Shown: positions 1-64,000 of the stretch, piece after piece
How positions within the stretch are numbered: position 1 is the stretch's first letter
Layout of the letters: the number at the start of each line of letters is the position of its first letter
Source of the DNA: Tetracentron sinense
Taxonomy: Eukaryota; Streptophyta; Magnoliopsida; Trochodendrales; Trochodendraceae
Length of the DNA: 64,000 bases
Assembly (NCBI GenBank): GCA_015143295.1
Contig: CM026553.1
Location: forward strand, 2,565,912-2,629,911
Direction: 5' to 3'
Position numbers and translations under genes: made by a program
Notes under the pieces: model-generated
The model's input: the letters and a program-made list of their open reading frames with translations, nothing else
Database searches by the model: none
Told to the model about the DNA's origin: nothing

Positions 1-483
1 TAATGTTTATGATATTACTATCTAGTGGTTTGTACACGCTGAGTATTCCATGCTCAGCCGTACATATTATGTCGGCAGGTCCCTTCGACATTTGTGGCGA
101 GCGTCCTCAAGAACCATGGGTCGAGGAAGAGTATGTTGAGGAGGAGGAGACTTGGGGTAGTCTTCAGCAGCAGAGGGCTCAGGAGGAGCAGAGGGCTTTT
201 GTTAGGTGGCCCCATCATGAGTGACTAGAGGGAGAGACATGTACATATATTTTGTTGAGCGAGTATGTTCGCTCTTTATTTTGGGTCATGTATAAACTGA
301 GACATATAGTATTGATAGAAATTTTGTAGTCCGCTTCCACTACCATATATAGATTAGTATTACGCTTCCGCTATCACAGGTTTTATATGTTGTACGGGAT
401 TCATATGTTATATAGGATGGTTTGGTAATGAGTTCACGTCGCCAAAGTATCCTAACTACTAGGGGTTATTTTGGGTCGTGACA
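1..483 (+). repeat. 3' part of the 5' LTR of element A
   Basis: It matches 5375-5857 base for base apart from a few changes, for example C/T in the 'gtacacgctga'/'gtatacgctga' segment. It ends in CCTAACTACTAGGGG...GGGTCGTGACA, the terminal pattern of all chromovirus-type LTRs in this window, and is followed at once by the primer-binding site. Confidence 0.9.
69..224 (+). CDS. Conserved acidic LTR reading frame, element A 5' LTR copy
   Basis: A 51-codon frame from an ATG that overlaps a predicted splice acceptor (ATGTCGGCAG|GT). It contains PWVEEEYVEEEE and ends in WPHHE, and it is the same as the 3' LTR copy at 5443-5598. Related peptides occur in the LTRs of six other families here (see 15701, 33091, 37269, 41292, 53551 and 56671). 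I know of no named protein family that matches it. Whether it is translated is unknown. Confidence 0.4.
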   Translation: MSAGPFDICGERPQEPWVEEEYVEEEETWGSLQQQRAQEEQRAFVRWPHHE

Positions 484-487
484 GGTT

Positions 488-505
488 TGGTATCAGAGCT
501 TAGGC
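488..505 (+). promoter_or_regulatory. Primer-binding site of element A (tRNA-iMet)
   Basis: TGGTATCAGAGCTTAGGC starts four bases after the LTR end. TGGTATCAGAGC is complementary to the 3' end of plant initiator tRNA-Met, the usual primer of Tekay and many other plant LTR elements. Confidence 0.9.
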
Positions 506-906
506 TCTAGATTCCATCGGGCTGGGGTTGTTGTCTTAGGGTAGACATGTCTCGTTCAAGTTGGAGTATGTTCAAGTCTAGGCATTTTAACGGTATGGGT
601 AGAAGTGATCCTTGAGTTAAACTTAGAGCTTGAAGTTTAGGATAATACAAACGACAAAGTAGATACAAAGTAAGGATATTAGGTCCATATAGGAAATGGT
701 ATTCCAAGTATAGACTACGTGGATACTTCTACTAACTTGAGTCCTAGCTTCGCTAAGTCATTTAGGAATCCCTATTTTGGGTATACTATATGTACGGTGT
801 CACGTCATGTTTAGGAACCCTGGAAGAAAGAAATAATAATAATACTAATAAAAATAAATGAATAAATATATATGTATAATTTTTATCAAGTTCAGGGATG
901 TTTGAT

Positions 907-1138
907 GCACGCTTCTAGATACAGATGCGCATTTCTGCAGCACATTCTAGACCCAGTGCTCAGTCCCAATTGAGAAAAGATATAATTTTGAACAAGCACA
1001 CGGATGTCTGCATGCACGCTTCTAGATACAGATGCACGTTCATTCTGCAGCACGTTCTAGACCCAGTGCTCGGTCCAAGTCTAGATACAGATGCGCGTTA
1101 ATTCTGCAGCACGTTCTAGACCCATTGCTTCGTCCAAA
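907..1138 (+). repeat. Three tandem copies of a 60-70 bp unit
   Basis: Units begin near 907, 1011 and 1080. Each contains TCTAGATACAGATGC, then TTCTGCAGCAC, then TTCTAGACCCA(G/T)TGCT. A 40-bp stretch separates the first two. A CATCATACA-type low-complexity run follows at 1170-1380. Confidence 0.8.
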
Positions 1139-2296
1139 ATGATAAACATATTATAAAACTCCAAAGAAAATTTTCATCATACACAAGCATCATCCATATC
1201 ATGAGCATCATACACGAGCATCATCTACATCATGAGCATCATCCAATTCATGAACATCATACATGACATGAGCACCCTACGTAGCATCACACATAGCATC
1301 ATACATGGCATGTGCATCATGCATAGCATTCATCTCATACATATCATATACATAATGCACATCTCATATGCATCATACATGTCAAAATAATTTAAAGGAA
1401 ATTGGTTAAATAACTCCAGGGTTGTAAACTAATCATTGTCTTAGCCATGAGTCAGTCAATGTCTTAAGTAGGTCATAGGTTAGTGTTTTAACCGTGTTTT
1501 AGAACGTAGCTTCGCTAGGAAACCAAAGGGTGTGCGATACTATTATGTGTATATCTTGATATATTGATTATACATGGCACGCTCATATAGGCAGGAATTG
1601 CTAGTTGAATAATTATATTCAAAGAGCTTGGTTTTTCCGTTAGACTCACATCTAGCTATTGCCTCAGGACTTGACCAGGGGGCATGACAAGCGAGGTAGA
1701 GTTTAATAGACTAAAGGAAGTGAAGGTGATACTCCATTTGGCAATGAGCAGCCTATGCTCCCGTCAAAGTTGTGGAGCTATAAATTAGTGATAGAAATTG
1801 CTATGATTATTATATATGTACGAACTTGCTACAATATAACTATACGTGAATGTGTTGCGATGTACGAATTTGTACATGCTAGGTACAAATGAAGACACTA
1901 TTTAGTTTTAATATCAAAGGCACCTTGCTAGTCGGTGAGTGCCTAGTCTATGTGTTAGTCTAAATTGGATCAACACACCCTTGTGCCGTGTCTAAGGTGG
2001 TCAAGCCGTATAGTCATATGTATATTATACCTACATCAGCGAAGTGTGATGTGTTGCCTGTATATAACATGCTATCTATATAATATATAAGATTTATGTA
2101 CTTGCTTGACGGTGGTTAGTCAAGGGTGCTTTGCTAATGAGCGGGTGCCTAGTTAGGTGTGGGTCGGCACCGGATTGATAAATCCTGTCATGTCTTAGGT
2201 TACTAAGTACAAAGGCTCGTTCGAGCAAAACGAAGTGCGGGAAGGGTTCCCTCTCTTGTACACGTAGCATTCTAATTTCGAGGACGAAATTCCTAT

Positions 2297-2309
2297 AAGG
2301 GGGGGAGGA
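2297..2309 (+). promoter_or_regulatory. Polypurine tract of element A
   Basis: AAGGGGGGGAGGA lies directly before the TG of the 3' LTR. It is nearly identical to the tract of element B at 62255-62267, which supports a shared replication machinery. Confidence 0.9.
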
Positions 2310-3663
2310 TGTAAAACCCCGAAAATTTGGTTCACTTTTCAAGTGAATTGTGTTGAGGACACTAGTATTGTAAGGGCCAAAGGCCCTTATTATAAGTGGG
2401 TTTGGTTAATGAGAGTGAGGGTGTCCCTCATAGCCTAAGTGCGATGTGAGTTCATGTTAGAATCAAGAAGTGTAAGGTGTTTTGAGAAAACATGCAAAGA
2501 GTATAAAACCATACTCAAAGCATTAAATGTATAGTGGTATGAATAATGTTGATTCAAGGGATTTGTGGCGGCCGGGGCCTCCCATGCATATGGGTTGTGC
2601 CCAATAGGTTACCTCGGTTTGGTTTTAGAACCTATGGTCATGAGTTATGAGAATAGAAGTAGGGTATGTAAAATACCCTAAGGGCTTAAAGGGTTGAAGG
2701 TGAATAGGGTTAGTGTACAATGCATTAAAAGGCTTAAGACCAACCATGTCTTCTTGATATTGGGGAAAGTGAAGTGAAGACTTTATATGTGTATGTTGAG
2801 CCTCAAAACAAGAGTATAATAATACTCAAGTAGTTAGAGTATAAAATACCATAAGTGTGAACGTAGAACCACCGGGAAACCGTTTCACAATGTTGTGAAT
2901 AGCACCATGGGCACAAGTCTTGTAAAGGCCAAGGGCCATTTATGTGACTTGGTTAAGGGGCATGATAAGAGTAGTCAAATTAGTTTAAGTGTTTATTGTT
3001 GGGTGTTTGGATGAATAAATAAGAGTATGACATAATCTAAGTGGGTAAAAACTTGGGTATAAGGTACCCTAAGTGTTAATGAGTTGCGAATGAATAGTGT
3101 TGTTACGCGAGGCATAAAGAGACCGGGGCCTCTCATGCATGTTGGGGTGTGCCCCATGATCACCTAGGTGTGTTAAAAACCTATGGAGTAATGAGTCATG
3201 AGGTGTTAGTATGGTTTTGGAACCGAAGGAAAGGAGTGTGAAACACTCGAAATGTTCTAAGTGTCAAGAATGGGAATGCCTTGGCATACCCTCGACTCTA
3301 AATAGCCCTAGCGTTCACACCGCTCGTCGGAATCAAGCGATTCTTAGATTTTTGGAAAGGTAATTGAACCCTCTTCGGGATTCATGTTGATCACTTGTCT
3401 TGGTTTTGAGTTGGTGTTAGGTCAAAAGACCGAATTCTGAAGTCGGGTCGGTTTAAAATCCGGATTGACGAAACCCAATTTCGGATCAGTCAGGTTTAGG
3501 GGAAAAATGGTCCAAGAAAAAGGAAGAATTGGAAGTTGTGAAAAACATGAAAGTTGTTCTTCTTCCAAAGGGGAATTCAAATCAAGTTGAATCGTCAAAA
3601 TTGGACGAGCGAGTCAAAAGTTATGGCCGAAATACCAAAGCGGGAAAAATCTGGAAAATCATC

Positions 3664-3870
3664 CTGTCAGAGCTACGATCGATCGTAGAAGACCTACGAA
3701 CGATCGTAGTTACGAACGATCGTAAAGTTACAGAAATGCTGCAAACTTACTGTAAGAGCTACGATCGATCGTAGGAAGCCTACGAACGATCGTAGAACTC
3801 CAGAAACTGAGCAAAACTTACTGTAAGACCTACGATCGATCGTAGGAAGCCTACGAACGATCGTAGGTGC
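3664..3870 (+). repeat. Palindrome array, core CGATCGATCG with CTA...TAG flanks
   Basis: Three repeats about 72-90 bp apart, each built from the perfect palindrome CTACGATCGATCGTAG followed by the near-palindrome CTACGAACGATCGTAG. The array lies between the conserved upstream block and the TATA-like site, so it is in the upstream promoter part (U3) of the LTR. Confidence 0.9.
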
Positions 3871-4175
3871 GCGAATCAAACTCTTTAGTGCGTGTTTTTT
3901 TTGCGTTTTCACCCCTTGGCCTATAGTAAATAAGGGACATTTTTGGGGGTTTTGGGTTACCCTAAACCTAGAGAGAGATCTTAGAAGAGAAGGGAAGAGA
4001 GTGGAGGATTGCAAGAGGGGTTTTTGGATTTGGAGAAGAAGAGCACTAATCGAGCCTTGATCTCGCTCCTACGCGCCATTGGAGCTTGGATCTCCAACAC
4101 CAAGCTTGGGTTTCGCTTATACAAGCTTCTTCAAGCCTTTTCAAGCATTGGATCAAAGGGATTTCATCCCATAAG

Positions 4176-5452
4176 GTAGATACACTCTACTAGGTTATAA
4201 TTTCATAAACCCTTAATGAAAAGCATGATTTTCTTGACAAGTAGAGACATAGATGGCTTTGGATATATGGAAATGCACCCTTCTAGCTATTAATCTCATG
4301 AAACCCTCTTCTATACTAAGATAAAATCCATTGAATGATGATCTGAGTTAAATGTGATGATGCTATGCTTTCAACCAACAAATAAAAGACGGTATTTATT
4401 GAGATGTTTTATATATTAGTATCCAAATACGAGAAGCATGTTAAAAACCACAAGTTTTGGGGAAAAACAAAAGAGAAAACCTTATTTTCAATGTGATTGG
4501 ATGATGTAATGTTATTGCATATGGATTATTGTGATGGGTGAATTATGTTAAGCATTAGCTATATGATCATATGCAAAGTGTTTCCTTTAAATGTCTACTA
4601 TGTTATATCACAATTGCTACACGGACACATACGCATATGCATGATCGAGTTTTTCTATATTATGGGTATCCAAAAGAAGAAGTACATGTATATAAGATGC
4701 AATACAAGAATAAGAAGAAGAAGAGTATAAGACGCAAATGAATTACATGAAAAGTATAAGATGTAAATGAACCACATGAATAGTACAAGAAGCAAAAGAA
4801 GTATAAGAAAAGTACAAGAAGCACAAGATGTATACGGAAAGCATAAGAAGCACAAGATACATACGGAAAATACAAGAAGCATAAGATGTTACAAGAAATA
4901 CAAGAAGATGGAAAGTATACGGAAAAAGCCGACAGGGATGCGACGATAGCAGGCCGCTTGAAAGGGAAAGGGATACTGGCATCGGACTCCGATGATAGCA
5001 GGCCGCCCGGAAGGGAGATGGATATTGGTCGTCTACCCTTGAGGTAGCCGAATGTGAGGAGAACATTAGGCCACCCAGTTTACGTGGGTACAGGTACTAG
5101 TTGTCCTACTCCGGAGGTAGCAAATGATGAATACCAAGGTATTTTAAATACCCGTACAGGATAATAAAAGATAAAAGCCAAGGTATTTTAAATACCCGTA
5201 TATGCAAAGGTATAAGATGAAAAAAAAAGATGATAAGAAGATGTAAAAGACAAAAGATGATAAGAAGATGTTTTCCGGTAGTATTTTCTGAGATATATGC
5301 ACATGATATGATTTTGTTTTCCGCGCTGACTTCAGAAATGCATGTGAAATGATAAACCGTGATATATGTTGGATTAATGTTTATGATATTACTATCTAGT
5401 GGTTTGTATACGCTGAGTATTCCATGCTCAGCCGTACATATTATGTCGGCAG
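4176..5452 (+). other. Predicted leader intron inside LTR A
   Basis: The donor CATAAG|GTAGATAC and the acceptor TATGTCGGCAG|GT bound 1277 bp. A branch-point-like TGCTCAGC lies 25-30 bases before the acceptor. The same donor and acceptor contexts recur in LTR families B, C and D, at matching places. The call rests on conservation; there is no transcript evidence. Confidence 0.5.
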
Positions 5453-5598
5453 GTCCCTTCGACATTTGTGGCGAGCGTCCTCAAGAACCATGGGTCGAGG
5501 AAGAGTATGTTGAGGAGGAGGAGACTTGGGGTAGTCTTCAGCAGCAGAGGGCTCAGGAGGAGCAGAGGGCTTTTGTTAGGTGGCCCCATCATGAGTGA
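5443..5598 (+). CDS. Conserved acidic LTR reading frame, element A 3' LTR copy
   Basis: It encodes 51 residues from the ATG overlapping the intron acceptor. Motifs are MSAG at the start, FDIC, PWVEEEYVEEEE, a Q/E-rich middle, and a WPHHE end. The same PWVEEEY block, with many synonymous third-base differences, recurs in unrelated-looking LTRs of this window, which points to selection on the peptide. It is strongly acidic with no signal peptide or membrane segment. The position, after the promoter and upstream of the primer site, would put it in the 5' leader of the element RNA. Function unknown; chance conservation with the splice acceptor remains possible. Confidence 0.45.
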   Translation: MSAGPFDICGERPQEPWVEEEYVEEEETWGSLQQQRAQEEQRAFVRWPHHE

Positions 5599-5863
5599 CG
5601 AGAGGGAGAGACATGTACATATATTTTGTTGAGCGAGTATGTTCGCTCTTTATTTTGGGTCATGTATAAACTGAGACATATAGTATTGATAGAAATTTTG
5701 TAGTCCGCTTCCACTACCATATATAGATTAGTATTACGCTTCTGCTATCACAAGTTTTATATGTTGTACAGGATTCATATGTTATATAGGATGGTTTGGT
5801 AATGAGTTCACATCGCCAAAGTATCCTAACTACTAGGGGGTATTTTGGGTCGTGACAAAAATA

Positions 5864-6543
5864 CTGGAAAGATGAACACTCCTTTACCCGAGGACGAGTT
5901 GGTGACCACATTCCTCCGCACACTCAAGCATCCATTCAAGACTCTGTTAGTAGTCCAACCTATTTCTAATTTCAGCACTATGGCCAAATGTGGCGTCAGG
6001 ATTGAGGCTATAATGGGAGATGTGGGAGCAATTGACATGTTCTCAGGATCCAAGGGGGTATCATCCTCTAATCGCCCTCAACCACCACGAAAAGATACAC
6101 GGAGAAGAGAGTATGAGGTGTAAATGGTGACAGCAATGCCTATCCATATTCCCCATTTACCCCAGTAACCTTGACAATCTGAGCAGACTCAGTAACAGCT
6201 CCCTCACATCAGATGACATTTGAGCAGAAAAGGAGAAGAGTCTTCACTCCCAAGCCATATACTATGATGCAACTCCTCCCTTATCTACTAGACAAGAAAT
6301 TGGTCATGCTGAGGGAACCCAAGCCGCCACTAATCATGCTGCCAAGGTCATACAGGGCTGACCAGCATTGTGGGTATCATCAAGTCCCGGGCCATTCCAC
6401 CGATATGTGTTTTGATCTAAAGCACACAATCCAAGACATGCTTGAAACGGGAAATATTTAGTTTGAACCAGGGAACACCGACATCAACCAGGTCCCTCTC
6501 CCTAATCATGCAGCAGCAGGAAACCGAGGCGCACCAGCCTGAG
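5864..6543 (+). pseudogene. Ogre/Tat gag fragment
   Basis: Two open stretches resemble Ogre Gag. 5870-6122 (spanning LPEDELVTTFLRTL, then IEAIMGDVGAIDMF) matches the capsid C-terminal part. 6213-6461 resembles the following linker plus a zinc-finger-like segment (ADQHCGYHQVPGHSTDMC), with Cys, His and Cys spaced as in Tat Gag proteins. A TAA at 6121 and a TAG at 6459 break the frame, and the N-terminus is missing where element A begins. Family assignment is from remembered Ogre patterns and is fairly strong. The fragment cannot make a functional Gag. Confidence 0.7.
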
Positions 6544-8912
6544 CCACTCTATAGCCGACTTTGAACAGCCTCACCAGTTTTTTGTCTTTTTGGTTTATTC
6601 CTTAATTTCTCTTTTTTTACAAATGGCCCAAATCTAAGTCTTCCCTTTCAGTTAACATATTGGCCAGTGGCCACCTATCTTTATCTTCTGCAATTGAGTC
6701 TGTACATCCTTCCATACTCTAATGAAATTCTCCACTTTTGTTAAAATTTATCTTGCTTATTACTCTGAGATGCCCAGTTTTGGGAACCGAACTAGATTCT
6801 GAGCCCGCAAAGGGCAATTGCATGATCATCAAGAGAGTAATCTCAAAACTCATGACCCTCTCATGAACTAGAAAGGTATTCTGCCCCCCAAAGATTTCAA
6901 GGCGAGCTACCAATCCATCAGAAAACGAGAAGCAAATGAGCGACGAAGACCTCCCCTAGCTATCAAGCATCAAACATATTTGAACAAGGATAATGCAATG
7001 ACCACACATGCTCTTGACCAATCAAAGAAATGATAGGAGGTCATCCTTGGTTAACCCTTAAAATCTCTTTCGTAGCCATGCAATAACATACGCTAGTTAG
7101 CCCGTCGAGCCTAATAGCCTTTCTTTCTAAACCCATACACTGGAGCACCCTATGAATGACAAATCAACAGAGCAGAATTCAACCAATCAAAAGTGAAGCT
7201 TATTTTGAACTACGGCATGACCTGATTCCACTGATCGCGGATACGTAGGTAATATAAAAAGGGTTCGGTCACATTATGGCAATTTTTCATCGATACCAAA
7301 CAACTATCTCTAAACCGAGCACAAAAAGGCAACAAAAAAAAGGGGAGAGCAAAGAAAGAAAAAAAAGAGAAAAAATGGCAAATCTCCAAAATGATGAAGG
7401 GAAGCCAACTAGTTTTGTCTCTGTGTGCAGCATCAAACAAACATTTTAGGTGTCCTACCCCGACAAGAAAACTTTGAGCCTCAATCGTTTCTACCCCTAC
7501 TATGTTTCATCCTAGTAACTAAGCCCTCTTTGATCTTTGAAAGGTTTTGAGCATTAGTGGTCAGAAGCATTAATCTCTACCATTTTACCAGGCAATGACG
7601 GGAGAAGAAAATCAGCTTATCAGAAATTGCAGGCCTAGTGAAAACCAGAAATGGCACTAAGGTGTAAAAATTATGCTAGCCCAGCCCTGACATTTTTGTC
7701 AGGGGTAAAAAATGAACAAATTAGTCAATTACGTAGGCATGAGTGAAAACCGGAAACGGCCTCATTGCGCAAAAATTATGCGACCCCAAGACTTGGTCAT
7801 TCCAATGGCAAAAAAGGGATAAAGACAAATTTCTGATTTCACGAGCTTAGTATGGAATTATCAATCCTGCTAGTGCGCAAAAATAATATGAACCCAGTCT
7901 TGGTGAAACCTTTTAAGGTCCAGGGGCAAAAAAAGGAAAATCGTAAAGTGCGCGAGCTTTCATATCAAGTGCCACCAGCAGCAATCAGCTAATGCAGTCA
8001 AGCACTATCTTATGCATCAGGCATTTGGCGAGGACATCCAAGAGCAGATTTACCTATCTATCTCAGAAGCAATCAACCCAGACTTATTTAATTCTTTTCT
8101 AAGGCAAAGGAATCCTAGTTAGGCTTTCCATCAATAGGCAATATCGGACATCTTTCAAGTTACTTATGTCAATTTTTCAGTCTGTTAGTCTATCCTCAAG
8201 ACTTCGGTCTATCTTGTCAAGTCAGTTAGTCAGAGTCGTGTCCTCATGCAAGTCTGCTCAAACTTGGCTAATCCTTTTGGTGGTGCAATCGGTTCTCCTG
8301 AACTTGAGACTGGTTCAAGCAGACTATCCTACCAGATTATTTCAATTGGATAAACCCAGGTATAACCTCAGTGTAGTATTGATACATCAAGCAAAGGGCA
8401 GATATCAGATGGAGGCTTAGGGTCGTGCTCCACTCTCTCAATCCTCATACCCCATCATTCATTTGCTTGCTTATGGGTAAGTCTCGTGGCTATCCCCTTT
8501 TATGCATTTACATTTTGTTTGCTCATAAACTAGTCGTGTGGCTATCTCCGTTTATGCATAGACCGCATTCATCTGCTTGCTTTGCATTCATGTTCGGTGA
8601 ATACGGGTGTGCAAAAAATCCTCACTAACCTTACATTTTTCTTTCTTATGGGTTAATCGTGTGGCTTTCCCCATTCATAGATTTTGCTCGTAAAATTGAG
8701 CAACCACGTGGTTGTCTCCATTCATCATACACTGCTTGCTTACAAACTTGCTCCTGGACTAGTCGTGCAGCTATCTCGACTTATACATCTTCTTGATTAT
8801 ACACTTGCTCATGGACTAGCCATGTGGCTATCTCCACTTATACATCTGCTTGCTTTCTTGTGCGAAAGTGGTCGTGCAATACTTTCAAATCTGACTTCAT
8901 GTATCTTGCTGG
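6544..8912 (+). other. Ogre 3' non-coding region, proximal part
   Basis: No coding homology. 7200-7330 carries GGATACGTAGGTAAT and GGGTTCGGTCAC, a pattern I associate with the region downstream of pol in Ogre/Tat elements. 7640-7930 holds three degenerate copies of a unit of about 100-110 bp with AGTGAAAACC(A/G)GAAA and GCAAAAATTATG. 8470-8860 holds loose repeats around CGTGTGGCTATCTCC. Confidence 0.55.
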
Positions 8913-9257
8913 CATCTTACCCGATGAGGCAACCGTGCGGTTGTCTGCACCATAGCATCTTACCCGGTGGGGCAACCGCGTGGTTGTCTGCACCATAGCA
9001 TAGTACCCTGTAGGATAACCGCGTGGTTGTCACCACCATAACATCTTACCCAGTGGGGCAAACGCACGGTTGTTAGCACCATAGCATAGTACCCGGTGGG
9101 GCAACTGTTCGGTTGTCTACACCATAGCATAGTACCCGGTGGGGCAACCGTACGGTTCTCTATACCATAGCATAGTACCCAGTGGGGCAGCCGCGCAGTT
9201 GTCTGCACCATAGCATAGTACCCAGTGGGGCAACCGCGCGGTTGTCAGCACTAATTG
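8913..9257 (+). repeat. Tandem array, 8 copies of 43 bp
   Basis: Eight consecutive units of the form CAT(C/A)(T/G)TACCC..GTGGGGCAACCG...GGTTGTCTGCACCATAG. Most units are exactly 43 bp and the last has one extra base. The array lies in the Ogre 3' non-coding region, where such arrays are known in related elements. Confidence 0.95.
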
Positions 9258-9289
9258 CATCTTACCCATTTTTTGAAGGAGTAACTGAA

Positions 9290-10020
9290 TGGTTGTCTGA
9301 TCGAACTTCGGTTGCGGCAATTCGTGAAGCTGGTTGTGTAACCAACCTTCACTCATTTGCATCTTTCACCACATGTTCACATTTCACCGCACATTAGTGC
9401 AACACTTGCTCACTCTTAAAGAAGTAACTGACACGGTTGTCTGATCGACCATCAGTTGCAGCCTTCTGTGAAATAAGTCTTGCACACTTCATACACTCCA
9501 CTGCAATACTTGCTCACTCTTAAAGGAGTAATAGACACAGTTGTCTGATCGACCATCAGTTGCGGCCACCTTTGAAACAAGTCTTACACACTTCATACAC
9601 TGCATGGCATTACTCACTCACTCTTAAAGGAGTAACTGACATGGTTGTCTGATCAACCATCAGTTGCGGCCTCTTGTGTAGCCAGTCTTGTACACCTCAC
9701 TGCACTGCAATACTTGCTCACTCTTAAAGGAGTAACTGACACGGTTGTCTAATCGACCATCAGTTGCGGCCTCCTGTGAAACAAGTCTTGCACTCTTCAC
9801 ACACTGCACTGCAATATTTGCTCAATCTTAAAGGAGTAATTGACACGGTTGTATGATCGACCATCAATTGTTGCCTCTTGTGATGCCAGTCTTGCACACT
9901 TCACCGCACTGCACTGCATTACTTATTCACTCTTCAAGGAGTAACTGAAATGGTTGTCTAATCGATCATCGATTGTAGCCTCTTGTGAAGCCAGTTTTGT
10001 AACAATCATCATTCACTTGT
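9290..10020 (+). repeat. Tandem array, about 7 copies of a ~105 bp unit
   Basis: Units start near 9290, 9424, 9530, 9636, 9736, 9840 and 9950. Each has GGAGTAACTGACACGGTTGT, then GATCGACCATCAGTTGCGGC, then TCTTGCACACTTCA. It shares the word GGTTGTCTG with the 43-bp array, so the two may have a common origin. Confidence 0.9.
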
Positions 10021-10696
10021 ATCTCACTCACTTGCACCATGCACCCCGCTATTTGGTCATGTGATAGATTAGTAGGCAGCTTCATACACTACAACCCTTC
10101 CCAATCCCCAACAATTGCCGACTTGGCACAAACACACCCTTTCAGTCATCACCCTTCAGTCATCCAACCCAGGGCAAGCAGTCTAAGAAGAAATTCACTT
10201 TCTCCTCTACCTTTTCCCAGGTTTTCCACACACATGCGTGCAAAATTGAAGCGTTATTAGCCTTTGTCATTCACATGCCCGCACCCTTCGACAAAGCAGG
10301 GCAACTGTAAACACCCCAATTTTTCACTCCTTTAGCATCTTTTTACACCTCTAAAAACCCTCTTGCCATGTGCTTCGATTTTCAAAAACAGCCCTGAGGT
10401 CAAAAATGACCAAAATGCCCATAGGGTGAAAAATGGCCAAAATACCCTTGGAAAAGTTCTAAAAAGTTTTCTTTTTGTCCAAAATGAGTTTACAAATTTT
10501 TTGATGAATTTTGACTATTTTTAGGATTAAATTGGACTTAAAATGGTAGAAAATGACCAAAATACCCCTGGAGTGGCAAATGAAAAAAATGCCCTTGAAA
10601 AGTACTAAAAAGTTCATGTTTTATCGAAAATATTTTTCTGGATTTTATCAGTTCAATTTTGACTATTTTCGGGCTAAAAACGAAAAAACGGCTTAT

Positions 10697-10919
10697 CGGC
10701 ACTACTTCAAATAACGCCCCTATATTTACAAAATTGCCCCTCTCGTCAGATGGTTCAACCCCGTCTACATCGGGTTTAAAAATATCCTAAATAGGGGCGC
10801 TACTTCAAACAGCGCCCCCAGTAAAGTATGATTTTGCCCCTATTTTGCCGCCCTATTGTTCATTGCCGCCTACTGTTTCGGGTTTTTATCCATAGGGGCG
10901 CTACTTCAAGTAGTGCCCC
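10697..10919 (+). repeat. Three hairpin repeats upstream of the Ogre TATA box
   Basis: Near-perfect inverted repeats of about 25 bp lie at 10697-10720 (degenerate), 10794-10818 and 10895-10919, spaced 97-101 bp apart. The core is GGGGCGCTACTTCAA followed by its arm TAGCGCCCC. They lie within 240 bp of the TATA box, so they may be promoter elements (inference). Confidence 0.85.
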
Positions 10920-10934
10920 CCTATGTTTTGACCC

Positions 10935-10943
10935 CTATAAATA
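10935..10943 (+). promoter_or_regulatory. TATA box of the Ogre LTR
   Basis: CTATAAATA in a CCCCTATAAATACTCC context, followed about 30-40 bases later by a CT-rich stretch typical of plant transcription starts. Confidence 0.75.
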
Positions 10944-11726
10944 CTCCACCCCATTCCTTCACAACTCATTCCATTTCACTTGCTCTCTTCTCTCTCCTCT
11001 CTCAAAAACCTCTCTTTAACATTGGCGATCCCGGGAATTCGATTTCGAATAATCATTCTCGGGAGCACCTATTTCAAAGACCCTTTTGGGTTTTTTGGAA
11101 GGTAAAATATCACCAAAATTTGACGTTTGCTTAGTCCTTTATTAGTGTTAAATTATTTTCTTGTTTTTAAAATACTTAGACTGCTTGCCCTGTCAAACCC
11201 CTGCCTGATCTTCGGTTCAAACATAGCCTACCCTATCGAACCTCTGCCTGAACTTTGATTCAAACATAGCCTACCCTGTCGAACCTCTGCCCAAAATTCG
11301 GTTCAAACTTAGCCTACCCTGTCGAACCTTTGTCCGAATCTCTGTTCAAACCCCACTCACCTAGGATAGAACCCCTGTCCTGTCCCTGATTAGTTCAATA
11401 TGTATATTACTGTTCATACAATACCTATCAGGCCTATAGATGAAATTCAAGCTTCTCTTATGGTTTCCCCCACTTTAATTCAGATTTAGGGAGAAGGTAA
11501 CCATCTCTGGATGGGAGTTTAGGGGTGCCTAACACCTTCCCCTAACTCAAATGAATCCTTACCTTGAACTTTATTTCCAGACCAAAGCCTTATCCAACCT
11601 TTTAAGGGACCCTATTTTGCCTAACAATCTAAATAGGTGGCGACTCTCTCTTTTCAACATTTTTAGCACTATTCCTCCTCGTGTTCAATCTTGATCGGGA
11701 GTGGGGGTTAAAATCTCAGGTCTACA

Positions 11727-14700
11727 CAATGAAATGGTCTTGTTGCGCAGGACTTGATCTCGCCTGTCCAAAATTTGAACTAGTTGCTCAACTAGGGTGA
11801 GGTCTTCTCGGATTTCTACTAAATCAATCTCTGTGACATGGGATGGGTCTAGGATATATTTCCTGAGTATAGAAACATAGAAAACATTGTGGACTGTTGC
11901 CATATGAGCGGGTAAGACAACACGGTAAGCTACCTCACTGACTCTAGTGATAATCTCGAACGGACCCACATATCTCGGGCTAAGTTTGCCTCTCCTACAA
12001 AATCTCATAACACCTTTAGTCGGCGAAACCTTAATCAATACAAAATCACCAACCCGGAATTCAAGGTCCCTCCTAAGGTTGTCATCATAACTCTTCTGTC
12101 GATCCCATGCCGTTTTCAACCTTTCCCTGATAACTTTGACCTTCTCGACAGTTTGCTCAATCAATTCTGGGCCCAATACTTTTCTTTCTCCGACTTCATT
12201 CCAATACAAAGGGGATCTACAACTTCTCCCGTACAAAACCTCAAAAGGCGCCATTTGAATGCTCGCTTGATAACTATTAGTGTAAGCGAATTCAACCAAT
12301 GACAAGTGGTATTCCCAACTACCTTTGAAATCTAGCATACAGCCTCGAAACATGTCTTTGATAATTTGATTCACCCTCTCGGTTTGCCCGTTGGTCTGAG
12401 GATGAAAGGCCGAGCTAAAGTCCAAATGGGAACCCATTGCGCTTTGAAAGCTCTTCCAAAACCTGGAAGTGAATCTTGGATCCCGGTTTGAGACAATGCT
12501 CACTGGCACTCCGTGCAACCAGACTATCTCCTTGATGTACAATACCGCTAGTTGGTTCGAGTTAAAAATGGTTCGATACAACAAGAAATGGGCAAACTTT
12601 GTCAATCTGTCCACTACAACCCATATAGCATCGGAGTTCTTGGCTATCTGTGGCAAGCCAAGTATGAAGTCCATGAAGATGTGCTCCCACTTCTACTCAG
12701 GAATAAGGAGAGACTGTAATTGACCCACCGGTCTCATGTGCTCTGCTTTGACTTGCTGGCACACCAAACACCAGGATACATACTCTGATACTTCCCTCTT
12801 CATATTCTGCCACCAGAAGTGTCCCTTGAGATTTCTATACATTTTTGTACCCCCAGGGTGTACGGTGTACTTGGACCAGTGAGCTTCATCCAAGATCTCT
12901 CTTTTAAGCTCTTCGTCATCAGGAACACATGTTCTTCCCTTGAATGTGATAGTTCCATCTCCACTTGTGGCGAAATCCTCACTACCCCTACTAATCATCT
13001 TGTCTCGGTAAGCGAGTAACTAAGTATCCAATTCTTGAAATTCTCAGATCTGGTCCAAGATGTAAGGCATAATGGTGATGTTAGCCATTATCGGTCCAAA
13101 CGTAGGGAGACTAAGACTGATGTCGAGGTTGGATGAATCCTCTAACAACCTCCACTCATGCACCATCATATGAGTCAAGAGGGTAGTAGGCTTCCTGCTA
13201 AGTGCATCTGTGACTGCATTAGCCATGCCTGGATGGTATTGAATGGAACACTCATAATCTTTCAAAAACTTCATTCATTACAGTTGTCTTAAATTCAATT
13301 CTTTCTAGGGAAACAAGTACTTCAAGCTTTTGTGGTTAGTGAATACCTCGAACTGTTCCCCATAGAGATAATGTCACCAAATCTTTAAGGCAAAAACGAC
13401 CATGGCCAACTCTAAGTTGTGTGTAGGGTAGTTCTTCTTATGATCTTTCAATTACCTTGAGGCGTAGGCAATGACTCTACCGTGCTGCATAAGCACACAT
13501 CCCAACCCCACATGGGAGGCGTCACTGTAAACGACAAAACCACCACTCAAAGATGGTACTGTGAGTACGGGAGCCGTAGTAAGGCATTTCTTCAACTCCT
13601 GGAAGCTAACTTCACATCTGTCGCCCCAACTGAACTTGGCATTTTTCCTTATCAAGTATGTGAGCGGTCTTGCTAAACTGGAGAACCCCTCCACAAACCT
13701 CCGATAATAGCCTGCTAACCCTAGGAAGTTACGTATCTCTATGACACTCTTAGGCCTCTCATAGCTCATAACTGCCTCAATCTTGATTGGATCAACTGAG
13801 ATGCCTTCGGCTGACACCACATGGCCTAGGAATGCCACTTTCTCCAGCTAGAATTCACACTTACTCAATTTGGCGTATACCCTATGCTCTCTCAACATCT
13901 CCAGAGTAAGGCAAAGGTCTCGTGCTTGATCTTCCCGTGTCTGGGAATATACCAAGATGTCGTCAATGAACACAATCCCGCATCGATCCAAGTATGATCA
14001 GAACACCCGGTTCATCAGATCCATAAAGGCTGCCAGTGCATTCGTGAGACCGAAAGGCATGAAAAGAAAATCGTAGTGCCCGTACTGAGTCCTAAAATCC
14101 ATCTTTGAAATGTCCTCTGCCTTGATTTTCAACTGGTGATAACCCACTCTAAGGTCAATCTTGGAGAAATATCTAGCTCCTTTTAGTTGATCAAACAAGT
14201 CATCTATCCTTGGCAACGGATAACGATTCTTGATAGTGACTTTGTTTAACTATCGGTAATCAATCACATACTCATTGAGCCATCCTTCTTCTTCACAAAT
14301 AGCATTAGGGCACCCCATGGTGAGACACTCGGTCTAATGAAACCCAGGCTTTGCAGTTCATCCAACTACACCTTCAACTCCTTGAGTTCAATCGAGGCCA
14401 TCCTATAAGGAGCTCTTCAAATTGGAGCTGTGCCCTGAGTAAGCTCTACCATGAACTCGATCTCCCGATCCAGAGGCAATCTAGGCAATTCATCTAGAAA
14501 CACATCCAAAAACTCACTCACAACCAGAATGGCTAAGGAGTTTTGTGCTTCTAGGTTCACCAAACTTAGTGCCGCAAAGCGAACAATATCCCTTCTTTGC
14601 AATCCCCGAAAATAAAATGGCTTTACTCCTTCTGGTTGGAAGTTCACCACCTTCTCAAGGCACGCCACATGTCCGTGGTGAGTCGCTAGCCAATCCATAC

Positions 14701-14964
14701 CTAAAATGATGTCGAAATCCAAGTCTTGGAAATCTAGGATGACGAGGTCAGCCAATAATTCATTCTTCCCCAATTGAACCACACAGTCTCTAAATATCCA
14801 GTTCGTATCGACTGACTTGCCAAGAGAAGTTGCAATGGTTAACTCCCACTCTAAAGGACTAGACTCGGATGCCAAACCTTTCATGAAACTAAGTGATACG
14901 AAGGAATGAGTGGATCCTATGTCGATCAGCACTCGGGCTAGGCATTCATTTATCAATAAAGCAC
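11727..14964 (-). pseudogene. pol: Chromovirus I pol: protease, RT, RNase H, integrase
   Basis: In coding order: aspartic protease at about 14964-14600 (active site reads DIGSTHSFV instead of DTG, a C-to-T change) and GMDWLATHHGH; RT at about 14500-13850 with [19 protein letters not shown] and FIDDILVYS; tether and RNase H at about 13838-13100 with [20 protein letters not shown] and [11 protein letters not shown]; integrase zinc finger at about 12998-12750 (H, H, CLVCQQ); integrase core at 12674-11900 with MDFILGLP, SNRDPRFTSRFW and HPQTNGQTERVNQ. The C-terminal chromodomain is cut off by the Ogre insertion at RNKTI. Breaks include a stop after RVF (13997-13999), a shift and stop before the RT LNK motif (about 14250), and a stop in ASR*LK at about 13454. 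Confidence 0.9.
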
Positions 14965-15095
14965 CTGTGCGGTTAGATAACTAACGTCAATAGATTTCAA
15001 GCATACACACATCATGCATGAGTAACCTATTAAATACTAACAACATCACATCATAGTAAGCATTTTCAATGTAACACTTTAGCATTTTCACGTAC
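14965..15095 (-). other. Predicted gag-protease intron of chromovirus I
   Basis: The donor GTGCAAG|GTACGTG and acceptor CCGCACAG|GTG bound 131 bp. Removing it joins the gag end (SDDVVQG) to the protease start (LLINECLARVLID) in frame. The equivalent intron in element B (58701-58842) has the same donor context and phase. Confidence 0.7.
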
Positions 15096-15317
15096 CTTGC
15101 ACGACATCATCAGATGCACGTGCGTCTCTCTATGACAGGGCAAAAACTCGGCCTTACGTTGCTTGACGAGGTGGCCTTGTAGAAGGTGAGGGCCTCGAAG
15201 CTTGTGAAGAGCTTTGCTGAGATGACTGCCTAACAGGGGACCTACTCCCCTGAGATTATGCTAGTAGATAATGCCAGGGACAATATCGAATCATGTGGCC
15301 TTGATCACCACAATGAA

Positions 15318-16122
15318 TGTAGAGCCCCGGACTTTTTCATGCTTAATACATGGCACTTTCGTAGCCAATTTGCCTTTAAAGTAGTACAATTAATAAATAA
15401 GAAAGAAATTGGAAATTCCGAAATGTCAGAAATGTTCCTTTTCGAAGTACGAACCCAAGGGTTTTCAAGCACAAAAATGGTACCTTAAGTCAAGTCAAGT
15501 GCACGGTGTTTTCAAGGGTTTTATCGGCTTTTATGAATGCAAGCATGATTATATACTTCTTTACTTTATTGTTATGATATGAATTATTCCTGCTTTATAT
15601 GTATGAATTGTTTCATGCTCTATGTATCGCTATCTGTATGCTATGACTATTGGTTAGTATTTGGTACCCGTTGAGTATTCCATGCTCAGCCGTACTTCTT
15701 ATGTCGGCAGGTGATAGTGGAGCGATTGCTCCTTTTGATGTCTGTGCTCCTGGCCCATGGGTGGAGGAGGAGTACATTGAGGAACCTTTGGAGGAACCTC
15801 CGGTAGAGGGCTACTATTAGGTAGTGGTTGTAGATTCTGAGTGATAGAGCTGTGGGTGAGTTGAGAGAGATGTATTCATGTATTTTGGTGGGCCTGTCTG
15901 CACTTTCTTTTGTGTATCTTTTTGTAAAAATTTGGATCATGTATGTATATACTTAGAGGTTTGTTAGACTTCCATTGTGCTATGTTATATGTTTCCGCTA
16001 TCGTGTCCTCTTTGTATATGCTTTGTGGGTTTTGCAGGATGGATTGTCAAGCAAGTCATGTAAGTCATGATTAGTCGTCCAAAGTTCACTCTAACTCCTA
16101 GGGTGGGTTTTGGGTCGCGACA
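15318..16122 (+). mobile_element. Solo LTR E (family B type) with large internal deletion
   Basis: It starts TGTAGAGCCCCGG and ends GGGTCGCGACA, flanked by the 5-bp duplication ATGAA (15313-15317 and 16123-16127). Both ends match LTR B, but about 1.4 kb is missing between GAACCCAA (about 15474) and TTTCAAGCAC, so the palindrome array, promoter and intron donor are gone. It interrupts the zinc knuckle codons of chromovirus I gag. The orientation is opposite to its host element. Confidence 0.95.
15701..15820 (+). CDS. Conserved acidic LTR reading frame, solo LTR E copy
   Basis: A 39-codon frame from ATGTCGGCAGGT: MSAG, then PFDVCAPGPWVEEEYIEE, ending VEGYY. It differs from the B copy (56671-56790) mainly at a few residues and several third positions. 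It has the same acidic block as families A, C, D, F and H. Confidence 0.45.
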   Translation: MSAGDSGAIAPFDVCAPGPWVEEEYIEEPLEEPPVEGYY

Positions 16123-17465
16123 ATGAAAGCATCCCCCGGAAATCTTCTAAGAATCTCCGGCAAAATCTCTCCTCTCACAGTAAGTACAGGGCTCATACGA
16201 GTAGGTGGAGGGTGTATATCCTGTAGCCTGAGTCACTGCAGGGCGAGGAGCCTGAGTAGGGGCCGGGTGAAAAGCCGGTGGAGCAAAAGGACGAAGAGAC
16301 TGAAGTGCAGAGTATAATCTCTATGATGATGCCGGCCCTGAAGACTAATAAGAACTAGTCCTTGCTCTTTTCTCCCCTGAACTACTGGACTGGCCTTTCT
16401 CCATTCCTCTTCTCTTGAAGAATTCCTCAGAATTTGACTCTGCCAAAAGTGCTTTGTCTACTACCTTAGCATATGTCTCATGCTGGAACATCCAAACTCG
16501 ATCCTTGAGGTAGGCCTTCAACCCCCTCTCAAATTTTCAGGCTTTCATAGCCTCGGTAGCAATCATGTGTGGAGCAAATCTTGATAGCTCTGAAAATTTT
16601 GCCTCATAAGCGGCCACAGACATATTACCTTGCTCCAAGGTAATGAATTCAACTTCCTTCTTTTCTTTCATCCCTATCGAGAAGTACTTCTTGTAGAATA
16701 CATCCAAGAATTCTCCCCATGTCCATTATTGACCCTGTCGAGTCAACTCCCGAGTCCTAAGTGCGGACCTCCACCAATGATCGGCCTCGCCTTCATGCAT
16801 AAAGGCAGCCCAAGTGACCCTCTCTACCTTAGTAAGCGTCAACACAGAGAAGATCTTTTCAAGTTGCCGGATCCATCCTTTGGCGGCTAATGGGTCAATA
16901 CTTCCATAGAACACCGGAGGCCTCATTCTCCGAAAAGCTTCTATTCCGGCTTGTGCTGATTGGGAGGAGCAGTTATAGTGCAGCATTAGGAGGAGGAGTA
17001 GCAGGTTGCCTCTCCGCTAGCATAGCCAAAGTCTCAGCTATGGATGCGAAAGACACGGAGTGCACATCTCCGCGCCCCAGCTCCACCTCTAATCCGATGG
17101 TCAGCTCCCATTCCTGCACCTCCCGTTTATATCCACCCACGAGCACTCTGCGTCTCATGATTAGATCCTAAGAACGAGCAATACACATGAGTCTAACTTG
17201 ATATCATTTCGTAAAAAAATAAATTTCACATCCTTTCATCACTTCATAGTCCATCTAAACGCATAACACAAAATCGGGGTATGCCTATCCATGGCATAAC
17301 AAACAACCGTGTTCCTAACGTAGGCCACCACTAGTTTGGTGAAGTTTCCAAAACCCCCTATTTTGACTAGGACTAACTCGTTAGTCAACTGGAAATAACA
17401 ACCTTTTGTGAGGTGCCTTCTAATGCCTTATTTTCATCCTAGTATTAGTTCTAAGTGACCCTACG

Positions 17466-17605
17466 GACTCTCATCCTAGACTACTGAACACTTCTTTTGC
17501 ACCCCAACATGCCCCCTAGGAGTTAACGTATACTTGAAGGTTGACTAACATACCTGCCAAACCACATCCGTACTGCCGGGCCAACATAATCCAAAGAGAC
17601 ATTAA
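17466..17605 (-). repeat. Remnant 5' LTR end and decayed primer site of chromovirus I
   Basis: On the minus strand, TTAACTCCTAGGGGGCATGTTGGGGTGCA resembles the shared LTR terminus (CTCCTAGGGGGTATTTTGGGTC), here in two parts around 17500-17540. It is followed by AAGAAGTGTTCAGTAGTCTAGG, a decayed form of the AGAAATGGTATCAGAGGTTAGG site of element B. Homology to LTRs fades at about 17605. Confidence 0.55.
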
Positions 17606-17643
17606 ACAGCGTGCCTTGCTCCTAATCTGGGTTTGCTGGATAC

Positions 17644-18137
17644 CTATGATAGGCAATGGAACATTGAGCCTTCAGTGTTTGACAGCTCTTAATGCCTGTA
17701 AGTAGGGTTGGCACGAAGAGAGAACTTGAATTTGATTTGGGATCCTTCTCAATGGGTTTCTTTATGATATCTGATTTCCCATCAAGCCATTCTTCATCCT
17801 TTTGATGTTCTTCAAATGGAGGTAGGATCTCTTGTATCTGAACTTGTGATTTGCTCCTAAATTGTGCTGATATGGACATGTTTGATGAAGTTGGTGGTAA
17901 GATCTTTGAAGCTGTTGGAAGAGGAGGTGGAGGAAGAAGAGCTGAGAAGCAGCTCTGTTGCTGGTTCTGTGGTTGGGTTGGATAGACAGAGGAGAAATCT
18001 GATAACAAATTCATGTGCCTCCATTGTCGATACTGCATAGTGTTATGGGAGGAAGAACCAGTGCTATTGTCTCTATAACCTGACATCATTCTTGTTTGAA
18101 CCAAAATCCTCTTCTGTATGCCCCATGCCCTGTTCAC
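17644..18137 (-). CDS. Unrecognised exon, Gln/Pro/Ser-rich protein; possible host gene
   Basis: An open frame of 165 codons to a good donor (CATAG|GTATCC at 17643), or 171 to the TAG at 17622. It has MSGYRDNSTGSSSHN, a QPQNQQQ run, a PPPPLP run, and a charged stretch EEHQKDEEWLDGKSD. A TATA-like CCTTTATATGA (minus, about 18223-18233) and a CT/GA microsatellite lie upstream. The composition suggests a disordered N-terminal region of a regulatory protein, but I do not recognise the family. The first Met could be at 18137 or at the MMSGY pair about 17 codons in. It directly abuts the chromovirus I LTR remnant, so any further exons lie beyond that insertion or are lost. It could also be a chance open frame. 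Confidence 0.35.
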
Positions 18138-18912
18138 ACTCTTATTGTGAGATCCAAAGACAAACCATCACTCCATTTAACAGCCACCCAATCTGTATCT
18201 CTTCCTCCTTAGTTCTCTGCATCATATAAAGGAACCCTCTCTCTCTCTCTCTCCCTCGTATTATGATAATCCACCATGTTATGTTGGAACATAGAGAATT
18301 CAGAGAATTCTAAGAACTTCTATGGGAGAGGAGAAAGACCTCTCTTATCCTCTCTTCCCTGCCTCACGGTCCTCTCCTTTTCTCTCTAGTTCAGCCCATC
18401 TAACCACCATTAAACTTGTAAAACAGTCCCCCATTTAGCCTCCATGAATGTCCCCAACACCACTCCATCAAACCACACTAACAGCCCCAAAATAACTTGT
18501 CCAAAGCCACATGTTTGGGCCTAAGAGCAGCAGCTCAGAACCCTTGTTTTCATGCCCAACAGCAGCCATCAATAGCAGCCTCCACTACTTACACCAGCAA
18601 GGAAGCACGCCCAAGATCAGCGGCCGCAGCTCACCATCTCCCTTTCCCACCTCTTCCACGACAACAGTGGGTAAGCCTCTTTCATTTCTCTTTCCTTGTT
18701 AGTTTAAGATCACTAGGTAGTTTACGATCAATAAGAAATGCGCCAGTTGTTGTTGCTGAATTTGCAATATAGCACAAACTCAGCAGCAGTGATGTAGTGC
18801 CTTTTGTTGAGAGCTAATGAGGAGATAGGATCACAACCAATTGCGTTGAATTCAATTAAATATGTGACACATGTTGATTGGAAAAGAGAAAAAAATTACA
18901 GAATTTGAATTT
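18138..18912. other. Possible promoter and leader region; (CT)n microsatellite at 18237-18252
   Basis: It contains the (CT)n run and a TATA-like site for the minus-strand frame. Plus-strand open frames at 18497-18772 are Ser/Ala-rich and end near a donor-like CAGTGG|GTAAGC (about 18668), but show no recognisable domain. No transposon ends seen. Confidence 0.4.
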
Positions 18913-18937
18913 TCGGCTTCTTTCTATCGTTCAATCC

Positions 18938-19075
18938 ATATGTGACAAGCATCAAACTCAGATTTACAGTTCATCTTTTGCTTATAAAAGTATAAGTGAA
19001 CATTGATTTCACTAATGCCATTATCCAAAGAGCAAGGGACAATAAGATCAACCGGTTGAAATGGTCAAAGCTTTA
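18938..19075 (+). repeat. Shuffled local duplications left of the LINE fragment
   Basis: It is a patchwork of short blocks that also occur within 900 bp to the right: ATATGTGACAAGCATC (also about 19816), AAACTCAGATTTACAGTTCA (also about 19904), a 40-bp block with CTTATAAAAGTATAAGTGAA (also about 19772-19811), CTAATGCCATT (also 19192), and an inverted AAGATCAACCGGTTGA (also about 19738). TTATCCAAAGAGCAA is directly repeated at 19021 and 19076. Confidence 0.85.
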
Positions 19076-19745
19076 TTATCCAAAGAGCAAAGAGGACTAG
19101 GTCTTCGAAACCAATCGGCTTTTAGCCAGGCCCTTTTAGCTAAGCAAGGGTGGAAGATTTTGACGTTTCCTAATTCTTTATGAGCTCAATTCTCTAATGC
19201 CATTTATTTTCCGACCTCAACCTTCCTAATAGCTCATACAGGTGGCCATCCATCATGGGGATGGCGTAGTCTGTTATGGGGTCGCTCCCTTATGGTGCAA
19301 GGTTTGAGATGGAGTTCGGATGGGCAACAGCGCTCGCTGTTGCCCATATGTATCTTGCAAAATGGGCCCATTTTTATCATTTGATGATTCCCGTGTAAAC
19401 AGTAGGTGGGCCCTCATTTTATAAGAAACATATGGGCAACAACAGCAAGCGCTGTTGCCCATCCGAGTTCTTTGAGATGACAAATAGGGAATGGTGAGTC
19501 AGTGAGGATTTGGTACGACCCATGGGTGCCAAACCAACCCAGCTTCATTCCCCTTCCCTACCTTGGTATATCTCCAAATGACTTAAAGGTGTCCTCCCTC
19601 TTGAACTCAACTTCTGGTGAATGAAACCTCTTCAGCTTTCACTGCCTCTTTCAGGAAGATGCTGTAACAGAAATCTTAAAAGTCCTAATCAGTCATCAAG
19701 GAGTTCCTGATAAGCTTGTTTGGCGCTTTACAAAAAATCAACCGG
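19050..19745 (+). pseudogene. LINE (non-LTR retrotransposon) reverse transcriptase C-terminal fragment
   Basis: The frame reads KLLSKEQRGLGLRNQSAFSQ, ALLAKQGWKI and HPSWGWRSLLWGRSLM, the conserved region after the RT domain of plant L1-type ORF2 proteins. A later IWYDPWVP-like segment follows. It is broken by a TGA at about 19180, by frame changes, and by a 147-bp MITE. The RT catalytic part and endonuclease are absent. Dead fragment. Confidence 0.75.
19318..19464. mobile_element. 147-bp MITE inside the LINE fragment
   Basis: Terminal inverted repeats GGATGGGCAACAG and CTGTTGCCCATCC extend as a longer imperfect palindrome (GCGCTCGCTGTTGCCCATATG). It is flanked by the duplication GAGTTC (19312-19317 and 19465-19470). 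Removing it restores LINE continuity. The superfamily is not clear from a 6-bp duplication. Confidence 0.85.
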
Positions 19746-19770
19746 TTGATCTTATTTCAATCCATATCGT

Positions 19771-19925
19771 GCATCTTTTGCTTATAAAAGTATAAGTGAA
19801 CATTGATTTCACATATGTGACAAGCATCTATCTGTGATGCGTTGATTGAATTTTACTTCAATGGATAATTTTTTGTCAAAACTTTCGTTAATAACCCCAG
19901 AATCAAACTCAGATTTACAGTTCAA
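19771..19925 (+). repeat. Source copy of the shuffled blocks, right of the LINE fragment
   Basis: It holds the same blocks as 18938-19014, but in a different order and with intervening sequence, so this side looks like the original arrangement. Confidence 0.75.
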
Positions 19926-20640
19926 AATCCTTGGCTTCCCACTTCAGTGTTTATGAAGTTTATAAATTCACAGTAAGATAATGAGTACTCAATTCAAAAT
20001 TCAAGTCATAATTTGCATATGTAAACAGTAAAGCTATGCGATCACTTGTTCATCAGTGTTGCTTTGATTTTTCATATCTATGCTAATGCCTATTACATGT
20101 TTGAATGAAGAACAAGAAAAATGTTTATTGGGACTCACTAAGGAAAAGTACTCTTTGAGAGATCATGGTTTTATTAAGGGTTCTTCACATTATTTAATCA
20201 TCCATGCAGGATAAGTGCATGGCATTATTATTGTTCTTTCCATGCTTTCTTACATACAATAGAAGGGTATTGGATTTTATCTCATGGTGACCTACAGCTT
20301 GCAATGTGGCTTGCCATACTCTTCAGAACCTCATTTTCTAGTGAAATGCATAATGCATCCCATGATTTGAACTATTATTGGGAACTATGGTATGGGTATT
20401 CTTTTGATGAGATGTGCGCCTCTATTGTGTCAGTAAAATTAAAGAGATTTCGGTTAGTTAGCCCTGTTTCTTTTGAGATGCTAGTTCTGCTTTATGCTTG
20501 ATTCATGGCTTTCAAGTAAAGCCCTCAATATGGCGTGAAATTGCTTAGATTTGGTGTGGTGTGCTGTTACTGATGTTTGCATGCATGTTAGTGATTGAAT
20601 CTTTTTTGCATATTAATTATGAAATCTGTAAATTTTATCA
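19926..20640. other. No recognisable feature
   Basis: AT-rich sequence with a 66-codon chance frame (20304-20501). It could belong to the body of the CACTA element whose end lies to the right, but no transposase similarity is visible. Confidence 0.4.
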
Positions 20641-21499
20641 TTTCAATATTCTAATAAATAATTTTATTTAATTGTGTTGTAGGAGGGAGCAGGGAGCACA
20701 CACTTGTCGAGTTTTAGAGGTGCAGGAGGGAACCAGCAAGATGAAGATAGTTAGATTTACGATTTATTGACACTTTTTTATGGACATGTGTATTGTATTA
20801 TTACATTATGATGGGCACCTGTGATTGGATGTATTTATTTTATTTTGATTTTCATGTCGAAAATTTCTTTTTATATATAATGTCATTATGGACAAGATTT
20901 TGTTTATTTAATATTGTTGACAGGTACAACACAGGTAAAAGAAATATTTATATTATTGACAGGTACAAAACAGGTTAAAAAAAAATTGAAAAAAATATTT
21001 TCAATTTTTTTTATGTCATGACTATTCGCGGCATTTGGGAAATGCCATAATTGATATTGGTGACTATAATGGCGTTTATAAATTGCCGTTAAATGTTTCG
21101 TCTATGACGGCGTTTTTACAAATGCCGCCAAAGATTTAGTCTATAACGGCATTTATATAAACGCCGTTAAAGGTTCGTCTCTAACGGCATTTATATAAAC
21201 GCCGTGAAAGGTGAGCCTATTACGGCATTTATATAAACGCCGTGAAAGGTAAGTCTATTACGGCATTTATATAAACGCCGTGACAGGTGAGTCTATTACG
21301 GCATTTTTAAAAACGCCGTCATAGAGTGACATATAATGGCGTTTTTAAAGTGCCGTCAAGATAAATGCCTCCTTTGTCTTCCCCGACGCGAGTAATAACG
21401 GCGTTTGGTTTGAAACGCCGTTATTGACTATAACGGCGTTTTTGTGATTTTTCACGGCGATTTAAAAACGCCGTTAAAAGTCTGAAATTTTGTAGTGAT
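20641..21499 (+). mobile_element. CACTA (En/Spm) DNA transposon, one terminal region
   Basis: It ends in TTTTGTAGTG at 21490-21499, the inverse of the CACTACAAAA terminus of CACTA transposons, preceded by a dense array of subterminal palindromes. A GTAGGAGGGAGCAGGGAGCA segment at 20681 resembles the last exon and 3' region of CACTA genes (weak). The other end (CACTACAAAA) was not found upstream, so the copy is truncated. ATT after the end is the expected 3-bp target copy. It lies in the copia-like LTR sequence at 21500. Confidence 0.75.
21029..21481 (+). repeat. CACTA subterminal palindromes, about 11 copies
   Basis: Units such as AACGGCATTTATATAAACGC continuing to CGTT recur about every 38-45 bp, each a palindrome of ACGGCRTTT and its complement. 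These are the expected transposase-binding repeats of plant CACTA elements. Confidence 0.9.
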
Positions 21500-22188
21500 T
21501 AGATCAGGGCTTTCAATCTTTGATGATATTGCCCATCATTCAATCAAATTTCATAGACCCCTCAATCTAAAAAATTAGGAAATATGCTACTTTATATTTC
21601 TGATGAGCATTAAGTGTCTTATAATACACATGCAATCTTCCATGCTAGGATAGTATTACACATGCATCACAAGGTGGATAATAGTTATCCATCACTGAGC
21701 ATCTTATGCATAACTCTTTATGTAAATCAGTGATTCCCAAATATCTTGTGACCTCCAAGGATAACATGACTGTCACCTATCAGCCGTCATGGTCCTTGGT
21801 TAAGTGAAACTCATTATTCTCGGTTATCATATGATCAAGGCCATACACATTCCTATCTACTATAGAAATAAAGCATTGGGAGTTTAATTTAGACTGAATT
21901 ATGTCCGATTCCTGTCAGAGAGACAAGACTCAGGTTAATTAATTCCTAGTCTTATTGATAATGGAAGGTCATAGGGCAACATTATCCTGTAGGATAGATT
22001 AGCCCATTTAATTCACTTAATATTTTTCTTGAGAGAAAACAGAATATTATGAACAAATTATACATCTAATGCATATATCAAAAGCATTCACAATATTTAT
22101 TATTGTATCACATGTATAAAACAATACACAAATATCACCACAATGATAATAAATCAAATTTTATTTAATTAGATCAAACTAATTCCAA
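21500..22188 (-). repeat. Partial 3' LTR of the copia-like element
   Basis: It begins after the purine tract (minus strand TGGAATTAG...) and shares only loose patterns with the start of the 37824 solo LTR (ATATGAT...GAGT, AGGTCA). The matching part of the 5' LTR has been lost, so this boundary is inferred. Confidence 0.4.
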
Positions 22189-24879
22189 TGAACTCCCACT
22201 AGCCTCAGAAATCTTAATGGATCTAATCCAAGGGTACAAAGGTCATTTTTAACATCAGTGGGCTTTAAATGGTTCATTCATCCAAATGATGGACCATTGG
22301 TCATACCAAGCACCATGGGCTCAAGACAAGATAACAATTATAAAGTGTTCATGTGCATCACTAAAGCCCATAAGTCAAAATGGACTATATTACCCTTTAA
22401 TTCTCTACGAATTATTTTTAGCACATTAGGGTTCACCAACACTAAGTCTAAAAGAAATTATGGGAGTCTTTAAACAACTCTCTAAGACCTCTACTAGGGT
22501 CTATAAGTGTCACTCAAGCACTTTCCAAAATCGTGAATATTGTTAGCTTACATCTATGTGAATTAAGACATAATTATCTCATAATCATGCAAGTAACATA
22601 TTCCACATAAAAATTTCAACATGGACTACATGCATCACGCCCAAAAGGGCTATAATAATGTGTTTTATTTAAACACAAACTTTTTATGTTTCAACAAAAC
22701 ACCTATTGTGGGGTTTGATCCAATTATCCCAAATTTACACAAAAATGATAATCACATTATCACAAGGGTTATGGACTTTTCTAAGCAACTAAAAGCTATA
22801 ACAAATCATCACATGAAATACATAATATAGCCGCACAATGGGTCCACATGATCATGCTATCTTAGAAATCCTACAACTACTCTTGTAGAACTCCTTACAA
22901 GATTTATTCTCCATGCGATCACCATCATCTTCGATCTTCAATACGATTTCTCCAAAGAAAAATCAGCAACTCCTAATACTAAGATTACATCATATTCAAA
23001 ATAAGAAACCTTGAGAAACCACCCAAAATAGGGTGCTCAAGGGAAGTACAACCCATAAGAATAAAGAGAAGAGAGAGAAGAAGGCATGATCATGGAATCC
23101 ATCTCGACCATTCAAAAAGAATAAATATTAACTATTCATCAACTATGAATAATAATATGGCATGATAAATTACTTAGAAAGTCCATAACCTCAACAAGGA
23201 TTTTGTTAACATTAGGGAAACTCTTTCCCATATGGTTAAGCCCTCTATTAACATTTAATAGAAAAACCTTAGAGTAAAGAAAGCAAGCATGTCTAGAATG
23301 AATTCTTAGGGTTTTTAGATCATCATTAAAAGAAAACAATTTTCCTTTAATGCTTGGAAAATCATTAAGAGAAACAATTTCTTTGAGATTTAATCTAACC
23401 CTAAAATTCATCCTCACATTCCCCAATTGATAAACAAATAGAAAACACCATATTAAATTCGGTTAGACTAGGGATCTAATCCCTTCCATATTATTTTGAT
23501 CTAATAACTATTAAAAGACCAAAATAAAAATCAGTAAATTGCTAATTTTTAATATCACTTTATATTGATTCGAAAAATAAATTCAAAATCAATAATAGGT
23601 GAATTCAAAATTTTCCATAAGGGCCAACTACTTTAGGGATTATTTGATTTAACAATTAAATAAAATAATACCCCAAATAGTAGTATTAAATGTCCATAAA
23701 ATAATTGATCTCTATCAATTAAAATTCACTGGAGATATCATGTAATTGATCCAAATCAACTACAATAATTATGGTATCAATTAAAACCCTGTATCTCAAC
23801 CAATGGCATTTATGTAATTACTTGATTAACTATTAATCAAATAAAAACTTATAAATACTATGTAGCCGGTAATCTGAGCACATGTAATTGATCCAAATCA
23901 ACTACAATAATTATGGTATTATTCCCATAAACTTTTTAGGGAACCATAAAAGATATCATAATTAACATTTAATTAAATGATAGCCCGTGGACTCGAAGCA
24001 GATAATTAAACAATTTAATTAAATCTCAGCCTGTGCACTCAAATCAAATAATTAAACTATTTAATTAATTGATAGCCCATTAAGCGATTTAATAGCATCC
24101 CATGCTTTCAAATCAAATAATGGAATTTAGGAAAAGTTTCAAAGCCTCTTGGAAAATTAATTTAGAAAACTCATTTTCCCGCTTTAGATTTTTGACTCAA
24201 GTTTCGACCCTCAAAACGATTGATTCTGGAAAAACTTTCTTCATGAAAGTTGTAGATATTTTTGACGGCTTCGAGACGATGTATTGATGGACCTAAATCA
24301 GACTTACGATCACAAAGTTATGGCTGAAATACCAAAACTATGTCGATTCTTCTAAACAAATACAAATCCGAAAATCCATGAATCAATTTTAATCGAAAGC
24401 TTTAATCTCCAAGAACGCTTAATCAAGGGTGTCTAAAACCATGGGATTTATTAATTAATATTTGATAAATAAAATCTCATCTATATATGCTAGCCAAAAT
24501 ATCAATGGGTATCTAAGTGGTCTAAATTGAAGGGAAAACTTGCCCGGGGCTCTCAAAAATAAATTAAACAATTTAATTTAATATTCTAAAAGGATCTCTA
24601 AATCCTTAAAGGATATAATCAAGATTTAGATATCTTTAAATACCTATCCCTTCTGAAAAAATGTTTTGAAAAAATCCAAAACCAAAATTAGTATCGCACT
24701 AATTTAAAAGGGTTTAATCTCTCCCTCAATAACTAGAGGGATCCCTTAGCCCTAATAAATGATTATCCAATAATCAAAAATCTAGAAGATTGATTCATTA
24801 GGGTAACCAAAATTCATAGGGGAGGCATTCTTGATATAATTAAAATTTGATTATACCCTAAAATCAAAGAGAAGCATAG

Positions 24880-24895
24880 CCAAGGCTCTGATACA
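24880..24895 (-). promoter_or_regulatory. Primer-binding site of the copia-like element
   Basis: Minus-strand TGTATCAGAGCCTTGG is tRNA-iMet complementary with one base lost from TGGTATCAGAGCC. It lies two bases from the LTR end TTTCA. Confidence 0.75.
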
Positions 24896-24897
24896 AC

Positions 24898-26207
24898 TGA
24901 AAGTATGCCTCTTTTTAATTTTAGAAACACAGTTCTTGGGGGGCATACATCGAATCCCAAGATCTGACTAAGATTCTAATTGATTTTATTCAATTAAGAT
25001 AAGAATAACATTTACCTTTGCGACTTTGAAATTGTTAAGTCAAATCCACGTTAGAATAGTACTCGCAAAACTTCACAAGTGTCAAGTCTCTTGTCGATTC
25101 ACACGAACCTTCTTTTTCTATTAAAGCTTTCTCTAATGGAAGCTAATGGCCCTTCCAAATTTCCAGCTCTAAGAATCTTGAATAAAAGATCCAATCTCTT
25201 ATTATAAAGAACCTTTCTTGATTCTCTTCTTGATCTTCAAAATTAAGAACCCAAGAGAGAAGAAGATGGGGAAATATAGGGCTGATCGTACACCACTAGA
25301 GAGAGGGGCTGGGCGTATGATTTGAGGAGAGGGGAGAGGTTTCCAAATCTGGAAATTCTGGAAAATTAAAGAATGCCCAAAGTCTTGGATGTCCAACCCT
25401 CTTTATAGGCTTTATTGGTTGCTTGCAACCAAAGTTTCCTAATCCTTATCCAATAAGGATTCTTCAATTAGTTTCCTGTTTGGTTTCTCCATAATTAATT
25501 AGGAATAATCAAAATAGAAACTAATCTCATCCATTAGTGTCCAACTAATCTTATCCTTATCCTAATCCAATTAGGATTCCTTGATTAGCAAGAAACTAAT
25601 AGACTCCTTGTCCAACAAGGAATCTTTAATTAGTAACTAACTCTAACTAACTAACTAACCTTATCTAATAAGGATATTAGTTATTAGAAACTAATTAAAA
25701 TAATAAAAATTATTATTCCTCCTTGAAGTGGGTGTCCCACCCTAGGTGGGTCCCACTCCACACGTCCCTAATGGGTTCTAAACCCTTTTGGTCACTTTAA
25801 CTATTGTTTTAAAATATTCCCCAATGGGTCCTACCCATTCGGTTTTTCACATCCAATGTGATTCCACCTTTTAGAGCTTCACTATACCATATAGTGATTA
25901 CTTAGAGAAATTTATTAATGTAATTAATAATTAAATTAAATACTTTAAGAAGGTCCTTGTGTGTGGAATCTAAAGTGATCTCCTATTTCCGGTTGTGGGA
26001 CCAAGTACTTCACATTTTTGGTTGAAGCATTGTTAGTAGGAAGCACCTTTCCTAAAACTCCATTAGGATCATAGAATGTTATCTAAGTACCTGGACTTCC
26101 ACCAATCACATTAATGTCCATTAACACAATGTGACTGACCTCCAAAAATTAGAGAATTGCTTGTAAGTACCATCTCACAATATATTTACAAATAAATCAT
26201 TCCACAT
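24898..26207 (-). repeat. 5' LTR of the copia-like element, first ~880 bp missing
   Basis: Plus-strand TGAAAGTATGCC...AATTAAGA... is the reverse complement of the end of the 37824-40029 LTR (GGCATTCTTTCA). Homology runs to the equivalent of about 38700 and stops at 26207, where chromovirus II LTR sequence begins. The junction is a deletion, not an LTR end. Confidence 0.85.
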
Positions 26208-28031
26208 TCCATAATCAGAGTGCTGAAGAACATGTGCTCATATACATCATATCATCACATTGACTCATGTATTTGTGAGAACCTTAGACTTAAGAAACAA
26301 CATACTTATGAGATGCTTATGTTTATTAGACCACGTGCTTGTGAAATGCCTATGCTTATGCACTTATTCAGATCAGACACTTATTCAGATCTCTCATTGG
26401 GCTAAATCAGTATGGCAGGCATATGCAATGCTTGTGCTTATGAGTCTTGAGCAGCTTATTCAGAACATGCACTTATTTAGATCTCTCATTGGGCTTATTC
26501 AAAACATCAGGCGTATGCATTGCTTATGCTTGTGGTCCACATGTGTGACTTGTGAGACTCTTATCTTAACATATATGTGCATTTGTGTCATAATTAACAT
26601 TCGAATCAGTCAACGCTTAGATTCCGATTTCCCACCATGGAAACTCCACTATAATGTCCCATACAAAATAGTTAGAGAATTCCCGGTTTGAAAGATTTTC
26701 CTCTAAGTATTGACTTACCCGAATATCAATTACCATGCAAAATAGTTAGGCATAATTTAACAAACAATCACATGTATAAACCTTATGATGGTTTTTAGCA
26801 TAATTCATAATCAATCTCTAACAATTCCATGGTGTCATATTAGTATTTACCATCTCAAGCATTTCAACAAAGACATTGGGTACATGAATTATGAATACAT
26901 TGCCCTTTCCCATTTCCAACATTTCACCACACCATAATCCATCCATACAATCTAAACACAATCTACATCCATACATTCATCTCATCCTCCATAGTATTTC
27001 CCATCCTCCGTACATTCCATCCATATTATTAAACCACATTTTCATCTATAATTGCTTAATTCATACAATATTGGAAAAAAACATATCTAATTTTCATTTA
27101 TATCATTTCTATCATACTAATATTCATAAAACATCATAATAGGGTTGATTTGGATAGTATATCGACCTTAGGGATCCTTCCCTTGGATCCAAATCGCTCC
27201 CAAGAAGATTTGAGGAAGATCTCCAAGGTCTCCTTATAATTTCCAAGCTATTTTCTTCTTCTCCAAGAAATTTCTCCCTCAAAACCCTACGTTTCCTCTT
27301 CTCCTTTGCCAAATTAGGTTAGAAATGGTTTATAACCATAAAAACCTTGAAATAGAACCCCAATTTGTAGCCCCAAGAGTTAAAACCCAAAAAACGTGAG
27401 TTTTTAAAAAAATTTGGGTGCGCGTGCAATCGATCGCACTATAGGTGCAATAGATCGCACTTATACCTGAAAGAAACTCCAAAACTCGCTTGTATGCGAT
27501 CGATCGCATCACAGTCCCTCCTCGGATTCCAATTGATTTTTCTCTGCTTTGGTATTTTGACCATAAGGCTTGACTCTCTTATCAGATTTTGACGATTCAA
27601 CTTGTGTTGGACTCGTCTTTGAAATGGGAACAATTTTGTCTCTAATGGAGAAATCTTAATTCTAAGGTTTTAATTGTCTAAAAGGGGTCTAAAGCTGACT
27701 GGTTTGGAATTTCAACAGGCAAAACATCGGAAAACTCACTTTTGAGTTAGCTTAGACTCAAAATCTGGAAAAACATTAAACATAAACCTCGAAGAGGGTT
27801 CTAATACATTTCTAATGGTTCAAGAATCACTCGATTCAGATAAGCGGTCACAAAACTAAAACTTCCTAAAGTTGAGGGTATGTTAAGACATCCCTCTCCT
27901 TTACAACTTTGACTAAGCCTTGATCGCACCACACCAATTAGATAGAAATGCATAAGCATTAAAATATCACAAAGACTATTATACCCATAATACTTGCATT
28001 AAAGGCATGAAAAAATATTCAGGTCTCTACA
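26208..28031 (-). repeat. 3' LTR of chromovirus II, end deleted
   Basis: It is homologous to 33308-35146. It keeps the perfect palindrome GCGATCGATCGC at about 27496-27507 and the intron donor CCTAAG|GTCGATATAC (about 27173). It lacks the acceptor, the acidic frame and the terminal block, which were lost in the deletion that joined it to the copia-like LTR. Confidence 0.85.
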
Positions 28032-28047
28032 TCCTCCCCCTTACAAG
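28032..28047 (-). promoter_or_regulatory. Polypurine tract of chromovirus II
   Basis: Minus-strand CTTGTAAGGGGGAGGA lies next to the TGTAGAGACC start of the 3' LTR. Confidence 0.85.
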
Positions 28048-28067
28048 AATTTCGTTCCCCGAAATTT

Positions 28068-31000
28068 ACGTACCTTAGGTGAACAAGTGCGGGCACTTTT
28101 CGTAGACCTTGGCCTCTCTCTCCCAAGTAGCCTCTTCTCTAGAGTGATGCTCCCATTACAAGAGTAGAAGAGGAATGACCTTAGAATGCAAGAATTGCTC
28201 CTTTCAGCCTAAGATTTGAGCCGGTTGCCCTACTAGAGTTAGATCTTCCCGAATTTCCAATGGTTCCAAATCAATGGCGTGTGAAGGATCCGAAATATAC
28301 TTCCTCAACATAGAGATGTAAAAGACATTATGCACACCGACCATGTGAGGTGGCAAGGTGACCCGGTAAGCAACTTCCCTGACCTGGGTGATGATCTCGA
28401 AAGGACCTACATATCTCGGACTGAGCTTGCCCCACTTGCCGAATCTCATCACCCCCTTCATAGGCGAGATCTTGACAAAAACAAAATTTCATACTTGGAA
28501 CTGAAGATCTCTCCTGCGAGTATCGACATAGCTCTTCTGCCTACTCTGAGGTGTTTTCAACCTCTCCCTGATCAACTGAACTCTATCCACAGTCTGACCA
28601 ACGAGCTCAAGACCCAGAAGCTTTCTCTTGCCAACTTCATCCCAACACAAAGGTGAACAACAAATCCTCCCATAAAGTGCCTCAAATTGAGCCATTTGAA
28701 TACTGGCTTGATAGCTATTGTTATAGGCAAATTCAACCAACGACAGGTGATCATTCCAACTGCCCTGAAAGTCTAACATTCAAGCTCATAGCATGTCCTT
28801 TATGATCTGGTTCATCTTCTCTGTTTGCCCATCTGTCCGCGGATGAAATGTCGTACTGAAATCTAAATGGGAACCCATGGCCTACTGACAACTCTTCTAG
28901 AATCTTGATGCAAATCTTAGGTCTCAATTAAATACAATGCTGACTGGCACTCTATGCAAATGGACTATCTCCTTGATATAAAGGTTAGCCAACTGGTTGG
29001 AGTTAAAAGTGGTCCGATATGGAAGAAAATGAGCTGAATTAGTTAATCGGTCGACCACAACTCAAATGGCATCAAAGTTCTTCGTTGTCCTTGGCAAACC
29101 AACAACGAAATCCATGGAGATATTTTGCTACTTCCACTTGAGAATAGGAAGTGGTTGAAGGAGTCCTGCCGATCTCCTGTGTTCGGCTTTTACTTGCTGA
29201 CACACCAAACACTTGGATACATAGGTAGCCATATCCTTTTTCATACCTTTCCACCAGAAATATTTCTTAAGGTTCTGGTACATCTTGGTACCTCCCAGAT
29301 GGATAGTGTACTTGGACTTGTGGGCTTCATCCAAAATCTCTCTTCTTAAATCTTCATTATCTGAAACACAAAGTTTATCATTAAAAGAGATTTCACCATC
29401 TTTCCAAGAGAAATCCTCGAACCCGCTGCTAAGCAAGTTGTTCATGGTACTGTACAATTCTCCATCATTCCACTGCTGGTCTTTAATCTTGTCCAATAAG
29501 GTTGGCCTGACCATAATGTTAGCCAACAAAGCTCCAGATGCTCCAACACTAAAACTCGCATCAAGGCTGACACTTCTTTAAGTAGCTTCCATTCTTGGAC
29601 CATCAAGTGTGTCAAGAATCCAGTAGGTCACCTACTTAGCACATCTATCACCACGTTTGCTTTCCCCGGGTGGTACTGGATAGAGCAATCATATTCTTGA
29701 GAAATTCAACCTAACGGTGTTGCCTCAAATTCAGCTCTTTCTGCGAGAACAAATACTTTAGACTCTTGTGATCGGTGAATACTTCAAACTGCACACCGAA
29801 CAAGTAGTGTCTCCAGATCTTGAGAGCAAAGACTAATGCTGCTAACTCCAAATCATGGGTAGGATAGTTCTTCTCGTGGTCTTTTAACTGCCGAGAAGCA
29901 TAGGCAATAACTTTCTCGTGTTACATAAGAACACAACCTAACCCAATGAGTGAGACATCACTATACACCATGAATCCCCTGCTACCGAATGGTACTGTCA
30001 AGATCGGAGCGGTGGTGAGGCATTTCTTTAACTCAAGGAAACTCCTCTCACATTTCTCATTCCACTCAAACCTAGCATTGTTTCGAGTTAGATGAGTAAA
30101 CGGGGCTGCCAAACTGGAAAATCCTTGTACAAATCTTCGATAATATCCAGCTAGGCCCAAGAAACTTCGAACCTCTATGACACTCTGGCCTTCCCCATCC
30201 TTCCACTGCTTCTATCTTAGCAGGATCAACTAAAATTCCCTCTCTAGACATCACATGGCCTAGAAATGCTACCTTTTCTAACCAAAACTCGCATTTGCTG
30301 AGCTTAGCATATAGCTTATGCTTACGGAGTATCTTCAGTGTGACCAGAGATGCATCTCATGCTCCTTCTGTGTCTTGGAGTACACCATAATATTATCCAC
30401 GAACATAATCACAAATCGATCAAAAGTCGGCTTGAAGATTCTGTTCATGAGATCCATGAATGCTGTAAGAGCAATTGTCAAACCAAATGGCATGACTAGG
30501 AATTCAACATGCCCATATCTAGTCCTGGATGCAGACTTAGGCACATCTTCCACCTTTATCTTCAGCTGATGGTAGCCCGACCTTAAATCAATCTTGGAGA
30601 AATACTTAGCCCCTTGCAACTGATCAAACAAGTCATCGATCCTTGGTAAATGATATTTGTTCTTGTTAGTGATCTTGTTCAGTTGCCGATAGTCGATGCA
30701 CATCCTCATCGAAACATCCTTCTTCTTCACAAACAACAGCGGAGCTCCCCAAGGTGATACACTTGGGCAAATGAATCCAAGATTGAGAAAATCTTCAATC
30801 TGCTCCTTAAGCTCTTTCAACTCTACAGGAACCATCCTATATGGCGCTTTAGAGATGGACCGTTCTCGAGGCTAATTCAATTGTAAACTCTACTTCTCTA
30901 TCCGATGGCAAACCCGACAAGTCTTTAGTGAAGACATCCATGAATTCTTCTACAACTGAGATACTTGAAGAATCTGGTACCTCCGAGGTAGTAAGACTCA

Positions 31001-31400
31001 ATGTCGTAAATCGAGCTAAGTCTTTCTTCTTCAACCCTTGGAAACGAAAAGGGGGCTTACTGATCAGCCTAAAGTTGACCACCTTTCCAAAATAGTCGAC
31101 ATGCCCATGGTATTTGGAAAGTCAATCCATCCCTAGTATGACATCGAAGTCTTGATATTCAAGGAAAATCAGATTAGCTGACATTTCTCTTAGATCCACT
31201 CGAATATCACAAGCTCGATAGACCTTATCGGTGATGACTGAACTACCAACATGAGTGGCGATCGACAATTCACGGTCTAACAAACTTGGCTCCATTGGAA
31301 ACTCTCGAGCAAAACTAGGTGTGACGAAGGAGTGAGTAGACCCAGTATCGATCAATACACAAAGCTAATTTTTGTCAAATTATGAATATATACATACATC
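28068..31400 (-). pseudogene. pol: Chromovirus II pol: protease, RT, RNase H, integrase, chromodomain
   Basis: In coding order: protease at about 31360-31120 with intact DTGSTHSFV; RT at about 30835-30335 with [25 protein letters not shown] and MPFGLTIA; the catalytic box reads FVDN, where the second aspartate is replaced by asparagine (one G-to-A change). RNase H at about 30160-29750 ([20 protein letters not shown]); integrase zinc finger at 29529-29150 (CLVCQQVKAEH); integrase core at about 29120-28490; and a C-terminal chromodomain-like end at about 28210-28070 with ATWEREAKV. Several frameshifts separate the blocks. Non-functional. Confidence 0.88.
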
Positions 31401-31492
31401 ATACACAAAGCATATTCATGCTTAGTATTTAACATCACCTACATAGCATCAGAACAACATTTTTAATTAACTAAAATCACAAATAGATGTAC
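31378..31492 (-). other. Degraded gag-protease intron of chromovirus II
   Basis: The donor GTGCAGG|GTACATC is at the same codon (VQG) as in elements I and B. An AG near 31366 could be the acceptor, but the first codons of the protease after it are deleted, so the frame is not restored cleanly. Confidence 0.45.
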
Positions 31493-32617
31493 CCTGCACA
31501 ATGTTGTAGGACACCTGTGCATCCTACTCCGATGTGGCAAACACCCGACCCTGAGCTGGCTGGTGGGGCTGCTATGGTCTTGGGCCCTAGGGTGGCCTTT
31601 ATTGCATCGGCTACCTCATCGGTGGCTTGCCTTCCTATGGCTGAGTCGGTTGAAGCCCTTGCTGAATGCGGAGTGGGTAATCTCAGATCCGGTGTGAAAC
31701 ATCTCCATAATGGAAACAACCTCCAGTAATTGCCCTACACTCTTCTGCTCTATGCCTCTTTCCACACTGGCTGCATACATCATACAACTGAGTCCCAGTA
31801 GTAGGCGGGACAACCTTAGTAGGCCTCTGATATGGGGTAGGCCTAGCAATCGGTATAGGACTTGATGTCCTTGGCCTCTTGTCCTACAGTCTTTGTCTAT
31901 CTGCCTGCATTCCTCTCTTCCTCAAAAACTTTGCCGATCTCTTCTCGGCAATCAAAGCTCTCTCACTAACTTCCTGACAAGTCTCAAGACGCAGGATCTC
32001 AACCCTGTCTCTGATGTAGTCTCTAAGACCTCTCTCAAATCTCCTCGCCTTTATACTCTCTGTGGTGATCAAATGAGGTACGAACCTAGATAGCTCGGTG
32101 AACTTGGCCTTATACTCAGCCACTGACATGCTCCCCTACTATAGAGTGGAGAACTCAATCTCCTTCAGCTCTCTCACTGAAGTGGGGAAGTATTGCTCAT
32201 AAAAGACATCGAGGAACTCTCCCCATGTCTATGGCTGTCTTGCTCGCTCTTCATTCCTCTTCATAGCCATAGACCTCCACTAATGCTTCGTCTCTCCTTC
32301 TATGACAAAGGAGGCCCACTTTACTCTCTGATCCTCAGTAGGCTCGAGCACAGAGAATATCTTCTCTAACAGTATGATCCACCGCTTTGCTACCATAGGA
32401 TCTGTACTCCCACAAAAAGCTGGAGTACTAGCAAGGCAATCTTTTGCCTGGCTACTAGCAAGGCAATCTAATGTGCCATGATTTCAGCTTGTCGAGTCAT
32501 GGCTACTGTAATAGCCTCCATAGCCCAACTTTTATTGGGCAGGAGGGCACCCTCTGGGGTATCCCCATCAGTCACACTGCCCCCTCCATTCCTATTACTC
32601 CTTACACCTCTCCTCAT
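31493..32617 (-). pseudogene. gag: Chromovirus II gag
   Basis: It begins at an ATG at 32617 (MRRGVRS...) after the leader. It includes the capsid stretch MSVAEYKAKFTELSRFVPHL at 32129 and following, an Arg-rich linker, one CCHC knuckle (CSQCGKRHRAEEC, about 31765-31725) and a second, degraded knuckle (CFHYGDVSHRI with stop). The end VQG runs into a splice-donor-like GTACATC at 31492, as in elements I and B. Frameshifted and not functional. Confidence 0.8.
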
Positions 32618-32797
32618 AACTTGCGAATCCCAAAGTAAAAAAAAAACCAGTCATTTTTTAGAAACTATTTCATAGAGCATTCAATTCACAAACTTGATCC
32701 TAGAATTGAACCTAAGTCCTAACTTGATGTTGCTTCCCTAACTTGGGTCAATTTCCTTATTCCTAAACCTAATATCATAGCCCTAAGGACTCTAATG

Positions 32798-32815
32798 CCT
32801 TGGGCTCTAATACCA
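32798..32815 (-). promoter_or_regulatory. Primer-binding site of chromovirus II
   Basis: Minus-strand TGGTATTAGAGCCCAAGG is tRNA-iMet complementary with one change (C to T). It lies four bases inside the LTR end GGTTGTTACA. Confidence 0.85.
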
Positions 32816-33090
32816 CCACTGTAACAACCCCAAAATCCTACCTTGATCAAAATAGGACTTTGGAATTGTCACATTTCTTAAACCTGCTTAAATCCATGAC
32901 ATACTATCACGAGTCTCCAAAACTGAGGATGATAAAATTCGATTTCAACCAAAACATCCTGTTCAAGTCTATGGTCAACATATACAACCACTATAAACAA
33001 AATACTATGATACTCACCTATAAAGAAAGTCTGATAAGCAACATCTTCTAAAAGTGTAGTACAATTCTCTTAATTAGAAAAAAGAATAAA

Positions 33091-33213
33091 CTAATAGGGG
33101 TAACCATCAAAACCTCTAGCTCCCTCCTTGGAAGGTTCACCTTCTCCTCCTTCTTCAACGTAAGCCTCCTCAATCCAAGGCTCAACCACCGACTTTGGCT
33201 CCACACCTGCCAT
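33091..33213 (-). CDS. Conserved acidic LTR reading frame, chromovirus II copy
   Basis: A 40-codon frame from ATGGCAGGT, overlapping the intron acceptor GGCAG|GT. It reads MAGVEPK, then EPWIEEAYVEEGGEGE, and ends GFDGYPY. It is one codon shorter at the start than the A-type copies but in the same frame. The YPY end matches the WPY/YPYY ends of the C, F and H copies. Confidence 0.42.
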   Translation of the reverse strand: MAGVEPKSVVEPWIEEAYVEEGGEGEPSKEGARGFDGYPY

Positions 33214-34258
33214 GACAACAGTCTGGCTAAGTACAAAAGCACTCGGTGTATATAAAATCCAACCAACATAGTATACCTGCACTTAGTTAGAACCATATCC
33301 AATAGCATAATAACATAATAAGAGTGCGGAAGAACATGTGCTCATACACATCAAATCATCACCTTGACTCATGTACTTGTGAGAACCTTAGACTTAAGAG
33401 ACAACATACTTATGAGATGCTTATGCTTATGAGACCACGTGCTTGTGAGATGCTTATGCTTATGCTTATGCACTTATTCAGATCCCTCATTGGGCTTATT
33501 CAGTATGACAGGCATATACAATGCTTGTGCTTATGAGTCTTGAGCAGCTTATTCAAAACATGCACTTATTCAGATCCCTCATTGGGCTTATTCAGAACAT
33601 CAGGCGTATACGATGCTTATGCTTCTGGTCCACATGTATAACTTGTGAGACTCTTATCTTAACATACACGTGCGTTTGTGCATAAGTGTCGCAATTAACA
33701 TTCGAATCGGTCAACACTTAGATTCCAATCTCCCACTATGAAAACTCCACTATACTATCCCATACCAAATAGTTAAAGAATTCCCGATTTGAAAGATTTT
33801 CCTCTAAGTATTGGCTTACCCGAATATCAATTGCCATGCAAAATAGTTAGGCATAATTTAACAAACAGTCACATGTATAAACCTTATCATGGTTCTTAGC
33901 ATAATTCATAATCAATCTCCAACAATTCCATGGTGTCATATTAGTATTTGCTATCTCAAGAATTTCAACAAACACATTGGGTACATGATTTATGAATACA
34001 TTGCCCTTTTCCATTTCCAACATTTCACAACACCATAATCCACCCATACAACCCAAACACAATCCACATCCATACATTCATCCCATCGTCCATAGTATTT
34101 CCCATCCTCCATACATTCCATGCATATTATTAAACCACATTTCCATCTGTAATAGCTTAATTCATACAATATTGGGGAAAAACATATCTAATTTATATTT
34201 CTATCATACTAACATTCATAAAACATTATAATAGGGTTGATTTGGATAGTATATCAAC
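33207..34258 (-). other. Predicted leader intron inside LTR D
   Basis: The donor CACTAAG|GTTGATATAC and acceptor GTCATGGCAG|GT bound 1052 bp. The branch-point-like TACTTAGC lies about 25 bases before the acceptor. The intron holds runs of ATGCTTATG(C/A)TTATGA. Confidence 0.5.
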
Positions 34259-34441
34259 CTTAGTGATCCTTCCCTTGGATCCAAATCACTCCCAAGAAGC
34301 TTCGAGGAAGATCTCCAAGCTCTCCTTGCAATTTCCAAGCTATCTCCTTCTTCTCCAAGAAATTTCTCCCTTAAAACCCTAGGTTTCCTCTTCTCATTTG
34401 CCAAATTAGGTTAGAACCCTAAAAACCTTGAAATAGAACTG

Positions 34442-34452
34442 CTATTTATAGC
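34442..34452 (-). promoter_or_regulatory. TATA box of LTR D
   Basis: Minus-strand GGCTATAAATAGC lies about 180 bp upstream of the predicted leader-intron donor. The 3' LTR copy has TACAAAT at the same place. Confidence 0.65.
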
Positions 34453-34499
34453 CCCAAGGGTTAAGAACCCAAAAAATGCGACTTTTTAAAAAAATCTTG

Positions 34500-34640
34500 G
34501 TGCACGTGCCATCGCTCGCACTATAGGTGCGATAGATCACACTAATACCCGAAAGAAGCTCCAAAACTCATCTGTATGCAATGAATCGCACTTGCTGTGA
34601 GATAGATTGCACTTGCTGTGCGATAGGTCGTAGTCCCTCG
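34500..34640 (-). repeat. Decayed GCGATCGATCGC repeat array in LTR D
   Basis: At least four imperfect copies of GTGCGATC(T/G)AT(C/T)GCAC-like palindromes. The partner array in the 3' LTR (27420-27510) has fewer copies, one of them perfect. Confidence 0.75.
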
Positions 34641-35151
34641 GATTTCGACTGGCTTTTCTCTGCTTTGATATTTTGACCATAACATTTGACTCGGTTATCG
34701 GATTTTGACGATTTAACTTGAGTTGGACTCTTCTTTAAAAGGAAAACAATTTTTTTTTTAATGGAAAAATCCTAACTCAGAGTTTTGATGGTCTAAAAGG
34801 GCTCTAAAGCTGACTGGTCTAGAATTTCAGCAGACAAAACATCGGAAAACTCACTTTTGACTTAGCTTAGACTCAAAATCTGGAAAAATATTAAACATGA
34901 ACCTTGAAGAGGGTTCTAATACCTTTCTAATGGTTCAAGAATCACTCGATTCTGATAAGTGGTGACAAAACTAGAGCTTCCTAACGTTGAGGGTTTGTTT
35001 AGGCATCCCTCTCCTTTACAACTTTGATTAAGACTTGATCGCTCCACACCAATTAGATATAGATACATAAGCATTAAAATATCAAAAAGACTATTATACC
35101 CATAATACTTGCAATAAAGGCATAGAAAAATATTCAGGTCTCTACAATACA

Positions 35152-35835
35152 GATGGATCTAGCAGTTATCGGGAGGGTGATATATCCGAGCGGTCATAAA
35201 GAACTTCCGTCAAACCCGAAGAGTGGTACTTTTGACAGGGTGAGAGATGAGGCTCTGAACCATATCTAATTGAATGCTGAGATGAACTGAATGTCTATAG
35301 TACTCCCAGAATCTGCAAGTATTCAATTGACCTGATGGGTTTTGATGCATAAGGTAATGATGAGTGTGTCATAATGCGGTCTAGCAACCTTCCTGAAATT
35401 CGGGTTGGTGTAGACTAGTTCTTGCTTCACTTGGACTTCCCAACTCGACTCTGCCTTGCAAACCTCATTTTTGTGTGAGATCTTTCTTGCCTTGGCTCGA
35501 CTCTCCTGATCCGGATTACATTATGGTGATGGCATGCGCTGAATCACGTTTATGGTTCCCGAAGGTGGGTAGTTGGGTCATCTTCTTGGTTTAATCTCAA
35601 ATTCACACCCTACGACCCATGGGTCGGGCTCCTACCTCCTTCACCTTCCTAACCGATGTACTGCTCGAGGTGTCCCACCCTCACCAACTCTTCCAAGAAA
35701 GCTCACATAGCTTTGCACTGGTTGGTGATGTGGCCCTTGCACCTATGAAAGGTGTAATACTCCGCAGATCAAGGGCCGTCAGTGATCGGGGGATGTCCTT
35801 AGGCCATCTGAATTAGGGCTTATTCTCAATTTCCC
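35152..35835 (-). pseudogene. Tat-lineage Ty3 gag-protease fragment
   Basis: Minus-strand reading gives a zinc-knuckle-like block at about 35765-35640 (TFHRCKGHITNQC, then FLEELVR and GHLEQYI) followed at about 35400-35200 by PHYDTLIITL and ILADSGSTIDI, the pattern of Tat/Retand protease regions (DSGS in place of DTG). Stops and shifts throughout. It lies between the chromovirus II 5' LTR and a copia-like 5' end, and neither of its own ends is visible. Confidence 0.65.
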
Positions 35836-36400
35836 TAAAAAGCACGTATGGACTAATCGTGAAATTGGTTTGCCTCCTGTGCTATTGTACAGGTCGCTTA
35901 TATTGGCCAACTCACTCATCTTGCCGTTGAGGACAAGCCAATTGTCCTTTGAGTGGTAATCTTTGGATTTGTGGACTTTCGAGATTTGTGCCAAAGTGAA
36001 GAACTTGATGCAAGGAGAAGATGTAGTAAGAGAATAAAAGTTAACTAATAAACTGAAAAAAAAAGGTTTTAAATCCGGTGGGCAGCAAGCGACGCCACCC
36101 GCCGGCAAAGGAAAAACAATCAAAATTAACTCAAATCAAGGTCCGATCGACCCGCTTTGATACCATGATAGAAAATAGATTTCTTGATTAACTTGGATGA
36201 TTTACATTTACCCTAAATAGGGTTTATATAGATTTAACAAGATGGACTTTTATGGAAAGTAAATCAACCTAATCTAATCATACCTAATCAAATCTAATCT
36301 ACCCTTGATTGATGCTAATCTAATATTGTGATAAAATACACTTGATGATGTAGTGTATCTCATTCACCTTATTACAATACTCTTCTATATTTTCTCATAC
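35836..36400 (-). mobile_element. Copia-like element 5' end: LTR, primer site and leader
   Basis: Minus-strand TGGTATCAAAGCGGGTC (36165-36149) is a tRNA-iMet primer site directly after an LTR end TTCTATCA (36166). A TATA-like TCTATATAAACCC lies 55-65 bases upstream (about 36220-36232). The leader continues to about 35836 and then joins unrelated Tat sequence. The LTR start is not certain (about 36400). Confidence 0.6.
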
Positions 36401-37659
36401 TCAAGGTCAATGATAAATCTATTTTAGGGTTATTATCTTTAAAAGAAATGTAATGTGGGCATGATGTTGATGAAATAGGCTTAATGACCAAGATTATTGT
36501 GATGTGATGTAATGCCATGAATGAAGATGTTCCATGTTTTAGGAATTTTCCAAGTAAATGATGATGTTAATATGTCTTGTATGAACATGTAGTGGATGTT
36601 TAAAGCTTTCCATATATATTATGATGCTCACAAGCACTCCACACACGCTACGTTTCCATAACCGAGGTTTTCTCATAAGCATGATATTTCAAGAATCATA
36701 AGAAAGGTTTTTCAAAGGAAAATTATAAGTAGAAGCATACGTGCATAAGCATTGACAAGGCCAAACTTTGCATTGGTATTTCTAAGATCGGTTACCTCAT
36801 GCTCACAAGGATCAAGTCTAAGATCTTGCATAAACTCCAAGAATCATAAGTCTCGCAAGGCTTCTAAGAACTCATAAGAAATGCATAAGTCTAAGATCGG
36901 TTACAAGGCTCATAAGTGCTCACAAGCTCTATGCATCATGTCTAAGATCTTGCATAAGTCTCCAAGGATCATAAGACTCGTAAGAACTCATAAGCTTACA
37001 AGGAACTCGTAAGAAATCATAAGCTCACAAAGAACTTGTAAGAACTTATAAGCATACAAGGAACTCATAAGAACTCATAAGGCATGTATAAGGTGTTTTG
37101 TTTTCCACGAAAGATAAGATTTGACTAAAGGTTTTCTATAATGGGTTTTAAGCATGAATTTTATGAATGGTATTCCTTTAAGTACTTGCATGCGATATTA
37201 TTGTCATTATAACATTGTTAGCTAGTAGATTGTGTTCGTTGAGTATTCCATGTTCAGCTGTACATTTTATGTCAGTAGGTCAATTCAATATCTGTGATCC
37301 CAGTCCGTGGGTCGGGGAGGACTACGACGAGGAGGAGCTGGTAGAAGCTCAACCAAAAGAGGATTGGAACTTGGATAGGTGGCCTTATCCTAAGTATTAT
37401 TGAGAGTGGGGGAGAGAGAGAGAGAGATTACATTGTATTTTGAGTGAGCGGGCATGTCCACTCTAGTTTTGAGTTATTATTGTACAAACTTGGAATACTA
37501 ATCATGTATAGAAAGTAAAAATTTAAGTTTACGCTTCCACACTATTCTACATTCCGCTATGTTATGCCTTGGGTATTTTACAAGATGGTTTGGTATCGAA
37601 TATAGCACATCACGAGCCAAGGTATCCCTAACTCCTAGGGGGTATTTTGGGTCGCAACA
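36400..37659 (+). repeat. LTR F, chromovirus type, 3' part
   Basis: It ends AACTCCTAGGGGGTATTTTGG followed by GTCGCAACA. Upstream are the acceptor block (GAGTATTCCATGTTCAGC...GTCAGTAGGT), the acidic frame, and an intron-like stretch with many CTCATAAG repeats (36780-37100). The LTR start is not recognisable, so the copy is probably truncated. Confidence 0.7.
37269..37403 (+). CDS. Conserved acidic LTR reading frame, LTR F copy
   Basis: A 44-codon frame from the ATG overlapping the acceptor: MSVG, FNICDPSPWVGEDYDEEE, and the end WNLDRWPYPKYY. It keeps both halves of the conserved peptide, the PWV-acid block and the LDRWPY tail. Confidence 0.45.
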   Translation: MSVGQFNICDPSPWVGEDYDEEELVEAQPKEDWNLDRWPYPKYY

Positions 37660-40600
37660 ATTTCATAGTTCTGGTACTAGTAAAAGCTCCTAAGAATGCT
37701 AGTATGTCTCTCCATTTTATAGTTCGGGTACTAGTAAAACTCATAAGACTCTAGTATGTCCGTCCATTCATAGTTCGGGTACTAGTTAATATATGTAATG
37801 CTAATATGTCCGTCCATTCATAGTGTTAGACATGTATGCCCACAAAGCCATTCCGGAATTGTATTAATCTATTTTTTAAATTAATAAATACATATTTTAC
37901 ATTCACACATTGTCTTCTACATTGGGTAATATATCGAAAGTATCTCATTGGATGAGACTACTTTGTCCCTTAGGTAACATTGTAGGAAAACCATCCAATT
38001 AGTTGATAATTGATTGCTAAGGAGATATGGTTTTTTCGGTTCCTTGTTGACCTAAAATTGTTCTAAGTTAATCAGGATACATTTGGACAATGTATTCCTA
38101 ATAACTTACACATTGTTAGTTCCATATGATGGAGTGATGAATCTCAATCACTGAGAGAAGAGTCTCTTGACTAAAATGTGGATATAAGTAAGAAGTACTT
38201 ATATTGCAACTAGATCGCTCAGTGGATACCCTTAGAAATATACTGTCTTTATATTTAGGGTAGTCCATTTGACAGATTGTCCTTAACCTGAGAGGTCAAC
38301 ATCTTCTCTAGTATTTGCCTATGTAGCTTTGATGTAGCCAATCGTCAATGTCCAACACACCGGACTAAATACGGGCTCGTTGGGTTATGTACACTGTACT
38401 GGAAGAAGTGTGTGTACGCTCGACAAGGATTTCACTACTCTTACAGAGTAAATAATATTGAGTTGATACTTGTCAAAACCGGACTTGAAAAACCCAGCGC
38501 TGGTATTTATTGATGAAATGGTTTTATCGAGGAATTTATTTTCTTTATAAAAGAAATGTAATAATAATTATTATTTCTTTTAAAGAATTTTAAAATGTTT
38601 TTGCAAGTCCAAGTTTGACTAAAAGTATCAAAGAGAATGGGTTCTCAATATAAGCCAAGGATTAAAGATAGTATTAGATATTGTCCCGTAAGCTTATAAC
38701 AATATTGGAAGTGGAGGGACTGATCTGTAAACAAATCTTGAGATAGAAATACCTGCAAGTAATTCTCTATTTTCTGGAGGTGAATCACATTGTGTTAATG
38801 GACATTAATTGTGATTGGTGGAAGTCCAGGGATATAGATAAAATTCTATAATCCTAATGGAGTGTAGGAAAGGTGTTTCCTAGTAATAATACTTTAACTA
38901 AAAGGTTGAGTACTTGGTCCCACAATTGGAAATAAGAGATCCTTTTAGATCCCACACACAAGGACTTTCTTAAAGTATTTAATTTAATGATTTATTAAAT
39001 TAATTAATTTCTCTAAGAAATCACTATATGGTATAGTGAAGCTCTAAAAGGTGGAATCACATTAAATGTGAAAAACCAAATGGGGAGGACCCATTGAGAA
39101 ATTTGATAGAAGATCAAATAAGAGACCAAAATGGGTTTGGAACCCATGGGGGCGTGTGGAGTGGGGCCCACCTAGGGTGGGACGTCCACTTCAAGGAGGA
39201 TAATGTTATTGTTTAATTTTTAATTAGTTTCTAATTAATAACTCCTTATGAGATAAGGTTGGTTAGTTAGTTAGTAATTAAAGATTCCCTAATTGTTAGG
39301 GATTCCAATAGTTTGTTACTAATCATTAATTAGTTAGTTATTAATTAAAAAGATTCCTTATTGGATAAGGATTTGGTTAGTTAGTTACTAATGGATAAAA
39401 TTAGTTTCTATTTTGATTAATCCTAATTAATCAAAGGAGAAATCAAAAAGGAAACAAATGAGAAATCCTTATTGGATAAGGATTAGGAGATTTGGGTTGC
39501 AAGCAACCCAAGTAAACTCCTATATATAGAGGTGTACGGTCACTTTAGTGGAGACAAGAAAAATTTCCAGAATTTTCAAGATTTGGAAATCCCTCTCCTC
39601 CCTCATTATCTCTCACGCCCAAGCCTCCCTTCTCCCTAAGGTGTACGGTCACACCTTCTCCCCTTTTATTCTTCCTTTTGTTTTCTAGTTTGAAAATAAA
39701 AAAGAGGAATTTCAAGGTTCTTGAAGATCAAGATTAGATCTTTTATTCAAGATTCCTAGAGCTGGATTTTGGAAGGGCCATTAGTTTCCATTAGAGAAAG
39801 CTTTAAAGAAAAAGAAGGTCCGTGTGGATTGCGAAGGAGACTTGGCACTTGTGAAGTTTTGCCGGTATTGCTATTATCGTGGATTTGTGTTAACAATTTC
39901 AAAGTCGCAAAGGTATTGTGATTTTAACTCTCATTGAATAAAATCAATTAGAATCTTAGTCAGATCTTGGGATTCGATGTATGCCCCCCAAGAACTATTT
40001 TTCTAAAATTAAAAAGAGGCATTCTTTCACATAGTTCGGGTATTAGTAAAGTATGTATGAAACTTGTATGTCCGTCCATTCATAGTTCGGGTACTAGTTA
40101 AGTATGTGCAATGAAGAATGCTATGCATGTTCGTCTAGTTTATAGTTCGGATGCTAGCCAAATGAAATAAGTGAACTAAGACTTTCATAAGATGCTCATA
40201 AGGAACTCATAAGATGGGACTCATAAGAAGTATAAGGGATTCACCAGACTCATAAGACTAATAAGGAACTCATAAGTCTACAAAGGTGCTCATAAGCTAA
40301 GTCTCATAAGATGCTTATACTCTAAAACTGGTAAGATGCTCATAAGCCAAAATCTCATAAGGAATCTCATAAGGAACTCATAAGGAACTCATACGATATC
40401 CAAATACATTATGATTCAAATTATGCACTTGATAATTGAATATGGTTTCCACACTCTGATTATGCATGTGATATGATGAACTGTACCCAATATGACATGT
40501 AAATGTTTTATAACATTTTTAGTTAGTAGTTTGTATACGCTGAGTATTCAATGCTCAACCTTACATTTTATGTCGGTAGCTACACAGGTAGATACACGCG

Positions 40601-40967
40601 CTCCAAAACCATAAGTCGATGAGATATATGTCGAGAAGCTGATAGGCAGTTATCATGAGGATGATAGGGACCTTGATAGGTGGCCCTATTGACGAGTTGA
40701 TGAGAGGGAGGGACATGTATTTTGGGCCTTCATTTTGGGATTTTTGTATCGATTGAGCTGGTAACTCAAGCAAAAGATCTGATGTACGTTTTTAGTATTT
40801 GATTTAGCCCTTAGTCTGATTCTTGTACTTGGAATACAATTGATATAAAATGAGAAATTTTCAGGTTCACTATTTAGATTGCCTTATATTCTCTTTATAG
40901 GTTGGTTTGAATGTAAGTCACGATGCCAAAGTCTCATAACTCCTGAGTGGGATTTTGGGTCGTGACA
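37660..40967 (+). mobile_element. LTR G, chromovirus type, interrupted by a solo LTR
   Basis: 37660-37823 continues at 40030. Both sides carry a tandem repeat of CATAGTTCGGGTACTAGT (units about 51-65 bp), followed by CTCATAAG repeats, an acceptor block (GAGTATTCAATGCTCAACC, about 40542), a broken acidic frame (PWV changed to P plus stop, but RDLDRWPY kept at about 40665-40690), and the terminus GGGTCGTGACA at 40967. The start is lost or hidden by LTR F. Confidence 0.7.
37824..40029 (+). mobile_element. Copia-like solo LTR (2206 bp) with target duplication
   Basis: It starts TGTTAGACATG and ends GGCATTCTTTCA, flanked by CATAG at 37819-37823 and 40030-40034. It is the same family, in opposite orientation, as the LTR at 24898-26207. 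There is no internal sequence, so it arose by LTR-LTR recombination. Confidence 0.95.
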
Positions 40968-41592
40968 TCTCACAAGCACATTCACAAGAATTATCATGTT
41001 ATATGTCATTGGAGAATATCATGTTACATATATTGTCAAAACATCTTACATGCATTGATCCATATGGATATCAGAATTTACATGAATATGCACATGTCTA
41101 CACAAGTCATGAGTCTCAACATGCCATGAATGATGATTATATGTGTACATGTTTCCGCACCATGAATTGTAAGATATGTTTATTTATGATACATCATGAC
41201 CATAATCACATGATATGATATTTAGCTAGACTTTATATACACTGAGTGTTTTCAATGCTTAGTCGAATTGTTACTATCGGTGGGTTCATGAGGATTTGAC
41301 ATCTGCGCTCCGGGACCTTGGATTGAGGAAGAGTATCCCGAAGAACAAGAAGGTGACTATCAGGAGGGACATATTGATTTGGACCACTATCCGTATTATT
41401 GATCCATTAGTTAGTTAATTGTTTTTATTTTAGTTCTGAAAGAGTTGTGAAAGGGTAATTTTAAAGTTGATGTTGCTTAGGATTAAATTTTGTAATTGGG
41501 ATCATTGGATTATTCCGTTAGTTGGTCAACAATTGCAATAGTTTATATTGATTACGGAATTATAATTAATTCTAAGGAGAAATTTCGAGACA
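40968..41592 (+). repeat. LTR H remnant, chromovirus type
   Basis: After LTR G ends, sequence continues with an acceptor-like block (GAGTGTTTTCAATGCTTAGTC, split here: the last base overlaps the next word), then an acidic frame (FDICAPGPWIEEEY, ending DLDHYPYY at 41402) without an in-frame ATG, and a very decayed terminus (TTCTAAGGAGAAATTTCGAG) at about 41590. It is the oldest of the three nested LTR ends. Confidence 0.6.
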
Positions 41593-43155
41593 CACTTCTT
41601 AGCATGCCTTTTATGTTTTAAGTCTCAGCAAACCAATGAGCCAGAATTCATAGGAATTAGGGCATTCAAAGAGCGGATCAATTAAAATTCTAAACTAATT
41701 GAAACCCTCAATTCTTGTGGATAAAGCAAAGAATCACTTCAACAATATACATACATATTCATCATAGATTATCCTAACACTAGCCCTAACACTTTCCTTT
41801 CCTAATTTTTTATTTATTAGTATTTTCAATTCATGCTTTTAAGTCCTATAGGTTTCATTTTAGTTTATGCAGTCTCTTACTAGCCTGCCTTATTAGGCTC
41901 AAAGTAGACAAGAGAAGAAAGAGAGAGGAAAAGAAGCTTCCTCATTGTACTTTATCTGTTAAGAGAAATTTTTTACTAAACCCAAAGCCGTAAAATGAGT
42001 GAGCAAACAGAATCCAATGTGCTTGTTCTCGGATGCAAATGATTTTCTATGGAAGAAGGAGCCTAATTAAATATTTATCTTATTATTTAGCTTCCCCGAC
42101 AAGTTCCCTCGTAGGACTGCGTTGTATTGCCCTCCACTTTAGGTTCTTTTTTTTTCCCTCATGTAATCTCTCTCTCTCTCTGGAACTTTTTTGCCAACTT
42201 GCACCCTCTAAATTTTCCCTGGGACCAATAAAGGGGGGTGCATTACCATCTTTTCTCCGCGACAAAAGAAACCCACCCCTCTTCATAGATAGCCAATCTA
42301 GCCCCCCCTTTTGTATTATTATTCTTCATCAAAGTAATCAGTTACCCATCAAATAATGAGTCCTTGATAAAGTCCTGAGCCTGCAGTCCATATTGATCAG
42401 ATGCATCTACTTCTTTGGAGCCTGGACAATCACAGAAAAATATGGAAAGCTGCCCACAAAACCATATATAGATTGGATGGTCATGATTTTATCGTAGGAG
42501 ATGATCTAGGAGGGACCTAGGTGTACCTTCCTTAGGGTCTACACTATACGTACCCTGTCTTCAACTTTTTCTATTGCACAAAGAATATAGTATCTGCTTA
42601 AAAAAAGGTAAAGGAATGGGATATAAATACCCTGTGTCAGCTTCTCTCCAGGGAAATTCTACTACATTCAAGAAAAAGTAGCTTCTACCAATCTCCCTCA
42701 CTCAATCCCTAAAGAGGGCTTTGAATTTTGAAACATTATAGGGTATACAGTTTAATGTGTTTCACAAAACCCTAGATCTTTTGCACTGTTGAGGATAATG
42801 GTTTCTTCATTCCCCAATGTTTTTGTTTGTAATGATGGGAGTAACTAACCTGGCGCAACTAGCTTAAAAGCAACTTCCCGAAAAAGGTTACTGCATTAGT
42901 GAGAGTAACCTAAAGAAACAACAACAAAATCCACATGAAGAAACTGAGATTTCCTAAATTTAAAGTGCATGTCTTTCTTTTTTCTAGATAGATTTCCATA
43001 TCATGAGCTATGAGATCCATGACTCTAGGGAGTATCTAGAGGTGTCAGATAACATAATAAACTATTAAATGTATTTGTAAAAACAGCTTAACTTGACATT
43101 TACCATGCATGGTAGTCTTTCATACTTGAAAGGTAACCCTAATATTCATGTTTTG
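41593..43155. other. Intergenic, no recognised feature
   Basis: AT-rich sequence downstream of the MYB-CC gene. It contains a short (CT)n run near 42168-42182 and chance open frames (42033-42356). No transposon termini or protein similarity seen. Confidence 0.5.
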
Positions 43156-44950
43156 TCATCTAATAACTGATGCCCCTATTCTATTATGAAGCTTCATTTT
43201 AATACAATCATGAATTAAGGCACCGCTCTGGATCATGATATTAACTCTATCCTCCAGGAGTGATTGATGCTCAATCTTCGTGAGGATGGACCTTTCAAGT
43301 TTGGCTGATTCCTCAAATTTATTTCTGCCAATATCATCACTTGAGAGGATTGGCTTTGTTTCATAAACATTTGACATAATATCACTCATAATATCAACTG
43401 TCGAGCTTACAATTTGAAGCTGATAGCTAGCCTTTGAAAGCATACTCTTGAGAGTCTAAACATGGTGCTACTGTTCCCAGTTCTTGTAGTGAAGATCACT
43501 GGATCAAATTAAAGAGCTCGTGCTGCTACCACTATACGGGCTAGGCCTCTTCTTTCCTAAGAAACTGTTGTCACTGGTCATCAAATACCCATCAAAGGAT
43601 GATCTGCCCATTAGTGAAGGTTGCATCTCGAGTTGCTCTTCTCTGTATATGTGCATTTCTTGTTGGGATGGAACGTTCATGGCTCCCATGTGGACGCCTC
43701 CATGGTCACCGACACCCTTGTAGCTTTCCGAGGTCATGTTTTCACAAGAAAGCGTTTGGCATGCTTTCTCCAGTATAGTTCGCATATACTTTCCTTGAGC
43801 CTCAATCCTCAACTGAAGGTGTCTTTGTACCTTTCATTACAAGACCCGAAAAGGATTTAGCCAAAATTTGCTGAACCATGTAGTTGTGTGGGAACGAGAA
43901 AATTAGTGATGTGCTTACCTCTAATTGTTCATGCAATCTCCTTTGTACTTCCATTTGCATCCTAAGTGCTTCGTTGATGTGTACGCTCCTGCTAAAGCAT
44001 CAAATATACCAACCAACATGAGTATAATTACCATTGTTAAAAATTCGGAAATTGATCCTAATTTTGAATAACACAAGCCTTTATGATCAATCTGAACCAA
44101 TCTACAAATGGTTGCAGCAATGGAAGATTGTGGTAATTACGTACTCATTCATGCTGCGACCCATTATCCCGGATGAAGAAGCAGCATTCCTTTGAAGATC
44201 TAATGCCGAAGCTGCCATGAAAATTGAATTAGAAAATACCAACTGATATTAACTAAGCGAGAGAGAGAGAGAGAGAGAAGAAAGGAAGAAGGGCGTATAG
44301 CAACACTTATAAGAATAATAACCTCTCTCACCATCTATAACTGAGTGATCATTGAATTCCTTATGTGGTTGCTTCCCGAGCCTGAATTTCTATCCAAAAA
44401 AGAAAAGGAAACACGACCGGATCGGAGATGGAAAGCATTATTACAGTGCAGATAGAAAAACAAAACACATGAAACTTTTTTTTTTTGGAAGGTAAGCTGC
44501 GGTTAGGCAGACCCCTACCAGAGAAACATAGGCGGGAATCAATCCCAGCTCCCTGGTACGACGCCAAGGGACTTTACCAACTAAGCTAGCTGAAACTTTG
44601 GTTCTATACATACCTGAAGATGGCTCTTAAGATGGTAAAGAGTGAGCCCCTTGACATTCATAACTCTCATGATGGACTTTGGTGTGGCCTCTACAAATTT
44701 GGACAGAAAAAAATCATAAATGATAAAGAAAAGAGATCATGAAGACATGAATTATGATTATGAGAGTGTTAGAATGGTAAGTACTATCTGGTCCTCCGAG
44801 CTGAGTGACGGCATCAACGAATCGATCATGAAGCTCAACAGTCCATCGGAGGCGAGGCTTTGGGTCAGTCGTGAGGACAAGCCCAGAATCCCCTTGAACA
44901 CACATAGGTCTATCATGTGAATCCATATTAAGCTTCTTGGGATGGAACAT
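43156..44950 (-). pseudogene. APL: APL-like MYB-CC transcription factor gene, C-terminal exon broken
   Basis: Six exons: 44950-44785, 44690-44614, 44389-44323, 44211-44145, 43988-43919 and 43830 downward, all with GT-AG introns and matching phases. Exon 1 starts MFHPKK and holds LVLTTDPKPRLRWTVELH; exon 2 completes the MYB domain with SIMRVMNVKGLTLYHLKSHL; exon 3 has KFRLGKQPHKEF; exon 5 holds the MYB-CC coiled coil (MQMEVQRRLHEQLE). This order fits the APL/PHR-like family of phloem-identity and phosphate-response regulators that bind DNA as dimers. In exon 6 the reading stops at SSLI (stop at 43504-43506, where relatives have Trp), and further C-terminal sequence continues in shifted frames (LQELG near 43480, then LQIVSSTVD near 43410). 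The DNA-binding and dimerisation parts are intact, so a truncated protein of about 250 residues is still possible. Confidence 0.85.
44479..44590 (-). mobile_element. Au-type SINE in intron 2 of the APL-like gene
   Basis: On the minus strand it has a tRNA-like head with A box (GCTAGCTTAGTTGGTAAAG) and B box (GGATTGATTCCC), then GGTAGGGGTCTGCCTAACCG and an A-run. It is flanked by TGAAACTTT at 44470-44478 and 44591-44599. The pattern matches plant Au SINEs. The right flank is 15 bp from the exon 2 donor. Confidence 0.85.
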
Positions 44951-45147
44951 TCTATCTCAGCTGCTCCTAGCTCTAGAATAGGAAAAGATTCAGGAACAAA
45001 AGGGACGGATATGGGAGGAATAGGGTGAGTTCTTAAAGGAGAGAATGGCTTGGTTTCTCTAGTAGAACGTATGGGTCATGCCAACCATGTAAGAAAAATA
45101 TAGAAGATAGGAAATTAAAGCTCACCGACTCCATTATGCAGACCCTA
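44951..45147 (-). promoter_or_regulatory. Upstream region of the APL-like gene
   Basis: Sequence between the start codon and the MITE at 45148. No clear TATA box. A 5' intron is possible. It is short because a MITE lies close upstream. Confidence 0.3.
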
Positions 45148-45394
45148 CGGCTTTGGATTCTCTCTGGCCGTGCCACTCGGGCCACCACAAATGAAGCGAC
45201 AAGTGGAGGGAGAAGTCATTTCATGGGCTCATTTATTTGACACATGATAATAAAATGGTGAGATAAAATGAGTGATATATTAAATGGGGAGAAGTCCAAA
45301 ATAGGGGAAAATTAAATGACTTCTCCCTCCTCTTGTCGCTTCAATGTGGTGGCCCGAGAGCATCTCTCTGGCACGGGCAGAGAGAATCCGAAGC
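45148..45394. mobile_element. MITE, probably Mutator type, 247 bp
   Basis: Long inverted repeats of about 75-85 bp (GGCTTTGGATTCTCTCTGG at the left, its complement at the right, continuing through GAAGCGACAAG and GGAGGGAGAAGTCATTT). The flanks CAGACCCTA (45139-45147) and CAGACCTTA (45395-45403) are a 9-bp duplication with one change, as expected for Mutator-like elements. Confidence 0.85.
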
Positions 45395-45632
45395 CAGACC
45401 TTACTTTTCCTGAAGATTCTCTCTTTCTCTCTCTTAGAAGTTAGAAAAATATATCCCTGCAATGTGGAGATGGAGAGTGTGATTGTTCTGCTAGAGAGAG
45501 ATTATATCTTTGTAGTTTTATTCTTCTATCATGGGAAGCTTTTCAGTAATAGGAAATGAGAGAGACCCTCATGCAATCATATTGGGCAAGGTGTTAAACC
45601 TTATCTTCCTTTGACTGAAACATATTCTCAAG

Positions 45633-45998
45633 GCTCAGGATCCTCTCGAGTTCGAACTACTAGAGGTTGCCACGTGTCTTATTTGACACTCCTTAACCAT
45701 GGATAAGGTTCACCCACCCCTAGGGTTCACGCATCCATCCTTGGTTTTTTTTTTTTAATATTAATTCTTTTTTTTAATTAAAAACTTTTTTTAATATTAA
45801 AAAAATTCTGAAAACAGTTTTTTTAATTAAAAAAATAATAATTAATATAAAAAAAAAAAACCAAGGATGGGTGGGTGAACCCTAGGGCTGGGTGAACCTT
45901 ACCCATGGTTAAGGGGTGTCAAATGAGACATGTGGCGACCTATAGGGGTTCGAACTCGAGAGATTCTCTCGAGTTCAACTTGAGAGAATCCTGTGCCT
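45633..45998. mobile_element. MITE copy 1 of a tandem pair, long inverted repeats
   Basis: Inverted repeats of over 100 bp (AGGATCCTCTCGAGTTCGAA, ... GGTTCACCCACCC, ... CATCCTTGG) enclose an A/T-rich centre. An extra ACTCGAGAGATTCTCTCGAG palindrome lies near the right end. It is flanked by ATTCTCAAG (45624-45632) and ATTCTCAAA (45999-46007). Confidence 0.85.
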
Positions 45999-46007
45999 AT
46001 TCTCAAA

Positions 46008-46334
46008 TGGCACAGGATTCTCTCGAGTTGGAACCCCTAGAGGTCGCCACCTGTCTCCTTTGACACCCCTTAACTATGGGTAAGGTTCACCCACCCCTAG
46101 GGTTCACCCACCCATCCTTGGTTTTTTTTTTAAATATTAATTCATTTTTTTAATTAAAAAGTTTTTTAATATTAAAAAAACTCTAAAAACAGTTTTTTAA
46201 TTTAAAAAATAATAATTAATTTATATATAAAAAAAAAAAACAAGGATGGGTGGGTGAACTTTACCCATGGTTAAGGGGTGTCAAAGGAGACACGTGGCGA
46301 CCTCTAGGGGTTCCAACTCGAGAGGATCCTGGGC
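46008..46334. mobile_element. MITE copy 2 of a tandem pair
   Basis: Same family as copy 1, with inverted repeats ACAGGATTCTCTCGAGTTGG and their complement at the right. It is flanked by ATTCTCAAA (45999-46007, shared with copy 1) and CTTCTCAAA (46335-46343). The 9-bp duplications suggest a Mutator-type MITE. Confidence 0.85.
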
Positions 46335-46343
46335 CTTCTCAAA

Positions 46344-47221
46344 TACAAACATAAATCAGTGGCCATGATGAATTCGCTCTTTTCTTCTCTTTCGTGGTAC
46401 GACTTCCTTTTTACTCATCTTTGCACCTTAAACCAATTAGGCATGATGGTTAGAGCACAAAACCATACTTTTATGTCATTACCAACAAAAAGGTGCAACG
46501 ATAGTTGGCAGTAAGAATTGAAAGAAAGCTCTCCAGAGCTTGGATAGATTTCTAATAAAACCAAACTCACTTTTAGGCATTTTCTATTGGTTTTAGACTT
46601 GGAATCTCTCACGTTATAACCAGAGACCGGTTATAAATGACATATGCCCTTACAGTACAGAACGTCGATAATACGTTAGTATTCTATTACTATTGATGTT
46701 AACATGGATATAAAGGGTCAAATGTCATCTCTAGTTCATAAGTGGTATGTTTGAGAATCCAAGTCTTTGTTTTATCTTCTTATGAAGATTCAAAATTAGA
46801 GCAAGGTGTGCGAGTACCTACGTTGCACTACTGGTTGATCTGCTAATGCCAAGAATGGCATGCTTTAACATAAACATATCAAATGCTCTTCGGATGGAAC
46901 GCATACATATGTCTCTTTACTTATTTAATAAGTACAAGCAATTTTTAAGTTTCTTTTTAAAGTAAATTATTTTTTAATAAATTTCCATTTGATCATATTA
47001 TCCTTAAATTATCTTTACTATTATAATGCGAGAGAGGCCGGCGTACATGATTTTCCCAAAATTCCCAAACTACCCTCATATAAACACAAAAGGTTGATTT
47101 AATGTTTTACTTTCATTCGCAAACTACCCTTTGCCTTTGATTTAATGTTTTACTTAATTTCCACACTAACTCTTGCTAGTCTATCTACTTAGAGTCACAG
47201 CGAATCGCGATTGAACTCGGG
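46344..47221. other. Intergenic, no recognised feature
   Basis: AT-rich unique-looking sequence. Chance frame at 46415-46612 on the minus strand. No transposon ends or coding similarity seen. Confidence 0.45.
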
Positions 47222-47530
47222 GAGAATTCAATCGCACCTGCGGGTTAACATGTATTCCTTTTAACTCTTATTAACTGTGGTTAACTCCTTCCCCTCGCTC
47301 TCACGTGCATCGCACATGCCACTAGCGAATTCAATTGCACCTGCTGGTTAACACGTGTCCCTTTTAATTCCTATTAAATGTGGTTAACTCCTTCCCACGC
47401 TCTCACTTGCATCGCACGTGCCACTAGCGAGTTCAATCATACCCACGAGCTAACACATGTCCCTTTTAACTCTTATTCACTGTGGTTAACTCCTTCCCCT
47501 CGCTCTCACGTGCATCGCACATGCCACCTG
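47222..47530 (+). repeat. Three tandem copies of a ~105 bp unit
   Basis: Units start near 47224, 47326 and 47428. Each has GAATTCAAT, GTTAACACGTGTCCCTTTTAA, TGTGGTTAACTCCTTCCC and TCTCACGTGCATCGCACATG. The unit contains CACGTG and GTTAAC palindromes. Confidence 0.9.
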
Positions 47531-47725
47531 CTAGTCTAATATTAAAAGATATTATTAGATTTGATAGGGTCTCATACGTATCCATGAGGAGTACATATTG
47601 ATGGCTCCCTTTACTAATCTTCCATTCCTACTAAAATTCTATTTATTAAGAAATAAATTGAATGATATTATTTACCTATTTAAAAATTATAGATATTATT
47701 TTTACATAAGCAAACTACTTAAAAG

Positions 47726-47775
<50 letters not shown>

Positions 47776-48040
47776 GTACTAGTAATTATTTATGGTATAT
47801 TTACTAACGGAAGTACTATTCCTTATATATTTATAAATTATAATGTATTATCACTAATTTCATATCATACCACTGCTAAAAATGCAAGAAATTTATAAGA
47901 ATCTAACAAGTATTTATTAGTAATAATTTAATAGTAATAAAAATACCAACATAAAATTATGAATAATAATATTAATTTTAATTTAATATTTTTTATTAAT
48001 AAAAAATTAATACGTGTAAAGTACATGAACCTTTACTAAG

Positions 48041-48073
<33 letters not shown>

Positions 48074-49049
48074 ATGTAGGTATGTATTCTAATCCGAATG
48101 GTACGTGTGTAAATGCTGAGTATGACCTCCAAATGCTACCTCTCTTTATTGCTTTAATATGAAATTTGCCTAATAGCATTTAAATAACAAAAAGACATAA
48201 TCAAAATGCGGTCATGCACAAGTGATAAAATGCTGGAGAACAACATATGAGGGACCAACTTTAGGGGCTGTGGTTGATATTATGTCAGGATATGTGAACA
48301 TCAATCCATAAAGGGGTTGTGTATGACAGGTGGGGGGACCTCTTTCTTCTAAAGCGTGTTGGGGCTGAACCTATATGGCTTTTGTGGACTAGAAGATTGT
48401 CTCTCCCATGCATTTGTTACCAAAGCAACTCCCGTCCAAATCAAGAAAAACGAACTAAATTAAATAGAGTTAAAAGCCAATATCTTGACAATTAAGGTAC
48501 CACCAGTAGGAAAAGAAGTCAATGAAATTGAGTAAGAACGACATAAAGCTCTCTCTCTCTTCCTTCCTAAAGCCCTGAAGCCCCATGTAAGGATGTCAAA
48601 TCTCTCGAGATCATAGAAAGCTAAAAGAAAGGAAAATGCAAACCATTTGCTTAGTTCATCAAAGAATAAATGCTTTCTTCTTTGATAATCAAAGAAAGAT
48701 TCTCATCCAAAAACCTCAAATGGGTCGCCCTAAGTCATACATATTTGGGTCATGTTCTCTAGTTTAAGTTTCTCAGACTACACGTATCATCTTCCATCAT
48801 CATACCATGCACATGAGGATGTCCCACCTGGTAGATTTCTTATTCAAAAAAGTGAACCAATGATATGATCTTAAGCTTCAAATTGATAAACAATATTTCT
48901 CTTCATCCCAAGTCGGTCCTGCTGAATGATCGGTCTGGGACACATGCCTCTGTCATCTGTTTGTATATTAATTAATAATGCTTTTCTTTTGGCACCTCTC
49001 TTTGCCTTAATGAGAGAAAGCAATTCATTTAGATTTGGAGATTCCTTAT
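47531..49049. other. Intergenic with microsatellites
   Basis: It holds a (TA)n run of about 46 bp at 47727-47772 and a second (TA)n(TG)n run at about 48037-48075. Otherwise AT-rich unique sequence with no recognised gene. Confidence 0.5.
47727..47772. repeat. (TA)n microsatellite
   Basis: About 23 uninterrupted TA units. A second, mixed run (TA then TG) lies at about 48037-48075. Confidence 0.95.
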
Positions 49050-50040
49050 TGTAATGGGAAAAATTAGTTTAAAGAAAGGGTAAAATGGAAATTTCTAACT
49101 CCAGCAAATTCTAACAATTTAGCCGACATAAGCCCACTTGGGCTATGTGCTGGCTCTCTTAAGTGTTATCTGACAGGTGACCTCATCATGACTACACAAG
49201 TCATGATGACTCCAAATGCCTATAAATAAGAAAGAATCACCAGAGAAAAAGAGGATGGTGCAGAAGGCAAGAGAGAAAGTAAGAAAAGAGAAAAGAAGAA
49301 GAAGAAGAAGAAGAACTAGGAGGCTTGAGTCGTTCACACCTCAACCCCAAAGGGCTATGAAGACAGTCACCCACCTGATTCACTCCTCTTCATTTGATGT
49401 TCTCCATGAACGCTGTACCCGAGCTCATTGTCCGTACTCGTTGTCCGAGAGCTACATCATCCGAGCTGCACCCGTTTTGCTACCCGTTGTGCCATTGTTG
49501 TGCTACCGTTGTGCTACCCGTTGTGCTACCCGAGCTGTATCTGTTGTGCCATTCGTTGTACTACCCGTTGTGCCATCCGTTGTGCTACCCATTATGTCAT
49601 CTGTTGTGCTATCCGAGTTGTACCCGCTGTGCCCGAGCTGTGCCTGAGTTGTACCCGTTGTCCCGTTGTCGTGTGCCCAACATACCCGTTGTCTTATGCA
49701 CAATGTATCCTTTGTCGTGCGTACTATGTATACGTTGTCCGAGAGTTGTGTTGTCCGAGAGCAATATCCTCTATTGCACCCGAGCTACTTCTTCTATGTC
49801 TCTATCACTCGTTTTCCAGGGCACAACATCAAAGCCCGTCCTTAAGCACATATGCTCAGTGACCTCACGATAAGTATCTCTACATTATCATGCTCATATG
49901 CTTATGCCTTATACTGACTTTAGCATCGGAGCTTATTTCATGGTGCACACCGGACCCCTCAGTTTCATTTACAGGCAGAGTTTTGCTATCTTCCTTCTAC
50001 TAGGAAACCAAAGATTGTTGCAGCTACTGACGTGTGGCGA
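49050..50040 (+). mobile_element. Tat/Retand-type LTR, probably solo or partial
   Basis: A TATA box GCCTATAAATAAG at 49217, then a tandem-repeat region (49400-49760), then the segment CTGACTTTAGCATCGGAGC...CACACCGGACCCC...TTTACAGGCAG at 49914-49978. That last pattern (GACTT-AGC-TCGGAG followed by a C-rich block and CAGG) is one I associate with Tat-lineage LTRs. The ends are not certain; no flanking duplication was found and no internal sequence follows. Confidence 0.5.
49400..49760 (+). repeat. Degenerate CCCGTTGTGCTACCCGAGCT repeat region
   Basis: Short units around CCCGTTGTGC(T/C)A, CCCGAGCTG and GTTGTCCGAGAG. It includes CGTTGTCTTATGCACAATGT, which is close to a 20-bp word in solo LTR C (about 55625). 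Confidence 0.85.
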
Positions 50041-50400
50041 GCCAGAGAATTTTCCCCTTCACTTATTAGAGCATATATTTCAGCATTTTTTTTCTTTTAA
50101 TATGAACATTTCAGCAAAGTTGGTATTTAACTTTTAGCTCATTAGGTTTCATACCATATGATATCAAATGTGGTAATTTCATTCTGGAGAGCATGTTAGA
50201 TTAATCCTAATGAAGGATATCTTCAATCGTTATCGTTCTGCCTCAGGTCAACTAAATAATTATGACAAATCACCAAGTTATTAGTGTTAAAATCTAATGG
50301 GTTCTTGCCTCTCTAATTCTCGATATATTCCTTAATATTTCCGCAATCTCAACCCAAATTATTATCCCGGCTTACCTTTCAGTTTCAAAAAAAAAAAGTT

Positions 50401-52053
50401 TGCTGGAATTTCAAGCCTAACTATATTCTTTAGTGAAAGATTCGTAATGGTGGATATATTCCTTATGAAGCTGAGTTTGTAGGACCTATCTTCATATCCT
50501 GAGTTGGGATTTTTCCCTGATTACCCCTCAGGTTTGGGGTTGTTCCCCAAATATCCAACTTGTAAAGACTCTTCAGCATTTTTCCATAATTCAGTATTTA
50601 TGAAAAGTTTTAAATATCCCTTCACTACCACCAACACTTGAACAATGAGTTTCTTAGGTTAAAAAAAATATACTTGATTGGAAAGAGGGTTTACGTACGT
50701 TGTAGACGCAAATTTTAAGCGTCTTTTGATGATTGACATCTTGAACCTTACAGTCAGATTACCTCAATTGTTGTATGAAGTTTATTATTTTATGTGGAGA
50801 ACTATCCTTCAAATCCGGGTAAATCTGGATTGTTAATTATCTTCCCGATTTGGGGAAGAACCCCTGATTAATAAGAAGAAATAAAGAAGAATAAAAATTG
50901 AATAAACTTATATTTATTTATTCAAAGGGGTTGCCCAAATCCCATGTAGGCATTACAAGTGCCTCATCGAGGTCTTAATATTCACAAAAAGAAGAGAAAA
51001 AAAGGGTGGTCATTTTAAGAGGCTCACCTAATGTGTTCTGTCGGGGGAAAGTCTTCTTCTTTAGAAGCTTGCTCTTGCTGCTGTTTACTTTTGAGGGAGA
51101 AAAGAGTTTTCCCTTTTCTTCTAGGTATTGTTCGGGGAAGTACTCGTATATCTTCGTCTCTGGGTTTCTTGTGAGAAACCCTATATTTATAGCTTTGAGA
51201 GAGCCCTTTTTGGTCTCTCTCTTTGACTCCCTTCTTTTGGGGAAGTCAAACTTAGGCCCTCCTCTTAGAAGAAGCCAACTCACGGTCTCCCTTATCTTGG
51301 AGACTCCTAGAGGAAATAGAGTCATCTTTTTAGAGTACTCTGTAGTAGGTTTTCCTCTTTTTGGGGAAAACCCTGATCCTTCTCGAAAGGAGAGGGGGGA
51401 GAGGATATCCTCTCCCAAATGAATGGATGTTATATGGCACCCTTTCCTGAGATAAAGGACATAACCCATTATCCATACCCATTCTGGGGAGCCATGTGGC
51501 ACTCCCTCATAGGGTTCAAGAAAAGGGATCCCTATCTTAGGGTCCCCAAAGTCAGGAAGATCCTTTGGGATCTTCTCATGTATGGCAATCAGTAACTGAC
51601 TATTATGAATCAGTCAAAAGAAGAGTCCATGGGTCAACCCCATGGACACGTGTCAACCTCTCGAAGGTTGGCACTCAAAACTGATCCGTGGGGATTTATC
51701 CTCACGAATCAGCTATGTGTCAGTCTCTTGGATGCTAGCACCCAAAGTAGATCCATAGGGATTCATCCTCAATATTAGACACATGTCAGCCCCTTAGAAG
51801 CTGACATATATGATTGATCTGTGGGGTTTTATCCTCATGGGTAGGATACATGTCAACTTCTCAGAGGCTGACACTCTGAATTGATCCATGGGGATATACC
51901 CTCACGGATAGGACATATGTCAGCCTCTCGGAGGCTAGCACCCAAGGTTGATCCGTGCGGATTTATCCTCTCGGATTGGACACATGTCAACCTCTCGAAG
52001 GCTAGCACCAAGGTATTATCTGTGAGGTTTGATCCTCACAGATCGAACATGTA
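50401..52053 (-). repeat. Unclassified LTR-like sequence with promoter and tandem repeats
   Basis: On the minus strand: a tandem array (52048-51600), a TATA-like GCTATAAATATAGGG at about 51180-51194, a leader, and AATAAATAAATATAAG at about 50905-50925 that could be a poly(A) signal. This order suits an LTR read right to left. No TG/CA ends were identified, and element B inserted at its upstream side (52054). 50041-50400 before it holds nothing recognisable. Confidence 0.4.
51600..52048. repeat. Tandem array of a ~68-75 bp unit, about 6 copies
   Basis: Units contain GACACATGTCA(A/G)CCTCTC, GGAGGCTAGCACCCAA and GATCCGTGGGGATTTATCCTC with many changes. Confidence 0.85.
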
Positions 52054-53550
52054 TGTAGAGCCCCAGACTTTTTCACGATTAATGCATGGCACTTTCGTAG
52101 CCATTTTGTCTTTAAAGTTATACAATTAATAAATAAGGAAGAAATTAAAAAAATTTCAACACATCAGAAATGTTCCTTTTCGAAGTACGAACCCAACGCA
52201 AGTTGAATCGTCAAAATCCGACGAACGAGTCAAAAGATATGGCCAAAACAGTTTGGACATGCAGACCACCGAACGCTCGGTCCATGGAGCGATCAATCGG
52301 TAGCTATCGACTGGTCAAGATTTTTGTATGGAGAAATTTTCCAAAGAGTATATTTTTAACCGATCGCTCTGTATCGACCACCGATCGATCAGTGTATCGT
52401 GTTTTGCAGAAATTTCAGTAAGGGTGTTTCGGTCTTTTGGCATTTCACTGTTTACTCTTAAGGGTTGCCCGAACCTTTAGGGATCATTTACAACACTTAG
52501 AGACATTTGAGAGTTAGAGAAAGAGGAGAGGGCGATTTCTAACCTAGGGTTTCCATTTGGGGAAGAAATCAAAAGGGGTGAAGACTTAGATCAACCTCAA
52601 GCCCATTTTCTTCAAGATTCAAGCTCAAGAACTCGTGGAGCTCGTGTTCCAAGCTAGGGCAGCGCCTCATGAGCGTTTTTGGAGGATTTTTCTTCCTCAT
52701 TGATCAAGGTCGGTACTTCTTGCTACCCTCCTAGTCATAGTTCCTCTTTCCCTCCATGTTTCTTTGTTTTCCTTCATCTATGCTTGTGCTATGAGTTGGG
52801 ATGTGTGGATGTTGTGAATGGAGACGGAATGGGCGATTGGATGCCAATGGTTGTGTTGTGATAATTGAAATGGGGAGGGCACTGTATCCATAATGAACAA
52901 ACATGTATGATGAAATTATAACCCACCTAGAAAAGCATGTTGTAGGGTTAACAAATAATGAACATACCATGTTTGATGGAATGCCAAGGTGAATAAAATG
53001 AATAATAAATTAAGAAAATGCATGCTTAAAGTTTATAGAAATTGTTTGGGTTATGATAGTGTGTTTTTGCGCTTTCCCTAAATTGTTTAATTTTTTACTT
53101 GTTTAAATGATGATGTGCAATGTATTGTGAAATCCCCAAACATGTCATATTTAAATTCAATTGCAAGTATGCACACGACTTCTATGAGCACGGCATGCAT
53201 GACATGATTTATCGTATTTTCAAGAACATGATTAGAGTTGGGACATATCCTACGATATGTTTTACCTCACTTTTTATAACGCCCCGAAATACCCCCTAGG
53301 TGTTTAGGGATATTTTAGGTGTCACACTACGTACCTATCAAACCATCCTGTAATGCACAAGATAAAATACAGTACTAACAACGATAATCAGAGCACGGAA
53401 GCTAACATATATGCGGAAGCTTAAACAAATTTTCATTTCTTCTGATGATCCAAAATAGTATTCCAAGTTAACATAAATACAAGACATGTCTAAGTCTAAG
53501 GTGGACAGGCCCACCTATCAAAATACACAAGACCCTCTCATACTCTCCCC

Positions 53551-53667
53551 TCAACAGTAGTCGAGGTATGGCCACACATCGAGGTCTCGGTCCGCCTGAG
53601 ACTGTAATGGAATAGCCGGCTCTCTCTCCTCTATATACTCTTCCTCGACCCAAGGCTCCCTCAGTAC
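53551..53667 (-). CDS. Conserved acidic LTR reading frame, solo LTR C copy
   Basis: From the acceptor junction the frame reads EPWVEEEYIEEREPA and ends DRDLDVWPYLDYC at 53551. The ATG overlapping the acceptor is out of frame here (a small deletion in between), so translation would need another start. Both conserved halves are retained. Confidence 0.35.
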   Translation of the reverse strand, partial: VLREPWVEEEYIEEREPAIPLQSQADRDLDVWPYLDYC

Positions 53668-53939
53668 CTGCCGACATGAAAGTACGGCTGAGCATGGAAT
53701 ACTCAGCGAATAGTAAAAACACACAATAGTAATATCATATAAGCAGTAATAGAAACATCACAAAAGAAACAGTATAAGGCATGATACAATACAAGCATCC
53801 TGACGTGCGTACATGAATGCGAAAACGCCGATAAAACTCATGCTTGAAAACCCATGTCATGTCCCGGTATACCTCGTAGAAATCATGTATGCGTGCATGC
53901 ATGAATGCATGATCATCATCTTGTAAACCTCCATCTCGT

Positions 53940-54296
53940 AACTTGTTAGCCAGAGGCTAGCACCCGAATCTCCCTGGGCTGCCAACCTCCTTGATATGCA
54001 ATGCACTTGTGAGCCAGAGGTTAGTACCCGAATGTCCCTGGGCTACCAACCTCCTTGATATGCAATGTTTGGTTTTCTTGTGAGCCAGAGGCTAGTACCC
54101 GAATGTCCCTGGGCTACCAACCTCCTTGACAATAGGTGATTTTTATTACTTGTTTAGTTTTCTTGTGAGCCAGAAGTTAGCACCCGAATCTCCCTGGGCT
54201 ACCAACCTCCTTGACAATAGGTGATTTAGGGGTTATCTTGTGAGCCAGAGGCTAGTACCCGAATGTCCCTGGGCTACCAACCTCCTTGACATGCAA
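53940..54296 (-). repeat. Five tandem copies of a ~60-90 bp unit in the intron of LTR C
   Basis: Each unit (plus strand) reads TTGTGAGCCAGAGG(C/T)TAG, then CACCCGAAT or TACCCGAATG, then TCCCTGGGCTACCAACCTCC and TTGA. Units start near 53942, 54007, 54077, 54160 and 54236. Confidence 0.9.
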
Positions 54297-55258
54297 TATT
54301 TTCTTGTTGTTTATTATATGCACATGCTCTTGAAATCTCGGTTCATGCTATCATGCGTGCTCATGTGCGTGCCAATAATAACAATCGTGGGAATGCGCTT
54401 AACAAAAGAGATATGACATTACAATTCAATTCATAATATTAGAATAGGTAACTTAAGTAATTCACATGACATTGGATCAATTCATCGTCTATAAGAACAC
54501 ATGCATAAAACCTATTTCCATTTCCTTCATCTAAGTCGTTTATTCATAGTTTAGGCATTTTGTCAAACACAACACATGAAATGTTTCTTAATAATTCTTC
54601 TTGTTCCTTTTAGCGCATATTTTCCATCCAAACATCAAGGTAAGTTCATTATTGGTAAAATACCCATCCACCATTTCCATCACACACATCACACAACCTA
54701 CATCTCGGCATCCAATCGCCACATCCAACATTCCATCCACACATCCACACCTTTTCCGTTATCTTGTTTATATTTAATGGGGGATAACACATTTCATAAG
54801 GAGGAAAACATAATATAAAGAATCACATTTTTATATAGAAAACCTAGATTATTGCTAGGGAAAGTTAGTAGGGTGTACTAACCTTAGATCAAGGCTTGAT
54901 CCTTGGTAGAAACCTTGATTGAAGCTCCAACTTGAAAGAAGAACACCTTTGGTTGAAGGAGACTTGAGTTGGGGAAGAAACCCCTTTCAAAAACGTGCTT
55001 GGGTTGCTGCCCTAGCTTGGGGAACGCTCTCCACGAGTGCTTGAGCCGTGATCTTGGAGAAAAACCGGACTTGAAGTGATCTAGGGTCTCAAAACCCCTT
55101 TGATTCTTCTCCAAAAGCAAAACCCTAGCTTAGGAAACCCTTTCTCCTCTCTTCTAATCCCCCAAATCCTCTAAGTGTTGAGAATGAGCCCTAAAGGCTC
55201 GGGTTAAACTCTTAAGGTAAGAGTGAACCGACCAAAAGACCATAATACCCTTACTGAA

Positions 55259-55790
55259 ATTTCTACAAAAACATGAGTGCCGAACACGTTGAGCTGTGAA
55301 TAGTGCCAAACACGTTGTGCTGTGAATAGTGCCGAACACGTTGTGCTATGAATAGTGCCAAACACGTTGTGCTGTGAATAGTGCCAAACACGTTGTGCTG
55401 TGAATAGTGCTGAACACGTTGTGCTGTGAATAGTGCTGAACACGTTGTGCTGTGAATAGTGCCGAGTACGTTGTGCTATGAAGGGTGCTGAACCCGTTGT
55501 CACGTTGTGTTGTGCATAGTGCTGAGCTCGTTGTCCGTTGTGAATAGTGCCGAATACGTTGTGCTGTGAAGGGTGCCGAACCCGTTGTCACGTTGTGTTG
55601 TGCATAGTGCTGAGCTCGTTGTCCGTTGTCTTATGTACAACGTGCCCATTGTGAGCTGTATAACGTACACGTTGTTTGCTGTACAACGTACACGTTGTTT
55701 GCTGTACAACGTACACGTTGTCTGCTGCACGACGTACCCGTTGTCTGTTGCACAACGGATGCACAACGTATACGTTATCAGAGCTAGAGC
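55259..55790 (-). repeat. CGTTGTGCTGTGAATAGTGC repeat array in LTR C
   Basis: Seven to eight copies of a 30-31 bp unit (AACACGTTGTGCTGTGAATA, GTGCC) at 55279-55480, then looser CGTTGT-rich repeats. It occupies the place that CGATCG palindromes hold in LTRs A, B and D. Confidence 0.92.
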
Positions 55791-56670
55791 TACGTTATCA
55801 GAGTACGTTGTCTATGTGTTGTCTGTGCCTTATCAGAGCACGTTGTCAAAGCACGTTATCAGAGCAACGTCCTTAGTGCCTTCCGAGCTACGTCCTTAGT
55901 GCCTTCCGAGCTACGATTGCCTGCAGGTCCAGACTGTTTTGGCCATATCTTTTGACTCGTTCGTCCGATTTTGACGATTCAACTTGCGTTGGGTTCGTAC
56001 TTCGAAAAGGAACATTTCTAACATTTCGAAATTTCTAATTTCTCCCTTATTTATTAATTAGACTACAAAAACGGCCAATTAGCTACGAAGGTGCTATTCA
56101 TTAAGGATGAAAAAGTCCGGGGTGCTACACTTTTCACAAGAAAACAAGAACAAACATTCCACGAGGGGTCTCCCCTCACTCACAAGTGCATAGCATAAAG
56201 AAGGGTCTCCCTTTCCTCGCAAGTACATACATATCATGAAGAAGGGTCTCCCTTCCCTCTCAAGTGCATTGCATAAAGAAAGGTCTCCCTTCCCTCTCAA
56301 GGCATCTCACAAGCGCATCTCACTAGTACATCTTACAAGTGTATCTCACAAGTTACATGATCACAAGCAAGCACGTATGACATGCATGACATGACACGAT
56401 CTACAAGAATCAAGCAAGATAGACAAGACGAGTATTCAAGCATGAAAATGATACTTTAAGTCAAGTCAAGTGCACGGTGTTTTCAAGGGTTTTATCGGCT
56501 TTTATGAATGCAAGCATGATTATATACTGCTTTACTTTATTGTTATGATATGAATTATTTCTGCTTTATATGTGTGAATTGTTTCCTGCTCTATGTATCG
56601 CTATCTTTATGCTAGGACTGTTGGTTAGTATTTGGTACACGTTGAGTATTCCATGCTTAGCCGTACGTTT

Positions 56671-56790
56671 ATGTTGGCAGGTTCTGAGGGAGCTGCTACT
56701 CCATTCGATGTCTGTGCTCCGAGCCCTTGGGTGGAGGAGGAGTACGTCGAGGAACCTTTGGAGGAACCTCCAGTAGAGGGTTACCATTAG
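56671..56790 (+). CDS. Conserved acidic LTR reading frame, element B 5' LTR copy
   Basis: 39 codons from the ATG overlapping the acceptor: MLAG, TPFDVCAPSPWVEEEYVEE, and the end VEGYH. It lies about 300 bp before the primer-binding site. The matching 3' LTR copy lies beyond the window. Confidence 0.45.
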   Translation: MLAGSEGAATPFDVCAPSPWVEEEYVEEPLEEPPVEGYH

Positions 56791-57100
56791 GTGGGTGTAG
56801 ATTCTGAGTGATATAGCTGTGGGTGAGTTGAGAGAGATATGTCCATGTATTTTGGCCAGCATGTCCGCACTTTCTTTTGGTTTCCTTTTTGTATAAACTT
56901 GGATTTACGTATGTATATACGTAGAGGTTTGGTAGACCTCCGCTGTACCATGTTAGAGTATGTTTCCACTATTTTTATCCTCTATTGTATATGCTCTGTG
57001 GGTTTTGCAGGTTGGTTTGTCAAGTAAGTCATGCAAGCTATGATTAGTCGTCCAAGATTCACTCTAACTCCTAGGGTGGGTCTCGGGTCGCGACAAGAAA

Positions 57101-57118
57101 TGGTATCAGAGGTTAGGA
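57101..57118 (+). promoter_or_regulatory. Primer-binding site of element B
   Basis: TGGTATCAGAGGTTAGGA lies five bases after the LTR end. It is tRNA-iMet complementary with one mismatch (AGAGG for AGAGC). A 333-bp leader follows to the gag start. Confidence 0.88.
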
Positions 57119-57451
57119 TTTAGGTCTTTAGGGTCACTTAGAATCTATACCACTGCTTGATAAGAGCATATGTCAGGAAACAAGTTAGGAAGGAAGTAAG
57201 TCTAAAGCGAGTCATGATCCAAGTGTGAGACTAAACTTTAGTCTTAGTCAACATGGTTGTTACAACCAAGTACTGGGTCTTAGAGACGCTAGTACACCAA
57301 AGTATAATATGATAAATACTCTAATGACATGATGTGATGTATGCTAGTGCTATACAATTTGTACAATTGGATTATGATAAATTAAACCAATACGAGAAAT
57401 TGTGGTTTCAAGTTAGACTCATGTGGTGCTATTATTCTTAGGACTTTGGTC

Positions 57452-58700
57452 ATGAGGTGGGGCACACGGGGTCGTGGACCACACACCAGAGCTTCATCTT
57501 CTTCTAGAGATGAGGATGAGCAGCCGGACCTCTCTCAGGTCTTAGGCTCTATTGATGAGACACTCGCCATACTGGCGGGTCGGCAAACTATACCATCATC
57601 AGCGGCACCTACTCCACCGCCTATGGCTTCAGTACATCGTACAGCTGGGGTTGAGGCAGTCAGGAGATTGAGGCCTCCATCATTCCATGGGAGTGTGGAC
57701 CCTCTTGCTGCGGAGGCGTGGATCCTCCAAATGGAGAAGATCTTTGTGATCCTCTCGCCCACAGAGGAGGATAGAGTAGCATGGGAAGTTCTCATGCTAG
57801 AGGACGAAACCCACCATTGGTGGTTATCAGCATTGAGGACGCGAGATTTGACCATACAGGGTCAACCTTGGACTTAGGAGGAGTTCAAGGATACTTTTTA
57901 TAAGAAGTACTTTCCTGTTGGAGCACGGGAGAAGAAAGAAAGAGAGTTCATTAACCTAGAGCAAGGTTCGATGACTGTGGCCGCTTATGAGACTAAGTTC
58001 TCGGAGCTATCACGCTTCACGACTCACATGGTTGCTACCGAGGCAATGAAAGCGAGAAGATTTGAGCAAGGGCTCAAAGATGTTATCATGGAGAAGGTTT
58101 CGGTTTTCAGACATGCTACCTACCCTGAGGTAGTAGACAAAGCCTTATTGGTCGAGGCGAATTCCGAGGCCGTGTCCAAGAAGAGGGAGTTGGCGAGAGG
58201 CCAAGCCAGTAGTTCAATATCTCCAGAGAGGCGAGCTCGTACCGGCCCTTATCAGTACACGTGGCCAGCACCACCGATGAGGCCATCTTATGCGCCTCCA
58301 ATTCCACGGCCATACATGCCTCAGGCACCGCAACCTCAGGCTCTTCCAGCTCCACGGCCAGTTCCACCTCAGACGGTGAGGTATGCTCCACCTCTGGCCC
58401 CTCCGACCTATACACATGAGGTCTGCACTTCGTGCGGTTGAAGGCACCCGGTAGGAGATTGCCGAAGGGCATTGGGTGGATGTTTTCAATGTGGTCGCCA
58501 GGGCCATGTGATTAGGGATTGCCCCAGTCGGCATTTACCAGGCCAGTCTCAGGGGATTAGGCCCCCAGCACGCCCAGCAGGATCATACTAGGCGTCATCC
58601 CAGACTACCCGGTCTACACCTCCACCTCGCCAGGCGAACCATGGGCGAGTTTTGGCCTTGACAGAGGGTGATGCACTTGCATCTGATGATGTGGTGCAAG
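57452..58700 (+). pseudogene. gag: Element B gag with three stops
   Basis: It starts MRWGTRGRG. The capsid domain holds VRRLRPPSFHGSVDPLAAE and HHWWLSALRTRDL, then FYKKYFPVGAREKKE, AAYETKFSELSRF and FEQGLKDVI. A long Pro-rich linker follows (about 58250-58420), then two zinc knuckles, one starting CTSCG and one CFQCGRQGHVIRDC. Stops fall at 57875 (Trp codon in relatives), 58439 and 58589; the rest of the frame is open. The end SDDVVQG meets the intron donor at 58701. Gag would assemble the particle and bind RNA; this copy cannot make it whole. Confidence 0.88.
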
Positions 58701-58842
58701 GTACGCGTTTAGAGTTATTCATTTATCCGCGATTGTCATGTTATGCTTTACTCCTTGTGTACGTATGTGGCGTGCTATATATCTATCTACCTATATACAT
58801 ATGATGTGATGCATGGATTGACGTAGCTAGTTGAAATTTCAG
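58701..58842 (+). other. Predicted gag-protease intron of element B
   Basis: The donor GTGCAAG|GTACGCG and acceptor TGAAATTTCAG|GAAC bound 142 bp. The intron interrupts a Gly codon after VVQ, and removal brings the protease (LLVNECLARVLID) into the gag frame. It is AT-rich with TATATATCTATC inside. Confidence 0.7.
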
Positions 58843-61800
58843 GAACCCTACTAGTCAACGAATGTTTGGCTAGAGTGTTGATTGATACCGGGTCTACTCA
58901 TTCGTTTGTCTCTCCGAGCTTTCAGAAGGCTTTTATGTGGAGCCTAGTCAGCTAGAACCGGAGTTAGCCATTTCAACTCCTCTTGGCAAAATAGTATTGA
59001 CAGATAAAGTGTGTCGAAATAGTGTGGTTCAAGTAGGAAGCCACGAGTTGGCGGTTGATCTAATAGTTCTTGGATTCTAAGACTTTGACGTTATATTGGG
59101 AATGGATTGGCTAGCAGCACATCACGGGCATGTAGCTTGCTTTGAAAAAATGGTACTCTTCAAGCCGGTAGAAGGAAAACCATTCCACTTTCGAGGGTTG
59201 AAAGGTAGAGGTATTGCTCGCTTTGCGGCGTTGAGCTTAGCTAAACCCGAGGCAAAGGACTCTTCGACTATTCCAGTTGTGAGTGAATTCCTGGATGTAT
59301 TTCCAAAGGAGTTGCCAGGGTTGCCTCCAAACAGGGAGATTGAGTTTGTGATCGAGCTTGCACCAGGCACAGCTCCTATTTTCAGGGCTACGTATAGAAT
59401 GACCCCTATTGAACTCAAGGAGTTGAAGACTCAGTTGGAGGAATTGCAAGGCCTTGGTTTCATACGACCAAGTGTCTCACCGTAGGGTGCCCCGATGTTA
59501 TTTGTTAAGAAGAAAGATGGCTCGATGCGGATGTGCGTCGATTATCGACAATTGAACAAAGTGACTATAAAAAATAGGTATCCATTGCCTAGAATTGATG
59601 ACTTGTTTGATCAGTTGAAAAGAGCGAGATTTTTCTCGAAGATAGATCTTCGATCGGGCTATCACCAGTTGAAGATTAAGGCGGAAGATGTTCCCAAAAT
59701 TGCCTTTCAGACTCGGTATGGACACTATGAGTTCTTGGTAATGCCTTTTGGTCTCACAAATGCGCCGACAGCCTTTATGGATTTAATGAACCGGGTGTTC
59801 CGGCCATATCTAGATCGATGCGTGATCGTGTTTGTCGACGATATCTTGGTGTATTCCCAGACATGAGAAGATCACATGTGAGACCTTCATCTTGCTTTGG
59901 AAATGTTGAGAGAGCACAAGCTGTACGCCAAACTTAGCAAGTGTGAGTTTTGGTTGGAAGAGGTGTCATTCCTAGGCCACGTTGTATCCGCGGAAGGCAT
60001 TTCGGTAGACCCGAAGAAGATAGAGGCAGTCATGAGTTGGGCGAGGCCCAAGAGTGTCACAGAGATACGCAGTTTCCTTGGGTTGGCAGGCTACTACAGG
60101 AGATTCGTAGAGGGTTTCTCCTACCTTGCGGCACCGCTCACTTATTTGACAAGGAAGAATGTGAAGTTCGTATGGAGCGATAAGTGCGAGATCAGTTTCA
60201 CGGAACTGAAAAGGAGGCTTACCACGGCCCCCTGTCCTTACAGTGCCATCTGGACATTGTGGTTATGAGGTGTACAGTGATGCCTCGCATGTTGGGCTTG
60301 GGTGTGTGCTCATGCAACACAAGAAAGTCATTGCCTATCCATCGAGGTAATTAAAAGAGCATGAAAAGAATTATCCCACGCATGACTTGGAGCTTGCAGC
60401 GGTCTTGTTTGCACTCAAGATTTGGTGCCATTACCTTTATGGGGTGGAGTTCTATGTGTTCACGGATCACAAGAGTCTCAAGTATCTCTTTTCCCAAAGG
60501 GAGCTGAATCTAAGGCAACGGCGTTGGATGGAATTTTTGAAAGACTATAATTGCACCATCCGATACCACCTGGGCAAAGCAAACATTGTAGCGGACGCCT
60601 TGAGTAGAAGGCCTCCGGGGTTATTAGCACATATGTTGGTGCAAGAGTTGAGACTATTGGAGGATTTGGCAAATCTGGACATTAGTGTGAATGATACAGT
60701 TCGCGGTCCTGTTTTGGCAAATGTCACGGTTCGGCCATACATTATAGATTTGATCCAAGAATACCAAGCCACGGATGCTGAATTATTGGCTTATCGGGAC
60801 AAGGAAGTTGCCAAGGGTAGTGAAGACTTTTCTCTCACTAGTCGAGGTGCTATTACGTTTAAAGGAAGGCTGTGTGTTCCGGCTAATGCGGATCTTTGAC
60901 TAGAGATCATGGATGAAGCACATCGTTCGAAGTACACAGTGCATCCTGGGGGTACAAAGATGTACTGGAATCTCAAGGATCACTTTTGGTGGCGGAATAT
61001 GAAGAGGGTGTTACGGAATATGTAGCCCGGTGCTTGGTGTGCCAACAGGTAAAAGCAGAACACATGCAACCCGCAGGCCTATTACAGTCTCTTCCTATTC
61101 CCGAGTGAAAATGGGAGAACATATCCATGGATTTCATAGTTGGCTTGCCAAAGACGGTAAGGGGCTCAGATACGATATGGGTAGTAGTGGATCGTTTGAC
61201 AATGTCCGCTCATTTCCTACCCTATCGAACTACTTTCAACTCTAGCCAGTTGGCCGCACTATACATCAAGGAAATGGTTAGGCTACATGGTGTGCCAGTC
61301 AGTATTGTCTCAGATCGGGATCCGAGATTCACATCAAGATTCTGGAAGAGTTTTCAGGAAGCTATGGGTTCCCGACTTGATTTCAATACTGCTTTTCATC
61401 CACAGACGGATGGACAAACCGAGAGGGTGAACCAAGTAATAGAAGACATTCTTGGGGCTTGTATGCTGGATTTCCAAGGCAGTTGGGAAGAGCACTTGCC
61501 TTTGGTAGAGTTCGCCTACAACAATAGCTATCAGGCGAGCATCCAAATGGCTCCATTCGAGGCCTTGTATGGGCGAAGTTGTAGATCTCCTCTCTACTGG
61601 GATGAGGTAGGAGAAAGAAAAGTACTTGGTCCAGAGTTGATCGAGCAAACTGCAAGTATAGTTAAGATCATCCGGGATCGGTTGAAAGCCGCTCAAGATC
61701 GCCAAAAGAGCTATGCGGACACACGCCGCAGGGACTTGGAATTTCAGGTTGGGGATCAAGTCTTTGTGAAGGTATCTTCTAGCAAGGGGATTATGAGATT

Positions 61801-62166
61801 TGGCAGGCGAGGCAAGCTTAGTCCTCGATATGTTGGCCCGTTTGAGATCATCGCGCGAATTGGTGAGGTTACTTACAGGTAGCTCTTCCACCTCACATGG
61901 CCGCGGTTCACAACATTTTCCATGTATCTATGCTTCGGAAGTACATTGCGGATCCTTCGCATGTCATGGACTTGGAACCATTGGAAATTCGGGAGGATCT
62001 CACTTTAGTTGAAAAGTCGGTTCATATATTGGATCGGAGAGATCAAGTCCTTCGCAACAAAACGATTCCGTTGGTTCTCGTACAATGGCAACATCATACT
62101 CGAGAAGAGGTTACGTGGGAGTGAGAGGCCGAAGTCAAAGCGAAGTACCCGGAATTGTTTGAATGA
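58843..62166 (+). pseudogene. pol: Element B pol: protease, RT, RNase H, integrase, chromodomain
   Basis: Protease with intact DTGSTHSFV (58890) and GMDWLAAHHGH (59099), with a frameshift between them near 58930. RT at 59495-59866 with [25 protein letters not shown] and catalytic FVDDILVYS. RNase H and connection at 59897-60670 with [23 protein letters not shown] and a shift near 60230. Integrase zinc finger at 60905-61060 (CLVCQQVKAEH), core 61127-61882 with MDFIVGLP, SDRDPRFTSRFW, HPQTDGQTERVNQ, then the GPFEII module. The chromodomain-like end at 62010-62166 has VQWQHHTREEVTWE. Stops lie at about 59078, 59484, 59865, 59878, 60349, 60898, 61107 and 62122. Confidence 0.92.
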
Positions 62167-62254
62167 GTTTTTGTGTAAGTTTTGTATATGACTTGTAATT
62201 TTGTGTTGGTTTGTAATGCAAGTATCATCTAAATTTCGAGGATGAAATTTTTGT

Positions 62255-62267
62255 AAGGGGGGGAGGA
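62255..62267 (+). promoter_or_regulatory. Polypurine tract of element B
   Basis: AAGGGGGGGAGGA directly before TGTAGAGCC. It is the same 13 bases as in element A (2297-2309). Confidence 0.92.
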
Positions 62268-64000
62268 TGTAGAGCCCCGGACTTTTTCACGCTTAATGCA
62301 TGGCACTTTCGTAGCTATTTTGCCTTTAAAGTAGTATAATTAATAAATAAGGAAGAAATTGAAAATTTCAAAATGTGAGAAATGTTCCTTTTCGAAGTGC
62401 GAACCCAACGCAAGTTGAATCGTCAAAATCCGACGAACGAGTTAAAAGATATGGCCAAAACAATTTGGACCTGCAGACCACCGATCGCTCGGTCCAAAAC
62501 TGATCGATCGGTAGCTATCGACTGGTCAAGATTTTTGTATGGGGAAATTTTTTAGAGAGTAGATTTTTAACAATCACTCGGTTATGAAATCGATCGATCG
62601 GTAGGCAACCGATCGCTCGGTATCGACCACCGATCGATCAGTGTATCGTGTTTTGCAGAAATTTCAGTAAGGGTGTTTCGGTCTTTTGGCATTTCACTCT
62701 TTACTCTTAAGGGTTGCCCGAACCTTTAGGGCTCATTTACAACACTTAGAGACATTTGAGAGTTAGAGAAAGAGGAGATGACGATTTTTACCTAGGGTTT
62801 CCATTTGGGGAAGAAATCAAAAGGGGTGAAGACTTAGATCAACCTCAAGCCCATTTTCTTAAAGATTCAAGCTCAAGAACTCGTGGAGCTCGTGTTTCAA
62901 GCTAAGGCAACGCCTCATGAGCATTTTTGGAGGAGTTTTCTTCCTCATTGATCAAGGTCGGTACTTCTTGCTACCCTCCTAGTCATAGTTCATCTTTCCC
63001 TCCATGTTTCTTTGTTTTCCTTCATCTATGCTTGTGCTATGAGTTGGGATGTGTGGATGTTACGAATGGAGATGGAATGGGCGATTGGATGCCAATGGTT
63101 GTGTTGTGATAATTGAAATGAGGAGGGCATTGTATCCATAATGAACAAACATGTATGATGGAATTATAACCCACCTAGAAAAGCATGTTGTAGGGTTAAC
63201 AAATAATGAACATACCATGTTTGATGGAATGCCAAGGTGAATAAAATGAATAATAAATTAAGAAAATGCATGCTTAAAGTTAATGGAAATTGTTTGGGTT
63301 ATGATAGTGTGTTTTCGCGCTTTCCCTAAATTGTTTAATTTGTTACTTGTTTAAATGATGATGTGCAATGTATTGTGAAATCCCCAAACATGTCATATTT
63401 AAATTCAATTGCAAGTATACAGACGACTTCCATGAGCACGGCATGCATGACATGATTTATTGTATTTCTAAGAACATGATTAGAGGTGGGACATATCCTA
63501 CGATATGTTTTACCTCGCTTTTCACAAGAAAACAAGAACAAACATTCCACGAGGGGTCTCCCCTCACTCACAAGTGCATAGTATAAAGAAGGGCCTCCCT
63601 TCCCTCGCAAGTACATACATATCATGAAGAAGGGTCTCCCTTCCCTCTCAAGTGCATTGCATAAAGAAGGGTCTCCCTTCCCTCTCAAGGCATCTCACAA
63701 GCGCATCTCACAAGTACATCTTACAAGTGTATCTCACAAGTTACATGATCACAAGCAAGCACGTATGACATGCATGACATGACACGATCTACAAGAATCA
63801 AGCAAGATAGACAAGAAGAGTGTTCAAGCACGAAAATGATACTTTAAGTCAAGTCAAGTGCACGGTGTTTTCAATGGTTTTATCGGCTTTTATGAATGCA
63901 AGCATGATTATATACTGCTTTACTTTATTGTTATGATATGAATTATTCCTGCTTTATATGTGTAAATTGTTTCCTGCTCTATGTATCGCTATCTGTATGC
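62268..64000 (+). repeat. 3' LTR of element B, cut by the window end
   Basis: It is collinear with the 5' LTR (offset 10214 at the start), without the C insertion: TACCTCGCTTTTCACAAG at 63511 is the intact target. The palindrome array (62480-62640) is longer than that of the 5' LTR. Confidence 0.93.
62480..62640 (+). repeat. CGATCGATCG palindrome array of LTR B (3' copy)
   Basis: Motifs include ACCGATCGCTCGGT, TGATCGATCGGT, ATCGATCGATCGGT, ACCGATCGCTCGGT and ACCGATCGATCAGT. The 5' LTR array (52270-52400) has lost about 38 bp and has several changes in the same stretch. Confidence 0.88.

Follow-up and report, generated by a model that had tools for sequence, protein, structure and literature searches.

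Plant long terminal repeats (LTRs) are treated as regulatory DNA, and the acidic reading frame at 56,671 of the 64,000-nucleotide stretch of the Tetracentron sinense genome analysed here (hereafter the window) raises the question of whether such a repeat can also encode a protein. Frames with the motif P-W-(V/I)-E-E-E-Y occur at nine places in the window, which correspond to eight distinct loci and approximately seven LTR types (Table 1; the loci are designated by letters). All the frames listed in a preliminary description can be read where it placed them, and the LTR types differ in how independent they are of one another. Judged from sequence comparison, the reading that we regard as slightly more likely than not is that a real peptide, approximately 39–51 residues long, is encoded in the 3′ part of the LTR and would be translated from the leader and act in trans.

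The peptides share a layout in which a loose N-terminus precedes a conserved acidic-aromatic core (PWVEEEYVEE); a variable linker follows, and most families have a DLDxWPY motif at or near the stop. The tail motif is found at six loci, among them the broken copy K, where the RDLDRWPY noticed earlier is indeed present, and it is absent from C and G. Each of the seven window peptides contains 10–13 acidic, 0–4 basic and 4–8 aromatic residues, and three of the eight loci (H, I and K) are broken. A degenerate DNA pattern of the core (up to three mismatches) matches eight places in the window and none of 100 dinucleotide shuffles contains as many, a result that speaks of rarity and is no independent test, given that the pattern was derived from the same copies.

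Table 1. Positions of the peptide frames, hairpins and related features in the window.
Feature	Position	Strand	Remarks
Peptide ORF G	56671..56790	+	39 aa, MLAGSEGAATPFDVCAPSPWVEEEYVEEPLEEPPVEGYH, intact; in-frame ATG
Peptide ORF C	15701..15820	+	39 aa, intact; same LTR family as G
Peptide ORF A, 3′ LTR of element A	5443..5598	+	51 aa, intact
Peptide ORF A, 5′ LTR of element A	69..224	+	peptide identical to the 3′ LTR copy
Peptide ORF D	33091..33213	-	40 aa, intact; in the 5′ LTR, gag-pol pieces present in the element
Peptide ORF E	37269..37403	+	44 aa, intact; NLDRWPY tail
Peptide frame H	41292..41402	+	36 codons; retains core and tail; start codon lost, in-frame stop immediately upstream
Peptide frame I	53551..53667	-	core and tail kept; ATG at 53677 out of frame, 32-base gap relative to G
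Broken copy K	40570..40692	+	in-frame ATG at 40570 and tail; core Trp codon is a stop
Hairpin G	56641..56661	+	9 bp; ATG 27 bases after GAG
Hairpin A	5412..5432	+	z -4.7 over 36-base stretch
Hairpin A, 5′ LTR copy	38-58	+	conserved hairpin
Hairpin C	15670..15690	+	z -4.9
Hairpin E	37238..37258	+	z -1.2
Hairpin I	53687..53707	-	z -5.2
Hairpin K	40539..40559	+	7 bp, z -2.8
Hairpin H	41241..41263	+	10 bp, divergent sequence, z -1.6
Hairpin D	33229..33244	-	6 bp, divergent sequence, z -1.2
LTR G, 3′ half	56130..57095	+	first half at 52054-53274
Splice-acceptor-like TGCAG-GTTGGTTTG	57006..57019	+	near end of LTR G
PBS-like TGGTATCAGAGG	57101..57112	+	after LTR G end
gag region, element G	57452..58441	+	single frame interrupted by a stop at 57875-57877; second piece matches Retrotrans_gag

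The carriers are likely Ty3/gypsy elements of the chromovirus type. Matches to Retrotrans_gag, RVP_2, RVT_1, RT_RNaseH and SH3_Tf2-1 are distributed over six ORF pieces from three elements. A Chromo match (Pfam, E 0.075; 13.4 bits, below the cut-off of 25.1) follows the integrase in the C-terminal piece of element G, and none was found in the other two C-terminal pieces scanned. The elements are probably Del/Tekay-like, a label that we take from their VQILDRR-type tail. Gag and pol pieces lie downstream of the peptide-bearing LTRs G and D only; searches with the element pieces (tblastn) detected none beside E, H and K, and C and I are situated inside other elements. The sequence TGGTATCAGAGC, presumably the primer binding site (PBS) motif for initiator Met tRNA, occurs with 0–1 mismatches at 488, 57101 and 32815(-), that is, behind LTRs A, G and D, and no PBS-like site was seen behind the LTR ends of C, E, I and K.

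The two A copies belong to the LTRs of a single element (98.6% identical over 483 bases), which has LTRs at 1–483 and 2310–5857 (the latter of 3.5 kb) and an internal region at 484–2309. In this element tblastn detected no gag or pol beyond a 23-residue protease-like remnant at 1910–1978, and it looks like a recent, non-autonomous element. C and G represent one LTR family (87% over 674 bases) to which I is related, both at the LTR start (83–88% over 216–227 bases) and in a second part (76.5% over 307 bases); the stretch of I from hairpin to core also aligns well with G. LTR G (52054–57095) is in fact split by LTR I, which runs on the minus strand from 56129 to 53275, so that one peptide-bearing LTR is nested in its relative. 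Similarity between A and both E and K reaches 74–78% over 85–163 bases. The statement that the surrounding LTRs are very different is accurate for most of their length and fails for the hairpin region upstream of the peptide and for parts of the last ~90 bases. The peptide occupies the 3′ part, as can be seen from its start in G (56671, with the LTR end at 57095) and in A (5443, with the end at 5857). Two other features were noted in the window: two 1.3-kb repeats that face in opposite directions, at 24898–26211 (-) and 38706–40029 (+), 80% identical, with a PBS-like site after the first and no match to the motif scan in either; and, between retrotransposons, pieces of a gene at 43507–44956 (-) for a transcription factor of the plant-specific MYB-CC family (Myb_CC_LHEQLE, E 2.6e-12, and a weak Myb_DNA-binding match). 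These gene pieces and the elements themselves point to a plant host.

The way in which the codons vary indicates that the peptide is what has been kept. Over the 10 codons of the core in eight loci, mismatch at codon positions 1, 2 and 3 is 0.154, 0.143 and 0.532 (0.113, 0.127 and 0.500 without C and K), and a column permutation of codon position gives p 5e-5 with seven loci, C being omitted. The core in frame has a pS of 0.91 and a pN of 0.116, and the resulting pN/pS of 0.127 is reached by none of 5000 column shuffles; this estimate uses six loci (A, D, E, G, H and I) and omits C, which belongs to the family of G, and K, which has a stop in the core. The two other sense frames give ratios of 2.1 and 1.7. 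Coding on the antisense strand was considered and rejected: its frames give 2.0, 0.43 and 2.3, and the 0.43 frame has stops well inside five of the seven ORFs (in C and G they fall within the last three codons only), while the frame with the ratio of 2.0 is open in five of seven. The coding signal of the tail appears weaker than that of the core, with a pN/pS of 0.39 (five loci, K excluded), a permutation p of 0.014 (six loci) and 28 synonymous against 50 non-synonymous codon differences. The sample behind these values is small, comprising eight loci of approximately seven LTR types that come from one window and are related by descent. The suggestion, made initially from silent-site variation, that selection acts on a protein is sustained by the ratio of the core, by a frame that is kept across indels and by the rejection of the other frames, and protein-level selection on the peptide can be regarded as very probable.

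Relatives outside the window are few. When eight window peptides were compared with 5.8 billion predicted proteins, P0001 (47 residues, E 5.8e-7) was the only one of 49 candidates to pass an E of 1, in a search that reaches proteins of similar length only and would miss fusions. A second relative, P0002 (48 residues), was found with an alignment of P0001 and two window peptides, and a third search of the 5.8 billion proteins returned the same two. Both read M-F-x-I-L-A-(G/S)-E-Q-L-D-Q-C-A-P-x-P-W-V-E-E-(E/D)-Y-V-E-E-P-A-E-x-L-P-T-E-D-D-Y-H-P-D-Q-W-P-Y-P-x-H(-Y); they differ from all window peptides and join core and tail in one layout, starting at their own ATG 16 codons ahead of the core. Each lies on a contig of ~750 bases without context. 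Pfam contains no family that matches seven window peptides, P0001 or P0002, the PDB has no chain that matches the nine-row profile, and Rfam gave no match for the window. In collections of viral and prokaryote contigs, which do not include plants, the hairpin described below was found 0 and 0 times; the core pattern was absent from the viral contigs, and the peptide patterns marked 9 and 291 stretches, none of which was confirmed by tblastn.

Just upstream of the peptide, all eight loci have a hairpin, GCUGAGUAU-UCC-AUGCUCAGC or a variant with changed pairs. The 9-bp form is present in A, C, E, G and I, and versions with changed bases in K, H and D. The sequence GAGTATTCCATGCTCAGCC occurs at seven places (six loci, A twice) with up to three mismatches, against 0.01 expected by chance. 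In a fixed register of nine pairs, 69 of 72 cells pair, the register of H being shifted by one from its best fold; taken singly, the hairpins of D, E and H would not be convincing. Mean mismatch is 0.26 in the hairpin region and 0.33–0.53 in 25-column windows over the ORF (C omitted). Another ATG lies inside seven of the eight hairpins (all except D). The hairpin may be a separate RNA element or part of a core promoter. A TATA-box reading of the region was set aside: TATATACA stands just before the hairpin in D and H and is absent from the other six loci (A, C, E, G, I, K), for which reason we assign no start site. Behind the ORFs there is a second hairpin-like stretch (for example, at 5600–5660 and 53480–53550(-)) near a shared TATTTTG, with GAGCGAGTATGTTCGCTC in A and AGGTGGGCCTGTCCACCT in I, and it looks compensated between families.

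The ORF would lie within that part of the genomic RNA leader which derives from the LTR, where the ATG located 27–31 bases after the GAG of the hairpin opens the frame; translation of the full-length RNA would then make the peptide one of the first products, and its translation from the leader is probable. The product would be an intrinsically disordered acidic peptide, and a prediction for peptide E with nine aligned rows (AlphaFold2) yields no fold (pLDDT 67, pTM 0.15). The core is kept while its distance from the stop ranges from 11 to 26 codons in seven peptides, which points to a disordered peptide with docking motifs rather than to a ribosome-arrest peptide. The short motifs might dock in trans on a protein partner, such as a host factor, chromatin or Gag. 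A wider proposal, namely that a whole group of plant chromoviruses carries, behind a conserved hairpin, an unrecognised LTR gene for a disordered, acidic, trans-acting accessory peptide with one or two aromatic motifs, is more tentative and falls somewhat short of an even chance.

The strongest alternative is that the frame works in cis as an upstream ORF (uORF), in which case its translation or the nascent peptide would control the initiation of gag by arrest, reinitiation or shunting, and no action of the product elsewhere would be required. The gag frame of element G has its first ATG behind 24 others (counted from the hairpin ATG and including that of the peptide), so that access to gag must depend on splicing, shunting, reinitiation or some other route, and in such an ATG-rich leader the ORF could also work in cis. 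An ORF in this position would reduce scanning to gag, and it may couple translation with the use of the genome RNA. The hairpin near all eight ORFs favours this alternative too, as does the intact ORF that the LTRs of element A bear although no gag-pol was detected there apart from the protease-like remnant; a cis role or a recent deletion fits that ORF as well as action in trans does. According to the accessible portion of one source on plant pararetroviruses, leaders of the CaMV/RTBV type are structured and ATG-rich, and short ORFs together with structure govern their translation (PMC5902531). The leader discussed here resembles that description in its short ORF, its structure and its many ATGs. 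The first short ORF (sORF1) of CaMV and RTBV is very short, its length and the distance from its stop to the stem outweigh the peptide, and the stem comes after it, the layout typical of shunting; in the LTRs, by contrast, the hairpin precedes an ORF whose peptide sequence is conserved. It is also known that ribosome-arrest uORFs keep their conserved residues at a fixed spacing from the stop or the site of arrest and that acidic peptides are untypical arrest peptides. The core holds no set distance from the stop; only the tail motif is close to it, at 0–4 codons in the six loci that have the tail and in both outside peptides, and C and G are without that motif. On balance, a cis-acting ORF is rather unlikely, and the trans-acting peptide remains slightly more likely than not.

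Another explanation is that the conserved stretch is an alternative exon, with CAG-GT as its splice site, or part of a longer frame that enters from upstream through the hairpin, and that it belongs to another protein, for example, joined to Gag or Pol. Several features are consistent with it. CAGG or TAGG stands at the start of the frame in six of the eight loci, and the frame is open for 32–44 codons upstream of the core in seven (A, C, D, E, G, I and K). Near the LTR end, ~60–90 bases before it, there is an acceptor-like motif (TGCAG, TATAG, TACAG or TACAAG followed by (G)(A/T)TGG(T/A)TTG), which besides the G copy occurs at 411, 5785, 16033, 37579, 40896 and 53352(-), in total seven places in six loci and five families, with no match in D and H. 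There are thus hints of what may be a leader intron from the CAG-GT at the peptide ATG to this motif, and BARE has been described, in the accessible text, as having spliced and unspliced RNA pools (PMC3735527). The site contexts are weak, however, and the CAG-GT before the peptide fits a splice donor and an acceptor equally. The upstream open frame reads LSIPCSAV or a similar sequence through the hairpin in several loci. Six of the eight loci share the phase between hairpin and core, but G and H are out of phase, the phase of I is tied to its 32-base gap relative to G, and an in-frame ATG further upstream is confined to A, G and K; a longer ORF through the hairpin was accordingly held less likely.

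The position of the start codon also argues against an exon or a longer frame. The spacers between ATG and core measure 45, 54, 33, 36, 54 and 39 bases in six of the seven loci that have the ATG, each length being divisible by three, and 22 bases in I, whose ATG is out of frame; H has no ATG. The lengths therefore vary and the frame is kept, whereas the distance from the GAG of the hairpin to the ATG (28, 28, 31, 28, 27, 27 and 28 bases) is not frame-keeping. When I is aligned with G, the only gap, of 32 bases, falls between ATG and core, and the loss of frame in I therefore probably postdates the split from G. The ATG had been described as in frame in five families; this applies to five loci of four families (A, C, D, E and G) and to the broken K. 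A purine occupies position -3 in only two of the seven ATGs (A and D), which counts against the favoured reading. The spacers between core and tail (81, 66, 63, 60, 69 and 60 bases) are all in frame as well, although this phase is no free test, the tails having been sought in the frame of the core. The frame kept between ATG and core, the outside peptides, which begin at their own ATG, and the stop close behind the tail make an exon or a longer frame improbable.

Selection on the DNA or RNA itself, with the stretch serving as a purine-rich splicing enhancer, a protein-binding site or a reverse-transcription signal that is open by chance, is very improbable and appears already contradicted by the sequences. 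In its favour, the core lies behind a CAG and is rich in purines (GAGGAAGAG), and the hairpin next to it shows conservation at the RNA or DNA level. Conservation of the flanks equal to that of the ORF had been proposed as the sign of such constraint, and locally, at the hairpin, this is partly the case; the pattern differs, nevertheless, in that stems are kept there and codon positions in the ORF. Third positions account for most of the changes in the ORF, CCA/CCT/CCG and TAT/TAC among them, to an extent seen in none of the shuffles mentioned above, the frame from ATG to core survives indels, and the D/N-L codons of the tail vary (GACCTT/AACTTG/GACCTC/GATTTG). Between C and G, moreover, the DNA of the ORF is 82.9% identical against 93.7% in the upstream and 86.8% in the downstream flank, from which it follows that the DNA itself is not what is kept. 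Codons 14–39 of this pair, a range picked post hoc, have 5 changes in 16.2 synonymous sites and 3 in 61.8 non-synonymous sites (Fisher p 0.008; p 0.036 for the whole ORF), and the first 13 codons appear near neutral, since subtraction leaves ~8.8 changes for 29.7 non-synonymous sites and 3.2 for 9.3 synonymous ones. Least probable of all is a relic, that is, a peptide once under selection, for instance within a longer protein of the element or in a gene of the host, and now passive, for which one could invoke the three broken loci of eight and the missing matches in Pfam and the PDB, but the broken copies may be dead insertions and the core has been kept across LTR types while its synonymous sites came near saturation (pS 0.91, pN 0.12).

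Coding sequence inside an LTR has a counterpart in Sag of MMTV, a large membrane protein that is read from the 3′ LTR. Another comparison is offered by sORF1 and sORF2 of the MDG1 group of Drosophila LTR retrotransposons, which, as cited in the accessible part of a preprint, are small ORFs with low dN/dS ahead of gag; they are borne on full-length RNA with no sign of splicing, and their peptides have been found by proteomics for several MDG1 elements (PMC11952523). Compared by description, these proteins are longer (~110 and ~70 residues) and encoded upstream of gag, whereas the LTR peptides have 39–51 residues, are acidic and lie inside the LTR; sORF2 is a transmembrane protein, and the LTR peptides have no predicted fold. 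The combination of a transmembrane helix and a polybasic region that characterises sORF2 was not seen in them, and inspection of the peptides revealed no long hydrophobic stretch. Among plant LTR elements, Retrosat2, RIRE3, RIRE8 and FRetro3 possess an extra ORF (ORF0) upstream of gag-pol, and the LTRs of Retrosat2 and FRetro3 exceed 3.2 kb (PMC3485330, in its accessible text), a size comparable to the 3.5 kb of element A. Both are cases of extra ORFs in plant elements; ORF0, however, is longer (residue numbers run to 271), lies upstream of ORF1 and diverges between species, unlike the short LTR peptides (PMC3485330). Term look-up in the accessible parts of a survey of CRM elements and of a paper on plant LTR classification gave no passage on LTR ORFs. 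The peptide motif as text had no match in 5.39 million open-access papers, and no report of an LTR peptide was among the matches listed there, subscription papers being outside this scope. Accessory small ORFs of LTR retrotransposons are therefore already known, and what would be new here is the location inside the LTR.

A selected peptide inside the LTR would indicate an accessory gene of chromoviruses. It is well known that these elements fill large parts of many plant genomes, and, if the wider proposal is true, the LTRs of many plant elements that annotation lists as non-coding, among them solo LTRs, would represent a large hidden reservoir of small coding sequences. The peptide would thus give coding content to solo LTRs and alter the annotation of small ORFs in plants, and it would offer a handle on the balance between translation and packaging in these elements.
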